The position numbers and the translations under genes are program-made. This document shows, piece by piece, positions 1 through 64,000 of a stretch of DNA of 64,000 nucleotides. Each line of letters begins with the position of its first letter. Within the stretch, counting starts at the first letter, position 1. The notes beneath the pieces are model-generated. The model was not told where the DNA came from, did no database searches, and worked only from the letters and a program-made list of their open reading frames with translations. The stretch is taken from the NCBI RefSeq assembly GCF_029193595.2, contig NZ_CP135052.1:2790001-2854000 (forward strand). The letters run 5' to 3'. Source of the DNA: Providencia hangzhouensis. GTDB lineage: Bacteria > Pseudomonadota > Gammaproteobacteria > Enterobacterales > Enterobacteriaceae.

Positions 1-1
1 A

Positions 2-949
2 GCAATAGAAAGCAACTATATTGGGAAAGTTTCTGACTTAACCGTGCCTCAGCTAATCTTATCGTTTATTCCAAAAAATCCATTTGCAGATTTAACGGGT
101 GCAAACCCAACGTCAATTATTAGTGTCGTTATTTTTGCTGCTTTCTTAGGTGTTGCCGCACTGCAACTGTTTAAAGATGATAAAGAGCGTGGTGAAAAAG
201 CCTTAGCAGCGATTGATGTTATGCAAGCTTGGGCAATGAAATTAGTTCGCTTGGTCATGCGTTTAACGCCATATGGTGTGATGGCACTGATGATTAAAGT
301 CGTAGCAAGTTCAAACTTGCATGACATCATCAACCTAGGCACTTTTGTTATTGCGTCCTATGTTGCGTTAGGCATTATGTTTGTTGTACATGGTATTTTA
401 GTGGCGACGACTGGCTTAAACCCTATTAAATTCTTTAAGAAAGCGGGCCCGGTTCTGACATTTGCATTCACTAGCCGTTCAAGTGCTGCAAGTATTCCAC
501 TAAATATTGAAACACAAACACGTCGTTTCGGTATTCCTGAATCGATTGCTAGCTTCTCTGCATCGTTCGGAGCAACAATTGGGCAAAATGGTTGTGCGGG
601 TATTTATCCTGCAATGTTAGCCGTGATGGTCGCACCGACAATGGGTATTAATCCATTCGACCCGCTGTGGATTGCGACATTAGTCGGTATCGTGACTATC
701 AGTTCCGCAGGTGTCGCGGGTGTTGGTGGCGGTGCAACTTTCGCCGCATTAATTGTACTACCAGCGATGGGCTTACCAGTTACATTAGTTGCTCTGTTAA
801 TTTCAGTTGAGCCATTAATTGATATGGGTCGTACTGCATTGAATGTCAGTGGTTCAATGACAGCAGGCACAGTGACTAGCCAGTTGATGGGTGAAACAGA
901 TAAAGCAATATTTAATCAAAATGATGACGCAGATTTAAAACACGTTTAA
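2..949 (+). CDS. tcyP: L-cystine symporter TcyP (5' end cut off)
   Basis: Inner-membrane cystine uptake carrier of the sodium:dicarboxylate symporter (DAACS) family. The frame is open from the first bases of the window, so the N-terminal third lies upstream; 315 residues are present of about 460 in E. coli TcyP (YdjN). Visible family signatures are the serine-rich hairpin [12 protein letters not shown], then [16 protein letters not shown] and the C-terminal [17 protein letters not shown]. From memory the protein aligns almost without gaps to E. coli TcyP. An in-frame GTG near base 44 is internal, not a start. A strong terminator follows, so the gene probably ends its own unit. Identity is secure; cystine as substrate is from family knowledge. 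Confidence 0.93.
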
Positions 950-970
950 CTTATCATTATGATTCAAATG

Positions 971-996
971 AAACCTGCCTTCTGGCAGGTTTTTTT
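971..996 (+). terminator. Rho-independent terminator of tcyP
   Basis: ACCTGCC-TTC-TGGCAGGT stem followed directly by seven T residues, 22 bases after the tcyP stop codon. Confidence 0.9.
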
Positions 997-1195
997 ATGA
1001 TTATGATAAGTATGTGAAATTTATTTACCTTGGGGAATATCAAAAAAACCAGTTTTTTGTGCTGAATAATATTGCAATAAACTGGAATAACGTAAGATAA
1101 TAAAGCCTGAGCAACGTTTTCTTGAGCTTCCTGCTTGTGTTGCGTCAACCCATTTTCTATGGGTATTTTATCAACATCATTTATGGTTTTTTAAT

Positions 1196-1585
1196 ATGAC
1201 TAATAATGTCCATATCCTAAAAACTGATCCTTCAGATAACCCTTGTGTAAGCTGCGGTGCATGTTGTGCCTATTTTCGTGTCTCTTTTTATTGGGCTGAG
1301 GCTGAAAGTGGGGGTGGTGTTGTACCACAACATTTAACTGAGCAAATAACCCCATTTATGAGTTGTATGCAGGGAACAAACCAAAAACATAATACGCGTT
1401 GTAGCGCTTTAGAGGGCACCATTGGAGAGTGTGTGTCTTGTTCGATATACACACAAAGGCCAACACCTTGCCGCGAGTTTGAACAATCTTGGCAAGATGG
1501 TATTTATAATGAGGCGTGCGATAGAGCACGTGCTGCTCATGGTTTACCCCCTTTAGAGCCTCATCAACCACAAATAGCGTGCTAG
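1196..1585 (+). CDS. YkgJ-family cysteine-cluster protein
   Basis: Small cytoplasmic protein (129 aa) of the YkgJ/UPF0153 family, whose members carry a CxxCxxCC cluster thought to bind zinc or an iron-sulfur centre. The cluster is C17, C20, C23, C24 ([12 protein letters not shown]), with further cysteines at 57, 69, 79, 82 and 92 and the terminal family signature RPTPCREF. The start is an ATG with only a weak ribosome site. The gene stands alone, with a terminator just downstream on the same strand and the convergent yhbW-like gene beyond it. The biochemical role of the family is unknown; membership is clear from the cysteine spacing. Confidence 0.85.
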
Positions 1586-1594
1586 CCGTCAATG

Positions 1595-1624
1595 ACCCAG
1601 ATTTTTCTGGGTTATCTCTTTTTT
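1595..1624 (+). terminator. Terminator after the YkgJ-family gene
   Basis: ACCCAGA-TTT-TCTGGGT stem with a T-rich tail (TATCTCTTTTTT) about 14 bases after the stop codon. Confidence 0.75.
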
Positions 1625-1680
1625 GAGCCAAATCTGAAAAATGCGTCCTTGCACACGTGTTAATCATCCAGCTATTTAAA

Positions 1681-2685
1681 TTACATAATTTCGTTCATTA
1701 CCTGCATCGCCAACTCAAAAGAGTATAAACGAGCTTGATGATCAAAAATTTGGCCATTTACCATAATTTCATCCGCTTGAGTTTGCCGTAATATCGTATC
1801 CAACCCATGACGTACCTTGGTTTTATCCCCTACCAATGACATGCCTAATGCTTGTTGAACACCAAATTTTTCAGCGGGTGACCAAATATTTTCCATACTC
1901 TCAACAGGTGCAGACAATTGAGAAGGTTGACCACGACGTAACATAACAAAGGCTTGCTGCATCGACGTAAATAAAAACTCTGCTTCACGTTGAGTATCCG
2001 CGGCAATGATATTGATACAAACCATCGCATACGGCTTAGAAAGCCTCTGCGATGGCTGGAAATTAGCACGATAAACTTCCAACGCCTGTAATAATAAATC
2101 AGGGGCAAAATGAGAAGCAAAAGCAAAAGGAAGCCCCATTTGCGCGGCTAACCTTGCACTGTATAAACTCGATCCTAACAACCAAACCGGAATTTTTTCA
2201 CCAAAGCCTGGCACTGGGCGCACTGCTGGGTCTGGGTTTATAGCATCAAACCAATTAATAATTTGCGCAACATCTTGCGGGAAATTATCGATATCCGTAT
2301 TCATATGGCGGCGTAAAGCTTGCATCGTTCGCTGATCACTTCCAGGAGCACGCCCTATGCCTAAATCAATACGTTCAGGGTAAAGTGTGTTTAGTGTGCC
2401 AAATTGCTCTGCGATCACCAACGGGGAATGATTCGGCAACATAACGCCACCAGAACCTAAACGTAAATTGTGAGTATTTGCGGCAAGATAGCCTATTAAC
2501 ACCGAGGTCGCCGCGCTGGCAATCCCAGTCATATTATGGTGTTCCGCAAGCCAATAGCGGTGGTAACCGAGTTTTTCTGCTAACTGAGCAATATCAAGGG
2601 AATGAGCAAAAGCCTCTTTCGCCGTCGAACCCTGAATGATTGGCGCAAGGTCGAGTAAAGAAAGGGGTATTTTTTTATCTGACAT
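1681..2685 (-). CDS. yhbW: LLM-class flavin-dependent oxidoreductase (YhbW-like)
   Basis: Predicted cytoplasmic flavin monooxygenase of the bacterial luciferase-like family, 334 aa, the usual length. It matches recalled E. coli YhbW closely: LLDLAPI near residue 10, [20 protein letters not shown] near 40, [20 protein letters not shown] near 80, and the C-terminal [16 protein letters not shown]. An in-frame GTG six bases upstream is possible, but the ATG at 2685 has GTGAG five bases before it and gives the family N-terminus MSDKK. Physiological substrate is unknown. It is monocistronic and convergent with the YkgJ-family gene. Confidence 0.9.
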
Positions 2686-2917
2686 ACACACTCACTTTGT
2701 TAGAATTTTGTTTAACCTAGCTTACCATCCTAGACTATCCCCTTTGATGTCTCCAGCACTGAAATTTGCATTAGCACAAGTGGTCTAAAAATGTAAATTA
2801 CCGTCTAATAAGCCACTGTTTTATATAAATTATGGTTCAAGCTTGAATAAAAAGTGCAGTAATTATGGAGCTTCCGTCAGGGGAGGTAAAAGCGATTGCG
2901 AGACAATATGAATTGGT

Positions 2918-2945
2918 GAATGATTTGCCCATCACCAATACAGAG
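2918..2945 (+). promoter_or_regulatory. Leader inverted repeat upstream of the secreted 101-aa protein
   Basis: ATTGGTGA and TCACCAAT are perfect 8-base arms around an 11-12-base loop, just before the AGAGGA ribosome site of the next gene. In the mRNA this would be a hairpin next to the start region. It matches no riboswitch class I can recall. Confidence 0.35.
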
Positions 2946-2954
2946 GATACTGAA

Positions 2955-3260
2955 ATGAAAAAATTAAATACCAGTTTATTAGCTTTAGCATTATTAACCG
3001 TCGGCTTTACCGCAGCAGCAAATGGCGTTAACCACAAAATGCCTCGTCAGCACATGGGTAACCATCACAATATGGTGTATAGCGTTGCGGAACAAACGAT
3101 GACACCAAATGAAACTGCAAAAAAGCTGGCCAATAATGCGCCCAAAATTGAAGATGGCAAACGCTATATTGTCAAAGTTACAGTGATGGAAGTCCCTGAA
3201 TTTAAACCAATGAATGCCATGCCAACACCAGAGCCAATTCGTGTCCCAGCTACACAGTAA
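2955..3260 (+). CDS. Small secreted Met/His-rich protein
   Basis: Unrecognised 101-residue protein. A clear signal peptide (MKKLNTSLLALALLTVGFTA) is followed by cleavage near AAANG, so the mature form should be periplasmic. The first 25 mature residues are rich in His and Met (HKMPRQHMGNHHNM), a composition seen in copper- or nickel-binding segments; metal binding is only a suggestion. The rest is basic and proline-rich with no cysteines. The frame is open 30 codons further upstream, but the ATG at 2955 has AGAGGA eight bases before it and begins the signal peptide. It is followed by a repeat element and then a strong terminator at 3472. Confidence 0.65.
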   Translation: MKKLNTSLLALALLTVGFTAAANGVNHKMPRQHMGNHHNMVYSVAEQTMTPNETAKKLANNAPKIEDGKRYIVKVTVMEVPEFKPMNAMPTPEPIRVPATQ

Positions 3261-3375
3261 TAATGGTATCAATAAAAATTAATTAAGTTATCGGCAAAAC
3301 CTTTTATATTGATAAGTACAACCAGATAGCACCTATCAATAAAAGCCGATATCTTATCCAGACAATAAAGAGTTC

Positions 3376-3457
3376 TACACTCTAAATAACTCATGGTGCA
3401 GTTAGGCGACGAATGAATTCCGTCAACAACGCTGTAACTTGAAGTATGACGAGTATA
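3376..3457 (+). repeat. Palindromic intergenic repeat, copy A (short form)
   Basis: About 82 bp beginning CTCTAAATAACTC and ending CTTGAAGTATGACGAGTATA. The ends, and the inner block GTAGGCGAC/GTTAGGCGAC, recur in two copies near 16.1-16.5 kb in the same orientation. It lies between the secreted-protein gene and the terminator at 3472. Similar elements are known to me from intergenic regions of Serratia, Yersinia and Photorhabdus, but that is memory, not a search. Confidence 0.75.
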
Positions 3458-3471
3458 TATATCCTACGATT

Positions 3472-3498
3472 GCCTCTGTATACCAGAGGCTTTTTTTT
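3472..3498 (+). terminator. Strong terminator downstream of repeat copy A
   Basis: GCCTCTG-TATAC-CAGAGGC with eight T residues following. It is 210 bases past the stop of the secreted-protein gene. It ends either that transcript, with the repeat in its 3' UTR, or a small RNA. Confidence 0.85.
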
Positions 3499-3640
3499 AA
3501 AAAAAGTTTCTCTGAATTGGACCTTCCTCTCTAGTAATAACACCTAATAGCGACTACTCTTAATTCAAGCAGATTGTTAATAACTGTAATTTATTAACAC
3601 TTTGTTTGACATCCCTTAAATAGAAAATCAGGAGCTTATC

Positions 3641-3829
3641 ATGGGGTATTTTGAATTAAAAAAATCCACTAAAGACGTTGCTCAGCCTTACTATTTCGTT
3701 TTAAAAGCAGCAAATCACGAAGTGATTGCAAAAAGTGAAATGTATGCATCTAAGCAATCTGCGCTTAAAGGGATTGCCTCTGTCCAAAAAAATGGCTCTT
3801 CTGAAACAATTAAAGATCTAACTGAGTAA
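3641..3829 (+). CDS. DUF1508 (YegP-like) small protein
   Basis: 62-residue protein with a single DUF1508 module: GYFELKKS at the start, FVLKAANHEVIAKSEMY in the middle and ASKQSALKGIASVQKN after it. YegP of E. coli has two such modules; this is the one-module form, common in many bacteria. AGGAG lies eight bases before the ATG. The function is unknown; some YegP-type genes are stress-induced. It forms a single-gene unit closed by the terminator at 3836. Confidence 0.85.
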   Translation: MGYFELKKSTKDVAQPYYFVLKAANHEVIAKSEMYASKQSALKGIASVQKNGSSETIKDLTE

Positions 3830-3835
3830 GTTTCT

Positions 3836-3872
3836 GTGGCCCCAGTCTTCTGCGAATCGGGGCCACTTTTTT
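3836..3872 (+). terminator. Terminator of the DUF1508 gene
   Basis: GTGGCCCC and GGGGCCAC arms (8 bp, GC-rich) with six T residues after the second arm, seven bases past the stop codon. Confidence 0.92.
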
Positions 3873-3957
3873 ATCTGTTGGCTTATATAACTTACATAAA
3901 TACACGCTATTGCAAGTAACACAATTTAAATTAATTGCTATTCAATTTAAGCACTAA

Positions 3958-4275
3958 TCAAATTAACCTAAGTAACGCGGTCACAATCGCAGCTGACAAC
4001 ACAATGATAATAAATGGTTTTTTAAACCAAGTCAGTACACCTGCCACTAATACCCCTACAATTTTAGGCCAATCCGAAACTTCATCACCTGAAAATAACG
4101 TAGACGTTGCCGCAACTGAAAATAAAATAACAATGGCTGCTGCTGAAAATAATACTTTGCTATTCTCCGAAAGGACTACTCGACCGCGTAGCAAAGCCCC
4201 TGATGCTCGCATTAAATAAGTACCAACCGCCAACAGCAGTATTCCGCTAATAATTAACCACGGGTTATTTGTCAC
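3958..4275 (-). CDS. azlD: AzlD-family small subunit of a branched-chain amino acid exporter
   Basis: 105-residue hydrophobic protein with about four membrane segments, typical of AzlD/YgaH, the small partner of AzlC. The N-terminal pattern NPWLIISGILLLAVGTYLMRASG is the family hallmark. It starts with GTG two bases after the azlC stop codon, with AGGAAA as ribosome site inside the end of azlC, so the two are translationally coupled. In E. coli the homologous pair YgaZH exports valine and methionine; the exact substrate here is inferred from family only. Confidence 0.88.
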   Translation of the reverse strand: MTNNPWLIISGILLLAVGTYLMRASGALLRGRVVLSENSKVLFSAAAIVILFSVAATSTLFSGDEVSDWPKIVGVLVAGVLTWFKKPFIIIVLSAAIVTALLRLI

Positions 4276-4277
4276 TA

Positions 4278-4943
4278 TTATTTCCTTATATAAACAACCA
4301 AGCTCAATAATGCCAGTAATACAGGGATCCCCGCTGGTAGTATCGGTGTCGTTGCAACAGCGATAACTGCACCGATAACAGCGGTTAACCGCAGGCGTTT
4401 ATCCGATAACGCGGGCAATGAAAGCGCTAAAATAATCGCAGGAAACATCGCATCCATACCATATATATGAGTATCATTAATAAAGCTGCCCAATACCTCA
4501 CCTATCACAACACCAATTGGCCAACACAATAGAATACCTATCCCACACAACCAAAAAGCCGCACGTTTTTCTGATTCAGTTTCTTGAGCTAAGCCAAATA
4601 CAACACTCTCATCATTCATAATATGATAGCCCAATAGCGACTTTGCTCCCTTCCCCGTTAAATCACTAGTTGCAAAACTAAAGGGGATATGTCGTGAATT
4701 GACTAATAGCCCCGCGAGTGCAGCAGAAAACGGGCTTCCACCAGCAAAAATCACGCCGATAAACAAAAACTCGGACGCCCCTGCGAGCACTAAAATAGAT
4801 AAAGTCACTGGTATCCACCAGTCAAATCCCTGTGAAAGCGCCAATGCACCATAAGAAATGCCAACAATTAAGTCAGCAAAACAGACAAGAGCTATATTTT
4901 TCACTGTGCTATGATTTAGCTTTGAGCTTATTGAAGTTAGCAT
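4278..4943 (-). CDS. azlC: AzlC-family branched-chain amino acid exporter, large subunit
   Basis: 221-residue inner-membrane protein with some six to seven hydrophobic segments. Family features are ALVCFADLIVGISYGALALSQGF near the start, the SRHIPFSFA segment around residue 87 and NDESVVFGLA near 110. With the following azlD it forms an exporter of small neutral amino acids. It is divergent from an XRE-cupin regulator 82 bases away, which is the natural candidate to control it. The length is slightly under that of YgaZ (245 aa). Confidence 0.9.
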   Translation of the reverse strand: MLTSISSKLNHSTVKNIALVCFADLIVGISYGALALSQGFDWWIPVTLSILVLAGASEFLFIGVIFAGGSPFSAALAGLLVNSRHIPFSFATSDLTGKGAKSLLGYHIMNDESVVFGLAQETESEKRAAFWLCGIGILLCWPIGVVIGEVLGSFINDTHIYGMDAMFPAIILALSLPALSDKRLRLTAVIGAVIAVATTPILPAGIPVLLALLSLVVYIRK

Positions 4944-5025
4944 CCCTAGACCGTTCGATATATAATACGTTTGTTCATTATGTCGATAGATAGTATAAAG
5001 TGCAATCTAAATAGGAAAATTAAAA

Positions 5026-5586
5026 TTGAATCTACCTTCACCTCCCATTGAGTTGATTTCAAAAGCCCTTGTTCGTGAAAGACAAAAAAGCGGGCTATCC
5101 CTATCAGAGCTATCTCGCAAAGCGGGTATCGCTAAATCTACACTTTCTCAATTGGAATCGGGTAGTGGTAACCCAAGTATTGAAACCTTATGGGCACTTT
5201 GTGTAGCGTTAGATATTCCTTTCGCACGATTAATTGAAGAAAAGCAAGAAGCTGTCACTGTGATCCGCCATGGGGAGGCGATACCGGTCAGTGCCGAACA
5301 CGCGAATTATTTGGCCTTTTTACTCTCATCAGCCCCCGCAGATTCGCGACGTGATATTTATACTGTGGTTGCCCAGCCCGGTCGTGATCGTATTTCAGAA
5401 CCTCATATGCATGGCGTCAGCGAGCACATCATTATTATGTCTGGCAGAGCGTTAGTCGGCCCATTGGATAACCCTGTTGAGCTACAAGTTGGGGACTATA
5501 TTCACTACCCCGGAGATGAGCCACATATAATGCGAGCCTTAGAACCGAATACGATGGCTGTTATGGTGATCGATAAACAAAATTAA
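5026..5586 (+). CDS. XRE-family regulator with C-terminal cupin domain
   Basis: 186-residue DNA-binding regulator. Residues about 12-66 form an HTH_3 domain (RERQKSGLSLSELSRKAGIA, then STLSQLESGSGNPSIETLWAL). Residues about 110-180 form a small cupin barrel (EPHMHGVSEHIIIMSGRALV, then GDYIHYPGDEPH) that would bind a small ligand. It starts at TTG with AGGA nine bases upstream; no ATG fits the domain start. Divergent orientation to azlCD suggests it senses an amino acid-like ligand and controls that exporter, which is inference. Confidence 0.88.
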   Translation: MNLPSPPIELISKALVRERQKSGLSLSELSRKAGIAKSTLSQLESGSGNPSIETLWALCVALDIPFARLIEEKQEAVTVIRHGEAIPVSAEHANYLAFLLSSAPADSRRDIYTVVAQPGRDRISEPHMHGVSEHIIIMSGRALVGPLDNPVELQVGDYIHYPGDEPHIMRALEPNTMAVMVIDKQN

Positions 5587-5653
5587 TCGCCTATCTAGCC
5601 CAATAGATTTTGCGTTATTATAGCTTTAGTGAATATTAATTGGAGCCTGTGTT

Positions 5654-5830
5654 ATGTCCTACTATGATGAAATTGTTGAAAAAGTAAACCAATTGATTGA
5701 TGAAAATTCAGTTCATAAGATGAATGAAATGCTGATGCAGCTATCCCATGACCCGCAAATCAACCAAGAACAACGTTTTGAACAACAACAGCGCTTAAGA
5801 GAAGCTATTTTTATTCATCACAACAAATAG
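5654..5830 (+). CDS. ydcY: YdcY-like DUF2526 protein
   Basis: Short gene (58 aa) with ATG preceded by GGAG at nine bases. The protein, starting MSYYDEIVEKVNQLIDEN and continuing HKMNEMLMQLSHD then QQQRLREAIFIHH, matches recalled E. coli YdcY (77 aa) residue by residue but ends earlier. Function is unknown; all-alpha and charged. An imperfect hairpin with AATAGC and GCTATT arms overlaps the stop codon and may act as a weak terminator. Previous gene: the XRE-cupin regulator, 67 bases upstream. Confidence 0.8.
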   Translation: MSYYDEIVEKVNQLIDENSVHKMNEMLMQLSHDPQINQEQRFEQQQRLREAIFIHHNK

Positions 5831-5957
5831 CAGCCAAATATATGGCCGCTATTCGCACTCTTAACTGATCTTAATAACCAAAATAAATAGGCAGTAGGGT
5901 TAGTGGTAATCCCGGTATTGGTAAAATAACTAGCCCTAATAGCATTAACATACTCAA

Positions 5958-7142
5958 TTAAAACTCCTGTTGCTGTAAATAACTCCACGCATATTGGGCA
6001 TGAAGTTCAGCACCTGTCGCCATCGTGTCTTCATCAATATTAAAACAACCATGATGATGTGCCCATTGAGTGTCCTTTTCGGCATTTCCTGTGCCTAACA
6101 GCGCAAAGCACCCCGGGATGTTTTCAATGTAGAAGCTGAAATCTTCACCACCCGGTGTTGGTCTTTCGTTAATCAGAGCTTGCTCACCAAAAGCTTGTGA
6201 AATGACTGATTGAGCCAGTAGCGCACTGCGCTCCTCATTGATAACCGGTAGTGTCCCATAGATATAATCAACCTGCGCAGTCGCCCCATAAATAGCCGCA
6301 GTGTGCTCGGCATAACGACGGATCGCAGCTTCGATACGGTTACGAGTTTCAATATCAAAACAACGTACCGTACCATCCAATACTGCATTTTCTGCAATAA
6401 CATTGAAGCGTGTCCCGACATCCATTTTACCTATCGTGACCACGGCTGAGTCTAAAGATGAGGTTTCTCGGGACACAATCGCTTGTAAATTCATGACAAA
6501 TGCAGAAGCAACAACTGCTGCATCAATAGTTGCTTCTGGCATAGAACCATGACCACCACGGCCTTTAAAAGTGACTTTCAGTAAATCAGCAGAAGCAAAA
6601 GACCCACCCACATTACAAGATACTTTTCCTGATGGTGTGGTTGTCCAAATATGCATACCAAAAACGTTATCCACATTTTCGATTGCGCCTTGTTTGATTA
6701 TGGCTAATGCGCCTTGAGCAATCTCTTCTGCAGGTTGGAAAATTAAACGCACATTGCCGGCTAATTCTTCTCGCACCTCATACAATGCTTTGGCTGCCGT
6801 TAATAACATTGCCGTATGTGCATCATGACCACAAGCGTGCATTTTGCCTTCAATAGTCGATTTATATTCTAATGAATCATTCAACTCCAAAACGGGTAAT
6901 GCGTCTATATCTGCACGCAGAGCAACTGTTTTACCAGGCTTACCGCCTTTAATTTCCGCAATAACACCGGTAGGCTCGGTTAGCCGATACTCGATTCCGA
7001 TTTTGTCTAATTCTTCAGCAATACGTTGCGTGGTGCGTACTTCTTCAAACGGTAGCTCAGGGTGAGCGTGTAGATCTCGACGAAAAGCAATCATTTCAGG
7101 TGTATATTTTTTGATTGCGGCTGTAATTGTTTTATTAATCAT
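5958..7142 (-). CDS. M20D-family amidohydrolase (hippurate/N-acyl amino acid hydrolase type)
   Basis: 394-residue di-zinc amidohydrolase. The metal site is visible as MHACGHDAHT (C104, H106), the QPAEE pair near 140, the GMHIWTT histidine near 165, and a C-terminal HHHG. Peptidase-fold dimerisation domain roughly 180-290. Family members split N-acyl amino acids such as hippurate, acetyl- or IAA-amino acids. An upstream TTG is in frame, but the ATG at 7142 has AAGGTAG before it. It is the last gene of a three-gene operon, 56 bases after the M20C gene. Substrate class (N-acyl amino acid) is inferred from family and context. Confidence 0.85.
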   Translation of the reverse strand: MINKTITAAIKKYTPEMIAFRRDLHAHPELPFEEVRTTQRIAEELDKIGIEYRLTEPTGVIAEIKGGKPGKTVALRADIDALPVLELNDSLEYKSTIEGKMHACGHDAHTAMLLTAAKALYEVREELAGNVRLIFQPAEEIAQGALAIIKQGAIENVDNVFGMHIWTTTPSGKVSCNVGGSFASADLLKVTFKGRGGHGSMPEATIDAAVVASAFVMNLQAIVSRETSSLDSAVVTIGKMDVGTRFNVIAENAVLDGTVRCFDIETRNRIEAAIRRYAEHTAAIYGATAQVDYIYGTLPVINEERSALLAQSVISQAFGEQALINERPTPGGEDFSFYIENIPGCFALLGTGNAEKDTQWAHHHGCFNIDEDTMATGAELHAQYAWSYLQQQEF

Positions 7143-7198
7143 TTTTCTACCTTTTACCCTATTGCTCAACCAGATACTGAATCTGGCTCACTTATTAA

Positions 7199-8434
7199 TT
7201 AACATTCTATTAATGACTTAACGGTAGCAAACATCACATCTGCTCCTCGCGCGATTTGTGCATAATCCGTCCATTCATCTGGGTGATGGCTTAACCCATT
7301 ACGACTTGGCACAAATATCAGTCCCGTTTGAGTTATGCCTGCAAAAATCATAGTGTCATGCCCCGCGCCACTGACCATTGAACGAAAACGTAAGTTTTGG
7401 TCGCTGGCATGTTGTTGCATTAGTTGATGAATATCACTATTGAGCTCCGTTGGCTGAACATATAACGGCTGAACAATATCGCTTGAAATCGCTAACGAAT
7501 TGCTAACCTGTTCTGTTAATTCGATTATTTGTTCAATCACTTTACGTAACGCAACGTCATTTTTAGAGCGAATATCGACGCTAAAAGTGACTTCGCTTGG
7601 GATGACATTCGCCCCATTAGGTAATACTGATAACCGGCCTACGGTCGCAACCGTATTATCCCCTGCCGCCTTTGCTAGTTCAGGAATATGACTAATAATT
7701 TGGCTTGCACACACTAATGCATCGGCTCGCATATTCATCGGCGTAGTACCTGCATGGCCTGCTTTACCTGTCAGTTTAATCTCTAACTGACTGATACCTA
7801 CGATAGTTTCTACGATCCCTATATCTTCATTTGCCTGTTCTAACACCGGGCCTTGTTCGATGTGTAATTCTAAAAATGCTTTGACCTTTTTAGGGTCGAG
7901 CACAGCTTGTGATGCATGATCAGCATTAAACCCTGCCTCTGCCATACGCTGCGCCGCACTTACACCCTGCCTATCTTTGAGTTGGTATAATTCTTTTGTA
8001 CCAATCAAACCCGTTATCACACTTGAAGCCATCAAGCCCCGGCCAAAACTGGTCCCTTCCTCTTCAACCAAGGCAATGACTTCTAAGGGATATTTCGGAG
8101 TTAAGTTTTGTTCACTAATACGCGCTACGACATCCAAACCTGTAACAATCCCTGCCGGGCCATCAAATGCCCCGCCATGAGGAACAGAGTCAAAATGAGA
8201 ACCCACAATCACCACAGGCAAATCAGGTTGCTGGCCTTCTAAGCGCCCATAAATATTACCAATAGCATCTTCTCGAACTTGTAATCCTAAAGCGCGCATT
8301 TCTTGTTTTAGGTAATCACGCGCTTGTTTATCTTGTTCGCTATAGCTCATCCGAGTAGTGCCCTGCCCCGGTGTTGCGGTGTATTCTGCTAACTGTTCTA
8401 AATGACGCTGAATTCTTGAAGTACTTGTTTCCAT
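7199..8434 (-). CDS. M20C-family amidase (allantoate / N-carbamoyl-amino acid hydrolase type)
   Basis: 411 residues, usual length for AllC/HyuC-type Zn amidases. Signature segments: GSHFDSVPHGGAFDGPAG near 78-95 (metal-binding His and Asp), the VEEEGTSFGRG catalytic Glu pair near 126, FLELHIEQGP near 190, and GAGHDTM near 360. These enzymes hydrolyse the ureido group of allantoate or N-carbamoyl amino acids, releasing ammonia and CO2. No other allantoin or hydantoin genes are nearby, so an N-carbamoyl or N-acyl amino acid is a better guess than allantoate. Starts at ATG with AGGG upstream, six bases after the transporter stop: one transcription unit. Confidence 0.85.
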   Translation of the reverse strand: METSTSRIQRHLEQLAEYTATPGQGTTRMSYSEQDKQARDYLKQEMRALGLQVREDAIGNIYGRLEGQQPDLPVVIVGSHFDSVPHGGAFDGPAGIVTGLDVVARISEQNLTPKYPLEVIALVEEEGTSFGRGLMASSVITGLIGTKELYQLKDRQGVSAAQRMAEAGFNADHASQAVLDPKKVKAFLELHIEQGPVLEQANEDIGIVETIVGISQLEIKLTGKAGHAGTTPMNMRADALVCASQIISHIPELAKAAGDNTVATVGRLSVLPNGANVIPSEVTFSVDIRSKNDVALRKVIEQIIELTEQVSNSLAISSDIVQPLYVQPTELNSDIHQLMQQHASDQNLRFRSMVSGAGHDTMIFAGITQTGLIFVPSRNGLSHHPDEWTDYAQIARGADVMFATVKSLIEC

Positions 8435-8440
8435 TATTTT

Positions 8441-9664
8441 TTACCCTGCAATTGGAACAATATAAGCCACCATAATACCTGCTAATACAACAGAAACCAT
8501 GGTCACAGAAATAAAGCCACCAACTAGCATCGGCCCTAACATATGGCTAGTTAATACTTGGCGTTCTTTTTCATCTTTCGTTAATGCGTTGATCGCTTCG
8601 TTAGTAATGATGTAGTCAGCAGGGAAACCATATAAAGCCGTTAGAGCAACAGCAAATGCCATTTCTTTGGTAACGCCTAATATTTTACCAACCACCCATG
8701 ATGCAAGGTACATTCCAATAACCGCTGCACTAATTAACACCACCATCGGATAAACTAGACGCAATAACATATCAGGAGTCGCATGGTTTAATGTATCGAA
8801 GATAAATAACATTAAGGCCATAATGGCGAACCCAAAACCATTGGCTTTTTGTAATGGTTGCCTTTCTAAGAAACCTAACGAAGAGGCAATAACACCAAAT
8901 AATAAACACAACACAAATGGGCTAATACTCACATAAGGGGCTGCAAAAGATGAGGCTAAATAAGCCAAATACCCTACCGCAGCTAAGCGTAAGAATTTAA
9001 AATAGCTGGTGTTATAGTGGTTAGGGATTTTCTTGAACATACGTGGCATTTCATCTTCAGATACCACTGCTTTAACTTCAACATCTTTTGCGCCATCAAC
9101 AGATAATGTTTCTTGCCATTGGCCATTGCGATATTTTTCTAGAACTCGACGCCCTTCTTTTTTTAACATCACGGCAGTGAGTGGATAACCTGCAAACCCC
9201 TGCATAACGTAAATTAAAATAGCGAAAACCGAAAGGTCAACTAAACCTGCCTCAGCAGCACCTTTTGACATAATTAGCGAAGAAACGATTCCACCAACTA
9301 ACGGAGGAACTGCAACTAATACAGTATTTAAATCAAATAAGGCAATACCAACAATAAAGGTCAAGAAAATAATGCCTAAAATCCCAGCTAAGGAGATAAG
9401 AATAGTTTTCCATTGGCGCAACAATTCTTTTAACGATAATAAGGTTCCCATATTTGTAATTAACAAATACATTAAGGTAACCGCAACGACTTGAGGAATA
9501 CCGGCAATACTCACAATATCTTTCGGGAAAATAGTCCAATAACCTAAAAGAAAGAGCACTGCGCATACAAATACGGAGGGGATCCAAGCCTTAGTTCTAA
9601 CGGCTATAGCATCCCCAATATATAATATCCCCACTATCAGAAACAGAGCTAACATCTGTGACAT
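8441..9664 (-). CDS. Uncharacterised multi-spanning membrane protein, putative transporter
   Basis: 407-residue very hydrophobic protein with roughly ten to eleven membrane segments and one long charged cytoplasmic loop (about residues 165-215, rich in K, E and R). No sequence I can name; the overall layout recalls glutamate:sodium symporter-like carriers. It leads the operon with the two M20 amidohydrolases, so it is the obvious uptake system for their substrate. ATG with GGGGA ribosome site. Conserved-looking segments are ITNMGTLLSLKELLRQWK and ALYGFPADYIITNEAINAL. Function is inference from context. Confidence 0.75.
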   Translation of the reverse strand: MSQMLALFLIVGILYIGDAIAVRTKAWIPSVFVCAVLFLLGYWTIFPKDIVSIAGIPQVVAVTLMYLLITNMGTLLSLKELLRQWKTILISLAGILGIIFLTFIVGIALFDLNTVLVAVPPLVGGIVSSLIMSKGAAEAGLVDLSVFAILIYVMQGFAGYPLTAVMLKKEGRRVLEKYRNGQWQETLSVDGAKDVEVKAVVSEDEMPRMFKKIPNHYNTSYFKFLRLAAVGYLAYLASSFAAPYVSISPFVLCLLFGVIASSLGFLERQPLQKANGFGFAIMALMLFIFDTLNHATPDMLLRLVYPMVVLISAAVIGMYLASWVVGKILGVTKEMAFAVALTALYGFPADYIITNEAINALTKDEKERQVLTSHMLGPMLVGGFISVTMVSVVLAGIMVAYIVPIAG

Positions 9665-10304
9665 AACTTTTTCCCCGCACTTATCTTTTTTTATTAGATT
9701 ATTTTTTGGTATTGAAAACTATTAATTTTAATTAAGGTTAGATTATAAATTTTATTTGGCGCAACAAAACACCAATATAGAGAGTATTTCGCTACAAATA
9801 CACGAAATTGCAACAAAATTCATCATAACACCGAAAATTCAGATGTATAGAGAGTCAAACAGGATTTAAACAGCTTGGAATAAAGGTATGCAGTGAACTA
9901 AATAGTCAGATATAACATTGAAAGGGGGAAAGCACATTAACATTCTCTAAATGCAGGTTTATAAGCCAATATTTTATGTCATTTAAGTTATTATTTATAA
10001 ACAAATCAACTATAGTTTATTTTTTAATCTATGAAATTATATTCTATTGTCCATGGCTGTATTTTCAATAAATATCGTAATAAGATGAAAAATCACCTTA
10101 TAAATATGACCAATATTTCTATTTATAGGAAATATTCTACTTTATTTTATTTTTAAACCGTTTCTCTTTATATTGCTGTTGAAAAGGATGATATCCCTTC
10201 ATCTCCAATTTAGTTTGTTTTGGCAATAAAGTTTATTTAAACAAAGAAAAACCCCATAGATAATTCACTACCTACAGGGTTTAATGAGTAATAGATAAAG
10301 TAAT
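9665..10304 (+). other. 640-bp AT-rich intergenic region between two operons
   Basis: No gene seen. It holds the promoter region of the amidohydrolase operon (right-to-left) and the dalT terminator. Short direct repeats occur: GCAACAAAA at 9761 and 9810, TATAGAGAGT at 9776 and 9846. The rest is plain AT-rich sequence. Confidence 0.6.
10244..10282 (-). terminator. Terminator of the dalDKT operon
   Basis: On the minus strand, AAACCCTGTAG and CTATGGGGTTT pair over 11 bases (two G-U), followed by TTTTTCTTTG. It lies 22 bases after the dalT stop. Confidence 0.88.
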
Positions 10305-11594
10305 TTAATGACTAGTTTGTTGTTCAGCCGCTACCTTAGCTGGTTTTATTTTGCGATTATTTTCAAAGCCGGGTTGTGGAACTTTAATAAAGAATGTCAG
10401 TATTCCTGCAAAGATATACAAACCTGTATATGCCCAAACAACACCCACAATATCAAAGAAAGGCAATACTAAACTAGCTATTGCCGGTGCAGCAAAATTA
10501 CTCAGCCCCGCTGAAAGGTTATAAATTGAGACCGCAGCACCTTTATGGTGTGGCTCAATACTTGGGAATACCGCCGTCATTGGAACAAATGCAGCCACAA
10601 AAATACCTAATAAAATGGCGGGTATTAATGCGATGGCAAAATTATGACCAAAATAAACCGGTAAGTAATAAAACATTAAGCTGGATATTGCCATACCTAG
10701 GCACCCAAACCACCTAACTTGGCGGATCCAACCAATATGTTCACCAACAATTCCCCAAAAAATATTCGTAAAAATAGTGACAAAGAAGAAAACCGCCCAA
10801 ATCTGTAACCATTCAGAGATGGTGAACCCTAAGCGGTCAACAAAGAGTAATGGCATGATGATTGCAAAACCAAACAACGAAATAGTGTTGATAATGCGGA
10901 TTAAACTTGCCATAAAGATGTCTTTGTTGGTAAATAAAATGGTGGCAGCCCGCGACAATTCAGCCATTTTATCTTTCATGGGTAAATTAACTTTGGAGCG
11001 ATCAACTGGAATGTTACGTAGGCTAAAATAAGCAATTGCGCCACCAATAGCGACCCAACCGATGGCCATCCATAATGTTCCTGTTTCACCCATCATTGGG
11101 ATTGAAAAACTAGGCAGATAACTGCCGATAACACCAATGCCTACCGAGTACATCGCCCAGAACCAACCCGTAGCCGCAGCAAGATGCGCTCGAGGGATGA
11201 CTTGCACCAGCATCATCATAAATGAATAAATAAACAATGGATAAGCCAGCCCACGAATACCATAGAATAACAGCATCAAGGTATAGCTTTTCATACCGAG
11301 ACCAAACGCCATAAATAAGGCATGCATGACAATCCAGAGAATAAACCCGATCATCATGGCTTTTAGGGGGGTGATAATTTCAGCCACAACACCAGATGCC
11401 CACGCCGCAACGGCTGCCATTAAACCATAGACAGTAAATACCATCGCGGATTGCGCCGGTGTAAACCCTAAATCAGTAATATGTTTTGATAAAAAAGCCA
11501 TTTCAAAGCCATCACCACTCATAAAGATAGCGATGGCAATAAAACCCCAGAACAAATGCTTAGGTAGACCAAGCCAATACTGCTTCTGTTCCAT
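10305..11594 (-). CDS. dalT: D-arabinitol permease (MFS, DalT/RbtT type)
   Basis: 429-residue major facilitator protein with twelve predicted membrane spans, of the DalT/RbtT polyol:proton symporter family. N-terminal signature FWGFIAIAIFMSGDGFEMAFLS, then TVYGLMAAVAAWASGVVAE; later YFGHNFAIALIPAIL and PSIEPHHKGAAVSIYNLSAGLSN. The last gene of dalD-dalK-dalT, 90 bases after dalK, with a 9-bp hairpin in that gap. GAGGA ribosome site. Paralogous to the permease at 19309. As the rbt genes at 28 kb have no permease, this carrier may also take up ribitol; that is inference. Confidence 0.88.
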   Translation of the reverse strand: MEQKQYWLGLPKHLFWGFIAIAIFMSGDGFEMAFLSKHITDLGFTPAQSAMVFTVYGLMAAVAAWASGVVAEIITPLKAMMIGFILWIVMHALFMAFGLGMKSYTLMLLFYGIRGLAYPLFIYSFMMMLVQVIPRAHLAAATGWFWAMYSVGIGVIGSYLPSFSIPMMGETGTLWMAIGWVAIGGAIAYFSLRNIPVDRSKVNLPMKDKMAELSRAATILFTNKDIFMASLIRIINTISLFGFAIIMPLLFVDRLGFTISEWLQIWAVFFFVTIFTNIFWGIVGEHIGWIRQVRWFGCLGMAISSLMFYYLPVYFGHNFAIALIPAILLGIFVAAFVPMTAVFPSIEPHHKGAAVSIYNLSAGLSNFAAPAIASLVLPFFDIVGVVWAYTGLYIFAGILTFFIKVPQPGFENNRKIKPAKVAAEQQTSH

Positions 11595-11647
11595 TGCAGT
11601 TTCCTCATTTTAATTTTGTTATTTTAATCAATCGCGAAGAGATAACC

Positions 11648-11678
11648 GTGGCGGTGATATGTAGGGAAACACCGCCAC
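11648..11678 (-). other. Intercistronic hairpin between dalK and dalT
   Basis: Perfect 9-base arms GTGGCGGTG and CACCGCCAC with a 13-base loop. No U tract follows on the minus strand, so it is not a normal terminator; it more likely sets the stability or processing of the dal mRNA. Confidence 0.6.
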
Positions 11679-11684
11679 ACTCGC

Positions 11685-13154
11685 CTACTGCGGCAATAAT
11701 TCCCTTGCTTGTTTTTGCTGTTGGTATAATAAACGGAAAACATCAAGCCGTTGATTTAACCAAGTTTGGCACTGTTTTTGTGGTAAATAGGTACTCAGCA
11801 CTTCTGGTTTTTGGCACACGGTTTCTGTATTACCGCCGTCCGCCAGCCATGCCAAACGAGCCGCACCTAAAGCCCCCGACGAACTCGCCGGGTGAGTCAC
11901 AATCGGTATATCGATAACATCAGCAATAAGCTGCGCCCAAACAGGACTACGTGCTCCTCCCCCTGTTAAGCTACACCGGCTAATTTGCGTTCCCGTTTGC
12001 GTTAAAACCTGCATGCCATCCGCCAGAGCGAAGGTCACGCCTTCAATCACCGCATAACCAAGCTGAGCACGCGTTGTTTCATTTTTTAACGCAAAGAATG
12101 AGCCCATTGCGTAAGGGTCATTATGGGGTGTTCTTTCCCCTGATAGGTAAGGCAAAAATACTGGCGCTTGCTTCTTCTCGTCATCGGTCAATAGCCCCAC
12201 TTCATCCATTAGCTGGTTTTCCGTTGTGGAAAGAAGCTGGCAAAGCCAACGCAAACAGTTGGCAGCACTTAACATCACACTCATTTGGTGCCAACGATTT
12301 GGCAATGCATGAGCAAATGCATGGACGCCTTGGTGTGGTGCTGCTTGTAGCTGATTATTAACCACAAAAATGACGCCAGAGGTGCCCAAAGAAATTAGAG
12401 CATCACCGTCATTAACCGCACCAACACCAACAGCAGAAGCCGCATTATCACCGCCTCCACCAGCGATAATTACATCGGCGCTAAGCCCCCATTGGGAAGC
12501 TAAATCCGCCCGTAACACACCGCTTTTTTCAGCGCCTTCAACTAAAGAAGGCATTTGTTCACGAGTTAAATTAGTTGCAGCCAATAGTTCATCAGACCAA
12601 TCACGCTTAGCCACATCTAGCCATAATGTGCCCGACGCATCAGACATATCACTGGTAAATTGACCAGTCATTTTCCAACGTAAATAATCTTTAGGAAGCA
12701 ATACCTTAGCAACTTTTTTGAATATTTCTGGTTCATGGCGTGCGACCCACAATAACTTGGGCGCCGTGAAACCTGGCATCACTAAATTAGCACCAATCGT
12801 TAGAAACTCAGGGTGATTTGCCATTAACCATTCACATTCCTTCGCACTGCGGGTGTCATTCCATAAGATACAGTCACGAAGTACTTGGTGTTCGCTGTTT
12901 AATAATACTGCGCCGTGCATTTGGCCCGATAAACCAATCGCTTTCACCGCTGCCCATGCTTCTGGGGCTTTTTGGCGCAAGGTAGCCGCAACCGCGTTAG
13001 TGGCTTCCCACCAACTATCTGGTGATTGTTCTGCCCACTGAGAATGTGGCCTTTGTACTGTTAATGCCATGTGACTTGAGGCAACAATTTCGCCCTGAGC
13101 ATTAATTAATACGGCCTTAAGTTCTGAAGTGCCTAGGTCAATTCCGAGGTACAT
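11685..13154 (-). CDS. dalK: D-xylulokinase of the D-arabinitol operon
   Basis: 489-residue FGGY-family kinase that phosphorylates D-xylulose to D-xylulose 5-phosphate. N-terminal phosphate-binding MYLGIDLGTSELKAVL, the GLSGQMHGAVLL substrate segment near 75, the catalytic-Asp region AGGGGDNAASAVGVG near 230, and the C-terminal ATP-site SLTGGGARSPVWAQL. The frame is open upstream into dalD, but the ATG at 13154 has AGGAG at a good distance. It begins 11 bases after the dalD stop. XylB of the xylose operon would look similar; the dalD/dalT/dalR neighbours make the D-arabitol role convincing. Confidence 0.9.
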   Translation of the reverse strand: MYLGIDLGTSELKAVLINAQGEIVASSHMALTVQRPHSQWAEQSPDSWWEATNAVAATLRQKAPEAWAAVKAIGLSGQMHGAVLLNSEHQVLRDCILWNDTRSAKECEWLMANHPEFLTIGANLVMPGFTAPKLLWVARHEPEIFKKVAKVLLPKDYLRWKMTGQFTSDMSDASGTLWLDVAKRDWSDELLAATNLTREQMPSLVEGAEKSGVLRADLASQWGLSADVIIAGGGGDNAASAVGVGAVNDGDALISLGTSGVIFVVNNQLQAAPHQGVHAFAHALPNRWHQMSVMLSAANCLRWLCQLLSTTENQLMDEVGLLTDDEKKQAPVFLPYLSGERTPHNDPYAMGSFFALKNETTRAQLGYAVIEGVTFALADGMQVLTQTGTQISRCSLTGGGARSPVWAQLIADVIDIPIVTHPASSSGALGAARLAWLADGGNTETVCQKPEVLSTYLPQKQCQTWLNQRLDVFRLLYQQQKQARELLPQ

Positions 13155-13165
13155 CGCCTTTCTCC

Positions 13166-14554
13166 TTACAGAGGTTGTTGAGGTGACTTGAGCCAATTTT
13201 CAACTTTTTCAACCGTGTTACTCATCAATTCGTGGAATTCAGTAGAATGAGCGAGTGAGCCGAACAACATTTCACTTGAGACAAATTGCGACAATGCGTC
13301 ACTGCTATTCATCATTTTTTGATATAGTGCCACATCCAACACACCATCCTGATATTCATAAGGTAATTCACCACGAGCCCAGCGCTGTAAAAATACGAAA
13401 AATAAAGCGGGCAGCACAGCCGTCGCAGCCGGAGTCTGCTGACGCTGATAGCATTCTTGGAGTGTTGGCGTAATAAAACCAGGTATTTTTGATAAGCCAT
13501 CTGCGGCTACACGTTGGTTAGTATCCTGAATATAAGGATTACTAAAGCGTGCGAGTACCACATCACGGTATTGTTCTAAATCGAGAGGACTCGGCGATAA
13601 TGACGGGATCACATCTTGTGTCACATAATTCCATGCCATTTGTTTGATAGCAGATTGGCGGGTGCTTTCATCAATAAAGCTCAAACCGATTAAGGTGCCT
13701 GCCCAAGCAATGCAACTGTGGCTTGCATTCAGAATACGAATCTTCGCTTCTTCCCAAGGTAAAACGGACTCAACCATTTCTACATCGACATTTTCTAATG
13801 CAGGACGTCCATTAATAAAGTCATCTTCAATCACCCACTGAATGAATGCCTCTCCCATAACAGGTGCTTTATCATCCCAACCAGTATGCTGTTTTACACG
13901 TTCAGCCACATCTGGGGTTGGGCGAGGCGTGATCCTATCAACCATGGTATTCGGCGAACGCGTATTTTCTTTCACCCATTGGTACAGCTCAGTTTCACCT
14001 TTTAATTGTAAAAACGATAAAAAGCCGTGTCTAAAGCGTTCGCCATTGTGGCGCAAATTATCACAATTTAACAAGGTCACAGGTTCACCATGAGCCGCTA
14101 AACGTGCACGTAAAATTTGTGTTAATGCACCATATATCGTGCTCATTTTGCCCGTTAAATCCGCTTTAATGTCTGGCTGTTCTGCATCTAACTCATGCTG
14201 TGGGGTTAAATAATAGCCCGCTTCTGTGACTGTAAAAGCAATAACACGTGTTGCTTTATCACAACCTTGTTCCACTAACTGGCTTAAATTCTCATCCCAA
14301 TGCAATACTTTGCGCACTGAAGTAATTTTTTCATAATGACGCTCACCTTCAGGTGAAACTGTTTCAAGGGTATATTCCCCATTTTGCTTGGTTAAGTTAT
14401 CAAGCAATGCATTCGCATCATTGCGAATATTCCCTAAGGCAATTGACCAACTATCATCCCCTTGTTGACACAAGCGGTGCAAATACCACGCTTGGTGAGC
14501 ACGATGAAATGACCCAGCACCGATGTGCATCCACACTGATTTCTGCTTTAGCAT
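13166..14554 (-). CDS. dalD: D-arabinitol 4-dehydrogenase
   Basis: 462-residue polyol-specific long-chain dehydrogenase (mannitol dehydrogenase family) oxidising D-arabinitol to D-xylulose with NAD. N-terminal [19 protein letters not shown] nucleotide-binding stretch, and the family catalytic motif K-x4-N-x2-H as K271-N276-H279 (KIRILNASH). Length agrees with Klebsiella DalD (about 455). First gene of the operon, AAGGAG ribosome site, divergent from dalR over a 177-bp region with a palindromic candidate operator. Mannitol 2-dehydrogenase is the main alternative; the operon composition argues against it. Confidence 0.92.
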
Positions 14555-14595
14555 TGTGACTCCTTACCCTAAAATTAAATAATTGCTATTTTTTT

Positions 14596-14607
14596 GGGCA
14601 TATGCCC
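14596..14607. promoter_or_regulatory. Palindrome GGGCATATGCCC, candidate DalR operator
   Basis: Perfect 12-bp palindrome in the dalD-dalR divergent region, with TTGCCC half-matches again near 14670 and 14690. Placement between regulator and target genes suggests an operator; there is no direct evidence. Confidence 0.45.
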
Positions 14608-14623
14608 GTTTGTTATATTTTAG

Positions 14624-14639
14624 TTTCAATCTGATCACA
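14624..14639. promoter_or_regulatory. Candidate CRP site in the dal promoter region
   Basis: TTTCA-ATCTGA-TCACA: the right half is the perfect CRP half-site TCACA and the left matches three of five bases of TGTGA at the required 6-base spacing. Catabolite control of a polyol operon is expected. Confidence 0.4.
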
Positions 14640-14731
14640 ATTACTGCGATAATGCTCACAGTATTGACTTTTGCCCTTTTAATAAACAATTGCCCAGAAT
14701 TACAATAAGCGAAACCAGCAGGAGAATGTTC

Positions 14732-15682
14732 ATGCAGAAAGAATTAAAAAAAATGGAACAAGCTGCACGTGCGGCATGGCTATATTTTGTGGCAGGCAAA
14801 ACACAACAGGAAATTGCGCATGAACTTGGGCTATCAAGACAAGTCGCCCAACGCCTTATTTCATTAGCAAAAGAACAAGGTATGGTTCAGGTGCAAATCA
14901 CGCACCCGATTACGGAGTGTTTAAGACTCGCTAATGAAATCCAGCAAAAGTATCACCTAACACATTGCTTTGTCGTCCCGTCAGGGCAACTAGATACAGA
15001 AGCGACACTCGACATGATTTCAGTGGCAGGTGCTGAGCTCATGGAGCAATTAATCGAACCCGATAAACCTCAAGTTATTGGTATCGGTTCAGGCAGAACA
15101 TTACGCAGTATTATTGACGCTCTTCCTTACCTAGAAACCTCTCAGCACCAATGTGTTTCATTAATAGGCGCTATTGCCCGTGATAGCTCAGCAACACGCT
15201 ATGATATTCCATTACGCTTTGCAGAAAAATTACAATGCCGACACTATATTCTACCTGCACCTCTTTATGCTGATAGCCCAGAAGATAAAGCAATGTGGTG
15301 CCAACATCGCGTGTATAAGGAAGTCACGGAAAAAGCCCTGAATGCAGATATTACCTTTATTGGTATTGGCGAAGTCGGCAAAGGATGCCCACTCAATTCT
15401 GAAGGTTTCGTCACGGATGAACAATTGGAAATGTTGTTAGAAAAAGGTGTCGCCGCAGAGCTATTGGGGCATTTTATTCAAGCTAACGGTGAGCGACTTT
15501 CTACGGCTTTGGATGACACACACACCAGTGTCCCACTGTTCCCTTCCCCAAATAAGCCTGTGATCGCATTTGCGGGTGGTGTGCACAAAACAAAAGCCAT
15601 TCAAGCCGTTATGAATGGCGGTTGGGTAACAGGTTTAGTGACCGATGAAGCCACTGCGCATCATTTATTAGCGAATAAATAA
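14732..15682 (+). CDS. dalR: SorC-family regulator of the D-arabinitol operon
   Basis: 316-residue regulator: N-terminal HTH (GKTQQEIAHELGLSRQVAQR, residues about 20-40) and a SorC/DeoR-type sugar-phosphate-binding domain to the end (GIGSGRTLRSIIDALP near 115, FIGIGEVGKGCPL near 210, AFAGGVHKTKAIQAV near 290). Two in-frame starts lie close together; ATG 14732 has AGGAG seven bases upstream, while ATG 14726 would be only one base from it. Divergent from dalD. Known DalR of Klebsiella is a repressor released by D-arabinitol; the same role is inferred. Stop codon is separated from the convergent crcB stop by one base. Confidence 0.88.
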   Translation: MQKELKKMEQAARAAWLYFVAGKTQQEIAHELGLSRQVAQRLISLAKEQGMVQVQITHPITECLRLANEIQQKYHLTHCFVVPSGQLDTEATLDMISVAGAELMEQLIEPDKPQVIGIGSGRTLRSIIDALPYLETSQHQCVSLIGAIARDSSATRYDIPLRFAEKLQCRHYILPAPLYADSPEDKAMWCQHRVYKEVTEKALNADITFIGIGEVGKGCPLNSEGFVTDEQLEMLLEKGVAAELLGHFIQANGERLSTALDDTHTSVPLFPSPNKPVIAFAGGVHKTKAIQAVMNGGWVTGLVTDEATAHHLLANK

Positions 15683-15683
15683 A

Positions 15684-16064
15684 TTATCCCTGTGTCAGCC
15701 AATGATGGCATAACATACCAAGCAAGGTAAATATTAAGGCACCAATTACGTGGATAGCAATGGTGCTAATAGCGAAACCCAATTTACCTTCTTGGATTAG
15801 CACCAACACTTCGAGTGAAAAGGTCGAAAAGGTGGTAAATGCGCCGCAGAAGCCAGTCACAATGAATAATTTATAGGCAGGGCTAATATTTGCATTGGCA
15901 AAGTACGAAATGGCAAAACCAATGACAAAGCCGCCAACCAAATTGACCGCAACGGTACCTAGAGGAATATTTGGGTAAAGGTGATTGAGTCTTAGGCTAA
16001 CAAACCATCTTAGCCATCCGCCAAGCACTGAACCCATCGCAATTGCAAATAATGAGGCATACAT
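15684..16064 (-). CDS. crcB: Fluoride ion channel CrcB/Fluc
   Basis: 126-residue inner-membrane fluoride channel with four membrane helices; works as a dual-topology dimer exporting F-. Family motifs: GGWLRWFVSLRL near 15, GTVAVNLVGGFVIGF near 37-51 (pore Asn), and FCGAFTTFSTFSLE near 73-86 (Phe box and Na site). AAGGAAG ribosome site. The fluoride riboswitch and promoter that should control it lie about 240-340 bases upstream, separated by repeat copy B. Convergent with dalR without room for a terminator. Confidence 0.95.
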   Translation of the reverse strand: MYASLFAIAMGSVLGGWLRWFVSLRLNHLYPNIPLGTVAVNLVGGFVIGFAISYFANANISPAYKLFIVTGFCGAFTTFSTFSLEVLVLIQEGKLGFAISTIAIHVIGALIFTLLGMLCHHWLTQG

Positions 16065-16115
16065 AGAAACTTCCTTTAATGTCTGGCGGGATAAATGAAA
16101 GGAAAGTCTCCCAGT

Positions 16116-16242
16116 TATACTCTAAATAATTCGAGTTACATGTAGGCGACAAACGAAGATAGTCCGATGAGCATACACAAGTATGTGATTCGGCTAGCGC
16201 AGTGCAGTCAACACCCATGTAACTTGAAGTATGACGAGTATA
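16116..16242 (+). repeat. Palindromic intergenic repeat, copy B (long form), in the crcB leader
   Basis: About 127 bp with imperfect terminal inverted repeats: left end TATACTCTAAATAATTCGAG, right end CTTGAAGTATGACGAGTATA; the outer TATACTC and inner AGTTACATG match exactly in inverted orientation. The centre holds a hairpin (CCGATGAGCATAC and GTATGTGATTCGG). It codes for nothing and looks like a MITE-type element. It sits between the fluoride riboswitch and crcB. Confidence 0.85.
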
Positions 16243-16304
16243 GATCATTTATGCCCTAAATTAGGGCACATAATACCTACGTACCCCATCAAATGAAAAG
16301 GTTA

Positions 16305-16362
16305 ACGTAGGCATCATCAGCCCTCTACGGGCGGTTTTATATAAGGAGGAATGCCATCTCCC
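16305..16362 (-). promoter_or_regulatory. Fluoride riboswitch (crcB motif)
   Basis: On the minus strand the sequence runs GGGAGATGGCATTCCTCC, a short A/U linker, AACCGCCC, GTAGA, GGGCTGATGATGCCTAC. This is the crcB-motif aptamer: P1 from GGCAT with ATGCC, the GGAG-CUCC pseudoknot, the CCGCCC/GGGC hairpin and the conserved CUGAUG. The 3' strand TGCCTACGT can instead pair with ACGTAGGTA at 16277-16285, a plausible expression platform. Fluoride binding should switch on crcB. Confidence 0.92.
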
Positions 16363-16378
16363 AAAGGTTTACATAAAA

Positions 16379-16407
16379 ATAATAAGGCAACTAATTAGTT
16401 GATGCAA
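16379..16407 (-). promoter_or_regulatory. Sigma-70 promoter of the crcB riboswitch transcript
   Basis: TTGCAT (-35, 16402-16407), 17-base spacer, TATTAT (-10, 16379-16384) on the minus strand, about 15 bases before the first aptamer base. Confidence 0.7.
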
Positions 16408-16421
16408 ACCTATTTTATAAT

Positions 16422-16511
16422 AGATACCCTAAATAGTTAGGGGTCATAACTAAGCAGAAAACGAATAAGTTAGTGTCGTCAACAACGCTACAGCTTGAAG
16501 TATGACGAGCT
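16422..16511 (+). repeat. Palindromic intergenic repeat, copy C (short form)
   Basis: About 90 bp, from GATACCCTAAATAGTTAG to GCTTGAAGTATGACGAGCTA, same orientation as copies A and B but lacking most of copy B's central hairpin. Its last bases overlap the stop codon (16510-16512) of the SorC-family gene on the other strand. Confidence 0.75.
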
Positions 16512-17472
16512 ATTGGGACATCTTCAAAATCGTCCGCACATTACTCGCACTCGTTGCAATAATATCAATCGCCCCCGTACGCAGCGCCCCCATGATAGCC
16601 ATGGCCTTGGAGGATTCGGAAGCAATCGCTATTACGCAAGGAATTTTCTTGAGTTCTTCTATGCTTAGGCCAATTACTCGGTCATTCATCACCGTATCAA
16701 CATGTTGCCCTTGCGCATTAAAAAAATCATAACCCGCGATATCGCCAATCACCCCTTGATTCAAACTCGCATCAACAATTTCACGCGGTGTAAACCAGCC
16801 TAGTTTGACCATATAGCTATCTTCATTCATATCGCCAATACCAATTAAGGCAATATCCGCTTTACGGGCGCGATCTAAGGTTTCCTTAATGGTCCCATTT
16901 TTCATAAAAGATTGCTTTAATTCGTTATTTTCAACATAAGCAGGGGCGTATAGGGTTTCACTGGTTCCGCCAAATTTCTTCGCTAAGCGACGGCTGATAT
17001 GGTCCGCATTGATAGAGTCGCCAGGCCGGTGTGTTCCGCCGATTCCACAAATAAAACGGCAATCTTTTTCAGGAACGGCCCCGCCGCTATCGGCTACCAC
17101 CGCGACATTTCGCCCCTGACCGACGGTGACTATCATATTGTCACGTAATGTTGTCGATAAATAATTAGCGACGAGTGTACCAACTTGGTAGCGTTGTTCT
17201 TCTTCATCGGGATGATCGAGGGCAATCAACGCACGGGAAATCGGAAAACGAGAAAGTAGCTGTTGCTCTAGCTGAGTGCTAAAAATAGGATGATAGCGAA
17301 CATTGATCTCAACAATACCTTCTTCTTTTGCTCGCTTAAGTAAGCGCCCCACCTTAATTCGCGATATACCAAACTTATTGGCGATCTCTTCCTGAGTAAT
17401 TTCATCGCGATAATAAGCTATCGCAATTTCAGTCAGTAGCTCGATTTCGGAAGATGTTTGTGATCTATCCAT
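16510..17472 (-). CDS. SorC-family regulator, EryD-like
   Basis: 320-residue transcription regulator. HTH near residues 25-50 (DEITQEEIANKFGISRIKVG), then a SorC sugar-binding domain (VTVGQGRNVAVVADSGG near 115, FICGIGGTHRPGDS near 138, LIGIGDMNEDSYM near 210). From memory this is the EryD branch, the erythritol-responsive regulator of Brucella and relatives. It is the last gene of the tetritol operon, 159 bases after dhaL, with a 12-bp hairpin in the gap. AGAGGAAA ribosome site. Its TAG stop lies inside the end of repeat copy C. A ligand such as a tetrulose or its phosphate is inferred. Confidence 0.8.
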   Translation of the reverse strand: MDRSQTSSEIELLTEIAIAYYRDEITQEEIANKFGISRIKVGRLLKRAKEEGIVEINVRYHPIFSTQLEQQLLSRFPISRALIALDHPDEEEQRYQVGTLVANYLSTTLRDNMIVTVGQGRNVAVVADSGGAVPEKDCRFICGIGGTHRPGDSINADHISRRLAKKFGGTSETLYAPAYVENNELKQSFMKNGTIKETLDRARKADIALIGIGDMNEDSYMVKLGWFTPREIVDASLNQGVIGDIAGYDFFNAQGQHVDTVMNDRVIGLSIEELKKIPCVIAIASESSKAMAIMGALRTGAIDIIATSASNVRTILKMSQ

Positions 17473-17573
17473 AAGATAGTGGTTTCCTCTTTATTGGTGT
17501 TAATCGCAACAAGGATGATAAGGTTTTAGTATAGCGTTTCTAGTGGCAATTAATAAGTGAGTTATAAAAGAGA

Positions 17574-17610
17574 GTGGATATATAGCAATGGTTTTTGACT
17601 ATATATCCAC
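17574..17610. other. Perfect 12-bp inverted repeat between dhaL and the SorC regulator
   Basis: GTGGATATATAG and CTATATATCCAC with a 13-base loop. On the minus strand it is followed by TCTCTTTTAT, a weak U tract. It may partially terminate the tetritol mRNA before the regulator gene, or be an operator. Confidence 0.55.
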
Positions 17611-17631
17611 GAAAAGAGTTATATAAAACAA

Positions 17632-18285
17632 TTATGCATTGGTTAATGCGCTCTGTTTTTCAACACTTTGCGCTAATTGGCATAATAATAAACAACAAGA
17701 AGTCGCGCCTGCATCTAACACGCCCCTTGAACGCTCACCAAGGCGGCTTGCACGGCCAATTTTAGCCACTAAATCTACCGTGGAATCACGGCCTGCAACT
17801 GCAGCGGCCTGCATCGCATCAAGCGCTTGTTTAAAGTTTTTCCCTGCTTTTGTTGCCTCTTCAAAGGCATTAACCGCAGGGATCAATGTATCCATTAGGC
17901 ACTTGTCACCCACTGTTGCACTGCTGATGTCTTGCAGTTCAGATAGCCCATTTTTCAACATAGCAAGAAAATCTTGCTGCGATAACTCATTTTTCCCTGA
18001 AATGCTGTCTGACATTCCCATAAAGAAACTGCCATAAAGTGGCCCCATTGAACCGCCAATACCGTCCATCAAGGCATCAGAAATCTCTTCAAAGCCTTCA
18101 CTGAGTGATAATTCACGGTCTGCGATTGCTTTAGCGCATAGATTAAAACCTTTTGCCATATTGATGCCATGGTCTCCATCCCCTATTGCTCCATCAATTT
18201 CGCTGAGGTATTCACGGTTAGAAACAATAATGTTCACTAAATCAAGGGTAATTTCCTTGCCGTTGCCCGTTGAAATAACTTGCAT
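17632..18285 (-). CDS. dhaL: DhaL-type kinase subunit (ADP/ATP-binding), probable erythrulose kinase
   Basis: 217-residue DhaL domain, the nucleotide-binding half of dihydroxyacetone-type kinases. Mg-ADP ligands are in DGAIGDGDHGINM (31-43), then GGSMGPLYGSFFMG near 77-90, VGDKCLMDTLIPA near 124 and GRASRLGERSRGVLDAGATS near 180-198. Starts 10 bases after dhaK with AAGGAG. No DhaM phosphotransfer subunit is present, so this pair probably uses ATP directly, as in Citrobacter-type enzymes, or borrows a distant DhaM. The setting suggests a tetrulose (erythrulose) rather than dihydroxyacetone as substrate; that is inference. Confidence 0.85.
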   Translation of the reverse strand: MQVISTGNGKEITLDLVNIIVSNREYLSEIDGAIGDGDHGINMAKGFNLCAKAIADRELSLSEGFEEISDALMDGIGGSMGPLYGSFFMGMSDSISGKNELSQQDFLAMLKNGLSELQDISSATVGDKCLMDTLIPAVNAFEEATKAGKNFKQALDAMQAAAVAGRDSTVDLVAKIGRASRLGERSRGVLDAGATSCCLLLCQLAQSVEKQSALTNA

Positions 18286-18295
18286 AGTTGTCTCC

Positions 18296-19297
18296 TTATT
18301 TGACCTGTGTTAGACCCAATGAATATGCAGGGACATCCATCAATGCTTTCAATTCATCATCCACTTTCATTAATGTCAGCGTTACCCCCATCATTTCTAA
18401 TGACGTAAAATAGTTACCAACATAGTTACGAGCAATACGCACGCCTTTTTCGCTGAGTTGTTTTTCAACCTCTGCATAATAGATATACAATTCCATTACG
18501 GGTGTGGCACCTAATCCTGAAACCAATACGACGACTTCATCACCTTGTTTTGCCTGCATATCATCTAAGATTGGCGTTAACATAGTTTGTGCCATTTGCG
18601 CTGCAGACTGGATTGGCATGATTTCAATGCCTGGCTCACCATGGTGGCCAATACCGAGCTCCATCATCCCATCTTCAATATGAAAATTTGGATGACCCAC
18701 CGCTGGAATGGTACAAGACGTTAGCCCAACACCAATAGAATGGCAGTTATTAATCGCTTTTTGTGCCGCATTAATCACGCCGTCTAAATCATAGCCTTTA
18801 CTTGCTGCGGCAGAACCCACTTTCCACATGAGTATTTCACCCGCGACACCACGGCGCTTTTCTTTCTCGCTCGCAGGGGCTGAAGCGACGTCATCGGTAG
18901 CAACCACGGTTTTAACTTTCATACCCGCTTTTTCAGCTTTTTTCATCGCCATTTTGACGTTCATGTTATCGCCTGCATAATTACCATATAAACAAGCAAC
19001 GCCCGCCCCACTGTCTGCGGCTTTGAACGCATCTAAAAATGCCCCAGCGGTTGGCGAGGAGAAAATTTCACCAATTGCCACCGCATCTAACATGTTTTCG
19101 CCCACATAGCCTAAAAATGCAGGTTCATGGCCGGAGCCACCACCAGTAACAATGCCCACTTTCCCTTGTATTGGTGCTTTTGGGTATTTTAATACGCGCG
19201 CATTATCAGTCTGCGTAAAATATTCAGGGTGCGCTTTCAAATAGCCTTGAATGGCATCTTCAACAACAAGATCAGGTTCATTAATGATTCTGTTCAT
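18296..19297 (-). CDS. dhaK: DhaK-type kinase subunit (substrate-binding), probable erythrulose kinase
   Basis: 333-residue DhaK domain. The ketose-binding elements are visible: VTGGGSGHEPAFLGYVG (50-66), NYAGDNMNVKMA near 106, and GIGHHGEPGIE near 210, whose His forms the hemiaminal with the substrate. AGGGAATT ribosome site; 11 bases after the permease stop. Mycobacterial L- and D-erythrulose kinases belong to this fold, and here the pair stands between an erythritol/threitol-type dehydrogenase and an EryI-like isomerase. Glycerol/dihydroxyacetone use is the alternative, but no glycerol dehydrogenase is nearby. Confidence 0.87.
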   Translation of the reverse strand: MNRIINEPDLVVEDAIQGYLKAHPEYFTQTDNARVLKYPKAPIQGKVGIVTGGGSGHEPAFLGYVGENMLDAVAIGEIFSSPTAGAFLDAFKAADSGAGVACLYGNYAGDNMNVKMAMKKAEKAGMKVKTVVATDDVASAPASEKEKRRGVAGEILMWKVGSAAASKGYDLDGVINAAQKAINNCHSIGVGLTSCTIPAVGHPNFHIEDGMMELGIGHHGEPGIEIMPIQSAAQMAQTMLTPILDDMQAKQGDEVVVLVSGLGATPVMELYIYYAEVEKQLSEKGVRIARNYVGNYFTSLEMMGVTLTLMKVDDELKALMDVPAYSLGLTQVK

Positions 19298-19308
19298 AAT
19301 TCCCTCAT

Positions 19309-20580
19309 TTACTTATTTTCTGGTGTTAGCTGCATCTCTGCCGACTTTTCAAGTAATTCCGCCGGCACAGTAATAAATTTCATCAATATCGCACTAAATA
19401 AATAGAGCCCCGAGAAAATCCAAATCACGCCAAAAGCACCTACACTACTAATAAAGAGCCCAACTAATGCAGGACCGACAAAAGTGCTTAACCCTGCCCC
19501 TAAATTAAGGACTGACATTGCTGCACCTTTATTTTCAGGCGCTAAACTCGGCATGATGGCTGAAAGTGGTACGTATCCAGCGAGGCATGCACCAAATAAG
19601 CCAGCGGCTATCATCATCAGGGTATAATTGTGCCCAAAATAATAAGGCACGTAATAAAACATTAAGGTACAAACCATACAGCCGACACAACCAAACCAAA
19701 TCACAATATTGCGCCAACCGATACGGTCACTGACAACGCCAAAGATCAGATTAAAAGCGATGTTTACTGTCCAAAGTGCTGCGTAGATATGTAACCATTC
19801 TGTGCGGGAAAAACCAAAGTCGGCAAGAAACATTGGCATGAAGATCACAAAACCATACGCTGCAGAGGTATTAATAGTACGAACAATGCCACCTAAACCA
19901 ATTTTTGGGTTTTCAAACGCAATCGTGATCCCTTTAAACACATAGCTAAGTGAAACTTTTTCTTTCGGTGAGTCCGGTGTATCTCCCGCTTTGTTGCGGT
20001 TAAGCGCGATAGCAATAAATGCCCCGATAGTGACAAAAATTAGTCCACTCCATAACGTTGCCATTTCACCTAAAATTGGCAGCGCATAACTCGAATACAT
20101 CACCCCTAAAACACCGAGTCCGCCACTATAAACAAACCAGAAGATCCCGACAGCAGAGCCCAATTTTTTAATTGGCGCCTCATAGGCCACCCAAACTAAG
20201 AAGCCGTAGGCAAACATTGGATAACCAAAACCACGCAACGCATAGGTTGGGATCATGATAGACAGGCTGTTACTCGGTAAACCAACAGATAAGAAAATAA
20301 CCGAGCCAATCACAAACATCACAAAACCAAAAATCATCACACGACGAGCAGTATAAATTTCAGCCAACACACCGGATAACCACGCGGCGACAGCAGCAAA
20401 AAAACCATACACACTAAACAGTAATGAAGACTCTTCAATACTCATTCCACGGCTAATAATAAAAGGCGACAACCAGCCTTGTTCAAGCCCTTCCCCCATC
20501 ATAAAGATCAGGACGCCAAAATAGCCAAGTAGTAACTTTGGTGAAAACCCCGTTACTTTAGACAGTTTATTGATTATCAT
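19309..20580 (-). CDS. MFS polyol permease, probable erythritol/threitol transporter
   Basis: 423 residues, twelve predicted spans, paralogue of DalT at 10305: shared landmarks are FMMGEGLEQGWLSPFI, SVYGFFAAVAAWLSGVLAE, FYYVPYYFGHNYTLMM and NKGAAMSVLNLGAGLS. Family substrates are linear polyols moved with protons. GAGG ribosome site eight bases before the ATG. It follows the Zn dehydrogenase after 129 bases that contain a 12-bp hairpin, and precedes dhaK by 11. Specificity for C4 polyols is inferred from the operon. Confidence 0.82.
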   Translation of the reverse strand: MIINKLSKVTGFSPKLLLGYFGVLIFMMGEGLEQGWLSPFIISRGMSIEESSLLFSVYGFFAAVAAWLSGVLAEIYTARRVMIFGFVMFVIGSVIFLSVGLPSNSLSIMIPTYALRGFGYPMFAYGFLVWVAYEAPIKKLGSAVGIFWFVYSGGLGVLGVMYSSYALPILGEMATLWSGLIFVTIGAFIAIALNRNKAGDTPDSPKEKVSLSYVFKGITIAFENPKIGLGGIVRTINTSAAYGFVIFMPMFLADFGFSRTEWLHIYAALWTVNIAFNLIFGVVSDRIGWRNIVIWFGCVGCMVCTLMFYYVPYYFGHNYTLMMIAAGLFGACLAGYVPLSAIMPSLAPENKGAAMSVLNLGAGLSTFVGPALVGLFISSVGAFGVIWIFSGLYLFSAILMKFITVPAELLEKSAEMQLTPENK

Positions 20581-20612
20581 ATTGTTGACCTCAGTGCTTG
20601 TTCGCTGGGTTA

Positions 20613-20657
20613 GGACCTGAATAACAAGCCTTGGTAGGGTGACATTTATTCAGGTCC
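20613..20657. other. Perfect 12-bp intercistronic hairpin upstream of the tetritol permease
   Basis: GGACCTGAATAA and TTATTCAGGTCC with a 21-base loop. No U tract on the coding side. Located in the gap between the dehydrogenase and permease genes, matching in position the dalK-dalT hairpin. Confidence 0.65.
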
Positions 20658-20709
20658 AATTTTTATCGTTATATTTTTAATTTCGTATTTTTTTCAACCC
20701 ACTACAGCA

Positions 20710-21822
20710 CTACAGGTTTGGGTCGAGAACCACTTTAATGTGCGGGTCACCTTTCGCCATCATCGAAAAACCTTCCGCAAATTTATCTAAAGGTAAGATA
20801 TCCGTCACCACCCCTTTAGTTGGGAAATCACCATTACCAATGCCTTCAATCACTAACGGGTAGCAATATGGGCCAAGGTGAGAACCTAATAAATCCAGTT
20901 CTTTGCGGTCACTGATAATGCTCCAATCCACGGTCACAGGGTCTTTAAATACAGAAAACTCAACAAAGGTACCTAATTTACGGATCATCTTAAGGCCTTG
21001 CTCTACCGATTTAGGGGCCCCAGTCGCTTCAATGTAAATGTCACAGCCATAACCTTCAGTCATCTCTTTGACAATTTTGTCTACATCATCACGTTTAGGG
21101 TTTAATACGATATCAGCACCAAATTCTTTTGCTAATTCAAGACGTTTATCAAATAAATCTAGAACGACTAACTTACCTGCTCCGGATTTTTTAATTGCTC
21201 CAATCATGCCTAGGCCTAATGTTCCCGCCCCCGAAAGCACGACAACATCACCCAATTTGACATTGGCACGCTGCACCGCATGTAAAGAACAGGCGTAAGG
21301 TTCAATTAAAATAGCGTCTTCAATTGGCATCTCAACAGGTACATGGTAGTTAATGGCCTCTTTGGTGAACTTCATATATTGCGCCATACCGCCGTTCACG
21401 TTGTTTTGGAAACCATACAAGTCATGCTTCTCACACATCCAGTATTCACCGCGTTTACAGAAACGGCATTCCCAGCAAGGTACGATTTGCTCAGAAATAA
21501 CACGGTCACCTAATGCAAAACCTTCAACTTTTGAACCAAAGCCTACGACATGGCCAATAAATTCATGCCCTGGGATCATCGGTGCCTTGATATAAGCGGG
21601 CTGCTCTGCATCCCCCCAAAAGCTTGGCGCACCTTCAAAAGCCTTCACATCTCCCGCGCAGATACCACAAGCTTCTACGCGAACCAAAATTTCTTCTTCA
21701 CTAATTTTAGGGACATCGACAGTTTCTAAACGGTAGTCTTTTGGTGCATAAGCAACCACGGCTTTCATTTTTTCTGGAATGCTTTCGCTCATCGTTGCTT
21801 TTGAATCACAGTGTTCACACAT
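20710..21822 (-). CDS. Zinc-dependent erythritol/L-threitol-type dehydrogenase
   Basis: 370-residue medium-chain zinc alcohol dehydrogenase. Catalytic zinc ligands: CGICAGDV (Cys near 60) and GHEFIGHVVG (His-Glu near 85). Structural zinc: CWECRFCKRGEYWMC. NAD-binding GAGTLGLGMIGAIKK near 205. The extended N-terminus CEHCDSKATM is cysteine-bearing. A longer in-frame start exists, but ATG 21822 has GAGG at eight bases. I recall this branch being annotated as erythritol/L-threitol dehydrogenase; the reaction would give erythrulose. Heads the operon dehydrogenase-permease-dhaK-dhaL-regulator. L-sorbose-type or threonine dehydrogenase-like activity is possible, though the neighbours favour a C4 polyol. 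Confidence 0.78.
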   Translation of the reverse strand: MCEHCDSKATMSESIPEKMKAVVAYAPKDYRLETVDVPKISEEEILVRVEACGICAGDVKAFEGAPSFWGDAEQPAYIKAPMIPGHEFIGHVVGFGSKVEGFALGDRVISEQIVPCWECRFCKRGEYWMCEKHDLYGFQNNVNGGMAQYMKFTKEAINYHVPVEMPIEDAILIEPYACSLHAVQRANVKLGDVVVLSGAGTLGLGMIGAIKKSGAGKLVVLDLFDKRLELAKEFGADIVLNPKRDDVDKIVKEMTEGYGCDIYIEATGAPKSVEQGLKMIRKLGTFVEFSVFKDPVTVDWSIISDRKELDLLGSHLGPYCYPLVIEGIGNGDFPTKGVVTDILPLDKFAEGFSMMAKGDPHIKVVLDPNL

Positions 21823-22045
21823 AGTTCTATCCTCGGCGGTTTGTAAAATGAACATAAGTTCAATGAAGATACAAATTAACCATACCTTCTTTTCTTCATC
21901 CTTGCCCATAGTCAGATTGTCAAAGTGTGATTCAGTGCAAAAATTCTTATAAAATCGCCTTAAAACGCCTATTTTTTACATTTTTGGCAAAAAAAATTAA
22001 ATTTGAAGCTGTAGATCACAGAATTCATCATCACAAAAATAAAAA

Positions 22046-22127
22046 CATATGTTCACCTATTGATTATTTGTTCATAAGATCCTATTTTCTAAATAGTACA
22101 TTTGATTGATTAATGAACTTTTGTTCA
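22046..22127. promoter_or_regulatory. Cluster of TGTTCA half-sites in the tetritol divergent promoter
   Basis: TGTTCA occurs at 22050 and 22069, and the inverted pair TGAAC-TTTT-GTTCA at 22114-22127, all between the divergent dehydrogenase operon and rpiB-tkt. The first sits in CATATGTTCA, which recurs at 25773 upstream of the SDR gene. Candidate operators for the EryD-like regulator. Confidence 0.45.
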
Positions 22128-22145
22128 ACAATAAGGATCTCTATC

Positions 22146-22598
22146 ATGCTATCTATTGCTATTGGTGCAGATGATGCTGCATTTGAAATGAAAGATTTGA
22201 TTAAGGCTCACTTAGCAGAATTAAACATTGAAGTGACTGATTACTGCTTAAATACTGGGGTTGCAGATGAAATGTATCCTGATGTTGCCCACGCTGTTGC
22301 AACTGCAATCGTACAAGGTAAGCACCAGCGCGGTATTTTAATTTGTGGTACCGGAATTGGTATGTCCATTGTTGCCAATAAAGTCACAGGCATTCGAGCA
22401 GCACTGTGCCATGACACATACTCCGCTGAACGAGCACAAAAAAGTAATGATGCACAAATTATTACCTTTGGTGCCCGTGTGATTGGCCCTGAACTGGCTA
22501 AAACCATTGTCGACACATGGCTGGCTTCCCATTATGAAGGGGGACGGTCAGCGCCGAAAGTGGCTCGAATCAGTGAGTATGAAAATGGGGAACGTTAG
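22146..22598 (+). CDS. RpiB/EryI-type isomerase, probable D-erythrulose-4-phosphate isomerase
   Basis: 150-residue RpiB-family sugar-phosphate isomerase. Active-site Cys is C67 in GILICGTGIGMSI; next comes ALCHDTYSAERAQKSNDAQI, ending with ITFGARVIG. The His-Asp-Thr-Tyr-Ser-Ala-Glu-Arg segment recalls Brucella EryI rather than E. coli RpiB. The usual N-terminal DHAG is DDAA here. The likely reaction is D-erythrulose 4-P to D-erythrose 4-P. The ATG at 22146 has AAGGA before it; upstream starts lack one. First gene of an rpiB-tkt unit divergent from the dehydrogenase operon. Ribose-5-phosphate isomerase activity cannot be excluded. Confidence 0.8.
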   Translation: MLSIAIGADDAAFEMKDLIKAHLAELNIEVTDYCLNTGVADEMYPDVAHAVATAIVQGKHQRGILICGTGIGMSIVANKVTGIRAALCHDTYSAERAQKSNDAQIITFGARVIGPELAKTIVDTWLASHYEGGRSAPKVARISEYENGER

Positions 22599-22634
22599 TT
22601 TTACTTTAGGCGCTTTTACTTTGGGAGCTTTGTA

Positions 22635-24644
22635 ATGTCCACTCAACCACAAAATAAATTAGCCAATGCCATTCGATTTCTTTCAATAGATGCCGTACAA
22701 CAAGCCAACTCAGGCCACCCCGGCGCACCAATGGGAATGGCTGATATTGCCGAAGTCCTATGGCGAGATTACTTACAGCACAACCCTGCTGACCCGAATT
22801 GGCCTAATCGTGACCGTTTCGTCTTGTCAAACGGCCATGCATCAATGCTGCTCTATAGCTTACTTCATTTAACGGGCTATGATTTATCTATCGACGATTT
22901 AAAACAGTTCCGTCAGCTCCATTCCAAAACACCGGGTCATCCTGAATTAGGCTATACCCCCGGTGTTGAAACCACTACAGGTCCTTTAGGCCAAGGCATT
23001 GCCAACGCGGTTGGTATGGCAATAGCAGAAAAAACGTTGGCTGCTACGTTTAATCGCTCTGGTTTCCCCGTTGTCGACCACTATACCTACACATTTTTAG
23101 GTGATGGCTGCTTAATGGAGGGGATCTCCCATGAGGTGTGTTCATTAGCAGGAACGCTAAAACTCAATAAACTCATTGCCTTTTATGATGATAACCGTAT
23201 TTCTATTGATGGTAATACTCAAGGTTGGTTTACTGATAATACCGCAAAGCGTTTTGAAGCTTATGGCTGGCATGTTATTCGCCAAGTCGATGGACATTCT
23301 CGGCCTGCAATCAAAGCGGCCATCGAACAAGCTCGCCAACAAACCTCGAAACCAACCCTCATTATTTGCAGAACCACTATTGGTTATGGGTCTCCCAATA
23401 AAGCCGGGACAGCCGATTCTCATGGTGCTCCATTAGGGCAAGACGAAATAGCGCTGACTCGTCAACAACTCGGCTGGGAATACCCTCCTTTTGTTATTCC
23501 TGATGAAATATACCAGCCTTGGAATGCCCTAGAACATGGTGCTGAACAGCAATTACGTTGGGAGCAAGCATTACGAGAATATGCCAAACAATACCCAGAA
23601 CTTGCCGAGCAGCTAACGCAGCGATTATCCAATCAACTTCCTGAAAAATTTACAGATATCATTGATAACTTCATTCAACAATTAAATGAAAACCCTGCAA
23701 CGATAGCTACACGTAAAGCGTCACAAAATACACTCAATATTATTGGCCCTGTTTTATCTGAATTAATCGGTGGTTCCGCAGACTTAGCCCCAAGCAACCT
23801 CACCTATTGGTCTGGGTCACTGCCAATTAATGAACAGCCTTCAGGCAACTATATTCACTATGGCGTCAGAGAGTTTGGTATGACCGCCATTGCTAATGGA
23901 ATTGCATTACACGGCGGTTTTCGCCCTTACACAGCAACTTTTTTGATGTTCTCTGAATATGCGCAAAATGCCGTGAGAATGGCCGCATTAATGAAATTGC
24001 CCCAAATACTCATTTATACTCACGATTCCATTGGATTAGGTGAAGATGGCCCAACGCACCAACCTGTTGAGCAACTTGTTTCACTACGTGCAACACCTAG
24101 TTTGTCAGTATGGCGCCCTTGTTGCCAAGTAGAAACAGCGGTGGCTTGGCAACAAGCTATCTTAGCGAAACATACGCCAACCGCCTTAATATTATCGCGG
24201 CAAAACCTAATACAATATTCGCGAACAACTGAACAACTCGCCAATATTGCACATGGTGGATATATTTTGCGCAGTAATAGTGAAAACCCTGAATTACTAT
24301 TAATTGCCACAGGCTCTGAAGTCACATTAGCGGTTGAAGCTTGGAAACAACTGACTGAACAAGGGTTTAATGTGAATGTTATTTCGATGCCTTCAACAGA
24401 TACCTTTGACCAACAACCCTTAGAGTACCAACAGCGCGTTTTACCCAATCACGTTCGGCACCGTATTGCTATCGAAGCCAGTATAAGTGATTACTGGCGT
24501 AAATATGTAGGAATTGATGGATTGGTCATGGGAATGAATAGCTTTGGGGAGTCGGCTCCTGCAAACCAATTATTTGAATATTTTGGTTTCACCGTAGAAA
24601 AGCTTATTACTATGTCGCTTTCATTATTAAAACCTAATGATTAA
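22635..24644 (+). CDS. tkt: Transketolase (accessory)
   Basis: 669-residue full-length transketolase. Thiamine diphosphate site: GDGCLMEG near 157-164 followed by the conserved Asn in IAFYDDN; substrate His residues in [11 protein letters not shown] (28) and SNGHAS (about 69); GVREFGM carries the catalytic Glu; [17 protein letters not shown] the phosphate-binding His. Starts 36 bases after rpiB with GGGAG. Placed in the tetritol locus, it would use the D-erythrose 4-P made by the pathway. It is probably a second copy beside the housekeeping tktA elsewhere; this is not checkable here. A strong terminator follows. Confidence 0.95.
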
Positions 24645-24696
24645 TTGATATAGCAATAATTAATATCTGTTATCCTACTTTGTAATTTTCTATTAC

Positions 24697-24733
24697 AAGC
24701 CAAATAATACTTATGTTATTTGGCTTATTTTTT
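24697..24733 (+). terminator. Terminator of the rpiB-tkt unit
   Basis: AAGCCAAATAA and TTATTTGGCTT, 11-bp perfect stem, then ATTTTTTATTT. Confidence 0.9.
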
Positions 24734-24757
24734 ATTTAAATAAAATCATCAATAATA

Positions 24758-24791
24758 AATAAAGCGAGTCGCTACTCACACTCACTTTATT
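24758..24791 (-). terminator. Probable terminator of the SDR gene
   Basis: On the minus strand AATAAAG-T-GAGT pairs with ACTC-G-CTTTATT, with a mismatch in the stem, followed by TTATTATT. It begins 16 bases after the SDR stop. Confidence 0.5.
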
Positions 24792-24806
24792 CATTATTAA
24801 ATATCA

Positions 24807-25568
24807 CTATTGGATACTGTAGCCACCATCAATAACCAAATTATGTCCGGTGATCATATCGGATGCATCACTGGCCAAAAATAATGCACATGCGGCAATT
24901 TCAGACGGTTCAGCAAAACGCCTTGCAGGAATTTTTTCTTTCATTTCATCACCTTTTTCACCTTCCCACGCTTTTTTGCCCAGTTCTGTCATCACAATAG
25001 TTGGTGAAATGGCGTTGGTTTGTATCCCTTTAGGGCTCCATTCAAGTGCTAATACTTGGGTTAAACCAATAATCGCTGCTTTACTCGCACAATAGGCGGC
25101 ATGTTGGTCTAAGGCAATCACGCCTGCTTGTGATGCCATATTAATAATCTTCCCTTTTCCATTATTAATCATGATATTACCTGCAGATTGGCAAACCAAA
25201 AAAGTCCCTTTTAAATTCACGTTCATGGTTAAATCCCAGTCTGACTCACTTAAATTTTCAGCGGGAGCAAGCGCTACAATTCCAGCACTATTGACGACAA
25301 TATCTAATGTACCATAATGCTCAATGACATGTTTTACCATCTGAGAAACCGCCTCAGAATTTGTGATATCACATTGAATACCAATTGAATTTTTTAATTT
25401 CTCTGCAATTTTCACTACTTTATCTGACTTATCAATTAACGCAATTTTAGCCCCTTTTTCGACATACAGTTGAGCAATCGCCAACCCAATGCCTGCAGCT
25501 CCCCCTGTAATTAAAGCGACCTTGCCATCAAGTGAAAAGTTGGTGTTATAGCCACTAAATTTTTTCAT
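24807..25568 (-). CDS. SDR-family dehydrogenase, possibly D-threitol dehydrogenase
   Basis: 253-residue classical short-chain dehydrogenase. NAD site GGAAGIG near 22; acidic DK near 43, favouring NAD; NSAG near 93; catalytic S-Y-K as the Ser in NMASQAG, then YCASK (Y158-K162). The N-terminus KKFSGYNTNFSL and the core VIALDQHAAYCASKAAIIGL resemble, from memory, proteins called D-threitol dehydrogenase or GolD. It would turn D-threitol into D-erythrulose, feeding the neighbouring kinase. AAGGAA ribosome site; monocistronic; convergent with tkt; its upstream region shares CATATGTTCA with the tetritol promoter. Other polyol substrates are possible. Confidence 0.72.
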   Translation of the reverse strand: MKKFSGYNTNFSLDGKVALITGGAAGIGLAIAQLYVEKGAKIALIDKSDKVVKIAEKLKNSIGIQCDITNSEAVSQMVKHVIEHYGTLDIVVNSAGIVALAPAENLSESDWDLTMNVNLKGTFLVCQSAGNIMINNGKGKIINMASQAGVIALDQHAAYCASKAAIIGLTQVLALEWSPKGIQTNAISPTIVMTELGKKAWEGEKGDEMKEKIPARRFAEPSEIAACALFLASDASDMITGHNLVIDGGYSIQ

Positions 25569-26034
25569 TTTAATTCCTTAATGTCATGATGTGATATTTA
25601 ATATATAGATGAAATAAATATAGTGTTGCCTTAGAGAGACAACAAAATATTAAGTGCAGATTAGATTACTTGGTATTATTAATATAATATTATCACTAGT
25701 TAAACTCTATATTATTTATGTAAAAAAAAGAGATATCTCTCAAATTAAATACCATCCTAAATTCTGAATGCACATATGTTCAAAATAATAATTTGAATGA
25801 ATATTTGTGCTTTATTTTCAACTGTACAAATCTTTCCTAGAACTCATCTACGTTGTCCTACTTCATTAGAAGTGTATTTTTTCTTCCCCTATAATTTTTC
25901 AATTAATTGGCGCATAATATTAGTTATATCTAAATTGATATTGAACAATATCAGCGCTGTATTATTGAGTAAGATATTGAATGAATATCATTTACACTAA
26001 ATGCTGCGCACTTAATTTATAGGTCATTGATAAT
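25569..26034. other. 466-bp AT-rich divergent intergenic region
   Basis: Lies between the SDR gene and fetA. No credible gene; a 67-codon frame at 25797 lacks a ribosome site and any family feature. Contains CATATGTTCA at 25773-25782. Nothing else recognised. Confidence 0.55.
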
Positions 26035-26688
26035 ATGGAACAAAGCAACTTGCTATTACAACTTAGTAACATTGGCTATAGCATTGAGCAAAAAACAATT
26101 CTTGATAATGTGCAGATTAACTTACAGGCAGGCGACTTTAAACTGATTACGGGTCCTTCCGGCTGCGGTAAAAGTACCTTATTAAAAATAGTGGCCTCGT
26201 TAATTTCACCTACTCAAGGAACGATTAAGTTTCAAGGGAAAGATATCAATACCATCCTCCCAGAAACTTATCGTCAGCAGGTTTCTTACTGTACTCAAAC
26301 GCCCACTTTATTTGGACAAACTGTGTATGACAACCTCGTTTTTCCCTATCAAATTCGAAAGTTGCTATTTAATAAAGACAAAGTCATCAGTGATTTGCAC
26401 CAATTTTCTCTACATGAATCTATTTTGGATAAAGGGATCAATGAACTCTCTGGAGGAGAAAAACAGCGTATTTCTCTTATTAGAAACTTACAATTTCTTC
26501 CGCAAGTCTTGCTATTAGATGAAATCACCAGTGCCCTTGATGAAGAAAACAAAATTATAGTGAATGAATTTATCCATCATTTAACGAGTGACAAAAAAAT
26601 AGGCGTGCTATGGGTAACTCATGACCAAGATGAAATCGCTCATACCAATGAAGTTATCACCCTTCCTGTTCATCACAACGAATCATAG
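26035..26688 (+). CDS. fetA: Iron efflux ABC transporter, ATP-binding subunit FetA
   Basis: 217-residue ABC ATPase. Walker A GPSGCGKST (about 40-48), Q-loop region YCTQTP near 88, signature LSGGEKQR near 138, Walker B VLLLDE near 157, and H-loop VTHD near 194. Paired with the FetB-type permease 10 bases downstream, it matches E. coli FetAB (YbbLM), linked to iron export and peroxide resistance. ATG start with a weak AGGT ribosome site. The name rests on the combination with fetB. Confidence 0.9.
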   Translation: MEQSNLLLQLSNIGYSIEQKTILDNVQINLQAGDFKLITGPSGCGKSTLLKIVASLISPTQGTIKFQGKDINTILPETYRQQVSYCTQTPTLFGQTVYDNLVFPYQIRKLLFNKDKVISDLHQFSLHESILDKGINELSGGEKQRISLIRNLQFLPQVLLLDEITSALDEENKIIVNEFIHHLTSDKKIGVLWVTHDQDEIAHTNEVITLPVHHNES

Positions 26689-26697
26689 GATATCACT

Positions 26698-27477
26698 GTG
26701 CATCAACCAACTATTTCCAATGAATCCTTAACCTTTTCAATCCTGTTAGTCCTCGTGGCTATTTTTATTAGCCATAAAGAAAAACTATCCCTTGAAAAAG
26801 ATATTATCTGGAGTACTTGCCGAGCGATTATTCAACTATTGATCGCTGGCTACATTCTAAAATATATTTTTAATGTTGATCACGAATTGCTCACGATTGC
26901 ATTGGTGATGTTTATTTGTGTCAATGCTGCGTGGAACGCTAAGAAAAGAAGCAAATATATTGATAAAATTTATGTTACTGCATTAATTGCCATTACCTCT
27001 GGCACATTTCTTACATTGTTAATTCTGATATTAACCAATGCCATTGCATTTACGCCTATGCAGGTAATTCCTATTACTGGAATGATTGCGGGTAACGCCA
27101 TGATTGCGGTAGGGTTATGCTTTAATAACCTTGGTCAACGGTTTTCAAGCCAGCAACAACAAATTCAAGAAATGCTTAGTTTAGGGGCAACGCCCAAAGT
27201 TGCTTCCGCTGCTATTATTCGTGACAGTATCCGAGCATCATTGATCCCAACGGTAGATTCTGCCAAAACAGTGGGAATTGTCAGCTTACCGGGCATGATG
27301 TCTGGGTTGATTTTCGCTGGAGTTGACCCATTACAAGCTGTTAAGTACCAGATTATGGTGACTTTTATGTTGTTAGGTACAGCAAGCCTTTCAACCATAC
27401 TGGCTGGGTATATGACCTATACAAAATTCTATAACCAACGCCACCAATTATTGGTTACAACTCTGAATAAACAATAA
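26698..27477 (+). CDS. fetB: Iron efflux ABC transporter, permease subunit FetB
   Basis: 259-residue inner-membrane protein with about seven spans of the UPF0014/FetB family. Landmarks: STCRAIIQLLIAGYIL near 40-56, VMFICVNAAWNAKKRSK near 80, PITGMIAGNAMIAVGLC near 130, EMLSLGATPK near 160, and SLPGMMSGLIFAGVDPLQAV near 200. GTG start, AGGA five to eight bases upstream, 9 bases after fetA: one unit. Followed by a GC-rich hairpin serving as terminator. Confidence 0.9.
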   Translation: MHQPTISNESLTFSILLVLVAIFISHKEKLSLEKDIIWSTCRAIIQLLIAGYILKYIFNVDHELLTIALVMFICVNAAWNAKKRSKYIDKIYVTALIAITSGTFLTLLILILTNAIAFTPMQVIPITGMIAGNAMIAVGLCFNNLGQRFSSQQQQIQEMLSLGATPKVASAAIIRDSIRASLIPTVDSAKTVGIVSLPGMMSGLIFAGVDPLQAVKYQIMVTFMLLGTASLSTILAGYMTYTKFYNQRHQLLVTTLNKQ

Positions 27478-27483
27478 CCTTCC

Positions 27484-27521
27484 GCCGCTTATTGGTCACC
27501 AACGATAAGCGGCACTTTCTT
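27484..27521 (+). terminator. Hairpin terminator between fetB and rbtR
   Basis: GCCGCTTAT and ATAAGCGGC, 9-bp perfect arms, with a weak T-rich tail (ACTTTCTTAAT) on the plus side. It may serve both converging genes. Confidence 0.65.
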
Positions 27522-27525
27522 AATA

Positions 27526-28560
27526 TCACTCTTTAACCACCCCCACAGGTAACACTTCAATTAATTGTGCTTTGCTATTTTCATTATCTATCAACTTAAA
27601 AATATGATTTAACATCGTTGGCACATCCTGTTTGACCATTTCGATGTCATTACCTAAAAGAGCAACAAAAGGATCCCAGTCAAAACAGCCTAAGTGGGGT
27701 TGCTGTGAACCGATATAGCCCTTTTTACCTAACCAATCAATAACCCCTTCTAATGAAATAGTTGAATTAATAAACAAACCGCATTTCACTATTTTCTGTG
27801 GATCATCATTATTCTGTTCAAAAAACTGTGAGAGTGATTTTTCAGCTTTTTCGGGGGCATAACCACAAGCCAAAATATTTTCTTGTGGAACCGTGATACC
27901 TTTTTCATTATGCGCATCAATAAACCCACGAATACGTTCACGTGTATTGTGGTCATGTTCACGACCACCAATAAAAATTAAAGCTTCATTTATTGATGTT
28001 TGAGACTTATTTTTGCTTAAAATACGTTGGGTTAAATTTTTTGCACCAAGATAGTTATTTGAAATAACCGAAGGCGCCAACGAGCCCGGTAAGTCTAAAT
28101 TTAAGGTCGAAACCCCCGAGGCTTGGCAAATTTCAGTAATTTTATCCGGGTTCGTTGCCCCTGTTGAAATCAACCAATCAACCTGATAAGAAATCATTGC
28201 GCGTGCAGCTTCTATTTCTAACTTTGGGTCACGCCGCGTACAAGTAATAATAGGAAACAGCCCCCTTTCACGCGCCATTTCTTCAAAATGCTCGACAATA
28301 GAGCCAAAATAGCGGTTGTCATACTTCGGAACCAACATACCAATTATTTTGGATTTATTACTGCGCAATAAGCTGGCTTGCTTGTTAACTGCATAATTTT
28401 GTTCTTCGGCGATGCGGATCACTTTTTCCGCAAGTTGTGCGCTAATTCGCCTTTTTTGCCAATTACCGTTGAGTATTGCACTCACTGCACTCGCTGAAAC
28501 CCCGGCTAATTCGGCAAGGTCATAGATCGTTGTTTTCTTATTTTGTCTGATCTTTGTCAC
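27526..28560 (-). CDS. rbtR: LacI-family regulator of the ribitol genes
   Basis: 344-residue LacI/GalR regulator. HTH TIYDLAELAGVSASAVSAIL at residues 11-30, hinge region near 60, then the periplasmic-binding-like ligand domain (KIIGMLVPKYDNRYFGSIVE near 71; LIFIGG near 195; LGCFDWDPFVALLG near 290). Divergent from rbtD by 234 bases, the same arrangement as rbtR in Klebsiella, so repression relieved by D-ribulose or ribitol is inferred. Starts at GTG with GGAG upstream. Confidence 0.82.
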   Translation of the reverse strand: MTKIRQNKKTTIYDLAELAGVSASAVSAILNGNWQKRRISAQLAEKVIRIAEEQNYAVNKQASLLRSNKSKIIGMLVPKYDNRYFGSIVEHFEEMARERGLFPIITCTRRDPKLEIEAARAMISYQVDWLISTGATNPDKITEICQASGVSTLNLDLPGSLAPSVISNNYLGAKNLTQRILSKNKSQTSINEALIFIGGREHDHNTRERIRGFIDAHNEKGITVPQENILACGYAPEKAEKSLSQFFEQNNDDPQKIVKCGLFINSTISLEGVIDWLGKKGYIGSQQPHLGCFDWDPFVALLGNDIEMVKQDVPTMLNHIFKLIDNENSKAQLIEVLPVGVVKE

Positions 28561-28794
28561 AGATTCTTATCTCCATTTTTTACTAGCTTGACACCAAAGT
28601 CGAAAAGTCGCAATACTGCTACATCGATTGAGCAAAATTGAAATTGATGATGCATGAGTTGATAAACTGCAAAATAAATACTATCAATCCATCGCATGTA
28701 GCCACCTATCCATTGTTGTGACTCATTGCTGTTTCATTAATTTCAGACGCTTTTCATTCTTACATTTCGCTAAAATATCCGATTGGAGTAAATT

Positions 28795-29523
28795 ATGGCT
28801 ATTTCTATTGAGAACAAAGTCGCAGCAATTACCGGAGCTGCCTCAGGTATCGGGCTTGAATGCGCACGTACACTGATCAAGGCGGGTGCAAAAGTCGTTC
28901 TAATTGACCGTGCTGAAGAGCGATTAAACCAACTTGTTGAGGAACTAGGTGAAAATGCGATTCCATTAGTAGTCGATTTAATGAAGCCAGAACAAGTTGA
29001 TGGAATGCTAGATGCCATCTTACAAAAAGCAGGCGGCTTAGATATTTTCCATGCTAATGCCGGTGCTTATATTGGCGGCCCTGTTGCTGAGGGTGACCCA
29101 GATGTATGGGATAAAGTTTTAAACTTAAACATTAATGCGGCCTTCCGTTGTGTTCGCGCAGTGCTACCTCATTTTATTGCCCAAAAATCAGGTGATGTAT
29201 TATTCACCAGCTCAATTGCAGGTGTGGTTCCAGTAATCTGGGAGCCGATTTACACTGCATCAAAATTTGCTGTCCAAGCCTTCGTCCATTCAACTCGCCG
29301 CCAAGTTTCTGAACATGGTGTCCGTGTTGGTGCGGTATTACCTGGCCCTGTAGTGACAGCCTTACTCGATGATTGGCCGAAAGAAAAAATGGAAGAAGCT
29401 CTGGCAAATGGTAGCTTAATGCAACCGATTGAAGTCGCTGAAGCCGTATTATTTATGCTAACTCGCCCACGCAATGTCACTATTCGTGACCTTGTTATTG
29501 TGCCAAACAGTGTTGATCTCTAA
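28795..29523 (+). CDS. rbtD: Ribitol 2-dehydrogenase
   Basis: 242-residue SDR enzyme oxidising ribitol (adonitol) to D-ribulose with [21 protein letters not shown] is the NAD-binding turn, [20 protein letters not shown] follows the NAG motif, [19 protein letters not shown] carries Ser and Tyr-x3-Lys, and [15 protein letters not shown] lies near the C-terminus. From memory it is nearly colinear with Klebsiella ribitol dehydrogenase, which is about 247 aa. GGAG ribosome site. First gene of the rbtD-rbtK unit, 45 bases before the kinase. Confidence 0.93.
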
Positions 29524-29567
29524 CTTGTCACCTCGCAATTCATTGCAGTTAGCACCTTGGAGGGAAA

Positions 29568-31196
29568 ATGAATAATTCACATGCACGATTAAAAGATAAC
29601 GATAAAGTCGTTATTGGTATCGATGTTGGCACAGGCAGTGCACGCGCCGGGGTCTTTGATATGTCCGGCAATATGTTAGCATCTGCCAAACGCGATATTA
29701 CGCTCTTCCGTGATAACGCCAATTTCGCTGAGCAATCAAGTAACGAAATTTGGGAAGCGGTTTGTTATTGTGTCAAGCAAGCGATAGCATCATCAACAGT
29801 AAAACCACAACAAGTTGCAGGTATTGGCTTTGATGCAACCTGCTCACTGGTTGTCATTGGTTCAGATAAACATCCTATTACGGTTAGCCCATCGAATGAC
29901 CCTGAGCGCAATATTATTGTTTGGATGGATCACCGTGCAACAGAACAAGCTGAGCGCATTAATCAATTAAAGCACCCTGTTCTAAACTATGTTGGCGGTA
30001 AGATTTCGCCCGAAATGGAAACGCCTAAGATTTTATGGCTAAAAGAAAATTTACGTCAATCCTATGATAACGCATGGCAATTTTTTGATTTAGCCGATTT
30101 TTTAACTTGGAAATCAACTAGCTCCTTAGCTCGCTCAACCTGTACTGTCACCTGTAAGTGGACATATCTTGCCCATGAAAAACGTTGGGATGCAGGCTAC
30201 TTTCAACAGATTGGTCTATCTGAACTTGCCGATGAAAATTTCGCACGTATTGGTCAGCTTATTGTAGAACCAGGAACGCCTTGTGGTGAAGGCTTAACGG
30301 AAACCGCAGCCCAACAAATGGGATTACTAGCAGGGACACCTGTCGCTGCAGGCATGATAGATGCTCATGCAGGCGGTATTGGTACCGTTGGCGTAAATGG
30401 TGATGCAACCGCTAATATGGCATACGTATTTGGCACATCTTCATGCACGATGACAACGACTAAAGAACCCGTATTTATACCGGGTGTATGGGGTCCGTAT
30501 TTCAGTGCAATGGTACCGGGCATGTGGCTAAATGAAGGAGGCCAAAGTGCGGCTGGTGCTGCAATTGACCAGTTACTATCCTTACATCCCGCTTCAGTAC
30601 AAGCAAAACTTACGGCAAAAGAGCAAGGTAAACCCTTGCCTGTGATGTTAGCGGATTTAGTATTAGAAAAATCATCGTCACCATCACAGTCTGTTGAACT
30701 AGCTGAAAAAATACATGTGGTTCCTGAATTTTTAGGGAATCGAGCACCTTTTGCTGACCCTCATGCCAGAGCTGTCATTGCTGGATTAACCATGGATAAC
30801 AGCATGGAAAATTTACTTTCTTTCTATGTTGCTGGTCTGTGTGGAATTGGCTATGGATTACGACAAATCATTGAAGCACAAGCAAAATCTGGTGCTGCTA
30901 TTGAAAATATTGTTGTTAGTGGCGGTGCAGGACAGCACCCGTTGATCCGCCAGCTACTTGCTGATGCTTGTGGCGTTCCTGTGATTTCAACACAAGCCAG
31001 TGAACCAGTATTGCTAGGTTCTGCTATCCTTGGTGCCGTTGCAGGGAAAGTCTGTGAAGATGTCTCGCAAGCTATGGACCAATTTAGTGCTATCGACTTA
31101 ACCTACCAAACCAATGAAGCATATAAAAACCGCCATGATACAAGATTCGCCTCTTTCTTGCATTTGCAACAATGTGCTAGAGAATTAAAAGGTTAA
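29568..31196 (+). CDS. rbtK: D-ribulokinase (FGGY family)
   Basis: 542-residue FGGY kinase of the ribulokinase branch, making D-ribulose 5-phosphate. VVIGIDVGTGSARAGVFD near 15-32, GIGFDATCSLVVI near 88 (substrate site), WMDHRA near 125, PVAAGMIDAHAGGIGTVG near 260 (catalytic Asp), and VVSGGAGQHPLIRQLLADA near 450 (ATP site). The length is as in Klebsiella RbtK. GGAGG ribosome site. It is the last gene here; no RbtT-type permease follows, unlike in the Klebsiella operon. A strong terminator lies 35 bases downstream. Confidence 0.92.
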   Translation: MNNSHARLKDNDKVVIGIDVGTGSARAGVFDMSGNMLASAKRDITLFRDNANFAEQSSNEIWEAVCYCVKQAIASSTVKPQQVAGIGFDATCSLVVIGSDKHPITVSPSNDPERNIIVWMDHRATEQAERINQLKHPVLNYVGGKISPEMETPKILWLKENLRQSYDNAWQFFDLADFLTWKSTSSLARSTCTVTCKWTYLAHEKRWDAGYFQQIGLSELADENFARIGQLIVEPGTPCGEGLTETAAQQMGLLAGTPVAAGMIDAHAGGIGTVGVNGDATANMAYVFGTSSCTMTTTKEPVFIPGVWGPYFSAMVPGMWLNEGGQSAAGAAIDQLLSLHPASVQAKLTAKEQGKPLPVMLADLVLEKSSSPSQSVELAEKIHVVPEFLGNRAPFADPHARAVIAGLTMDNSMENLLSFYVAGLCGIGYGLRQIIEAQAKSGAAIENIVVSGGAGQHPLIRQLLADACGVPVISTQASEPVLLGSAILGAVAGKVCEDVSQAMDQFSAIDLTYQTNEAYKNRHDTRFASFLHLQQCARELKG

Positions 31197-31231
31197 TCAC
31201 GTTGATATGACACTCAAGTAATATTTGGACT

Positions 31232-31262
31232 AAAGAAAGCCGTAAACCGGCTTTCTTTAATA
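31232..31262 (+). terminator. Terminator of rbtDK
   Basis: AAAGAAAGCCG-TAAAC-CGGCTTTCTTT, 11-bp perfect stem with the U tract partly inside the 3' arm. Confidence 0.85.
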
Positions 31263-31320
31263 GAATTCGTTTTGCTTATCGAGCTTAATTTAATAGAAAA
31301 ACCTGCGCTATAGCTCACTT

Positions 31321-31710
31321 TTAGAAGCAATATCTTGTCCATAACGAATCGACCATTTCCTTTGGTACCAAATCGTAATCTCCCTCGACCATTGGAATAG
31401 ACAAGGAGACCTTCCCTTGTTTATCACTGTAAGCTTTCACAATGAATTTTTTATAGCCTTCTAGCCTTGCATTCTTAACTCGAAACACTTCGCCACATAC
31501 ATAACCTAAATCCCCTTTATCCGCAGTTTGGCGAATAAAATTATATTTCACATTTTTAAATGAAGCAGATTCTGGATAAGATAAATAGTCTTCAACGCTA
31601 CTCTTAGCCATTTTCACAAGATCAGGTGTAGGGGTATAGTTCAATGTCACACCTAAGATAAAAGAGCCCCCAGTTAACAATAAAATTGTGAGCAACTTTA
31701 TGATATTCAT
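31321..31710 (-). CDS. Membrane-anchored or secreted hypothetical protein
   Basis: 129 residues. One hydrophobic N-terminal segment (about 4-25) acts as signal or anchor; the rest should be periplasmic. The pattern KSSVEDYLSYPESASFKNV, later YVCGEVFRVKNARLEGYKKF, recalls a common small-domain family in proteobacterial hypotheticals, with SASF at a helix end and CGEV-x-KN. Two cysteines (in YVCGEV and the C-terminal YCF) may form a disulfide. No function known. Alone on its strand, with weak GAG ribosome site, between rbtK and a long AT-rich gap. Confidence 0.65.
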   Translation of the reverse strand: MNIIKLLTILLLTGGSFILGVTLNYTPTPDLVKMAKSSVEDYLSYPESASFKNVKYNFIRQTADKGDLGYVCGEVFRVKNARLEGYKKFIVKAYSDKQGKVSLSIPMVEGDYDLVPKEMVDSLWTRYCF

Positions 31711-32767
31711 ATTACTAAGCTCTCATTTATTCAATAACAAGCCAATTGACCAAAATGACCTAATAATTTCGCCCCAAAATATACTTAAGCAGTTATCTTC
31801 AGCCAATTGTAAATAAATAATAATTATTTTAATAACAACCAACCTTATCTATATAAGAATACCTTATTAGATAACTTGTTTTTCTAATTATTACCCCAGA
31901 TAACTGCTACCAACAAAGCGAATAAGTACAATTAGATTGATATGGGCTATTCGTATTTATACTTTATTTTACACACCTAATGAGTAAGTATACCAGTATT
32001 AAACTAAGAATATAAATAGTACTCGAAACATTAACTGTTTCAATTTGTATTTTTTTAACTAAAATAGTTTCAATTACCCAAAAACAGAAACAATAATAAG
32101 CCTTAACTGTTTATCATAACTTAACAAAAATAAACAAAAATATGTAATAAAACAATTCAATTCAATAATAGTCATGTCTAAATGTTAATTAACCCACTTA
32201 ATGAGTATTTTCACTCAATATAAGCGTAAAATAGAATTAATTAATAATAAATCCGTTATTTTCAATTAAAATTCATCTAGCTTATTTAGATATTATAAAA
32301 ACAAAAAATACCTAAAATTCAATTCACTACGAAATAACATATTAATTTGCATCATCTCTTAGCTTAATTTTTAGCATATCGTTAACGAGTATCTTTATTT
32401 CAGGCTAAATTAGCAATTTTATAGTACCCGTTAAAATGCAACGCAACCTAATCAATTGATTAATAAAACAAAAATAACAAATAAATTGATTAAAACGACG
32501 TTAACCATATGATAAAAAATAGTTAAAATCATCAACCCACCTTAAGAAACATAAGAATATTTAACTATATGCATATTGTAATTTACCATTGAATGCCTCT
32601 ATATCTCTTCTTTTACACAATTTTTGATATATCTGACCAATCAAAATTACAGAATATTCCTAGGATAATTGATGCATTTAACCAATACATAAAATTATCC
32701 GGCTAAATTTGACAAAATATTTTTTTTATCTCATGTAGCATTGCTTTCCAAAGAAAAAGGGTTAACC
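31711..32767. other. About 1.06-kb AT-rich region without recognisable genes
   Basis: The most AT-rich stretch of the window by eye, full of TTAATT, AATAAA and TTAACTGTTT-type words. No frame with ribosome site and family features on either strand, no tRNA, no clear repeat. Such sequence is typical of H-NS-silenced DNA; a small RNA cannot be excluded. Confidence 0.55.
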
Positions 32768-33055
32768 ATGACAAATACTCAATTACTATTACTTGCAACT
32801 AATAACATCAGAAATAACGTAGATCTAAGCCACTCTCAGGAATCTTATGTATACCAGTTTTACTATGCTAACGTCGTAGGTCACTTCGACAGCATTCAAA
32901 ATTTTCTTACTGTATTTAAACAGCAGACGAGCGCAATATTAGATGCATCACAACAATTAGCAGAACAGCGGCAGCAGATATACTCAACAGTTGAGTATTA
33001 TTTAGAAATAGCTGAAAAACGCTATATTGAAAGGAAAAAAATACTAGGCAATTAA
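32768..33055 (+). CDS. Hypothetical 95-residue helical protein
   Basis: Unrecognised. The protein is rich in Gln, Tyr and Asn, without Cys, and predicted helical in its second half (FDSIQNFLTVFKQQTSAILD, then QQLAEQRQQIYSTVEYYLEI). No signal peptide or membrane segment. The frame is open nine codons upstream from a TTG, but the ATG at 32768 is better placed relative to AAAAAGGG. It ends before a good terminator, which supports a real gene. It sits at the edge of the AT-rich gap, so it may be horizontally acquired. Confidence 0.5.
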   Translation: MTNTQLLLLATNNIRNNVDLSHSQESYVYQFYYANVVGHFDSIQNFLTVFKQQTSAILDASQQLAEQRQQIYSTVEYYLEIAEKRYIERKKILGN

Positions 33056-33072
33056 CTTAGCATTACAGTTGG

Positions 33073-33102
33073 AAAGGCCTACAAACCAAATGAGGCCTTT
33101 TA
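33073..33102 (+). terminator. Terminator between the hypothetical gene and the EEP gene
   Basis: AAAGGCCT and AGGCCTTT arms with a 12-base loop and a TATCG tail. The palindromic stem may serve both converging genes. Confidence 0.7.
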
Positions 33103-33124
33103 TCGAAAATTTCTCTGTAAGTGT

Positions 33125-34018
33125 TTATTGCTCTTGTAGCTCTAATTCAGCAATTATAGGTAGGTGGTCGCTAACACTTGACCATTGAAACTCTTTACTA
33201 TCCGTTGGAATTTCCATTTTTTTCACATCCCAAACTTGCCCTTTAAATGTAAAAATATGGTCGATGTCTATGGCTGGGTTTACCGCTGGCCAACTACGAT
33301 AATCAACACCTTTAAACTCAACTGGGTTCCACATATAACGAATTTCTTGGATAGGCTGTTCATTAGCTGTTGAATTGAAATCTCCCGCTAATATTTTTAT
33401 TGAGGCCGCAATATTATCAAACCCCGTATCTGTATCCCCAATACTCGCATCTAAAATATGGCGCACTTGCCCAATGCGAATGGTTGGATCTTTCTGCCAA
33501 TCCAGATGTGTTCCCATCACAATAATTGGTGCATCAAAACCTGGCTTTGATATTTGAGATATTAATACAACCCGTTGTTCTGCATCACCAGAAGGTAAAT
33601 TAATTACTTTAGATTTATCAATTTTATATTTTGATAAAATTCCTACACCGTACTCTCCACCATCAAAATCTAATGCCTTACCAAAAGCAAAATCCATCTT
33701 ATTGGCTTTAGCTATTTCTTCTAGCTGGTGAACTTTTTTACTACGAGCGGTTTTATTATCAATTTCAGTTAAAACAATCACATCAGCATCTATTTTCGCA
33801 ATCGCCTTATTTAGCTCATCAAGATTACTGACATCAGGTGACAACTCATTTTTACCAATGTTATACGTTGCGACTTTAATGGTCGGCTTGTTCGAAGTGT
33901 AAACTTTATTCGGAGTTCCTCCATCCTGTACTTTCAGAATTTCGGAACCCGACATTGTTGCCATCGCACCACAAGAAACTAGAATTGTGGTGGAAATAAC
34001 TGTTTTTAGTAATTTCAT
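33125..34018 (-). CDS. Exported endonuclease/exonuclease/phosphatase-fold protein
   Basis: 297-residue EEP-superfamily (DNase I-like) hydrolase. Fold and catalytic residues are all visible: VATYNIG near 49, LTEID with E85, GTHLDW with H170 and D172, GDFNS with D212 and N214, SDHLP with D284 and H285. An N-terminal signal is present. LVSC at 13-16 fits a lipobox, so it may be a lipoprotein; otherwise cleavage after AMA. The substrate (DNA, phospholipid or phosphoinositide) cannot be told from sequence. AGGGGAAG ribosome site. Monocistronic. CdtB-like toxins share the fold, but no toxin partners are near. Confidence 0.8.
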   Translation of the reverse strand: MKLLKTVISTTILVSCGAMATMSGSEILKVQDGGTPNKVYTSNKPTIKVATYNIGKNELSPDVSNLDELNKAIAKIDADVIVLTEIDNKTARSKKVHQLEEIAKANKMDFAFGKALDFDGGEYGVGILSKYKIDKSKVINLPSGDAEQRVVLISQISKPGFDAPIIVMGTHLDWQKDPTIRIGQVRHILDASIGDTDTGFDNIAASIKILAGDFNSTANEQPIQEIRYMWNPVEFKGVDYRSWPAVNPAIDIDHIFTFKGQVWDVKKMEIPTDSKEFQWSSVSDHLPIIAELELQEQ

Positions 34019-34181
34019 TGTCTTCCCCTGTTAATGACTAATACAACAGAATAGTACAAGTATTTAATAAAATTCTCGCGGAGCTAACCCCGTTAACTTG
34101 CAGTTTTCATACATTAGCAGAGAATAAAAAAGATATAGTGACCCAGTCTACAATCTTATTTCGAGAGAAAAAAAAACATCT

Positions 34182-34196
34182 TTTTGACCGTCAAAA
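34182..34196. promoter_or_regulatory. Palindrome TTTTGAC-C-GTCAAAA upstream of the EEP gene
   Basis: Perfect 7-base arms with a single central base, 165 bases before the EEP start codon. Possible operator of an unknown regulator. Confidence 0.3.
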
Positions 34197-34277
34197 TAGA
34201 GAGCTATCGCACTCCTATTCACTTAAGGATAAGCAAGAAATTCAAGAAAACGTGATCAACATACGATAAATTATATT

Positions 34278-35312
34278 TCACGCACTTTGTCTTGCTTCAA
34301 ATTTATATGGGAAAACAACCCCTTCTTTACGTTCAACAAAGTCACAATCGACATCTGCAAGCCATTTTTGTAGCCTTTTCGCTGTTTCTCGTGCCATTTT
34401 ACTGTAATCAATTCGCACAGATGTCAGTGACGGATGGATATGATCACAATTTGAAGTACCTTCAACACAAGCAATTGCTAACATTTTTGGTATCTGAATT
34501 AAACGTCTTTGGCACTCAAAAATGACACCAAGTGCAATCATTTCATGACTGCAAATCACAGCTTCAAGCTCAGGTTGGCGGGTCAACATCTCACTAATTG
34601 CCTGACGACCAAAATCCATCGTTGCGACATACGGAGTTGTAATACTTTGATCTGCACTTTGGTTATACGCCAGCATCGCTCGGTTCCAGCCACTTAATTG
34701 CTGACTTTGCATTTTACTGTCCATTTGAGCACCAATATAACCTATCTTCTTATACCCTTTTTGTAACATATAGTTGGTTAAAAAATTAACCGCATCTCCA
34801 ACGTTACTTTTTATGTTCAACGTGACTGGATGATTAGATTCCCCCGCAACACTGACTACAGGGATATCTAAATTCTTCAAATAATTCGAAACGCTTTCTG
34901 AGTTTATCGCCCCAAAAACAATCAAAGCTGCGGGGTTACTCTGCAATAATGTCGATAAAACCTCAGACTCTTTTTTTTGCTGGTAATCATGGCTACCAAT
35001 AACAACTTGATAACTATTTTTGTTCAGTGCTTCTTGTAAAGATTGCAGAAAAACTGAACTGGCATTATCACGCAAAGACGGAATTAAAACAGCAACAGTA
35101 CGGCTTTGGCCTGACGCTAAAATACCTGCTGCGGAATTAGGTATATAACCAAGTTCTTCAACAGCAGCATTAATTTTTTCACGTAACTTATCAGACACTA
35201 ATTCGGGTGTACGCAAAGCCCTAGATACCGTCATGGACCCAACGCCTGCGAATTTTGCGACGTCCTGCAGCGTGACTCGCCCTGTATTTTTTCTTTTTCG
35301 TATTTTTTGCAT
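34278..35312 (-). CDS. LacI-family regulator of the adjacent PTS
   Basis: 344 residues. HTH VTLQDVAKFAGVGSMTVSRA at about 14-33, with the hinge ILASGQSRTVAVLIP near 63-77 and a sugar-binding domain (GYIGAQMDSKM near 200, AVICSHEMIALGV near 255, TSVRIDYSKMARETA near 305). The subfamily resembles GntR/IdnR-type LacI regulators. Divergent from a three-gene PTS across 371 bases containing two GATAGCGCTA operators, so local repression of the PTS is likely; ligand unknown. Confidence 0.85.
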   Translation of the reverse strand: MQKIRKRKNTGRVTLQDVAKFAGVGSMTVSRALRTPELVSDKLREKINAAVEELGYIPNSAAGILASGQSRTVAVLIPSLRDNASSVFLQSLQEALNKNSYQVVIGSHDYQQKKESEVLSTLLQSNPAALIVFGAINSESVSNYLKNLDIPVVSVAGESNHPVTLNIKSNVGDAVNFLTNYMLQKGYKKIGYIGAQMDSKMQSQQLSGWNRAMLAYNQSADQSITTPYVATMDFGRQAISEMLTRQPELEAVICSHEMIALGVIFECQRRLIQIPKMLAIACVEGTSNCDHIHPSLTSVRIDYSKMARETAKRLQKWLADVDCDFVERKEGVVFPYKFEARQSA

Positions 35313-35571
35313 GTAATACTTTTACTTAGCCTAAACTGATTATTAACCCTAAGGTTATTGATCTTTGATGGTCAATTTTCATTCGAATCAAGCATGTTTT
35401 TTGCTTTTTCTCATGTTCTAGATTAAATGCGCTAAAAATAGCCAATATGGTTCTATTAAATCTAAAGAAACAGTCAATATCACCAGTCCTAGTTAACTTA
35501 CCACAGGTTGAATTTGTTAATCAGCTGAGAAGTGTGTTCATTTCATATTTGCTCGCTATATTTTTTTAAAA

Positions 35572-35585
35572 TGATAGCGCTATCA
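35572..35585. promoter_or_regulatory. LacI-type operator TGATAGCGCTATCA
   Basis: Perfect 14-bp palindrome with the central GC step usual for LacI-family operators, in the divergent region between the LacI gene and the PTS. Confidence 0.75.
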
Positions 35586-35605
35586 CGAAAATGAAAGATT
35601 CAACT

Positions 35606-35619
35606 AGATAGCGCTACCA
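35606..35619. promoter_or_regulatory. Second LacI-type operator AGATAGCGCTACCA
   Basis: Same core as the site at 35572 with two mismatches; centres are 34 bp apart (about three helical turns), suiting cooperative binding or a short loop. Confidence 0.65.
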
Positions 35620-35683
35620 TAGAACACTACTATTCATTCAACCATTACAAAGATAATAATTTCACTCTACCAGGAGCAACCCG

Positions 35684-36130
35684 ATGCTAACGACATTACT
35701 GACCCCTAACGTCATTCAAGTCGTCGACAGTGCCAATAATTGGCAAGAAGCGATAAAAATCGCCTGTAATCCATTAATTAATAATAAGTTCATCGAACCA
35801 AGATATATTGATGCAATAATTCAATCACACGAAAAAATCGGCCCTTACTATGTATTAGGCCCAGGTATTGCCATGCCGCATGCACGTCCAGAAGACGGAG
35901 TAAACCAATTATCTCTTGGGTTAACCGTTATCAAACAAGGTGTTGAATTTGGCTCCGATGGCAATGACCCAATCAAATTGTTAATTGTACTGGCAGCAAC
36001 TGATAGCAATAGCCATATTGGTGCTATCGCGAAACTCGCAGAACTATTTGATAATCAAGACGATGTAGATAACATCATGCAATCAGAAAACGTAGATGAC
36101 ATTCTAAAAATCATCGCTAAATACGAATAA
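35684..36130 (+). CDS. PTS system IIA component (ascorbate/mannitol-fructose type)
   Basis: 148-residue EIIA domain of the fructose-mannitol/ascorbate class. Phosphorylation site H66 in GPGIAMPHARPEDGVNQ. It takes phosphate from HPr and passes it to the IIB subunit encoded next. AGGAG ribosome site. First gene of the IIA-IIB-IIC operon, preceded by two operators. Most like UlaC of the ascorbate system, but the sugar is not determined. Confidence 0.87.
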   Translation: MLTTLLTPNVIQVVDSANNWQEAIKIACNPLINNKFIEPRYIDAIIQSHEKIGPYYVLGPGIAMPHARPEDGVNQLSLGLTVIKQGVEFGSDGNDPIKLLIVLAATDSNSHIGAIAKLAELFDNQDDVDNIMQSENVDDILKIIAKYE

Positions 36131-36152
36131 GCTAAATATTAAGGTAAATATT

Positions 36153-36440
36153 ATGAAAATTACTGTTGTTTGTGGAAATGGTTTAGGTACTAGTTTGATG
36201 ATGGAAATGAGCATCAAAAATATCTTAAAAGATTTGCAAGTTAATGCAGATGTTGACCATGTTGATCTAGGCTCAGCAAAAGGCACTGTGAGTGATATCT
36301 TTGTTGGTACAAGCGATATTGCTGAACAATTAGTCGCTCAACAAGTTGGTGGCGAAATCGTTGCTCTCGAAAATATGATTGATAAAGTTGCAATGAAAGA
36401 ACGTCTCACCATTGCTTTACAAAAACTCGGCGCGATGTAA
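36153..36440 (+). CDS. PTS system IIB component (UlaB-like)
   Basis: 95-residue EIIB of the lactose/ascorbate class. Phospho-Cys is C7 in ITVVCGNGLGTSLMMEM. The P-loop-like CGNGLGTS matches UlaB-type proteins. It starts 22 bases after the IIA stop with AAGGT as ribosome site and is followed by the IIC gene after 11 bases. Cytoplasmic; hands phosphate to the sugar bound in IIC. Confidence 0.88.
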   Translation: MKITVVCGNGLGTSLMMEMSIKNILKDLQVNADVDHVDLGSAKGTVSDIFVGTSDIAEQLVAQQVGGEIVALENMIDKVAMKERLTIALQKLGAM

Positions 36441-36451
36441 GCGGAGGCACT

Positions 36452-37708
36452 ATGTCATTTTTTCGTTTTCTGATGCAGGATGTTTTATCTGAACCAGCCA
36501 TTCTTGTTGGTCTAATCGCACTTATTGGTTTGATCGCGCAGAAAAAACCCGTCACTGAATGCATTAAAGGCACCATTAAAACCATAATGGGTTTTGTGAT
36601 CTTAGGCGCTGGTGCTGGCTTAGTTGTCAGCTCTTTAGGTGATTTTTCCGCTATTTTCCAACATGCTTTTGGTATTAATGGTGTGGTACCAAATAACGAA
36701 GCTATTGTTTCTATTGCACAAAAAAGCTTCGGTCGTGAAATGGCAATGATTATGTTCTTTGCGATGCTAATCAATATCTTGATTGCTCGCTTAACACCAT
36801 GGAAATTTATATTCCTCACTGGGCACCATACGTTATTCATGTCCATGATGATAGCAGTTATCTTAGCTACCGCTGGAATGGAAGGAACTCTATTAGTCAC
36901 TGTTGGCTCACTGATTGTTGGCTTTTGTATGGTATTTTTCCCAGCAATTGCCCACCCTTACATGAAAAAAGTGACAGGCTCAGATGATGTTGCGATTGGG
37001 CATTTTTCAACGATTTCTTATGTCCTAGCTGGGTTCATTGGAAGCAAATTCGGTAATAAAGAACATTCAACAGAAGACATGAATGTCCCGAAAAGCTTAC
37101 TATTTTTAAGAGATACACCTGTCGCTATCTCTTTCACCATGTTCATTATTTTTATCATTACATGCTTATTCGCAGGCGGTGATTTCGTTCGCGAAGTCAG
37201 TGGTGGTAAGAATTGGTTCATGTTCTCATTAATGCAATCCATTACATTTGCTGCAGGCGTATACATTATTCTGCAAGGTGTACGTATGGTTATTGCAGAA
37301 ATCGTCCCTGCGTTTAAAGGTATCTCAGACAAATTAGTCCCTAATGCGAAGCCTGCTTTAGACTGCCCAGTGGTATTCCCATATGCACCAAACGCCGTAT
37401 TAGTCGGATTTTTAAGTAGTTTCGCTGCCGGTGTTTTGGGAATGTTCGTTCTGTATGCATTAAATATGACGGTTATTATTCCAGGCGTTGTACCGCATTT
37501 CTTCGTAGGTGCTGCTGCCGGTGTTTTTGGTAATGCAACAGGCGGTCGTCGTGGAGCTATCTTGGGTGCATTTGCTCAAGGGCTGCTTATTACCTTCCTA
37601 CCAGTATTCCTATTACCTGTTCTTGGGGATATTGGTATTGCTAATACTACATTCAGTGACGCTGACTTTGGCGCAATCGGAATTTTATTAGGCATTATCG
37701 TCCGCTAA
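36452..37708 (+). CDS. PTS system IIC component (UlaA/SgaT-like permease)
   Basis: 418-residue membrane permease of the ascorbate-type (UlaA) PTS family, about eleven spans. Typical segments: LVGLIALIGLIAQKKPVTEC near 18-37, KTIMGFVILGAGAGLVVSSL near 45-65, LTGHHTLFMSMMIAV near 124, and GNATGGRRGAILGAF near 355. UlaA of E. coli is about 465 aa, so this one is somewhat short, as in other UlaA-like permeases of unknown sugar. GGAGG ribosome site. No ascorbate-degrading genes (ulaD, ulaE, ulaF, ulaG) follow; a terminator closes the operon. Confidence 0.87.
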   Translation: MSFFRFLMQDVLSEPAILVGLIALIGLIAQKKPVTECIKGTIKTIMGFVILGAGAGLVVSSLGDFSAIFQHAFGINGVVPNNEAIVSIAQKSFGREMAMIMFFAMLINILIARLTPWKFIFLTGHHTLFMSMMIAVILATAGMEGTLLVTVGSLIVGFCMVFFPAIAHPYMKKVTGSDDVAIGHFSTISYVLAGFIGSKFGNKEHSTEDMNVPKSLLFLRDTPVAISFTMFIIFIITCLFAGGDFVREVSGGKNWFMFSLMQSITFAAGVYIILQGVRMVIAEIVPAFKGISDKLVPNAKPALDCPVVFPYAPNAVLVGFLSSFAAGVLGMFVLYALNMTVIIPGVVPHFFVGAAAGVFGNATGGRRGAILGAFAQGLLITFLPVFLLPVLGDIGIANTTFSDADFGAIGILLGIIVR

Positions 37709-37713
37709 AACAG

Positions 37714-37751
37714 AACTCCCCATGGCAAATTTGCTAGTGGGGAGTTTTTTT
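37714..37751 (+). terminator. Terminator of the PTS operon
   Basis: ACTCCCCA and TGGGGAGT arms, 15-base loop, then seven T residues. Confidence 0.9.
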
Positions 37752-37760
37752 ACAACGCCC

Positions 37761-38567
37761 CTACTTTCCCAACCAAGCACCATCCCTAAATAAGAATTCC
37801 TGTAATAAAATTAAATCATCAGGTGTTACGTGGATCATACCTTCACCAGGAACATCAATTTCTGCAATCATAAATAGAGCCAACGTGGTTAATGACGGCA
37901 ATATGAGTATCAACCAATTTTTCCCTTTTGTCCCGCGTATATTGTAACCAATAAGAATATTTGAACAGATAGCAAAAAAGATCAGTAAAAACCAAGTTGC
38001 ATTTGGAATTTGGTGTCGCCAACTTGCCATCGTTTTTTGTTGAGAAAGATAAAGGTCGCTAAATGCACTGAGTACAGAAGCCACAATAGGGTTTGGTGTT
38101 TGACTTGCTTCTTTTACCGCGATTTCCCATAATTGACTCTGCTTTTCCAAAGAAGTCATCCGCCATTGGTTATTTTCGTCACTGATACCTGACTTAAAAA
38201 ACTCAATCCGAGCTTCCAAGTATTGTTGAATAAGCTGAGAGGCTTTTCCTCTATCATCAGTGCTCAATAACTGTGCTCTCTGATATGCCGTACCAATAGC
38301 AATAGCTTCATTTTCTTCTGTTTGCTGACGGTTGTTATAGCCATTAATCGAAATTGATAAAACAAACCCTATCAATAAACCCAATAAAGATAAAATCGCC
38401 CCTAAAATAATTTTAGCTTCATCATCCGTCGCTTCTTCGTGGGCTGATTTACGCTTAAAAATATATTTACCAACGTAGGCAGAAATAACTAACAAGATAA
38501 ATGTGATAACAAATAAAAGAATGGAATCGATTGGAGAATCATTGATCAACTCAGAAATATTAAACAT
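37761..38567 (-). CDS. DUF4239 (bestrophin-like) membrane protein
   Basis: 268 residues. Four hydrophobic spans (about 15-35, 55-75, 188-208, 218-238) with a central cytoplasmic or periplasmic helical domain. The motif SLLGLLIGFVLSISINGYNNRQQTEENEAIAIGTAYQRA is the DUF4239 signature (cited here in two parts: SLLGLLIGFVLSISI and EENEAIAIGTAYQRA). Members are distantly like bestrophin channels; function unproven. Single gene, convergent with the PTS operon. Confidence 0.75.
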   Translation of the reverse strand: MFNISELINDSPIDSILLFVITFILLVISAYVGKYIFKRKSAHEEATDDEAKIILGAILSLLGLLIGFVLSISINGYNNRQQTEENEAIAIGTAYQRAQLLSTDDRGKASQLIQQYLEARIEFFKSGISDENNQWRMTSLEKQSQLWEIAVKEASQTPNPIVASVLSAFSDLYLSQQKTMASWRHQIPNATWFLLIFFAICSNILIGYNIRGTKGKNWLILILPSLTTLALFMIAEIDVPGEGMIHVTPDDLILLQEFLFRDGAWLGK

Positions 38568-38778
38568 CGTATAAACTCATGAAATTTATTTCCTGATGAT
38601 ATAACACAACTGCAATACAATTATCTAGACAGTACTATTTTTTTGCTAAATTTCAGATAATAACAACAATCAGGCATCATAATACGACATCCAATTAGCT
38701 AACAATAAAGCACAACCCCCCTAATACAGAATTCACTCACTATATTTACCTTAAGTTGATTATCAAAATATATTTTCA

Positions 38779-39261
38779 TTACATTTTTTCGAAATAACCC
38801 CTAATTTTCATGATTAAATCAGGTGAGTTCTCATCCAATATATCAATATGGTGCCGTTTAAATAGTGCAGCACAGACACCCATACCGACTTTTAAAGTGC
38901 CATCAAACTGACCATTATAGATATGCTGACTACCGCACGAGGGGCTATTACTTTTGAGTACAACTAATCTCACATTCATTAATTGAATTTTTTCTAAAGC
39001 AATATACGCACCACGAATAAATTCTTGAGTGACATCGATATTATCGCTTCCGACCACACTAGCTCGCCCAGCGAGTACATCATCACCATTTCCCCCCATT
39101 ATTTCTGCAGATGCTCTCGGTGTTGGTAACCCGCCAAAAACTTCAGGACAAATACTGATGGCCAGACCATCCTCATAGAGTTTTTTCAAAGGAGTATATA
39201 ATTGATGCTTCCCATCATACCTTACACAATACCCTAACAAACAAGCGCTTACTGCAATCAT
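38779..39261 (-). CDS. DUF523 protein (YbbK / thiouracil desulfidase TudS-related)
   Basis: 160 residues. Conserved cysteines C7 (VSACLLG), C38 (ISICPE) and C109 (NSPSCG) match the three that hold a [4Fe-4S] cluster in the DUF523 enzyme TudS, which removes sulfur from 2-thiouracil. The family motifs RYDGKH, EVFGGLPTPR and VVLKSNSPSCGS are all there. Activity on thiouracil or related thiolated compounds is plausible from family knowledge only. Monocistronic. Confidence 0.85.
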   Translation of the reverse strand: MIAVSACLLGYCVRYDGKHQLYTPLKKLYEDGLAISICPEVFGGLPTPRASAEIMGGNGDDVLAGRASVVGSDNIDVTQEFIRGAYIALEKIQLMNVRLVVLKSNSPSCGSQHIYNGQFDGTLKVGMGVCAALFKRHHIDILDENSPDLIMKIRGYFEKM

Positions 39262-39443
39262 AACTAATCCTATTAATAGACCTGACTTTTTAAGGTATTT
39301 TTCATGGTTATATTAGACAATAAGTTTACAAAATACTTCGCGCTAATAGTGCTCGTAGAACAAATAAAAACGCTTACAGCTTCATAGATCTGTAACTTGT
39401 GGCTGTTTACACCCATAACGCGGACTAAACTTATCTTAGTTTA

Positions 39444-39473
39444 TTGACAATTAAAACGGAGACCTGTATTGTC
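39444..39473 (+). promoter_or_regulatory. Promoter of the Rrf2-family gene, with symmetric elements
   Basis: TTGACA (39444-39449), 17-base spacer, TATTGT (39467-39472). GACAAT at 39446 and ATTGTC at 39468 form an inverted repeat across the promoter, suiting autoregulation by the Rrf2 protein. Confidence 0.6.
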
Positions 39474-39509
39474 CTTGTTTATAAATAGATGCTTAGGAAA
39501 TTTAAATAA

Positions 39510-40052
39510 ATGGCACACATTACTGTCAGTGTTGAATATGGTATCCATTGTCTACTTTGGTTTGTTGATAATCCCGAACGCTCTCTTAGCAGTAGAGAAC
39601 TTGCAGAGCTACAAGGCATCTCTCCAAGTTTTCTAGCAAAAATTTTACCTCGGTTAGAAAAAGCAGGGATCGTGAGTTCGAATGAGGGAATTAGAGGTGG
39701 ATATCGATTAGCATTACCCCCTGAAAAAATCACATTTCTATCTATAATTGATGCTATAGAAGGTTATAAACCGCTTTTCGAGTGCCAGGAAATACGACGC
39801 CGCTGTGCTGTTTTCGAAGAAAATGGTCTACCACAATGGGCCATTTCAGGTACCTGCTCCGTACATAAAGTCATTCTTCAAGCCGAAAATGCCATGAGAG
39901 ATGTATTAGCTAACCAAACCCTCGCTGATGTGGCGCAGCGTCTATGTCAAATCGCCCCTAATAGTTTTTATAGAGATGTAAACTCATGGATGGATCAAAA
40001 AATTGAAGCTAGAACAGTGCGTTCGAGCAAAGGAGGTCGTGGTAAAACATAA
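39510..40052 (+). CDS. Rrf2-family transcription regulator
   Basis: 180 residues. Winged HTH at the N-terminus (LSSRELAELQGISPSFLAKI, about 26-45; wing SNEGIRGGYRLA). Three cysteines C92, C99 and C116 sit in the region where IscR and NsrR hold an Fe-S cluster, but the spacing is wider than theirs, so cluster binding is uncertain. A basic tail (SSKGGRGK) ends the protein. AGGAAA ribosome site. It precedes an NADH dehydrogenase-like flavoprotein by 128 bases on the same strand, a common pairing; redox or nitric-oxide sensing is inferred. Confidence 0.85.
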   Translation: MAHITVSVEYGIHCLLWFVDNPERSLSSRELAELQGISPSFLAKILPRLEKAGIVSSNEGIRGGYRLALPPEKITFLSIIDAIEGYKPLFECQEIRRRCAVFEENGLPQWAISGTCSVHKVILQAENAMRDVLANQTLADVAQRLCQIAPNSFYRDVNSWMDQKIEARTVRSSKGGRGKT

Positions 40053-40180
40053 CATATAATCCGATAACCATAAATTATATCGTTTGTACCTAATTTTAAT
40101 AACATCTTCACTGGTGCGGTTTTTTATTATTTAAAATTTGCAACTGAGCATTTAAAGTTAAACTCCAAAGGAATTCAATA

Positions 40181-41389
40181 ATGACAGCTAAAATTGTTAT
40201 TGCAGGATCTGGTTTTGCTGGCTTCTGGGCAGCTATTTCAGCAATGCGGGTAATTTCACAAGAAAATAAAGAAAATAGCATCAAAGTTATTTTAATTTCA
40301 CCAAGACCGAATCTCACTATACGGCCGCGTTTATATGAAGCAAAGCTGGATAATATATCCCCTGATATTTCAAAGCAGCTAGCTGCCGTCGGTGTTGAAT
40401 ATATTGCAGGTGAAATCCAGAATATCGATACAGATGCAAAGTTATTAACCGTTAATCTAGCTAATGGCAACCAAACTACGTTAGTCTATGAGCGCTTTAT
40501 TCTGGCAACTGGTAGCCAATTAAATGTACCTCCCGTTCCTGGATTTGATAGGTATGGCTTTGATGTTGATTCATTAGAAACTGCACATCGTCTTGAAACA
40601 CATTTACAAGCACTAAAGAACAAACCGGAAACTTTAGCTAGAAATACCGTTGTTGTCGTCGGTGGAGGATTAACAGGCTTAGAAAGTGCTGCTGAAATGC
40701 CAGCCCGACTAAAAGCAATTCTTGGTGAAACAACAGAGGGCCGAGTATTTATAATTGACTCAGAATCCACTGTGGGAGCAGGAATGGGAGCCGAAATTTC
40801 ACCTGTAATTCAACAAGCTCTAACTGAATGCGGCGTTGAATTGCGTGCAGGATTACGCGTCAAAGCAATAAGTCATGATGGTGTTACTCTGTCAAATGGT
40901 GAATACATAGAGTCAAATACTGTCGTATTGGCGACAGGAGTAAAAGCGAGTTTTCTAACAGAACAGATTCGTGGTGAACGTGACGCTAGTAATAGGATTA
41001 TCTCGGATAATTATTTACACGCACAAGCTGTCTCAAATGTTTTTGTAGCAGGAGATACTGTCAAAGCTCCCACAGATAATCAAGGAAATCATAATTTAAT
41101 GACTTGCCAACATGCTCTAAGTTTAGGTCGTGTTGCAGGGTATAATGCAGCAGCTGAGCTATTAGGTCTTCCATTACACCCTTATAGTCAACCTAAATAT
41201 GTAACTTGCCTTGATTTAGGGGCTTGGGGTGCTCTTTATACCGAAGGTTGGCATAGGAAAATACATCATATTAAACAGGAAGGAAAAAAGATAAAGCAAG
41301 AAATTAATACCAAGTGGATATATCCACCTGAGTTAGAAAAAAATGAGTTATTTGCTATCGCTGCTCCGGATTATGTCATCGTTCCTTGA
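40181..41389 (+). CDS. NAD(P)/FAD-dependent oxidoreductase (NDH-2-like)
   Basis: 402-residue pyridine nucleotide-disulfide oxidoreductase of the type II NADH dehydrogenase group. FAD site VIAGSGFAGFWAA (6-18), second Rossmann site VVVGGGLTGLESAAE near 160, and the FAD-ribityl site NVFVAGDTVKAP near 288. No C-terminal membrane helix is obvious. AAAGGA ribosome site. The upstream Rrf2 gene probably controls it. Electron acceptor (quinone or other) is unknown. Confidence 0.85.
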   Translation: MTAKIVIAGSGFAGFWAAISAMRVISQENKENSIKVILISPRPNLTIRPRLYEAKLDNISPDISKQLAAVGVEYIAGEIQNIDTDAKLLTVNLANGNQTTLVYERFILATGSQLNVPPVPGFDRYGFDVDSLETAHRLETHLQALKNKPETLARNTVVVVGGGLTGLESAAEMPARLKAILGETTEGRVFIIDSESTVGAGMGAEISPVIQQALTECGVELRAGLRVKAISHDGVTLSNGEYIESNTVVLATGVKASFLTEQIRGERDASNRIISDNYLHAQAVSNVFVAGDTVKAPTDNQGNHNLMTCQHALSLGRVAGYNAAAELLGLPLHPYSQPKYVTCLDLGAWGALYTEGWHRKIHHIKQEGKKIKQEINTKWIYPPELEKNELFAIAAPDYVIVP

Positions 41390-41522
41390 GATAAAGATAA
41401 AAATTAATATATTCAAATAAATCAGAGTAACCACATAAAAATACAATGAGTATGATTTGTATTGCTTTGTATCGTTTATTTTTTAATACTAATACATAAC
41501 TAAATATTAATAAGGTTTCAAT

Positions 41523-42269
41523 ATGCATATTAAAAAAGTTATATTTGCTTTTTCATTAATTACTTTTGGGGCTGTATCTCAGGCCCAAGTTATTAATAAT
41601 AATAATAATCCTTTAAAATATAGGCATTTTAAAACAGATTATACTACTATGCTCGAACTAGCGAATAAAGAACGCTTACCTTGGAGAGTCTTCTATGAAA
41701 GTCCTAGCGAGGGCGCCAATGCCGAATGGTTTGATGCCGTAAAGCAGGGAGATTTAGATAAAGTAAAACAGATGGTTACTGAGGGGCAAGATATAGAAGC
41801 CAAAGACACTGGTAGCTTAGACCAAACGGCTCTTGGATGGGCGGCCTTTATTGGCGATGAAGCAATGGTTGATTATCTTATCTCGCAGAATGCTAATCTT
41901 TGGGCAACCGATACAGGTGACGTATATAATGTACTAAAATCAGCGGTGCTTGGTAATAATGTCAATGTTGTAAAAAAAATTCATCATCTAATGAAAAATG
42001 AAGTAGATTTGAATAATCAACAAATTGAAAGTGATGGTGAAACATTAGTCATGATAGCCGCGAGTAATAATAGAATGGAAACGGTTAAATATTTATTATC
42101 GCAAGGAGCAGATATTAACCGGAGCACAACGACTGATGATGTAACCATGTTTTCTTATGACCAAAGTGCATTAACTTATGCATGTAAGAATAATCTTCCA
42201 GAAATGCAAAAATTCCTTATTGATAATGGAGCTCTAAATCATCGTACTGGTAAACCATCTTGTGATTGA
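41523..42269 (+). CDS. Exported ankyrin-repeat protein
   Basis: 248 residues. Signal peptide MHIKKVIFAFSLITFGAVSQA with cleavage after SQA, then about four ankyrin repeats between residues 65 and 235 (GDLDKVKQMVTEGQDIEAKD; LGWAAFIGDEAMVDYLI; NNRMETVKYLLSQGADIN; NLPEMQKFLIDNGA). Probably a periplasmic protein-protein interaction module. Comparable exported ankyrin proteins lie next to catalase genes in other enterobacteria, but here the upstream gene is an NADH dehydrogenase-like enzyme. AAGGTTT ribosome site. Confidence 0.82.
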   Translation: MHIKKVIFAFSLITFGAVSQAQVINNNNNPLKYRHFKTDYTTMLELANKERLPWRVFYESPSEGANAEWFDAVKQGDLDKVKQMVTEGQDIEAKDTGSLDQTALGWAAFIGDEAMVDYLISQNANLWATDTGDVYNVLKSAVLGNNVNVVKKIHHLMKNEVDLNNQQIESDGETLVMIAASNNRMETVKYLLSQGADINRSTTTDDVTMFSYDQSALTYACKNNLPEMQKFLIDNGALNHRTGKPSCD

Positions 42270-42579
42270 TTTATAGAAATATAGGGTAATAACAGAAAAT
42301 TTTGCGTCAATCATGTAAAAATTATTTTCAGTAGCTCAAGAAAAGTATGTATTGTTAACATTCCTATGCATTTAAGTGAATATTCTAAAAAAGATATTGT
42401 ATCACTTAGCATAATAAAAAGAGAGTATTGAGCGTACCCTTCCATAAATTGAATGGCCTGATTCCGGTTCAATATCGAAATCAGGCCTTATAACCCGTTG
42501 ACTAAAAGTGCATAACCTTATGTGGTCACCTCAAGCTTAATAGAACGAGCTTTAACTGCGGTAATTCTTTTAATTAATA
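42270..42579. other. 310-bp intergenic region between convergent genes
   Basis: No gene seen. Holds the hairpin GGCCTGATT/AATCAGGCC at 42455-42487 without a clean U tract on either strand, which may be a weak bidirectional terminator. Confidence 0.5.
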
Positions 42580-43524
42580 TTACTGGCTATTACGCATATC
42601 CATAATCATTTTACCATCGTAATCTGCACCAACAACAATATTAGGTACCTCACCTTTATATTTATGAGCTTTAATCTGCTCAATCTCTAACTGTTTCCAA
42701 TTGATCATTTCATGGGTAATAGTACGTTGCAATATCGCATTCGCTTCAGCTTCTTTCTGAGCAGCATACAATTTTGCATCTGCTTCTTGGCGCATCGCAA
42801 ATGAACTTGCTTGTGCGTTACGTTCTCTGGCGATGGCTTGTTGTTCAGCAGACTCTCTTTCCGCTTCAGCAATAACAACCTTTTTCTGAGCTAATTCACG
42901 CTCTTTTTCTGCCTCTGCTTTTGCTTGGTTGATTTGCTCTTGGCGCATTTTGGTATTAACCACTTGCTCTTGTACAACCTCAGGCAAAGTAATATCTTGG
43001 ATCATGATTTCTTTTATTGTATAGCCATAAGGAGAAGCATACCCTTGAATAGCATCACGAATAGATTCTTGTAATTTTCTTTGTGTATCTGCAGTATAAA
43101 GATCTTGTGCATTAGCAACATCTTTACCAAATTCTAAAATCGTTGAGATCAGCTTTTGGCGTACATATTTATCTAAAGCTTCGCTTTCTGTACCACCATT
43201 AATACGTAATACAGGAGCTTTCGCACCATCAAATTGAAGCATTACCGTAATATCAACAATAGATTTTAATTTATCTTGCGAAGGTACTCTTAGCTCTTTT
43301 AGTGATACTCGAATATCTTTTGTTGAGTACGTATCAAATGTTGTAAACGGATTAATTGGAAAATGTAAACCTGCATCATAAGCAACTGGGTCGACTTTTC
43401 CTAAAAATGTCCCCACCTTAACCGAGCCATCTTGTACAATAGTATATGAATTGATCCCTACGAGACCAATAACTAGAAGTAATGCAGCACCGACAACCAA
43501 TTTAATCATTGATTTAAATTGCAT
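42580..43524 (-). CDS. SPFH/prohibitin-family membrane protein
   Basis: 314 residues. One N-terminal membrane helix (about 8-27), an SPFH domain (about 30-200; DAGLHFPINPFTTFDTYSTK, then ELRVPSQDKL), and a long Ala/Glu/Gln/Lys coiled coil (about 200-285; AEAEKERELAQKKVVIAEAE). This is the prohibitin/HflC-like layout; such proteins form large ring-like membrane assemblies that scaffold proteases or lipid domains. No HflK partner or NfeD gene is adjacent. Monocistronic. Confidence 0.88.
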   Translation of the reverse strand: MQFKSMIKLVVGAALLLVIGLVGINSYTIVQDGSVKVGTFLGKVDPVAYDAGLHFPINPFTTFDTYSTKDIRVSLKELRVPSQDKLKSIVDITVMLQFDGAKAPVLRINGGTESEALDKYVRQKLISTILEFGKDVANAQDLYTADTQRKLQESIRDAIQGYASPYGYTIKEIMIQDITLPEVVQEQVVNTKMRQEQINQAKAEAEKERELAQKKVVIAEAERESAEQQAIARERNAQASSFAMRQEADAKLYAAQKEAEANAILQRTITHEMINWKQLEIEQIKAHKYKGEVPNIVVGADYDGKMIMDMRNSQ

Positions 43525-43953
43525 GAGTTAATCCCTATCAAATTAATAATTATAATAAAGCGCCTTATTGTCACCACTTATTTTCTAACTACAAGTCTAA
43601 TAATCCTAAATTTAAAAGCACTAAATCTGCTGTTTCTATTTTGGTAAAAATGAATCGCTGAGCCATTACAGATAATTTTGTTATAAACCTAGTTTTATCC
43701 TTTTAAATTATTAGTGCTTATTTTCAATCATAAAACACAGGTATGATTATTTATAATCACTCTCTCGATCAGTTTAAATAACATTCACTCCATCAAAAAG
43801 CCAAATTTGTATTATTTTAAGCCAATATAATGATAAAAATTAGAACATAGTTTCAATTAATGGTAAATGGAATTATTGCGATCTTGATCACTGTTGTTTT
43901 TAATTGATTAAATATAATCATAATGACTAAAATAAATCATGGCGGAGAAAACC
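43525..43953. other. 429-bp control region between the SPFH gene and the kdgT-like gene
   Basis: AT-rich, no gene. Contains a candidate CRP site 62 bases before the kdgT-like start. Confidence 0.6.
43877..43892. promoter_or_regulatory. Candidate CRP site upstream of the kdgT-like gene
   Basis: TGCGA-TCTTGA-TCACT matches the TGTGA-N6-TCACA consensus at eight of ten positions. Catabolite control is usual for such permease operons. Confidence 0.55.
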
Positions 43954-44907
43954 ATGCAAATAAAAAAATCGATTGAACGTATACCTGGTGGCATGATGGT
44001 TGTGCCATTAGTACTCGGTGCCCTAATCAACACCTTTGCTCCTCAAGCCCTCGAAATCGGTGGCTTTACAACATCACTGTTTAAAAATGGTGCCCCTGCT
44101 CTTATTGGTGCATTCTTGCTTTGTATGGGTGCAGGAATTAGTTTTAAAGCGGCGCCACAAGCTTTATTACAAGGAGGTACAATTACCTTAACAAAACTAG
44201 TCGTTGCGATTGCTATTGGTCTAGGCGTCGATTATCTCTTTGGAATGGAAGGGATTTTTGGTTTAACTGGTGTTGCAATTATTGCAGCAATGAGCAATTC
44301 AAATGGTGGCTTATATGCCGCTTTAGTTGGGGAGTTTGGTAATAAACGAGACGTTGGTGCTATCTCAATTTTATCTCTTAATGATGGGCCTTTCTTTACC
44401 ATGATTGCGCTAGGCGCAGCTGGTATGGCAAATATCCCTTTAATGGCATTAGTTGCAGTTCTTGTTCCGTTAATTGTTGGCATGATCTTAGGAAATCTAG
44501 ACCCACATATGCGCGATTTTCTAACAAAAGGTGGGCCAATATTAATTCCTTTCTTCGCTTTTGCACTAGGCGCAGGGATCAACTTAGAAATGCTATTACA
44601 AGGTGGACTCGCAGGTATCTTGCTCGGTGTGCTGACTACGTTTGTTGGCGGCTGGTTTAATATTCGAGCAGACCGTCTAGTAGGAGGCTCAGGTATCGCA
44701 GGCGCTGCTGCCTCAAGTACCGCAGGAAATGCTGTAGCAACACCACTCGCTATCGCACAAGCCGACCCATCCTTAGAGGCTATCGCGCTTTCTGCTGCTC
44801 CTTTGATTGCTGCATCCGTGATCACCACCGCTATTCTAACCCCTATCCTGACCTCTTGGGTTGCTAAACGCCAACAAGCAAGACAACCCCAACAAACTGA
44901 AGAGTAA
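43954..44907 (+). CDS. kdgT: KdgT-family permease, probable D-threonate transporter
   Basis: 317-residue 2-keto-3-deoxygluconate permease family protein with about ten spans. [20 protein letters not shown] opens the protein as in Kdg[17 protein letters not shown] near 115, [13 protein letters not shown] near 145 and [20 protein letters not shown] near 250 follow. An ATG 15 bases upstream is possible, but GGAG lies between the two and the later ATG gives the family N-terminus. First gene of a unit with dtnK, pdxA2 and a DeoR regulator, so it probably imports D-threonate rather than KDG. Confidence 0.87.
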
Positions 44908-44917
44908 GGAGTTATTT

Positions 44918-46192
44918 ATGAAACTATTAGTTATTGCGGATGACTTTACAGGGGCAAATGATACCGGTGTTCAATTTGCTAAAAAGCATGCGCGCACAGA
45001 GATACTTCTTGATAATACACAAAAACATTCTTGGTTTGCTGATGTCGTTGTGCTTAATACAGAAAGTCGTGCATTAAATGCACAAGTTGCTTCAGAAAAC
45101 CTACGAAATAGCCTGAAACCTTTTTTATCTCAGAAGGATAAACCTGTCATTTATAAAAAAATTGACTCAACATTTCGCGGTAATATCGGGGCAGAAATAG
45201 AGACAATTATGTCAGAAACAGGCTTAAAACTTGCTATTGTTGCCGCAGCTATTCCTGCGGCAGGACGTGTAACGTTAAATGGTGAATGTCTCGTTCATGG
45301 AAAAGCACTTATTGAAACTGAATTTGCTTCTGACCCTAAAACACCAATAGTTTCATCACGTATCCAAACTATTCTCCATCAGCAGACTACCCTGCCCGTT
45401 ATTGAAGTGAATCTAGACCAAATACGTTCAGGGCGATTCGCAACATGGTTACAAGCACAAGCGCCAACGCAAGGCAGTATCATCGTCACGGACGCTGAAA
45501 ATGATGAAGATTTAGCACTAATTGCTGAAGCCGTATTTTCAATAGATCGACCTTGCCTACTCGTTGGAGCTGCGGGCTTTGCAAATGCATTGCCTGAGAA
45601 TATTTTCATGGATAAAAAGCAAGGGCTACCGTTATTTATTGTCGCTGGCTCAATGAGCAGCGCAACAATTGAACAGGTAAACTATGCACAAACACATTGT
45701 GATGCCAGTGTCATTGATGTTGATGTCACACAAGTACTTGCAGCCACTACACAAGATAACTACATGGCTGCGCTCATCAAAGAAATTAGTCAAACATTAA
45801 ACCAACAAAAACACACCATCATACGAACCAGCCGAGATGTGCAAGATAGGCATCATATTGATGACCTATGCAATACCTACGGTATGACTCGTAATGAATT
45901 GGGGAAAAATATCAGCGACTTTATTAGTTTGCTGACCTTAAATACGCTGTCTGTTGCCAGCATCGGGGGACTTTTTTTAACAGGTGGAGATATTGCGATT
46001 GCGGTTGCCAATACTTTGGGAGCAAAAGGTTATCGAATTCAATCTGAGGTACTGCCATGTATACCTTGTGGCACTTTTATTGACAGTGAAATTGATGACT
46101 TACCCGTGATCACCAAAGCGGGAGGGTTTGGTCAAATAACCACTTTATGCGAAGCCATCAAATATATTGAGGAAATTTATTGTGAAAAATAA
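44918..46192 (+). CDS. dtnK: D-threonate kinase (DUF1537, four-carbon acid sugar kinase)
   Basis: 424-residue kinase of the DUF1537 family. N-terminal substrate site LLVIADDFTGANDTGVQFAK (3-22), KKIDSTFRGNIGAEIE near 83, IVAGSMSSATIEQ near 245, and C-terminal nucleotide site FLTGGDIAIAVA then VITKAGGFGQ. Phosphorylates D-threonate (or D-erythronate) at O4. Context with pdxA2 favours D-threonate, as in Salmonella. The ATG at 44918 follows AAGGAG; longer reading overlaps the permease and is unlikely. Its end overlaps the next start by 11 bases. Confidence 0.87.
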   Translation: MKLLVIADDFTGANDTGVQFAKKHARTEILLDNTQKHSWFADVVVLNTESRALNAQVASENLRNSLKPFLSQKDKPVIYKKIDSTFRGNIGAEIETIMSETGLKLAIVAAAIPAAGRVTLNGECLVHGKALIETEFASDPKTPIVSSRIQTILHQQTTLPVIEVNLDQIRSGRFATWLQAQAPTQGSIIVTDAENDEDLALIAEAVFSIDRPCLLVGAAGFANALPENIFMDKKQGLPLFIVAGSMSSATIEQVNYAQTHCDASVIDVDVTQVLAATTQDNYMAALIKEISQTLNQQKHTIIRTSRDVQDRHHIDDLCNTYGMTRNELGKNISDFISLLTLNTLSVASIGGLFLTGGDIAIAVANTLGAKGYRIQSEVLPCIPCGTFIDSEIDDLPVITKAGGFGQITTLCEAIKYIEEIYCEK

Positions 46193-47165
46193 TGTTGTTG
46201 CTATTACCATGGGAGATCCTGCAGGTATTGGCCCAGAAATTATCGTCAAATCCCTTGCAGAAGGTGAACTGGCAGGAGCCTCTGCCGTTGTTATCGGTTG
46301 TGCATCAACAATGCAGCGATTAATTAAATCAGGGGTAGTTCCTCAGATAAAAATCAATGTGATACAAAATATCAAAGAAGCTCAATTTTCAGCGGATACC
46401 ATCAATATTATTGATGAACCCCTAGCCGACCCTAGCGCACTTATTGCGGGGAAGGTCCAAGCTCAAGCTGGTGACTTAGCATTTCGTTGTATTAAACGTG
46501 CGACTGAACTAGCTCTCGCAGGTGAAGTGAAAGCGATTGCCACTGCACCTTTAAATAAAGAAGCATTGCACCTTGCTGGGCACAACTACCCAGGTCACAC
46601 TGAACTACTTGCCCAGCTAACCAATACCAAAGATTATGCCATGGTGCTTTATACCGAAAAATTAAAAGTCATCCATGTCACAACACATATTGCATTGCGT
46701 AAATTTTTAGATACATTAAATAGCGAGCGTATCATAACCGTGTCTCGTATCGCATCAGACTTTTTAAAACGCGTTGGCTATGAAAAACCACGTATTGCGA
46801 TCGCAGGCGTTAATCCTCATGCTGGGGAAAATGGTTTATTTGGTGATGAAGAAATCGTATATTTACAACCAGCTATAGAACAGGTAAGGTCTGAAGGTAT
46901 TAATGTTTATGGCCCTTGTCCTCCAGATACTGTATTTTTACAAGCCTATCAAGGGCAATATGATATGGTCGTTGCCATGTATCACGACCAGGGTCATATT
47001 CCTTTGAAATTATTAGGTTTTTATGATGGTGTTAATATCACTGCGGGCCTTCCGTTCTTGCGCACTTCAGCCGATCACGGAACCGCATTTGATATTGCTT
47101 GGACGGGTAAAGCAAATCCTGAAAGTATGGCCATCTCACTTAAACTTGCGATGAATGTAGTATAA
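46182..47165 (+). CDS. pdxA2: D-threonate 4-phosphate dehydrogenase (PdxA2)
   Basis: 327-residue PdxA-family NAD-dependent dehydrogenase/decarboxylase. AITMGDPAGIGPEIIVKSL near the start, NYPGHTELLAQLT near 135 (metal His), GVNPHAGENGLFG near 205, and MYHDQGHIPLKLL near 265 are the family landmarks. It should convert D-threonate 4-phosphate to dihydroxyacetone phosphate and CO2, unlike PdxA in vitamin B6 synthesis. GTG start at 46182 with GAGGAA upstream, overlapping the dtnK end: translational coupling. The operon, not the sequence alone, assigns it to PdxA2. Confidence 0.87.
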   Translation: MKNNVVAITMGDPAGIGPEIIVKSLAEGELAGASAVVIGCASTMQRLIKSGVVPQIKINVIQNIKEAQFSADTINIIDEPLADPSALIAGKVQAQAGDLAFRCIKRATELALAGEVKAIATAPLNKEALHLAGHNYPGHTELLAQLTNTKDYAMVLYTEKLKVIHVTTHIALRKFLDTLNSERIITVSRIASDFLKRVGYEKPRIAIAGVNPHAGENGLFGDEEIVYLQPAIEQVRSEGINVYGPCPPDTVFLQAYQGQYDMVVAMYHDQGHIPLKLLGFYDGVNITAGLPFLRTSADHGTAFDIAWTGKANPESMAISLKLAMNVV

Positions 47166-47168
47166 CTA

Positions 47169-47945
47169 ATGAGCACAATGGATAGATTAGATTTAATACT
47201 TGAGTATCTTAAACAGCATAACCTCGTCACTGTTGAAGAACTAGTACAAGCATTATCCGTGTCAGCGGCCACTATCCGGCGTGATCTCATTAAACTTGAT
47301 GAAACTGGGGTTATCTCTCGCACGCATGGCGGTGTAACCCTAAACCGTTTCATTCCTGTTCAGCCCACTACGTCCGAAAAAAACCAGCGTAATCTAAGAG
47401 AGAAACGGGCTATTGCGAAAGCGGCAGCCCGTTTAATTGAACCAGGTAGCACGGTTCTACTTGATGCAGGAACAACCATGCTTGAGCTAGCGCGAGAGCT
47501 CACTCATATGCCCCTGCGTGTTATCACCTCTGACCTCCATATTGCCCTTTTTCTTTCTGAATTCAAACAAATTGAAGTCACAATTGTTGGTGGAAGAATT
47601 GACGATAGTAGCCAATCTTGTATTGGTGAGCATGGGCGTGTTTTATTACGTAGCATTTATCCTGATATCGCATTCATTAGTTGTAACTCTTGGAGTTTAG
47701 AAAAAGGAATTACAACACCAACAGAAGAAAAAGCAGGTCTAAAACGTGACCTAATAACAAATGCTACACGCTCTGTTATGCTTGCTGATAGTAGTAAATA
47801 CGGTAAATGGTCATTATTTCGTGTCGCTCAAATAGACGAATTGACAGATATTATTACAGATAACCAACTTCCACTCGATATTCAGCAAAAATTTATAGAT
47901 TCTTGTCGTACTAATCTAATATTGGTTTCCACAAATGCCACTTAA
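47169..47945 (+). CDS. DeoR-family regulator of the D-threonate operon
   Basis: 258 residues. N-terminal DeoR HTH ([20 protein letters not shown], about 18-37; then RTHGGV) and a C-terminal sensor domain with the phosphosugar-binding [16 protein letters not shown] near 100 and [11 protein letters not shown] near 185. It starts four bases after the pdxA2 stop and closes the operon, so it likely regulates its own unit in response to a pathway phosphate. No good hairpin follows it. Confidence 0.85.
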
Positions 47946-48050
47946 TGCTATTGAACTTGATTTCTTTATAAAATAAAGTAGCTCAACCTTCCAACCAAAC
48001 CGCACCAAACATTGCATTTCATCTGACAACAAAATATGTAAGGAACCCCC

Positions 48051-48482
48051 ATGAGCGAACTGAGATTAGCTTATAACAATTTATCACCTGAAGCTTATAA
48101 AGGGCTTATTGAATGCAAAAATGCATTGGATAAAAGCGGGTTAGGTAAAGAACTAATAGAGCTTGTTTATTTAAGAGTTTCACAAATCAATGGCTGTGCA
48201 TTTTGCCTAGATATGCATGCAAGCTCATTACGTTCAAATGGTGTCAGTAACAAAAAAATAGACACACTCGCTGGCTGGCAGGTTAGTCATCATTTTAATT
48301 CATTAGAGCGCGCTGCATTAGCTTGGACCGAAGCTGTCGTTAATATAGCTACCAGTGGTACATCAGATGCTCTCTTTAATGAATTAAAATACCATTTTTC
48401 TGATGAACAAATTTCTGATTTAACTATCGCTATTGGTTTAATGAGTGCCTTTAACCGTATAGCAATAGCACTGAGACAATAG
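48051..48482 (+). CDS. Carboxymuconolactone decarboxylase/AhpD-like protein
   Basis: 143 residues, all-helical CMD fold. The redox motif is CAFCLDMHAS (C46, C49, H53), the AhpD-core form, together with ELVYLRVSQINGC just before it. Such proteins act as alkylhydroperoxidase-like thiol enzymes; the substrate is unknown. AAGGAA ribosome site. Convergent with the MetAP gene. Confidence 0.85.
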   Translation: MSELRLAYNNLSPEAYKGLIECKNALDKSGLGKELIELVYLRVSQINGCAFCLDMHASSLRSNGVSNKKIDTLAGWQVSHHFNSLERAALAWTEAVVNIATSGTSDALFNELKYHFSDEQISDLTIAIGLMSAFNRIAIALRQ

Positions 48483-48492
48483 TAAAAATTTG

Positions 48493-48530
48493 TATAAAAA
48501 AAGCTTGCTACCTTTATGGCAGCAAGCTTG
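48493..48530 (-). terminator. Terminator of the parD-like/MetAP unit (bidirectional stem)
   Basis: Minus strand: AAGCTTGCTGCC pairs with GGTAGCAAGCTT (one mismatch), then seven T residues. The same stem lies just after the AhpD-like gene on the plus strand. Confidence 0.85.
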
Positions 48531-48548
48531 TAAATTCTACTTTTAACA

Positions 48549-49319
48549 CTATTTTTCTTCATCACGTAATGTTAAAACTTCATACCCATCTTTAGTGACT
48601 AATACCGTATGTTCAGATTGAGCAGATAATTTTTTATCTCTTGTTACGACCGTCCAACCATCTTTCTTTGTTTTAATTTTCATCCCACCCTGGTTAATCA
48701 TTGGCTCTATCGTAAATGTCATTCCTTCTTTTAATTCAACCCCTTTCCCTCGTACGCCGTAATGAAGAACTTGCGGATCTTCATGCATTTCACGGCCAAT
48801 ACCATGCCCACAATATTCGCGTACGACACTGTAACCTTTAGATTCCGCATAATGTTGAATAGCGGAACCAATATCACCCAATGTCGCACCCGGTTTAACT
48901 TGTTTTATTCCTTCCCACATAGCAGCATAAGTATCTTTAACTAATTTACGTGCTAGTGGTGAAGCTTCTGGCATTACATACATTTTACTTGAATCAGCGA
49001 TAAAGCCATTTTTCTCTAGCGTAATATCAACGTTAATGATGTCTTTTGCTTTTAAAATTTCATCTGTTTTTGGAACACCATGACAAACGACTTCATTCAA
49101 CGATGTATTCAAAACATATTGGTAGCCATATTGCCCTTTACTAGCAGGCCTTGCTTGTAATTCATTAACGATATAGCTTTCAACTTTATCATTAATCTCC
49201 ATTGTGGAAATACCCGGTACAATAAATGAATCCAACATCTTAAAAACGCTAGCCAAAAGTCGTCCAGACTCACGCATCAGTTCAATTTCTTCTGCTGTTT
49301 TAATTGTAATATTATTCAT
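48549..49319 (-). CDS. map: Type I methionine aminopeptidase (second copy)
   Basis: 256-residue MetAP type Ia removing N-terminal Met from nascent proteins. All five metal ligands are present: D98 (NVDIT), D109 (ADSSKM), H172 (CGHGIG), E205 (TIEPM), E236 (QSEHTV), plus substrate His in VVCHGVP. It is probably an accessory copy: the housekeeping map normally lies by rpsB-tsf, which are not here, and it is coupled to a ParD-like gene whose stop it overlaps by 8 bases. AAAGGAAAA ribosome site lies inside that gene. Confidence 0.92.
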   Translation of the reverse strand: MNNITIKTAEEIELMRESGRLLASVFKMLDSFIVPGISTMEINDKVESYIVNELQARPASKGQYGYQYVLNTSLNEVVCHGVPKTDEILKAKDIINVDITLEKNGFIADSSKMYVMPEASPLARKLVKDTYAAMWEGIKQVKPGATLGDIGSAIQHYAESKGYSVVREYCGHGIGREMHEDPQVLHYGVRGKGVELKEGMTFTIEPMINQGGMKIKTKKDGWTVVTRDKKLSAQSEHTVLVTKDGYEVLTLRDEEK

Positions 49320-49518
49320 GAACTTTTCCTTTTAATTCAATTGACTCTTTTTCTAACATTTCATTGACTAACATAGTAAATGTCTTATTCGGGTTTAGTT
49401 CAGCTTGCATACCAATTTTAATCCAAAACTCTGCCTGTGAATTAATCGAACGGGACATAACCTGGCTCGCATGACGCAGATAATCATGCAATTCATCTGA
49501 AATTTTTACGATACCCAA
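49312..49518 (-). CDS. ParD-like antitoxin-family protein upstream of MetAP
   Basis: 68 residues of the ParD-like family (PF11903 as I recall it): GIVKISDELHDYLRHASQ then SRSINSQAEFWIKIGMQAEL. The frame is open further upstream, but the family N-terminus begins at the TTG at 49518, with GAGG five bases before it. N-terminal ribbon-helix-helix DNA-binding is expected. Instead of a ParE toxin, the next, overlapping gene encodes a methionine aminopeptidase. A short inverted repeat TATAC-N7-GTATA at 49542-49558 just upstream could be its own operator. Confidence 0.75.
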   Translation of the reverse strand: MGIVKISDELHDYLRHASQVMSRSINSQAEFWIKIGMQAELNPNKTFTMLVNEMLEKESIELKGKVHE

Positions 49519-49541
49519 AGCAACCTCAACAATATGATGTG

Positions 49542-49558
49542 TATACAAATCATGTATA
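49542..49558. promoter_or_regulatory. Inverted repeat upstream of the ParD-like gene
   Basis: TATAC-AAATCAT-GTATA, 5-base arms, 24 bases before the TTG start. Typical placement for an autoregulatory RHH operator, but short. Confidence 0.3.
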
Positions 49559-49843
49559 GATCATATAACAGGAAGATGATGATTCAAAGCATTCACGTTT
49601 TGTATAGCACAAAGCGCATGAAAAACAGCCCATAAATACTACTTTAAGTTGCTTAAGTTGATTCCGCCGTCAAAGTATTTGAATCGTTGATCCGCTATCA
49701 TAAATTCCGAAAAATGTAATGATTATACGTAAATTAGCATTATTTTGATTAACTCGGCCATGTGCTGGTTTAACTGCCGTACTATTAATAAACTAATGAT
49801 CCGATTACAACATGAGCTCAATAAATAAAAGCTGGAGAAAAAC

Positions 49844-50269
49844 ATGTATAATAAAATTTTAGTTCCTATTGATATAACAGAAAAAAGCTTAGCACATTTA
49901 GTTATGGCCCATATTCAATACCTTGCTGAATATGAAAAAGCACATATTCATTTTTTGGCAATTATTCCTACTGTTCCTTTCTATACCACAATGGGATTTG
50001 GTTTTGCTGAAAAAGCGGATAGTGAACAAGAAAACGTCACGAAGCAGCTCGCTGAAATAATTAAAGAATTTAATATTCCAAATGATAAATACAGTGCTCA
50101 AGTTTTAATGGGGACACCAAGAGATGAAATCTTACGTGTTGCAGAGGAAATTTCTGCTGATTTAATCGTTATTGGGTCAAGGCGCCCAGGTATGTCCACA
50201 TACTTTTTAGGTTCAACAGCATCAATGGTTATTCAAAATTCAAAAATTTCTGTTTTGACTGTCCGATAG
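49844..50269 (+). CDS. uspF: Universal stress protein (UspF-like)
   Basis: 141 residues. ILVPIDITEKSL at the start and the nucleotide-binding signature IGSRRPGMSTYFLGSTASMV near 114-133 (G-x2-G-x9-G-S/T type). From memory it is closest to UspF/UspG of E. coli (HFLAIIPTVPFYTTMGFGF). Cytoplasmic, ATP-binding, linked to stress survival. GGAG ribosome site. Own terminator downstream. Confidence 0.88.
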   Translation: MYNKILVPIDITEKSLAHLVMAHIQYLAEYEKAHIHFLAIIPTVPFYTTMGFGFAEKADSEQENVTKQLAEIIKEFNIPNDKYSAQVLMGTPRDEILRVAEEISADLIVIGSRRPGMSTYFLGSTASMVIQNSKISVLTVR

Positions 50270-50291
50270 CCGCTATTAATTATAGTAATCT

Positions 50292-50323
50292 AGGTAGCCT
50301 ATTATTGGGTTACCTTGTTTTTT
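50292..50323 (+). terminator. Terminator of the uspF-like gene
   Basis: GGTAGCC and GGTTACC arms (one G-U pair), then TTGTTTTTT. Confidence 0.8.
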
Positions 50324-50401
50324 CGTGTTAATCTTACATACATGGATTATTCACTCCACTAAGCTATGTATTGCAGATTTATTTTTCACTCAAGGAATGT
50401 A

Positions 50402-50833
50402 ATGAAAAAACACTTACTCTGGATCAGTATTAGTATCAATATAATTTTAGCTATCGCTTTAATTACAGTTATCTACTCGTTTTTAAATATGAAAAATCAG
50501 GTGATGACTATAGTTGAGCAAGCAAAGTCAGGAAAGTATATCGAGCAAGTACAACAGCATACGAAACAACTTATTCCAAATACTCTTAATGAACTAAAAA
50601 TCTTAGAAACGGGTGGCAACTCGTGTGACCAGTTTTATCAAAAAGTCGATGTAGTTATTGAATACTTACATAATAATCCAGAGATTATTGGAGCACAAAC
50701 CTACACCGAACAATTATCTTCAGTAAAAATGGCCATTGATAAAACCCCGATTGTTTTAAAAAATAAAGCTTGTAAGAGTGGAGTTTCAAGTATTAATTAT
50801 ATCATTGAGGCACTACAACCGGATGAGCCATAA
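50402..50833 (+). CDS. Hypothetical single-span membrane protein
   Basis: 143 residues, unrecognised. One membrane helix (about 5-28, LWISISINIILAIALITVIY) and a helical periplasmic domain with two Cys (NSCDQFYQ; NKACKSG) that could form a disulfide. The ATG at 50402 has AAGGAA before it; an earlier in-frame start lacks one. Ends five bases before the convergent nucleotidyltransferase stop, with no terminator between. No function suggested. Confidence 0.6.
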   Translation: MKKHLLWISISINIILAIALITVIYSFLNMKNQVMTIVEQAKSGKYIEQVQQHTKQLIPNTLNELKILETGGNSCDQFYQKVDVVIEYLHNNPEIIGAQTYTEQLSSVKMAIDKTPIVLKNKACKSGVSSINYIIEALQPDEP

Positions 50834-50838
50834 TTGGC

Positions 50839-51612
50839 TCATTTATTAACAACATTAGAATGCTCAACATCCAACCAGCTGATAAACTGGGCTAAATATT
50901 TCAAAAATTCCTCATCAGCAAAAGGCTCTATACTTTGACGTAAAAAATAATTTATTTCATTTTGTCGTTCTGGATAATATTGAACGAATTTTTGTATATA
51001 TTCAAATAATGTTTCTGGCCAGTCACTATCATTTTTCCAACGTAATATATTAGTGGAACGAATGAGCTTTCTCGATGCCGCCCGATATAATAACTTTAGC
51101 TCAGAGTCATCATGACAATGATTAATTTGATCGATATAATCATTCAATACATTAACAAAATCGCCATTAACTGCTTCTGCTATTTCTCGCGAAGGAACAA
51201 ATTGGCTAAAATGTGTTGCTAAGTCATATCCATAAATGCAACGGCAATGATGCTTAATCCAATATCCCCAACTATATAGATTAGCCTCACTCATCACATC
51301 CGTAAGAATACCAATATCAAAATCAATTTTGCTGACCTCAATATGATTAACTGTTAATTGAACTTGTATTTCATTCAATCTGGTTGTTTCTAATTGAGTA
51401 AGGGCACCACATAATATAATGCATAGATCTAAATCCGATTGCTGTGGCTTCGCACAGCCTTTTGCAACACTACCATACACATACATGCTATGGAGCTTGT
51501 CTTTTAATATGCAACTCAGCCAATAAATAGATTCTGTTATTATTGACTGAAATTCTGGTTGAAACGGCCTCTCTTCAGGAACAGGAATATACTTATAATC
51601 TTTTAACTTCAT
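50839..51612 (-). CDS. Nucleotidyltransferase-domain protein (aminoglycoside adenylyltransferase-like)
   Basis: 257 residues. Pol-beta-type nucleotidyltransferase motif MYVYGSVAKGCAKPQQSDLDLCI near 44-66 (cited as GSVAKG and SDLDL), with the third carboxylate probably in IDFDIGI near 98. A helical C-terminal domain follows. The layout is like ANT(3'')/AadA enzymes, but the sequence is distant, so drug modification should not be assumed. Starts at ATG 51612 with AGG five bases upstream, seven bases after the CinA-like stop: one operon. Confidence 0.72.
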   Translation of the reverse strand: MKLKDYKYIPVPEERPFQPEFQSIITESIYWLSCILKDKLHSMYVYGSVAKGCAKPQQSDLDLCIILCGALTQLETTRLNEIQVQLTVNHIEVSKIDFDIGILTDVMSEANLYSWGYWIKHHCRCIYGYDLATHFSQFVPSREIAEAVNGDFVNVLNDYIDQINHCHDDSELKLLYRAASRKLIRSTNILRWKNDSDWPETLFEYIQKFVQYYPERQNEINYFLRQSIEPFADEEFLKYLAQFISWLDVEHSNVVNK

Positions 51613-51618
51613 AACCAC

Positions 51619-52824
51619 CTAACTCTCAAAAATAAGTGTTTCTGTTTGTACTAACCATTCATAGTAGCCAATAACCTCGCGACCATTTAACCAACGAGAC
51701 AACATATCTAATATTAACATTACACTGACTTCTTGTTTTTCTTTCTGTGAATGATTATTTGGTAAATAATGAATTCTCTGCGCATAACACATATCTGGTG
51801 TTGATAGAGCAACGTTTAAATATTGCTCATTATATTCGCCAACCACTAAACCAATAGATAAAGGATGATTGATTGCTATATTTTGAGCTCTTTGCGCTAA
51901 AATTTTCAATGTTTGTTCCACGTCAGATGGCAAAATTTGACTGGAAGAAATAGCGATCCCCGCTGAATCTAATGTCCAACTTAACAGCCCTGCGCTAAAT
52001 TGTTCACTGACTATTATTTGTAATTTCCTTTCTCTTAGGGATTTGCCAATTTTTTGCGCTAAACCTTCTGTCCCTTCAAATATCAAGTTGTCCCCTACTC
52101 CTTGCTTCACTAATTGCCAATCTCTTTCCATCAATTCTTTTTGTGACGCAGGTCCCGTTAGCTTTAATTCAATAATAGGCATTGAAGAACGATAGCCTAA
52201 AACACAGTTTTCAGGTAAAGGTAAGCTATCAAATTGCTTCGCAAGACTACTTTCACTACGGCCAAAACTGGTTAGGCGTAAACAAACTGGTGGCTCTGGC
52301 AATGTAAAATGTGCTCGTAACCTTGGCAAAATTTGCTCATTCACCATAACCTTAAATTCAGAAGGAACACCAGGAGTAAAAAAAATCAGACAATCATTCA
52401 AGACTAAAGAAAAGCCACAAGCCGTTCCTACAGGGTTATCAATTAATTCAGCATTTTCAGGGAGTAGTGCTTGTTTACGATTCGTTTCAGGCATAACCCG
52501 CCCTCTGGCAATAAAATAACGCTCCATGGCTTCAACCCACTGAGAATGTTCAACTAATGGAACTCCCGCAGCTTTAGCCGCCGCCAAGGCGCTTAAATCA
52601 TCACTTGTTGGCCCAAGCCCGCCGTTAACAATGAGAATATCTGCAGATAAACTACGCTCAAGGAAAGTAGCGACTAAACAATCTAAATTATCACCAACCG
52701 TTGTTCTGCTACTCAAAGGGAGACCTTGTTGAAAAAAACAGTCTGCCAACCAAGCGGCATTTGTATCAATTATTTGTCCGTGTAAAACCTCATCGCCGGT
52801 ACTCAACATTTCAACAACTAACAT
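51619..52824 (-). CDS. yfaY: CinA-like protein YfaY
   Basis: 401 residues. N-terminal MoCF/CinA domain (EMLSTGDEVLHGQIIDTNAAWLA, cited as STGDEVLHGQIIDTNAAW; NGGLGPTSDDLSA near 68; GFSLVLNDCLIFFTPGVPSE near 140), middle COG1058 region and a degenerate C-terminal CinA domain. From memory colinear with E. coli YfaY (about 400 aa), which lacks NMN deamidase activity unlike PncC. GGAG ribosome site. Upstream of the nucleotidyltransferase gene. Confidence 0.9.
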   Translation of the reverse strand: MLVVEMLSTGDEVLHGQIIDTNAAWLADCFFQQGLPLSSRTTVGDNLDCLVATFLERSLSADILIVNGGLGPTSDDLSALAAAKAAGVPLVEHSQWVEAMERYFIARGRVMPETNRKQALLPENAELIDNPVGTACGFSLVLNDCLIFFTPGVPSEFKVMVNEQILPRLRAHFTLPEPPVCLRLTSFGRSESSLAKQFDSLPLPENCVLGYRSSMPIIELKLTGPASQKELMERDWQLVKQGVGDNLIFEGTEGLAQKIGKSLRERKLQIIVSEQFSAGLLSWTLDSAGIAISSSQILPSDVEQTLKILAQRAQNIAINHPLSIGLVVGEYNEQYLNVALSTPDMCYAQRIHYLPNNHSQKEKQEVSVMLILDMLSRWLNGREVIGYYEWLVQTETLIFES

Positions 52825-53046
52825 CTATGACTCCCTGATTATATAAATCACATTAACTGACTAAATTACCTTATTATCAAGATGACTAACATCAATTTTT
52901 ATTCACCTAAGTTCCCCTTTTAAAATATCCAGAACTCATTAAAAATAAATGGTTTAGGATAATTCTCACCCTATGTGGTCATAAAAAGGCTATAGTTTTA
53001 TATGCAATTGAATCCATTATTTTTTCACAGCAATAATAGAGGCTAC

Positions 53047-53604
53047 ATGTTCAAACTAAAACCAATTAAATCTGTTGCATTATTTTCTTTAGTTTTATTA
53101 GTTTCTGGGTGCCAACTTGGAGGATCTCCAAATTCTAATTCAAACTCAGATTCAAAATTTGGAGATTTAAGTGAATTAAAAAAAATAGACTTTCCTTCCA
53201 CAGAGGCACCTAAAGGTATTTCTGAAGGAGCATTTGAAGTTGAGTACGATAATGGTCAGCCAAAATTTAAAACATGGGTATCTAAAGGATGTTTTGATAA
53301 ATATATCAAAACCTACTATGAAAATGGCAAGCCTGAATCCCATATTGAACTCAAAGACTGCAAGGTACATGGAACTGTCCGCACTTACCATGAGAGTGGC
53401 CGTAACGATATCGAAGTCAACACACTGCAAGGTAAATTATCAGGGCCATTTATAATTTATCACGACACACCTAGTAATAAACCCAATATTACGGGCACAT
53501 TTAAAAATGAAAAACTCGTTGGAATAGTGACCGAATTTGATGAAAATGGAACGGTTATTTCTAAAGCTCTCATCCGCGATGGTGAAATTACCGTATTGCA
53601 ATAA
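53047..53604 (+). CDS. Lipoprotein with YwqK/MORN-like repeats
   Basis: 185 residues. Signal and lipobox LLVSGC (Cys near 22 of the mature-start), then a Ser/Asn-rich linker and three to four repeats of the YwqK type (EVEYDNGQPKFKTWV; KTYYENGKPESHIEL; RTYHESGRNDIEV; TEFDENGTVISKA). The ATG at 53047 follows AGAGG; an earlier start is unsupported. Membrane-anchored; YwqK-like repeats occur in immunity-type proteins, but no toxin gene is adjacent. Confidence 0.78.
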   Translation: MFKLKPIKSVALFSLVLLVSGCQLGGSPNSNSNSDSKFGDLSELKKIDFPSTEAPKGISEGAFEVEYDNGQPKFKTWVSKGCFDKYIKTYYENGKPESHIELKDCKVHGTVRTYHESGRNDIEVNTLQGKLSGPFIIYHDTPSNKPNITGTFKNEKLVGIVTEFDENGTVISKALIRDGEITVLQ

Positions 53605-53656
53605 TTCAACTAACAAGATAAAACAGATGCGTATGATTTACAAAGATAGCTAAAAA

Positions 53657-53685
53657 TAGAAACCCGCAAGTAGCGGGTTTCTATT
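53657..53685. terminator. Bidirectional terminator between the lipoprotein gene and fabV
   Basis: GAAACCCGC-AAGTA-GCGGGTTTC, 9-bp perfect stem; the minus-strand side is followed by TATTTTTAG, the plus side by TATTAAG. Confidence 0.85.
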
Positions 53686-53710
53686 AAGTTGAAAATGAAG
53701 ACGAATATAA

Positions 53711-54910
53711 CTACATTAACTCTTTCACTTCAAAATTCACTTCACCGCTGAGATCAGCATCATAATCAACACCATTTAGGCCAAAGCCAAACAGACGGAG
53801 AAACTCAGCTTTATAGCCTTGGTAATCCGTTAGTTCATTGATGTTGTTATCATTAAGCTGCTGCCAAATTTCACGGCATGTGTTTTGTACGTCATCACGC
53901 AATTCCCAATCATCTAAACGTAGACGATGTTTTTCATCGGTCTCTGGCACTGCGTCATTGAATAACTTAGTGGCAAATAAGCGTTGAATTTGTTCAATAC
54001 AGCCTTCATGGATCCCTTTTTCTTTCATAATCTTAAAGACAATAGAGATATATAACGGCATGACAGGAATTGCAGAGGAAGCCTGTGTTACAACAGATTT
54101 TAATACAGCAACATACGCTGCCCCACCCTTAGCTTGCAATTTTTGATTGATTGCATGAGCCGCACGGTCCAAATCTTCTTTTGCTTTACCCAATGTACCA
54201 TGCCAATAAATTGGCCATGTTAAATCCGTACCAATATAAGAATAAGCTACAGATTGTGCGTTATCGGCTAAAACACCCGCTTCATCTAACGCATTCATCC
54301 ACAGTTCCCAGTCTTGGCCACCCATGACTTTCACTGTATCTGCGATTTCCTGTTCATTGGCGGGTTCAACAACAGCTTCAATCAACACATCTTTGTTGGT
54401 ATCCAGCGCAACAGATTTGTACGGTTCACCAATAGGTTTCAAGGCTGAACGTACAATTTCACCTGTTTCAGGCATTTTACGCACTGGTGATGCCAGTGAA
54501 TAAACCACTAAATCAATTTGGCCTAAGTCTTGTTTAATCAAGTCAATAACGGTTTGACGGCATTCATCAGAAAAGGCATCACCATTAATGCTTTTTGCAT
54601 ACAGGCCTTCTTCTTTCGCTGCTTTGTCAAAGCCGGCGGAATTGTACCAGCCCGCAGAACCTGTTTTACTTTCACTGCCTGGTTTTTCAAAAAATACACC
54701 AATGGTAGCGGCTCCGCTGCCAAATGCGGCGTTGATACGAGAGGCCAGACCGTAACCGGTGGATGCACCAATAACTAAAACTTTCTTAGGGCCATTTTTC
54801 AACTCGCCACGTGATTTCACGTAGGCAATTTGCTCACGAACATTGGCTTCACAGCCTGCTGGATGAGCTGTAGTGCAGATAAAACCACGAATTTTAGGTT
54901 TGATAATCAT
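53711..54910 (-). CDS. fabV: Trans-2-enoyl-CoA/ACP reductase FabV
   Basis: 399-residue NADH-dependent enoyl reductase of fatty acid synthesis. Rossmann turn [12 protein letters not shown] near 48-59, catalytic Y235-x8-K244 ([10 protein letters not shown]), C-terminal [18 protein letters not shown]. Full length as in Vibrio and Pseudomonas FabV. FabV is naturally tolerant to triclosan; whether FabI is also encoded cannot be seen here. Monocistronic with a strong terminator. Confidence 0.95.
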
Positions 54911-55035
54911 AGTAATTTTTTCTTGGTAGCTAACAATCAGGGTCTAATATACCTGATATTATCCATTTACTTAAGACAGAGTGAAAATAAATAGGGTGAA
55001 CAGACCAGTTTATTGGTTACTTTCCCACTAATTAC

Positions 55036-55257
55036 CTATTTTAAATCATTGAGAGTTTCAATAACACGGCGTAATAAATCTAACTCTCGCTCAAGGTTAG
55101 TTGCTTTCTCTCTAGAATAATGACCATATATTTTTGTGACGCCAAGGCGACTGTCATTATAGCACTCATCACCCCAGCAAATATAAGACATTGAAATATA
55201 ATTTTTTAAATATCTGCTGTTGAGATTAAGGAACGTATCATCATGTTCCCAGAGCAA
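55036..55257 (-). CDS. Small hypothetical ORF, possibly a remnant
   Basis: 73 codons starting at TTG with no well-spaced ribosome site. The product (SYICWGDECYND and ERELDLLRRVIETL) is protein-like, with a charged amphipathic C-terminal helix. Just upstream a different frame opens with ATG after CCTCTGG and runs 20 codons into this one, so a frameshifted short gene is conceivable. No family recognised. Low certainty. Confidence 0.3.
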   Translation of the reverse strand: MLWEHDDTFLNLNSRYLKNYISMSYICWGDECYNDSRLGVTKIYGHYSREKATNLERELDLLRRVIETLNDLK

Positions 55258-55385
55258 TCCTATGACGCACTTGGGAAATACTGCAAGATATTAAAGAACT
55301 CATCCAGAGGTAAAGGATATGCCTAAAACCATTACCAAGAGAAACAATAAACAGCCATAACCTGTATAAATAATTTGATAGCCGC

Positions 55386-55946
55386 TTATTGCGGCTTAGG
55401 GGGTATTAAATTATGTATAACCATCACTGAGTAAACAATATCTTTTTTATTGTGAATTTTGCGAAAATGGGCATTACTAACAATACCGACCATAATCTGC
55501 ATGCCATCTTTCTCATAAACTCGCTTAAATGGTGTTGTTTCGTCATCAGATATTTTATCTAAGAAATAAACATTTCGTTTATAGCGTTCAATTGTTTGCT
55601 TTGGCAAACCATATACTTCAAACATTTTCTGGTTAATCGCATCATACTCAGCCAAAATGACTGATTGGTCACGGCTATCTTTTCCTTGGGAGGAAACGAG
55701 CATTAGAGTATTTTTTTCCCGAGAAAACATCAATAAAAACAGTTTATTTGCTATTTGAGGAGAGTTTGCTGATGAACATAACGCACCTCCTTCTTGAAAC
55801 TCAGTACATTGCAATCCTTTTAACTGTAATTTTTTTATATCATTAGGGGTTTGCCCCCACTTAAACCCATAAGGGGCATCTAGCTTTTTCGTTGTGCAGC
55901 CAGAAGCGAGTACGAGTATTAACGTAAACAAAATTCCTTTTATCAT
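55386..55946 (-). CDS. Predicted lipoprotein of unknown function
   Basis: 186 residues. Signal peptide with lipobox LASGC (Cys near 17), then a single globular domain beginning YGFKWGQTPNDIKKLQLKGL, a pattern I associate with exported proteins of unknown role. Two further Cys (LQCTEF, ALCSSA) may pair. GAGAAG upstream of the ATG; a GTG one codon earlier is possible. Single gene. Confidence 0.7.
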   Translation of the reverse strand: MIKGILFTLILVLASGCTTKKLDAPYGFKWGQTPNDIKKLQLKGLQCTEFQEGGALCSSANSPQIANKLFLLMFSREKNTLMLVSSQGKDSRDQSVILAEYDAINQKMFEVYGLPKQTIERYKRNVYFLDKISDDETTPFKRVYEKDGMQIMVGIVSNAHFRKIHNKKDIVYSVMVIHNLIPPKPQ

Positions 55947-56070
55947 CACTTCTCAAATTCCAATTAAGTCATCTAATTTGATACTATCAAAAATGAATAA
56001 TTAATCAAAAATTAACTTTTCTATCATCATATTAAATGACTCGATTGATTTCTGTACCGTTAAAGCTGCC

Positions 56071-56223
56071 TTACTCTTCTTTGTTCTCCTGTTGTTTAGC
56101 CTCTGCCATAGCAATTTCTTTCAACCAATCTGCTAATAACGGTTTTGTTTTTACTGTATCTAATAACGCTCGTTCATGTTTAGTTAATCGTACAACTACA
56201 ACTTCAGTTTTCATGTTAGACAT
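56071..56223 (-). CDS. Small charged protein, YlcI/YnfO-like
   Basis: 50 residues starting MSNMKTEVVVVRLTKHERAL with AGAGGATC as ribosome site. The Lys-Thr-Glu-x-Val-x-Val-x-Leu beta strand followed by helices (LLADWLKEIAMAEAKQQ) resembles short ribbon-helix-helix or YlcI/YnfO-type proteins often found with mobile elements. No partner gene is apparent. A longer upstream start has no ribosome site. Confidence 0.5.
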   Translation of the reverse strand: MSNMKTEVVVVRLTKHERALLDTVKTKPLLADWLKEIAMAEAKQQENKEE

Positions 56224-56432
56224 AGCCTGATCCTCTTTAAGAATCAGAATAGTGACACAAAACACTAACAGAACGGTCTGACTTACGGTTTTTTACACGA
56301 ATTTCGCGTTAGTTGACACAATCAAAAATACCTATGCTATTTCAAAAGAAACACATTGAATATAAAGAATAAATACACCTAATTAAACGACATCAGTTCA
56401 GCAGATACTAAATATTTGAAGGGAGTTAGATA

Positions 56433-56457
56433 CAAAAAAACCACCTAAAGGTGGTTA
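56433..56457 (-). terminator. Terminator of the Gly-Cys-Leu-Leu tRNA operon
   Basis: Minus strand AACCACC-TTTA-GGTGGTT with seven T residues, about 37 bases past the last tRNA. Confidence 0.92.
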
Positions 56458-56463
56458 ATTGCT

Positions 56464-56489
56464 AATTTTAATCATTTCTGATTAAAATT
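56464..56489. other. Hairpin directly after the last tRNA-Leu
   Basis: AATTTTAATCA-TTTC-TGATTAAAATT, 11-bp perfect arms, beginning five bases after the CCA end of the tRNA. Probably protects or directs 3' processing. Confidence 0.55.
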
Positions 56490-56493
56490 GAGA

Positions 56494-56580
56494 TGGTGCC
56501 CAGGGCGGGACTTGAACCCGCACAGCCTAAAGGCCGAGGGATTTTAAATCCCTTGTGTCTACCGATTTCACCACCTGGGC
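56494..56580 (-). tRNA. tRNA-Leu (anticodon UAA), second copy
   Basis: 87-nt type II tRNA with encoded CCA, long variable arm and anticodon stem-loop GGGATTTAAAATCCC giving UAA. Matches E. coli leuZ by eye. Identical to the copy at 56707. Confidence 0.95.
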
Positions 56581-56706
56581 TAAATTGTCTTTCTCAAAAA
56601 CTTGGATAAATTATTAATCTACCCGACTAACCCATGCATTTAATAAAACACATTGTGATTAGCTAACTTAAAATAAAACACTTAATAGCGTTTAATTACT
56701 TTAAGA

Positions 56707-56793
56707 TGGTGCCCAGGGCGGGACTTGAACCCGCACAGCCTAAAGGCCGAGGGATTTTAAATCCCTTGTGTCTACCGATTTCACCACCTGGGC
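56707..56793 (-). tRNA. leuZ: tRNA-Leu (anticodon UAA), first copy
   Basis: 87-nt tRNA identical to the downstream copy, encoded CCA. Follows tRNA-Cys by seven bases, in the E. coli glyW-cysT-leuZ order. Confidence 0.96.
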
Positions 56794-56800
56794 TAAATTT

Positions 56801-56874
56801 TGGAGGCGCGTCCCGGAGTCGAACCGAGCTACACGGATTTGCAATCCGGTGCATAACCGCTTTGCTAACGCGCC
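56801..56874 (-). tRNA. cysT: tRNA-Cys (anticodon GCA)
   Basis: 74-nt tRNA with encoded CCA; anticodon loop TTGCAAA gives GCA. Second gene of the tRNA operon. Confidence 0.97.
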
Positions 56875-56897
56875 TTATCCGAATTTCTTTCGAAATT

Positions 56898-56973
<76 letters not shown>

Positions 56974-57061
56974 GTAAAGCTTCACTTTTCAGCTTATGCT
57001 TTTCAAACTGGCTGATTTACTTATTTATTTTCGTAAACCATGTTGCCGTTCGATGCGTTGC

Positions 57062-57089
57062 ATTCTACTGATTTCACCTATCGAGTCAA
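57062..57089 (-). promoter_or_regulatory. Promoter of the tRNA operon
   Basis: TTGACT (57084-57089), 16-base spacer, TAGAAT (57062-57067) on the minus strand, followed by a GC-containing discriminator, typical of stable RNA promoters. It lies between pgsA and tRNA-Gly. Confidence 0.75.
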
Positions 57090-57139
57090 TACAATTATTG
57101 AAATAATTGGATCGTTCGCTGTTTTTTCAATCATTTCGA

Positions 57140-57688
57140 TCACGCTTCGCTCAAATCACCCCATGCAGCCTTTAAATATTGGAACATTGACCAAAATGTT
57201 AAGATAGCTGCAACATACATTAATGCGATTGAAAGGTTTTCAATCAATGGCGTTGGACGCCACAATAAACCGACCAGTGACATCATCTGAGCAGTGGTTT
57301 TAAATTTACCAATCCAAGAAACAGCCACACTGCTACGTTTTCCTATCTCTGCCATCCATTCACGTAAAGAAGAAATAATAATTTCACGTGCAATCATGGT
57401 TGCTGCTGGCAAAGTCACATACCAAACATCGTAACTTTCAGTGACTAACACTAACGCCGTGGCAACCATAACTTTATCAGCAACAGGATCTAAAAAAGCA
57501 CCAAACTTTGTAGTCTGCTTCCACAGTCTTGCTAAAAAGCCATCAAACCAATCAGTTACCGCTGCGATAACAAAAATAAGCGCGCATGCAAACGGCCCCC
57601 AAGTAACAGGGAGATAAAAGGCTAATACAAAAAACGGTATTAGGATGACGCGAAATAATGTCAACCACGTTGGTATGTTTAATTTCAT
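57140..57688 (-). CDS. pgsA: Phosphatidylglycerophosphate synthase PgsA
   Basis: 182-residue inner-membrane enzyme making phosphatidylglycerophosphate from CDP-diacylglycerol and glycerol 3-phosphate. CDP-alcohol phosphotransferase motif DWFDGFLAR then [12 protein letters not shown] (D-G-x2-A-R-x8-G-x3-D-x3-D) near 45-71. The ATG at 57688 gives the E. coli-type start [13 protein letters not shown]; the frame runs further upstream without support. It lies 57 bases after uvrC, in conserved synteny uvrY-uvrC-pgsA-tRNAs. Confidence 0.96.
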
Positions 57689-57745
57689 CACGCTCACTAA
57701 CTTTTTGACCAAGTTGGATATTATGAATATGTTGCCCTAAGACAC

Positions 57746-59578
57746 TCACTGTTTCAATGCATTATAAATCTTTTCTGCAAGGGCGTATGAGATCGAGGGC
57801 ACTTTTGCGATTTCTTCTATACTTGCATTACGTAAAGGTTGTAACCCGCCCATATATTTTAGCAACATCTGCCGACGTTTCGGGCCAACCCCCTCAATTG
57901 ACTCTAATGCACTAGTACTTTTGACTTTTGCTCGTCGTTGTCGATGCCCCGTAATCGCATGATTATGTGATTCATCTCGGATGTGTTGGATTACATGCAA
58001 AGCTGGGGAATCAGGTGGTAATGAAAAACCTTCGCCTTCTGGTTTTAAAAATAAGGTTTCAAGCCCCGCTTTACGGTCGCTACCCTTTGCAACGCCAATC
58101 AGCAATGGGTGTTTTTTATCCCAATCAACCTCTAGTGAATTAAACACCTCCTTTGCCTGCCCTAATTGGCCTTTACCCCCATCAATAAAGATAATGTCAG
58201 GAACTTTGCTTTCATCAATGTGTTTACCATAACGCCGTGTTAAAACTTGATGCATAGCCGCGTAATCGTCTCCAGGGGTGATCCCTGTAATATTATAGCG
58301 TCGATACTCTGATTTCACCGGGCCCGATTTATCAAACACAACACAAGAGGCGACTGTTTGCTCCCCCATCGTATGTGAAATATCAAAACACTCCATACGA
58401 TTGATGTTTTCTAAATTAACCACTTTTGCTAGTGCTTCCATACGTTGTTGCACCGTCGAGTGTTGCGCTAATTTTGTTGAAAGCGCAATTGATGCATTCG
58501 TTCTCGCTAATTTTAAGTAACGAGCCCTCACACCACGTGGCTGACTTTGAATATGAATTTTACGTCCCGCGATCTCAGAAAGAGACTCAGCTAATAATTC
58601 TTTTTCTGTTAATGCAAAATCTAATAAGATTTCGCCAGGTAGAGTTCTATTTTCACTCCCCTGCAAATAAAACTGACCTAAGAAGGTTTGAACCACTTCC
58701 TCAAGCTGTGTATCTGCTGGAATTTTAGGGAAATAACTGCGACTACCAAGGACTTTCCCTTGACGAATAAAAAGTACATGCACGCAAGCAAGACCAGATT
58801 CAAAAGAAACACCAATAACATCTAGGTCATCGCTATCACCAGATACATATTGCTCTTCCGTGACAGCTCTTACCGCTTGGATTTGATCTCTAAAACGCGC
58901 TGCATCTTCAAAGCGTAGTTCTAAACTTGCCTTTTCCATACGGTCAACTAAACCAGCCAAAACTTGTTTATCTTTACCCGTTAAAAATAAACGTACATAT
59001 TCCACTTGTTGATTATAGTCTTCATCGGAAACCAACCCTTTAACACAGGGACCTAAGCAACGACCAATTTGATATTGTAAACAAGGCCTTGAGCGATTTC
59101 GATACATGCTATCTTCACATTGACGTATCGGAAATAACTTCTGCATTAACGCTAATGTTTCCCTTACCGCATAAGAACTCGGGAAAGGGCCGAAGTACTC
59201 GCCTTTAGCATGTTTCGCCCCTCGGTGCATCGAAATTCGAGGATGAGTTTCACTGCTTAAAAATAGATATGGATAAGATTTATCGTCACGTAACAATACG
59301 TTATAACGTGGCTGGTACAACTTAATGTAGTTGTGCTCAAGTAATAGCGCTTCTGTTTCAGTATGAGTCACCGTCACATCAATAGAGGCGATTTGCTTTA
59401 CCAACTGCTCTGTTTTGCGGCTACCCACATTTTCACGAAAATAACTTGCTAAGCGTTTCTTAAGATCCTTTGCCTTTCCTACATATATAACCGTTTCCCC
59501 AGCGTCATACATACGGTATACACCAGGTTGATTAGTAACTGTTTTTAAGAAAGCTTTCGGTTCGAACTGTTCTGACAC
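57746..59578 (-). CDS. uvrC: Excinuclease ABC subunit C
   Basis: 610-residue DNA repair nuclease that cuts on both sides of lesions. N-terminal GIY-YIG domain ([20 protein letters not shown], then LKKRLASYF), UVR segment near 205-235 ([17 protein letters not shown]), RNase H-like C-terminal domain ([19 protein letters not shown]) and two helix-hairpin-helix motifs at the end ([33 protein letters not shown]). GTG start, as in E. coli. It overlaps the uvrY end by 34 bases, so the two are co-transcribed. Confidence 0.97.
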
Positions 59579-60231
59579 TCGAGTAAACCCTGTTTTGCTG
59601 TGATTAAACCATAACTGATAGCTATATGAGTTAATTCTACATCACTACAGATATTAAGTTTACTAAACATTCGATATCGATAGGTATTTACTGTTTTAGG
59701 GCTTAAGGAAAGGGACTCCGCTACCCGTTTTATAGGCATTCCCTGAGTGATCATTAACATGATTTCTAACTCACGCCCCGATAATAAATCATATAAATCT
59801 TGTTGATTACTATAAACTAACCGCTGTAGAGCAAGGTCTTGGGCAATATCCGGCGATATAATTCTCCGTTTAACACTTACAATTTGGATAGCTTCAATAA
59901 TGTCTTCTTCTGTCACATTGATACTCAATAAACCGAAAATGCCAATATCTAATGCTTTTAAAAAAAATGCAGGGTTATTTCTTACATTGTAAATAATGAT
60001 CCCAACATCTGGTTGAGTTCGACGTAATGTCTGGATTGTTTTTAGTGAGTCATAACGAAAACTATCACTACTGATTAAAATCATATTTGCTTTTTGGCAT
60101 CTATTCCATGTAATCACGTGTTCTAGTGATGAAAAAGAAGCAACAATTTTAAAACGTATTTGACGTGAAAAAATAGCCTCAAAACCACGAATTACAATAT
60201 TACTGTCGTCAATTATTATAATATTAATCAA
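59545..60231 (-). CDS. uvrY: UvrY/GacA-family regulator with a degenerate receiver domain
   Basis: 228 residues. The C-terminal LuxR-type HTH is well kept ([40 protein letters not shown]). The receiver domain keeps D8 and D9 but, aligned without gaps to recalled E. coli UvrY, has Ser at the phosphoacceptor position 54, Asn instead of Thr82 and Ile instead of Lys104. It should therefore not be phosphorylated in the usual way. TTG start with AGGGG upstream, the same start codon I recall for E. coli uvrY. Ten extra C-terminal residues run into uvrC (34-base overlap). In E. coli UvrY activates csrB/csrC; that target is inferred here. Confidence 0.93.
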
Positions 60232-60378
60232 TTAATACCCCTATTGGATTTTAAACCTAATAGTGAAAAATAATAAATGAATAAATAAAAAAGTCATATA
60301 CACTTTTTTATTTATTTTTGTTTTATTAAAAATAACTAAATTATAATTTACATGAATGAATTATGGGTATTAATAATT

Positions 60379-60404
60379 AAAGGCCACCTTATTGAGTGGC
60401 CTTT
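60379..60404 (-). terminator. Hairpin terminator of pepT
   Basis: AAAGGCCAC and GTGGCCTTT, 9-bp perfect stem with a 8-base loop, followed on the minus strand by AATTATTAAT; U tract is weak. Confidence 0.65.
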
Positions 60405-60426
60405 ATATTAAGAATAAAATGATATG

Positions 60427-61659
60427 TTATTTTTTTCCAACTAAACGACAAATGGTTTCTGATACTAAGTAGCTTTTCTCAAAAGAGCTGATTGGTAAAA
60501 ACTCAAAACATGAGTGGAAATTAAGTGCACCAGTAAAATAATTTGGGGTTAAGATACCTCTTGCTGATAAAGCAGAGCCATCCGTACCACCGCGCATTGG
60601 GATCACCTTAGGTTCAACCTCTTGAATTTTCAATGCATCAAAAATTAAATCAATCGCTGTACAGTCATCTCCTAATGAGTCGCTAATATTGCTATACACA
60701 TCTACAATGTTGCACTCAATTTTTGCACGCGGATGACGCGCTTTTATTAACTCAATCGCTTGTTTTATAAAGTGTTTTCGAGCTGAAAAACTATGACGGT
60801 CAAAATCACGGATCGCCATTTTAATTTTAGCATTATCAGGATTTGCTATTAAATCTGTCACATAAAAGTAGCCTTCGCGATGCTCTGTATGTTCTGGGGT
60901 ATCAAAACGATCAAAGCAACCAATAAAATCATGAGCTACACGAATAGGATTCAACAATACATTCTTAGCTGACATAGGATGCGCGGTAATACCTTTAATT
61001 GAAACTTCAATAGAAGCAGCATTAAACGTTTCGTACACAACCTCACCAAGAGCACAACAGTCAATGGTATAAGCAAAATCAACGTTAAAACGAGATAAAT
61101 CCATAATTTTAGAACCGCGTAGGCCAATTTCTTCGTCGGGTACAAACGCAACGTAGATATCCCCACAATCAAAATCGGCATATTGCAGCTTATTCATTAA
61201 TTCCATGACAACCGTTACAGCGGCTTTATTATCTGCGCCAAGTACGCTAGTTCCATCACTAAAAATAATCTCTTCACCGATATAAGGTGCAGCTTCAGGG
61301 TGCTCATCTGATTTAAACCAAATATTTTCTTTTTCATTTAAACATAAATCTTTGCCTTCATATCTTAAGGTTTGAGGCTTAACGATGGGAGATAACCCAA
61401 CATCAACAGTATCTAAATGAGTCACAAAACCTATTTTTGGCGCTGAAGGCTTATTGCCTGGGCGCATTGCATATAAGATGGCATGGTCATCGATATAAAC
61501 ATCTTTCAAGCCATAACTTTCAAGCTCTTGCGCTAATAATTTTGCCAGCTCACGTTGCCCTTCTGTGCTTGGAACAACCGTGCTTGCTGCGTCACTTTGG
61601 CTTTCAATAGCGAGATAGCGGTAAAAACGCTGCTCTAATTGCTTACCTAATTCGTTCAT
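60427..61659 (-). CDS. pepT: Peptidase T (tripeptide aminopeptidase)
   Basis: 410-residue M20B di-zinc tripeptidase. Metal and catalytic motifs: FVTHLDTVD near 80, SVLGADNKAAVTVVMEL near 135, FVPDEEIGLRGSK near 172, TIDCCALGEV near 196, and C-terminal NFHSCFEFLPI with the last metal His. AAGGAA ribosome site. It follows the AbgT-family transporter by 63 bases on the same strand, so peptides taken up may be cleaved here. FNR-type anaerobic control is known for E. coli and Salmonella pepT; no clear site was verified. Confidence 0.95.
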   Translation of the reverse strand: MNELGKQLEQRFYRYLAIESQSDAASTVVPSTEGQRELAKLLAQELESYGLKDVYIDDHAILYAMRPGNKPSAPKIGFVTHLDTVDVGLSPIVKPQTLRYEGKDLCLNEKENIWFKSDEHPEAAPYIGEEIIFSDGTSVLGADNKAAVTVVMELMNKLQYADFDCGDIYVAFVPDEEIGLRGSKIMDLSRFNVDFAYTIDCCALGEVVYETFNAASIEVSIKGITAHPMSAKNVLLNPIRVAHDFIGCFDRFDTPEHTEHREGYFYVTDLIANPDNAKIKMAIRDFDRHSFSARKHFIKQAIELIKARHPRAKIECNIVDVYSNISDSLGDDCTAIDLIFDALKIQEVEPKVIPMRGGTDGSALSARGILTPNYFTGALNFHSCFEFLPISSFEKSYLVSETICRLVGKK

Positions 61660-61722
61660 TTTATATTCCTTGCATTAACTATATTTACCCTACCTATTTA
61701 ATAGGTAGGGTATTGGCCCTAC

Positions 61723-63276
61723 TTATGGTGCAGGATGCCATGTGTAACCACTGTCGAAACCAATTGGGATATCAAAAGCCCAGAATAAATATAATGTTGA
61801 AGTTAAAATAATTAATAGCCCAACGGTGAATGGGATCATCATTGAGCACAATGTTCCTATTCCTGCATTTTTATAGTATTTCTGGCAATACATCAGGATT
61901 AACGGATAAAACGGAAACATCGGTGTGCTCACATTCATTGCAGAGTCGCTGACACGAAATGCCGCTTGTGTTAATTCAGGTGAAATTCCGACTGCCATTA
62001 GCATAGGCACTAATACTGGCGCCATAATTGCCCATTTTGATGTCGCAGAAGTAATCATAATATTTAAGATAGCCGTTAATAGAATAACGCCAAAAACGGT
62101 CATTCCAGATGGCATATCAAGTGTACGTAATAACTCTGCCCCTGAAAGCGCTAATAATGTGCCTAAATTAGAATGTTGGAATGAATATAAAAATTGGGCA
62201 GCAAAAAAAGCAAAAACAATAAATGGGATAAGTGACTTAGTAATATTTTCCATTGCCTTGACAACATCTTTTGTTGATGTAAAAGATTTCGTCATATAAC
62301 CATAAACAATGCCTGGCAAAGCAAAGAAAATAAATAATAAAGGCACAACAATTTGCATGATAGGTGCTTTAGGGCTAGTTAAGCTACCATCCGGCCCACG
62401 TAATGGAGAGTTCTCTGGCCATAATAGTGCAAATAATCCGATACCTAAAGCAATTAGTACTAAACCAGAAATACGAAAAGCACGATTCTCAGCAGCAGTA
62501 ATTTTACCTAAATTTTTTTCAGAATCAGTATCAACTTCGTTTGAACTGATTGGGCAGTTTTTATTTAGCCATGGTTCAACAATCTTCTCAGTGATAAACC
62601 AACAGGTAAAAATAACCCCGAATGTACCACCCAAACTAAAGAAATAGTTACATAAAACATTTACGCTATAACCCGGCGCTAGCATTTGTGCAGCATCTTG
62701 CGTAAAACTTTGCATGATTGGGTCAATAATTGATGGCGTATAGCTTGCAGTAAATCCCCCCGCTAAGCCTGCAAATGCAGCAGCAATCCCAGCTAATGGA
62801 TGACGACCACTCGCATAAAACATCATTGCTGCAACTGGCATTAAAATGACATAGGCAGAATCTGAAGCAATATGAGAAACAATCCCCACAAACACCACTG
62901 TAGGCGTTAACATTCTTGGTGAAATAAACGACAACATTTTTTTCAATGCGGTATTAATGAAACCACTGCTTTCAGCAATACCAATACCTAATGTTGCCAC
63001 TATCGTGATACCAAGAGGAGGGAAATTAATGAAGTTTTTAACTGCCGCAGTGATAAATAATATGATTTCCTCATACTGAAACATATTAACTATAGCAATT
63101 TTTTCTTTTGAAATAGGATGGTAATAACTAAAATCTACGAAAGAAAGCAGATAAGATAAAAACCAACATATAATCAGGGCGTACACAAACAGCATAGTCA
63201 CATCAGGCATAACATTACCGATGCGCTCGACACGGTTTAAGAACCCTTTTTTCTTGGGAAGTGTTTTTGTTGTCAT
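61723..63276 (-). CDS. AbgT-family transporter
   Basis: 517-residue inner-membrane protein with about thirteen spans, AbgT family (p-aminobenzoyl-glutamate transporters; some members export sulfonamides). Signature segments: VERIGNVMPDVTMLFVYALI near 16-35, GFTASYTPSIIDPIMQ near 175, LAPGYSVNVLCNYFF near 195, ITSATSKWAIMAPVLVPM near 415, and AFRVSDSAMNVSTPMFPFYP near 440. Located just ahead of pepT on the same strand; no abgA or abgB hydrolase genes adjoin. Dipeptide or aminobenzoyl-glutamate uptake are both possible. Confidence 0.88.
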   Translation of the reverse strand: MTTKTLPKKKGFLNRVERIGNVMPDVTMLFVYALIICWFLSYLLSFVDFSYYHPISKEKIAIVNMFQYEEIILFITAAVKNFINFPPLGITIVATLGIGIAESSGFINTALKKMLSFISPRMLTPTVVFVGIVSHIASDSAYVILMPVAAMMFYASGRHPLAGIAAAFAGLAGGFTASYTPSIIDPIMQSFTQDAAQMLAPGYSVNVLCNYFFSLGGTFGVIFTCWFITEKIVEPWLNKNCPISSNEVDTDSEKNLGKITAAENRAFRISGLVLIALGIGLFALLWPENSPLRGPDGSLTSPKAPIMQIVVPLLFIFFALPGIVYGYMTKSFTSTKDVVKAMENITKSLIPFIVFAFFAAQFLYSFQHSNLGTLLALSGAELLRTLDMPSGMTVFGVILLTAILNIMITSATSKWAIMAPVLVPMLMAVGISPELTQAAFRVSDSAMNVSTPMFPFYPLILMYCQKYYKNAGIGTLCSMMIPFTVGLLIILTSTLYLFWAFDIPIGFDSGYTWHPAP

Positions 63277-63506
63277 ATTTACAAGCTACTTATGTTATTA
63301 GAATAGAAACTTTATAACAGTAAATAACCTATATATAAAAGTAAAATATTTTTGTGATTAGTTTTTACAGGATAAACCAGTTACAAAATAAAATATTAGA
63401 ATTATTTATATTAATTTTAATTACCAAAAATTACATATCTTAAATTTTATTAACTTATAGATTTAAATGCAGGGTATATCACTTAAGTATTTGACTTCGA
63501 GTCTGC

Positions 63507-63548
63507 GCATACAAAAAAAGGAATAATAATTACACTTTTTTTGTATGC
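63507..63548. other. Perfect 14-bp inverted repeat downstream of psiE
   Basis: GCATACAAAAAAAG and CTTTTTTTGTATGC with a 14-base spacer, 23 bases after the psiE stop. The T run lies inside the stem on either strand. May be a terminator for psiE or a cruciform-prone site. Confidence 0.6.
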
Positions 63549-63570
63549 AAGTAAATTACACTAATGTATG

Positions 63571-63987
63571 TTATTCACGCTTTAATTTTTCAGTATTTGC
63601 AATATAAAGTGCAACGACTAGTACCAAAATCGCCCCTGCATGCAACAAAGTTGTCATAGGGTCACTATGATCAACGATAATTAAACGAATAATCGCAGTA
63701 ATACCAATATAGATAAAATACCTTAACGGGAAATGATAGCCCGACATAAAATATTTTATTATCAAGGCAATAAACTCAAAGTATAAAAAATAAATGACAA
63801 TGCCTTCTAACAACTCATAGGCCGTCGCCCCTTTTGAGCTACCAAACATTAATGAAGCCATTGTCACCGTTTCTTTAGCTAAAAAGAATACAAGTACGGC
63901 AGCGAGTGAGATCAAGCCAATATTTAATATCCATTGTAGTACCCACGCGATATTACTCGCATGACGCATTCCTTTCATACTATTCAT
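63571..63987 (-). CDS. psiE: Phosphate-starvation-inducible protein PsiE
   Basis: 138-residue inner-membrane protein with four spans; matches the PsiE family in length (E. coli 136). Family segments: [20 protein letters not shown] near 60-80, [19 protein letters not shown] near 84-102, and IIVDHSDPM near 103. Role unknown; in E. coli it is under PhoB and CRP control. Start ATG with AGAGGA; the promoter lies beyond the window edge. Confidence 0.93.
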
Positions 63988-64000
63988 TTGTTATTCCTCT

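Follow-up and report, generated by a model that had tools for sequence, protein, structure and literature searches.

Tetritol pathways in Mycobacterium smegmatis, described by Huang and coworkers in 2015, reportedly use EltD, DthD, LerK/DerK, LerI, and DerI. The tetritol kinase of this bacterium is a fused DhaK-DhaL protein, and transport is by an ABC transporter. The erythritol pathway of Brucella and rhizobia has the RpiB-type EryI and the SorC-type EryD, two types of protein that also occur in the Providencia module studied here. In Yarrowia lipolytica, EYD1-EYK1-EYI form an L-erythrulose route with a further isomerase. The Listeria gol operon has an SDR, DhaK/L, RpiB, and a transketolase in one cluster, as in Providencia, but it is assigned to glycerol and differs by a PTS-dependent kinase with DhaM and by an extra TIM gene. 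Three papers add that EltD and LerK lead from erythritol to D-erythrulose-4-phosphate and that EltD, LerK, LerI, and DerI feature in growth rescue of an E. coli K-12 tktA tktB double mutant (PMC10733421), that the pathway of Brucella and rhizobia depends on Tal/Tkt (PMC11508834), and that EYD1 and EYK1 take part in the erythritol route of Y. lipolytica (PMC6785901).

We analyzed a stretch of 64,000 nucleotides of Providencia hangzhouensis (the window), in which a group of genes probably feeds four-carbon sugar alcohols, e.g., erythritol, into central metabolism. In our reading, to which we give a probability of about 0.75, this is a tetritol catabolic module converting erythritol and D-threitol to D-erythrulose, then to D-erythrulose-4-phosphate (D-erythrulose-4-P), and then to D-erythrose-4-phosphate (E4P). 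The eight ORFs are all open, at the places and on the strands given in a preliminary description of this DNA, and our family scans concur with the families it had named (SorC, DhaL, DhaK, MFS, Zn-dehydrogenase, RpiB, transketolase, and SDR). Two of its gene starts need moving: that of the Zn-dehydrogenase, because many relatives are 370 aa long and their alignment begins at residue 30 of the ORF as called (corrected to 370 aa, 20710-21822), and that of the isomerase, because a conserved AAGGA precedes the ATG at 22146 (corrected to 150 aa, 22146-22598). The features are as follows.

16510..17472, minus strand: SorC-family regulator of the module, with sugar-binding domain (PF04198, 262 bits)
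17632..18285, minus strand: DhaL, the half of the ketose kinase that binds the nucleotide (TIGR02365, 165 bits, cut-off 138; GDxDHG kept)
18296..19297, minus strand: DhaK, ketose-binding half, proposed D-erythrulose kinase (PF02733, 388 bits)
19309..20580, minus strand: MFS polyol permease, RbtT/DalT/CsbX family (TIGR00897, 534 bits, cut-off 375)
20710..21822, minus strand: Zn-dependent medium-chain dehydrogenase, EltD type, proposed to convert erythritol to D-erythrulose (names of relatives)
21849..21862, no strand: palindrome TGAACATAAGTTCA, candidate SorC operator at the dehydrogenase start (motif occurrence)
22114..22127, no strand: palindrome TGAACTTTTGTTCA, candidate SorC operator at the rpiB start (motif occurrence)
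22146..22598, plus strand: RpiB-family isomerase carrying Ser in place of E. coli His99 and proposed to act on D-erythrulose-4-P (family models, alignment)
22635..24644, plus strand: transketolase, 36 bp 3' of rpiB (1008 bits, cut-off 682; tree)
24807..25568, minus strand: SDR, GolD/DthD family, accessory, proposed to convert D-threitol to D-erythrulose (NF005309, 396 bits, cut-off 286)

Gene content and its conservation were observed directly, as were the absence of marker genes of other routes, the serine signature, and the palindromes. Conservation among relatives had been proposed as a check on the gene set, and six genes (SorC, DhaL, DhaK, MFS, dehydrogenase, and RpiB) are intact, each in one piece, in all 11 other Providencia loci. 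The transketolase and the SDR are each in one piece in 9 of these 11; among all 12 loci, two lack the transketolase and two have the SDR in pieces. Since the gene set is kept across the other Providencia loci, we do not regard the arrangement as due to chance.

By its sequences, the module resembles the LerI-free part of the M. smegmatis pathway. The likeness, set by the names of relatives and by family models, covers an EltD-type Zn-dehydrogenase, a DthD-type SDR, a DhaK-type kinase, an RpiB-type isomerase, and E4P as the proposed product. Hence, the gene set is less distinct than first described, because its dehydrogenases and the types of its kinase and isomerase correspond to the tetritol enzymes of M. 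smegmatis. It differs in lacking LerI, in its SorC regulator, MFS permease, and separate DhaK and DhaL, and in its attached transketolase (plus transaldolase in relatives). With the Ery pathway of Brucella and rhizobia, the proposed module would share E4P as end product and the reliance on Tal/Tkt; it differs in that the locus lacks EryA, EryB, and EryC, the genome lacks a second TIM-family gene, and oxidation would come before phosphorylation. The order of dehydrogenase first and erythrulose kinase second recalls Y. lipolytica.

Among the matches listed for the Zn-dehydrogenase, 15 of 120 (73-82% identity) are named erythritol/L-threitol dehydrogenase (EltD); these names are transferred annotation, two of the 15 are incomplete, and the remaining relatives have generic or different names. 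The earlier statement that the SDR resembles D-threitol dehydrogenase holds, with 396 bits against a cut-off of 286 on NF005309, a model that covers GolD as well as DthD.

The window DhaK is the single Dak1 gene of the genome. It scores above the Pfam Dak1 cut-off and below the NCBIfam equivalog cut-offs (TIGR02363: 365 vs 406 bits). Its likeness to the E. coli DhaKLM system lies in homologous DhaK and DhaL with the same active-site motifs (SGHEP, NYxGD, and HGEPG in DhaK); the differences are a 24-residue stretch of E. coli DhaK that is absent here and DhaM (TIGR02364), which was not found in the Providencia genome and was found in the E. coli control. Because DhaK and DhaL stand without DhaM, the donor is probably ATP. 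Both subunits are thus present with their motifs kept, and D-erythrulose is our proposal for the substrate. DhaKL is classically a dihydroxyacetone kinase, the SDR model is named for GolD and DthD alike, and the Listeria gol operon also has RpiB, TIM, transketolase, and transaldolase genes, all of which would suit a glycerol/dihydroxyacetone module of the gol kind, with a glycerol dehydrogenase feeding DhaKL. We consider this very improbable, since glycerol use would not evidently call for RpiB or transketolase, the permease belongs to a pentitol family, glpK is present in the genome, and the serine signature of the isomerase points away from pentose phosphate.

The isomerase of the proposed tetritol module is the single RpiB-family match in the genome, which also has RpiA. 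It passes the generic and equivalog RpiB models (TIGR01120: 148.5 vs 138.65 bits), and on the NCBIfam D-erythrulose-4-phosphate isomerase model it scores 182 bits, below the cut-off of 240 (E. coli RpiB, 120). It has the Ser99 signature. In the alignment, Ser replaces His99 of E. coli RpiB, which we take to be the ring-opening residue, so that the histidine expected of an RpiB is missing; His occupies this position in RpiB of E. coli K-12 and in PDB chains 3he8, 3ph3, and 1o1x. Of 57 RpiBs encoded no more than 8 kb from a related DhaK (at 55 of 80 loci), 56 have Ser, although these proteins share descent and do not represent 56 independent events. Scanning 119 genomes of the order gave 10 matches above 100 bits outside this genome, with Ser in 5, His in 4, and Lys in 1; transaldolase adjoins three of the five Ser-type RpiBs and none of the four His-type ones (flanks of ~1.5 kb). 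Neighboring genes are a weaker divider of the two types than first thought, since PTS permease genes adjoin both a Ser-type (L180) and a His-type RpiB (L160). At L158, the Ser-type RpiB adjoins a TIM-family gene that scores 340 bits on the triose-phosphate isomerase model (cut-off 293) and may be a plain tpiA. Our estimate draws on the 56 of 57 near DhaK and is not altered by these neighbors.

The serine would fit an acyclic tetrose phosphate as substrate, and the loss of the ring-opening residue disfavors a pentose phosphate or another cyclizing sugar phosphate. This bears on whether the same enzyme families could serve a different polyol or ketose, e.g., a branched or longer sugar. The specificity of MFS, SDR, and Zn-dehydrogenase proteins cannot be read from sequence alone, which leaves room for such a substrate, but kinase, isomerase, and dehydrogenase jointly match the tetritol set and the lost residue speaks against a cyclizing sugar phosphate. 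We rate it the least likely of the alternatives.

The choice of D-erythrulose as intermediate follows from genes missing from the genome. A PF00121 profile search of it gave one triosephosphate-isomerase-family match, which we take to be tpiA, and hence no further candidate for LerI or EryH. Near related DhaKs, a phmmer search with the TpiA of the genome against 3916 ORFs of 80 loci, run without an EryH positive control, gave no LerI-like match at E up to 10. This search should detect EryH, because one study gives Brucella EryH as 33% identical to lactobacillus TIMs (PMC12542623). According to another, each of TpiA and LerI may also catalyze the reaction of the other (PMC10733421). Seven FGGY genes score above cut-off, none local to the module; their best matches are other kinase models, and the erythritol-kinase (EryA) model is absent from the matches of all seven, three of which fall below every equivalog cut-off, so that an EryA-like kinase may still be among them. 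An EryA-type route was set aside because the genome has a single TIM-family gene and the locus has no FGGY kinase of this type. As the genome has no LerI/EryH candidate, a route via D-erythrulose is expected, and with it erythritol and D-threitol as substrates, whereas L-threitol use should be poor. The scheme first proposed, from tetritol through erythrulose and erythrulose phosphate to E4P, thus remains the best reading and has gained independent support, but is narrowed to D-erythrulose, with L-threitol no longer expected.

The module could instead serve D-threitol only or chiefly, with both dehydrogenases acting on it and erythritol growth of P. rettgeri having another basis. The GolD/DthD type of the SDR would agree with this, as would 8 of the 55 DhaK loci with RpiB, where a match at ≥45% identity was obtained for the SDR but not for the Zn-dehydrogenase. 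Furthermore, the module occurs in P. vermicola DSM 17385 and P. heimbachae ATCC 35613, in tension with a trait restricted to P. rettgeri, which also counts against our preferred reading; these species are by implication reported as erythritol negative, since two papers call erythritol acidification unique to P. rettgeri and use it to recognize this species (PMC5663057, PMC10796120). Conversely, plasmid stretches of Klebsiella and E. coli have the Zn-dehydrogenase and no SDR, and in these and in loci such as L028, L029, and L030, Zn-dehydrogenase, kinase, and isomerase go together in the absence of an SDR match. The single TIM-family gene, which leaves a Brucella route looking incomplete, also argues against another basis for erythritol growth. 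We find a module only or chiefly for D-threitol unlikely. Against our preferred reading stand also 29 of the 55 loci, which match neither dehydrogenase class at ≥45% identity, and the Acerihabitans locus (L014), which has no match to the Zn-dehydrogenase or the MFS permease.

For the preferred module, using both erythritol and D-threitol, the substrates, products, cofactors, and regulatory steps are all inferred. The RbtT-type permease would import erythritol and D-threitol, which the EltD-type Zn-dehydrogenase and the GolD/DthD-type SDR, respectively, would oxidize to D-erythrulose. DhaK and DhaL, without DhaM and probably with ATP, would yield D-erythrulose-4-P, and the RpiB-family enzyme would convert it to E4P. 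The local transketolase and the one transaldolase of the genome could then drain E4P, with a net conversion of 3 E4P to 1 fructose-6-P and 2 glyceraldehyde-3-P. The motif TGAAC-N4-GTTCA occurs exactly twice in the whole window, both times between the divergent units, and the SorC protein, 97-100% identical in all 11 other Providencia loci, may repress both units from these palindromes, ~265 bp apart, until an inducer binds.

The preliminary description had given the module its own transketolase. There is one at the window locus, but it is a variable part, absent from the two Providencia loci mentioned above and replaced outside the genus by other transketolase lineages, often with a transaldolase. 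In the tree, built without the Serratia transketolases of L012 and L013 (both reading in two frames), the window protein belongs to a Providencia-only clade of 4 rows, with 65-68% identity to the remaining 8 rows, among them TktA and TktB of E. coli. Its origin as a TktB relic from the maeB/talA-tktB site is not supported, given this clade.

Half of the Providencia genomes (12 of 24) carry the module, as do Serratia, Erwinia, Budvicia, and Yersinia, and it also occurs on plasmids of Klebsiella, E. coli, and Salmonella; outside Providencia, it is often accompanied by transaldolase or transketolase. It may supply the genes so far lacking behind a growth test by which P. rettgeri and relatives have long been identified. 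For Serratia marcescens, growth on m-erythritol is a biotyping test, which a genus-wide genomic study of 2022 omitted for lack of an assigned pathway (PMC9440931). Titles and abstract openings among the literature matches listed assigned no genes to the use of erythritol by Providencia or Serratia. We see roughly even odds that a mobile LerI-free tetritol module across Enterobacterales explains the erythritol traits of P. rettgeri and Serratia, that several lineages attached their own transketolase, often with transaldolase, because they needed to cope with E4P, and that the RpiB branch lost its ring-opening histidine because its substrate cannot cyclize. If true, a single residue would mark out tetrose-phosphate isomerases that now go under the annotation of ribose-5-phosphate isomerase B, and the serine might correct many such annotations. 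The locus also gives a testable gene set for the erythritol traits of P. rettgeri and S. marcescens, predicts the tetritol isomers used, and shows a probable module for sweetener catabolism on plasmids of enteric bacteria. Finally, DhaK was found in both genomes (2/2) of the genus of G039, a genome of the same family.

All eight genes that the preliminary description had claimed for this region are open and lie where it placed them, and family scans bear out the families that it named. The genome that holds them measures 4.6 Mb in 3 contigs, with a completeness estimate of 100%. Two starts were corrected from conservation, and the five genes listed first lie on the minus strand in that order:

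20710-21822, minus strand: Zn-dehydrogenase (EltD type), start corrected; many relatives have 370 aa
minus strand: MFS permease
minus strand: DhaK
minus strand: DhaL
minus strand: SorC regulator
22146-22598, plus strand, divergent from the minus-strand unit: RpiB-family isomerase, start corrected
plus strand, 36 bp on: transketolase
minus strand, after the transketolase: SDR (GolD/DthD family)

On sequence grounds, this module is real, conserved and partly plasmid-borne, and its predicted role is the use of tetritols. A close DhaK (90-100%) is present in 12 of 24 Providencia genomes; of the remaining ones, 5 have only a homologue of 41-44% and 7 have none. Conservation in relatives, proposed earlier as a check, holds for the six core genes: SorC, DhaL, DhaK, MFS permease, dehydrogenase and RpiB are each unbroken in all 11 other Providencia carriers (identity of 97-100% for SorC and 92-100% for the dehydrogenase). 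The transketolase is unbroken in 9 of these 11 and was not found in loci L009 and L010 (L numbers denote stretches compared with the module). The SDR, too, is unbroken in 9 of the 11; it is split in two of the 12 Providencia loci (L010, 5458-6209; L114, 15516-16272), either by a real frameshift or by an assembly error. Serratia, Budvicia, Yersinia, Erwinia and Edaphovirga also carry the module, and there the SDR gene is part of the operon. In Acerihabitans (L014), SDR, DhaK, DhaL, RpiB and SorC are present, but neither the Zn-dehydrogenase nor the MFS permease has a match. The module is found on plasmids of Klebsiella pneumoniae, Escherichia coli (1 of 5426 genomes) and Salmonella enterica as well; of the three plasmid stretches read, those from K. 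pneumoniae and Salmonella belong to plasmids typed conjugative. On the E. coli plasmid (L127, from chicken meat) the module has IS elements on both sides, and tet(A) is a few kb away.

The isomerase bears on the predicted substrate. E. coli RpiB has His99, which we take to be the ring-opening residue, and the window's RpiB has Ser there. Within 8 kb of related DhaKs lie 57 RpiBs (at 55 of 80 loci), and 56 of them share this Ser; they are related by descent and do not count as 56 independent events. The odd one out belongs to L064, where it is the second RpiB and a more distant one. The window's RpiB retains Cys66, as do 56 of these 57, and the remaining one has a gap. Since tetrose 4-phosphates are unable to close into a furanose ring, loss of the ring-opening residue would be expected and fits an acyclic substrate of this kind. 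Counting against this reading, the window's RpiB scores 182 bits on the NCBIfam D-erythrulose-4-phosphate isomerase model, below the cut-off of 240; E. coli RpiB scores 120.

Position 99 varies elsewhere. Among PDB chains, His is found in 3he8, 3ph3 and 1o1x (presumably from Clostridium thermocellum and Thermotoga maritima), as in E. coli K-12 RpiB, Asn in 2vvr, and Ser in three of the nearest, 5ifz (Brucella, we believe) and 3qd5 and 3sdw (likewise Coccidioides). In 119 genomes of the order, 28 had a match and 11 matches, the window's included, exceeded 100 bits; lower ones, mostly longer proteins, were left out of the residue count, although L177, alignable, has Val. The ten others have Ser (L156, L157, L158, L159, L180), His (L153, L154, L155, L160, the last with Asp for Cys66) or Lys (L161, where Cys66 is also missing). 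In flanks of about 1.5 kb, a transaldolase adjoins the Ser type in L156, L157 and L159 (the latter also with a Zn-dehydrogenase, 82%), and a galactitol-type PTS permease in L180. The His type lies next to an RpiR regulator in L153 and L154 (with a ribulose-phosphate epimerase in L153), and to a PTS permease and fructose bisphosphatase in L160; nothing was recognised in the two neighbours scanned in L155. In L158 (392-1962), from another family of the order, a TIM gene directly precedes the Ser-type RpiB; it passes the triose-phosphate isomerase model and hence may be plain tpiA rather than LerI. Budvicia aquatica (L015, 11725-20065) has a second Ser-type RpiB, whose neighbours, from their sequence starts, we take to be a DUF1537 kinase and a PdxA-like dehydrogenase; the arrangement looks like a tetronate pathway coupled to the tetritol module.

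How does this set compare with known routes? The genome has a single TIM-family match, taken as tpiA, and thus the TIM-family isomerases of the Brucella-type route and of the L-erythrulose branch have no candidate there. Dak1, RpiB (the window's), RpiA and transaldolase each occur once. Seven FGGY proteins pass the family cut-off, and their best models are glycerol, rhamnulose, xylulose or pentulose kinase; three of the seven (L120, L123 and L124) score below the cut-offs of these models, so the genome may hold an EryA-like kinase. According to the available part of PMC10733421, EltD and LerK yield L-erythrulose-1-P from L-threitol and D-erythrulose-4-P from erythritol; EltD, LerK, LerI and DerI together allow an E. 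coli transketolase double mutant to grow on both. The window's set is similar to that scheme, but lacks LerI and has a DthD-type SDR; it would therefore use erythritol and D-threitol, and not L-threitol. Weak use of L-threitol is possible, since TpiA and LerI may possess each other's activity (PMC10733421, same part). We thus read the module as an M. smegmatis-type pathway in a new form.

The kinase retains the expected motifs, GDxDHG in DhaL and SGHEP, NYxGD and HGEPG in DhaK; the latter presumably contain His56, Asp109 and His218 of E. coli DhaK. A 24-residue stretch of the PTS-type E. coli DhaK is missing. DhaM was absent from the genome in a search that matched the E. coli positive control, and hence ATP is the likely phosphate donor.

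Among the best 120 of 6429 matches to the Zn-dehydrogenase, 15 are named erythritol/L-threitol dehydrogenase (73-82% identity; two names incomplete), including proteins of Salmonella, Paramixta, Niallia, Salinicola and Paenibacillus; others have generic names or names such as iditol, D-arabitol-phosphate or threonine dehydrogenase. Identity to a 345-member cluster that takes its name from Serratia marcescens is 81%. The SDR exceeds the cut-off of model NF005309. At the 55 DhaK loci with RpiB, counting identities of at least 45%, 13 have both dehydrogenases, 5 the Zn-dehydrogenase only (among them L010, with its split SDR), 8 the SDR only and 29 neither; the last must rely on something else. 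If the SDR makes D-erythrulose, the kinase and isomerase common to both suggest that the Zn-dehydrogenase also yields it. Elsewhere in the genome (L143, 5538-10246; C1, about 955500-960245), a second EltD-like dehydrogenase, 57% identical to the window's, adjoins apparent genes for a LacI-type regulator and a sugar ABC transporter. None of the ORFs listed there was recognised as a kinase or an isomerase, and this dehydrogenase might supply the same kinase as an additional point of entry for tetritols.

The transketolase is 68% identical to the genome's other one and falls within a Providencia-only clade (4 of 12 tree rows). In L012, L013, L017 and L145 the module lies between maeB and talA-tktB, which adjoin in E. 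coli K-12, with rpiB, talA and tktB co-directional; L011 has maeB and talA with no tktB match at the site, and 5 of the 12 loci searched for MaeB have it. The two plasmid transketolases are identical to each other and 94% identical to E. coli TktA. Hence, the same isomerase is accompanied by different transketolase lineages. A local one is missing in L011, L014, L016 and the Salmonella plasmid stretch. Brucella lacking both tal and fba did not grow on erythritol (PMC11508834, available part), which suggests a benefit of an attached transketolase.

The 64 kb window has exactly two copies of TGAACNNNNGTTCA (at 21849 and 22114), each a little upstream of one corrected start. The expected number is 0.095 (200 simulated sequences), for a pattern picked after the sequence had been viewed; with one mismatch allowed, the window's 4 matches do not stand out, since 18 of 100 shuffles give at least that many. 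Both palindromes, 265 or so bp apart, are exact in 9 of 12 Providencia loci; L005 has one exact copy, L009 and L010 none, and the stretches examined hold no further copies. Ten other loci have no full palindrome and, in the same stretches, 28 half-sites (TGAACA/TGTTCA) against 4.5 expected; the counts for each of three plasmids are not striking (reached in 8 to 15% of simulations). That SorC is a looping repressor at these candidate operators is a fair guess, no more.

The chief value of the module is that it gives two long-used diagnostic traits a set of genes that can be tested. In the accessible parts of these sources, acid formation from erythritol is a trait of about three quarters of P. 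rettgeri, unique among Proteeae (PMC5663057; PMC10796120 concurs on uniqueness), and growth on m-erythritol is a biotype test of S. marcescens, left out of one study for want of a pathway assignment (PMC9440931). Of individual Serratia strains, one used i-erythritol (PMC7468404); another, an S. marcescens, failed to do so (PMC8417746). Strains of P. vermicola and P. heimbachae carry the module, which counts against a simple match of gene and trait.

Other loci lie nearby. An adjoining pentitol locus with a xylulokinase (10305-15682), whose other genes we read from sequence as a mannitol/arabinitol-type dehydrogenase, a SorC-like regulator and an MFS permease, probably serves D-arabinitol. At 27526-31196, a LacI-type regulator (read likewise), an SDR and an FGGY pentulose kinase (TIGR01315, 755 bits) form a putative third polyol or pentulose locus within the same 20 kb.
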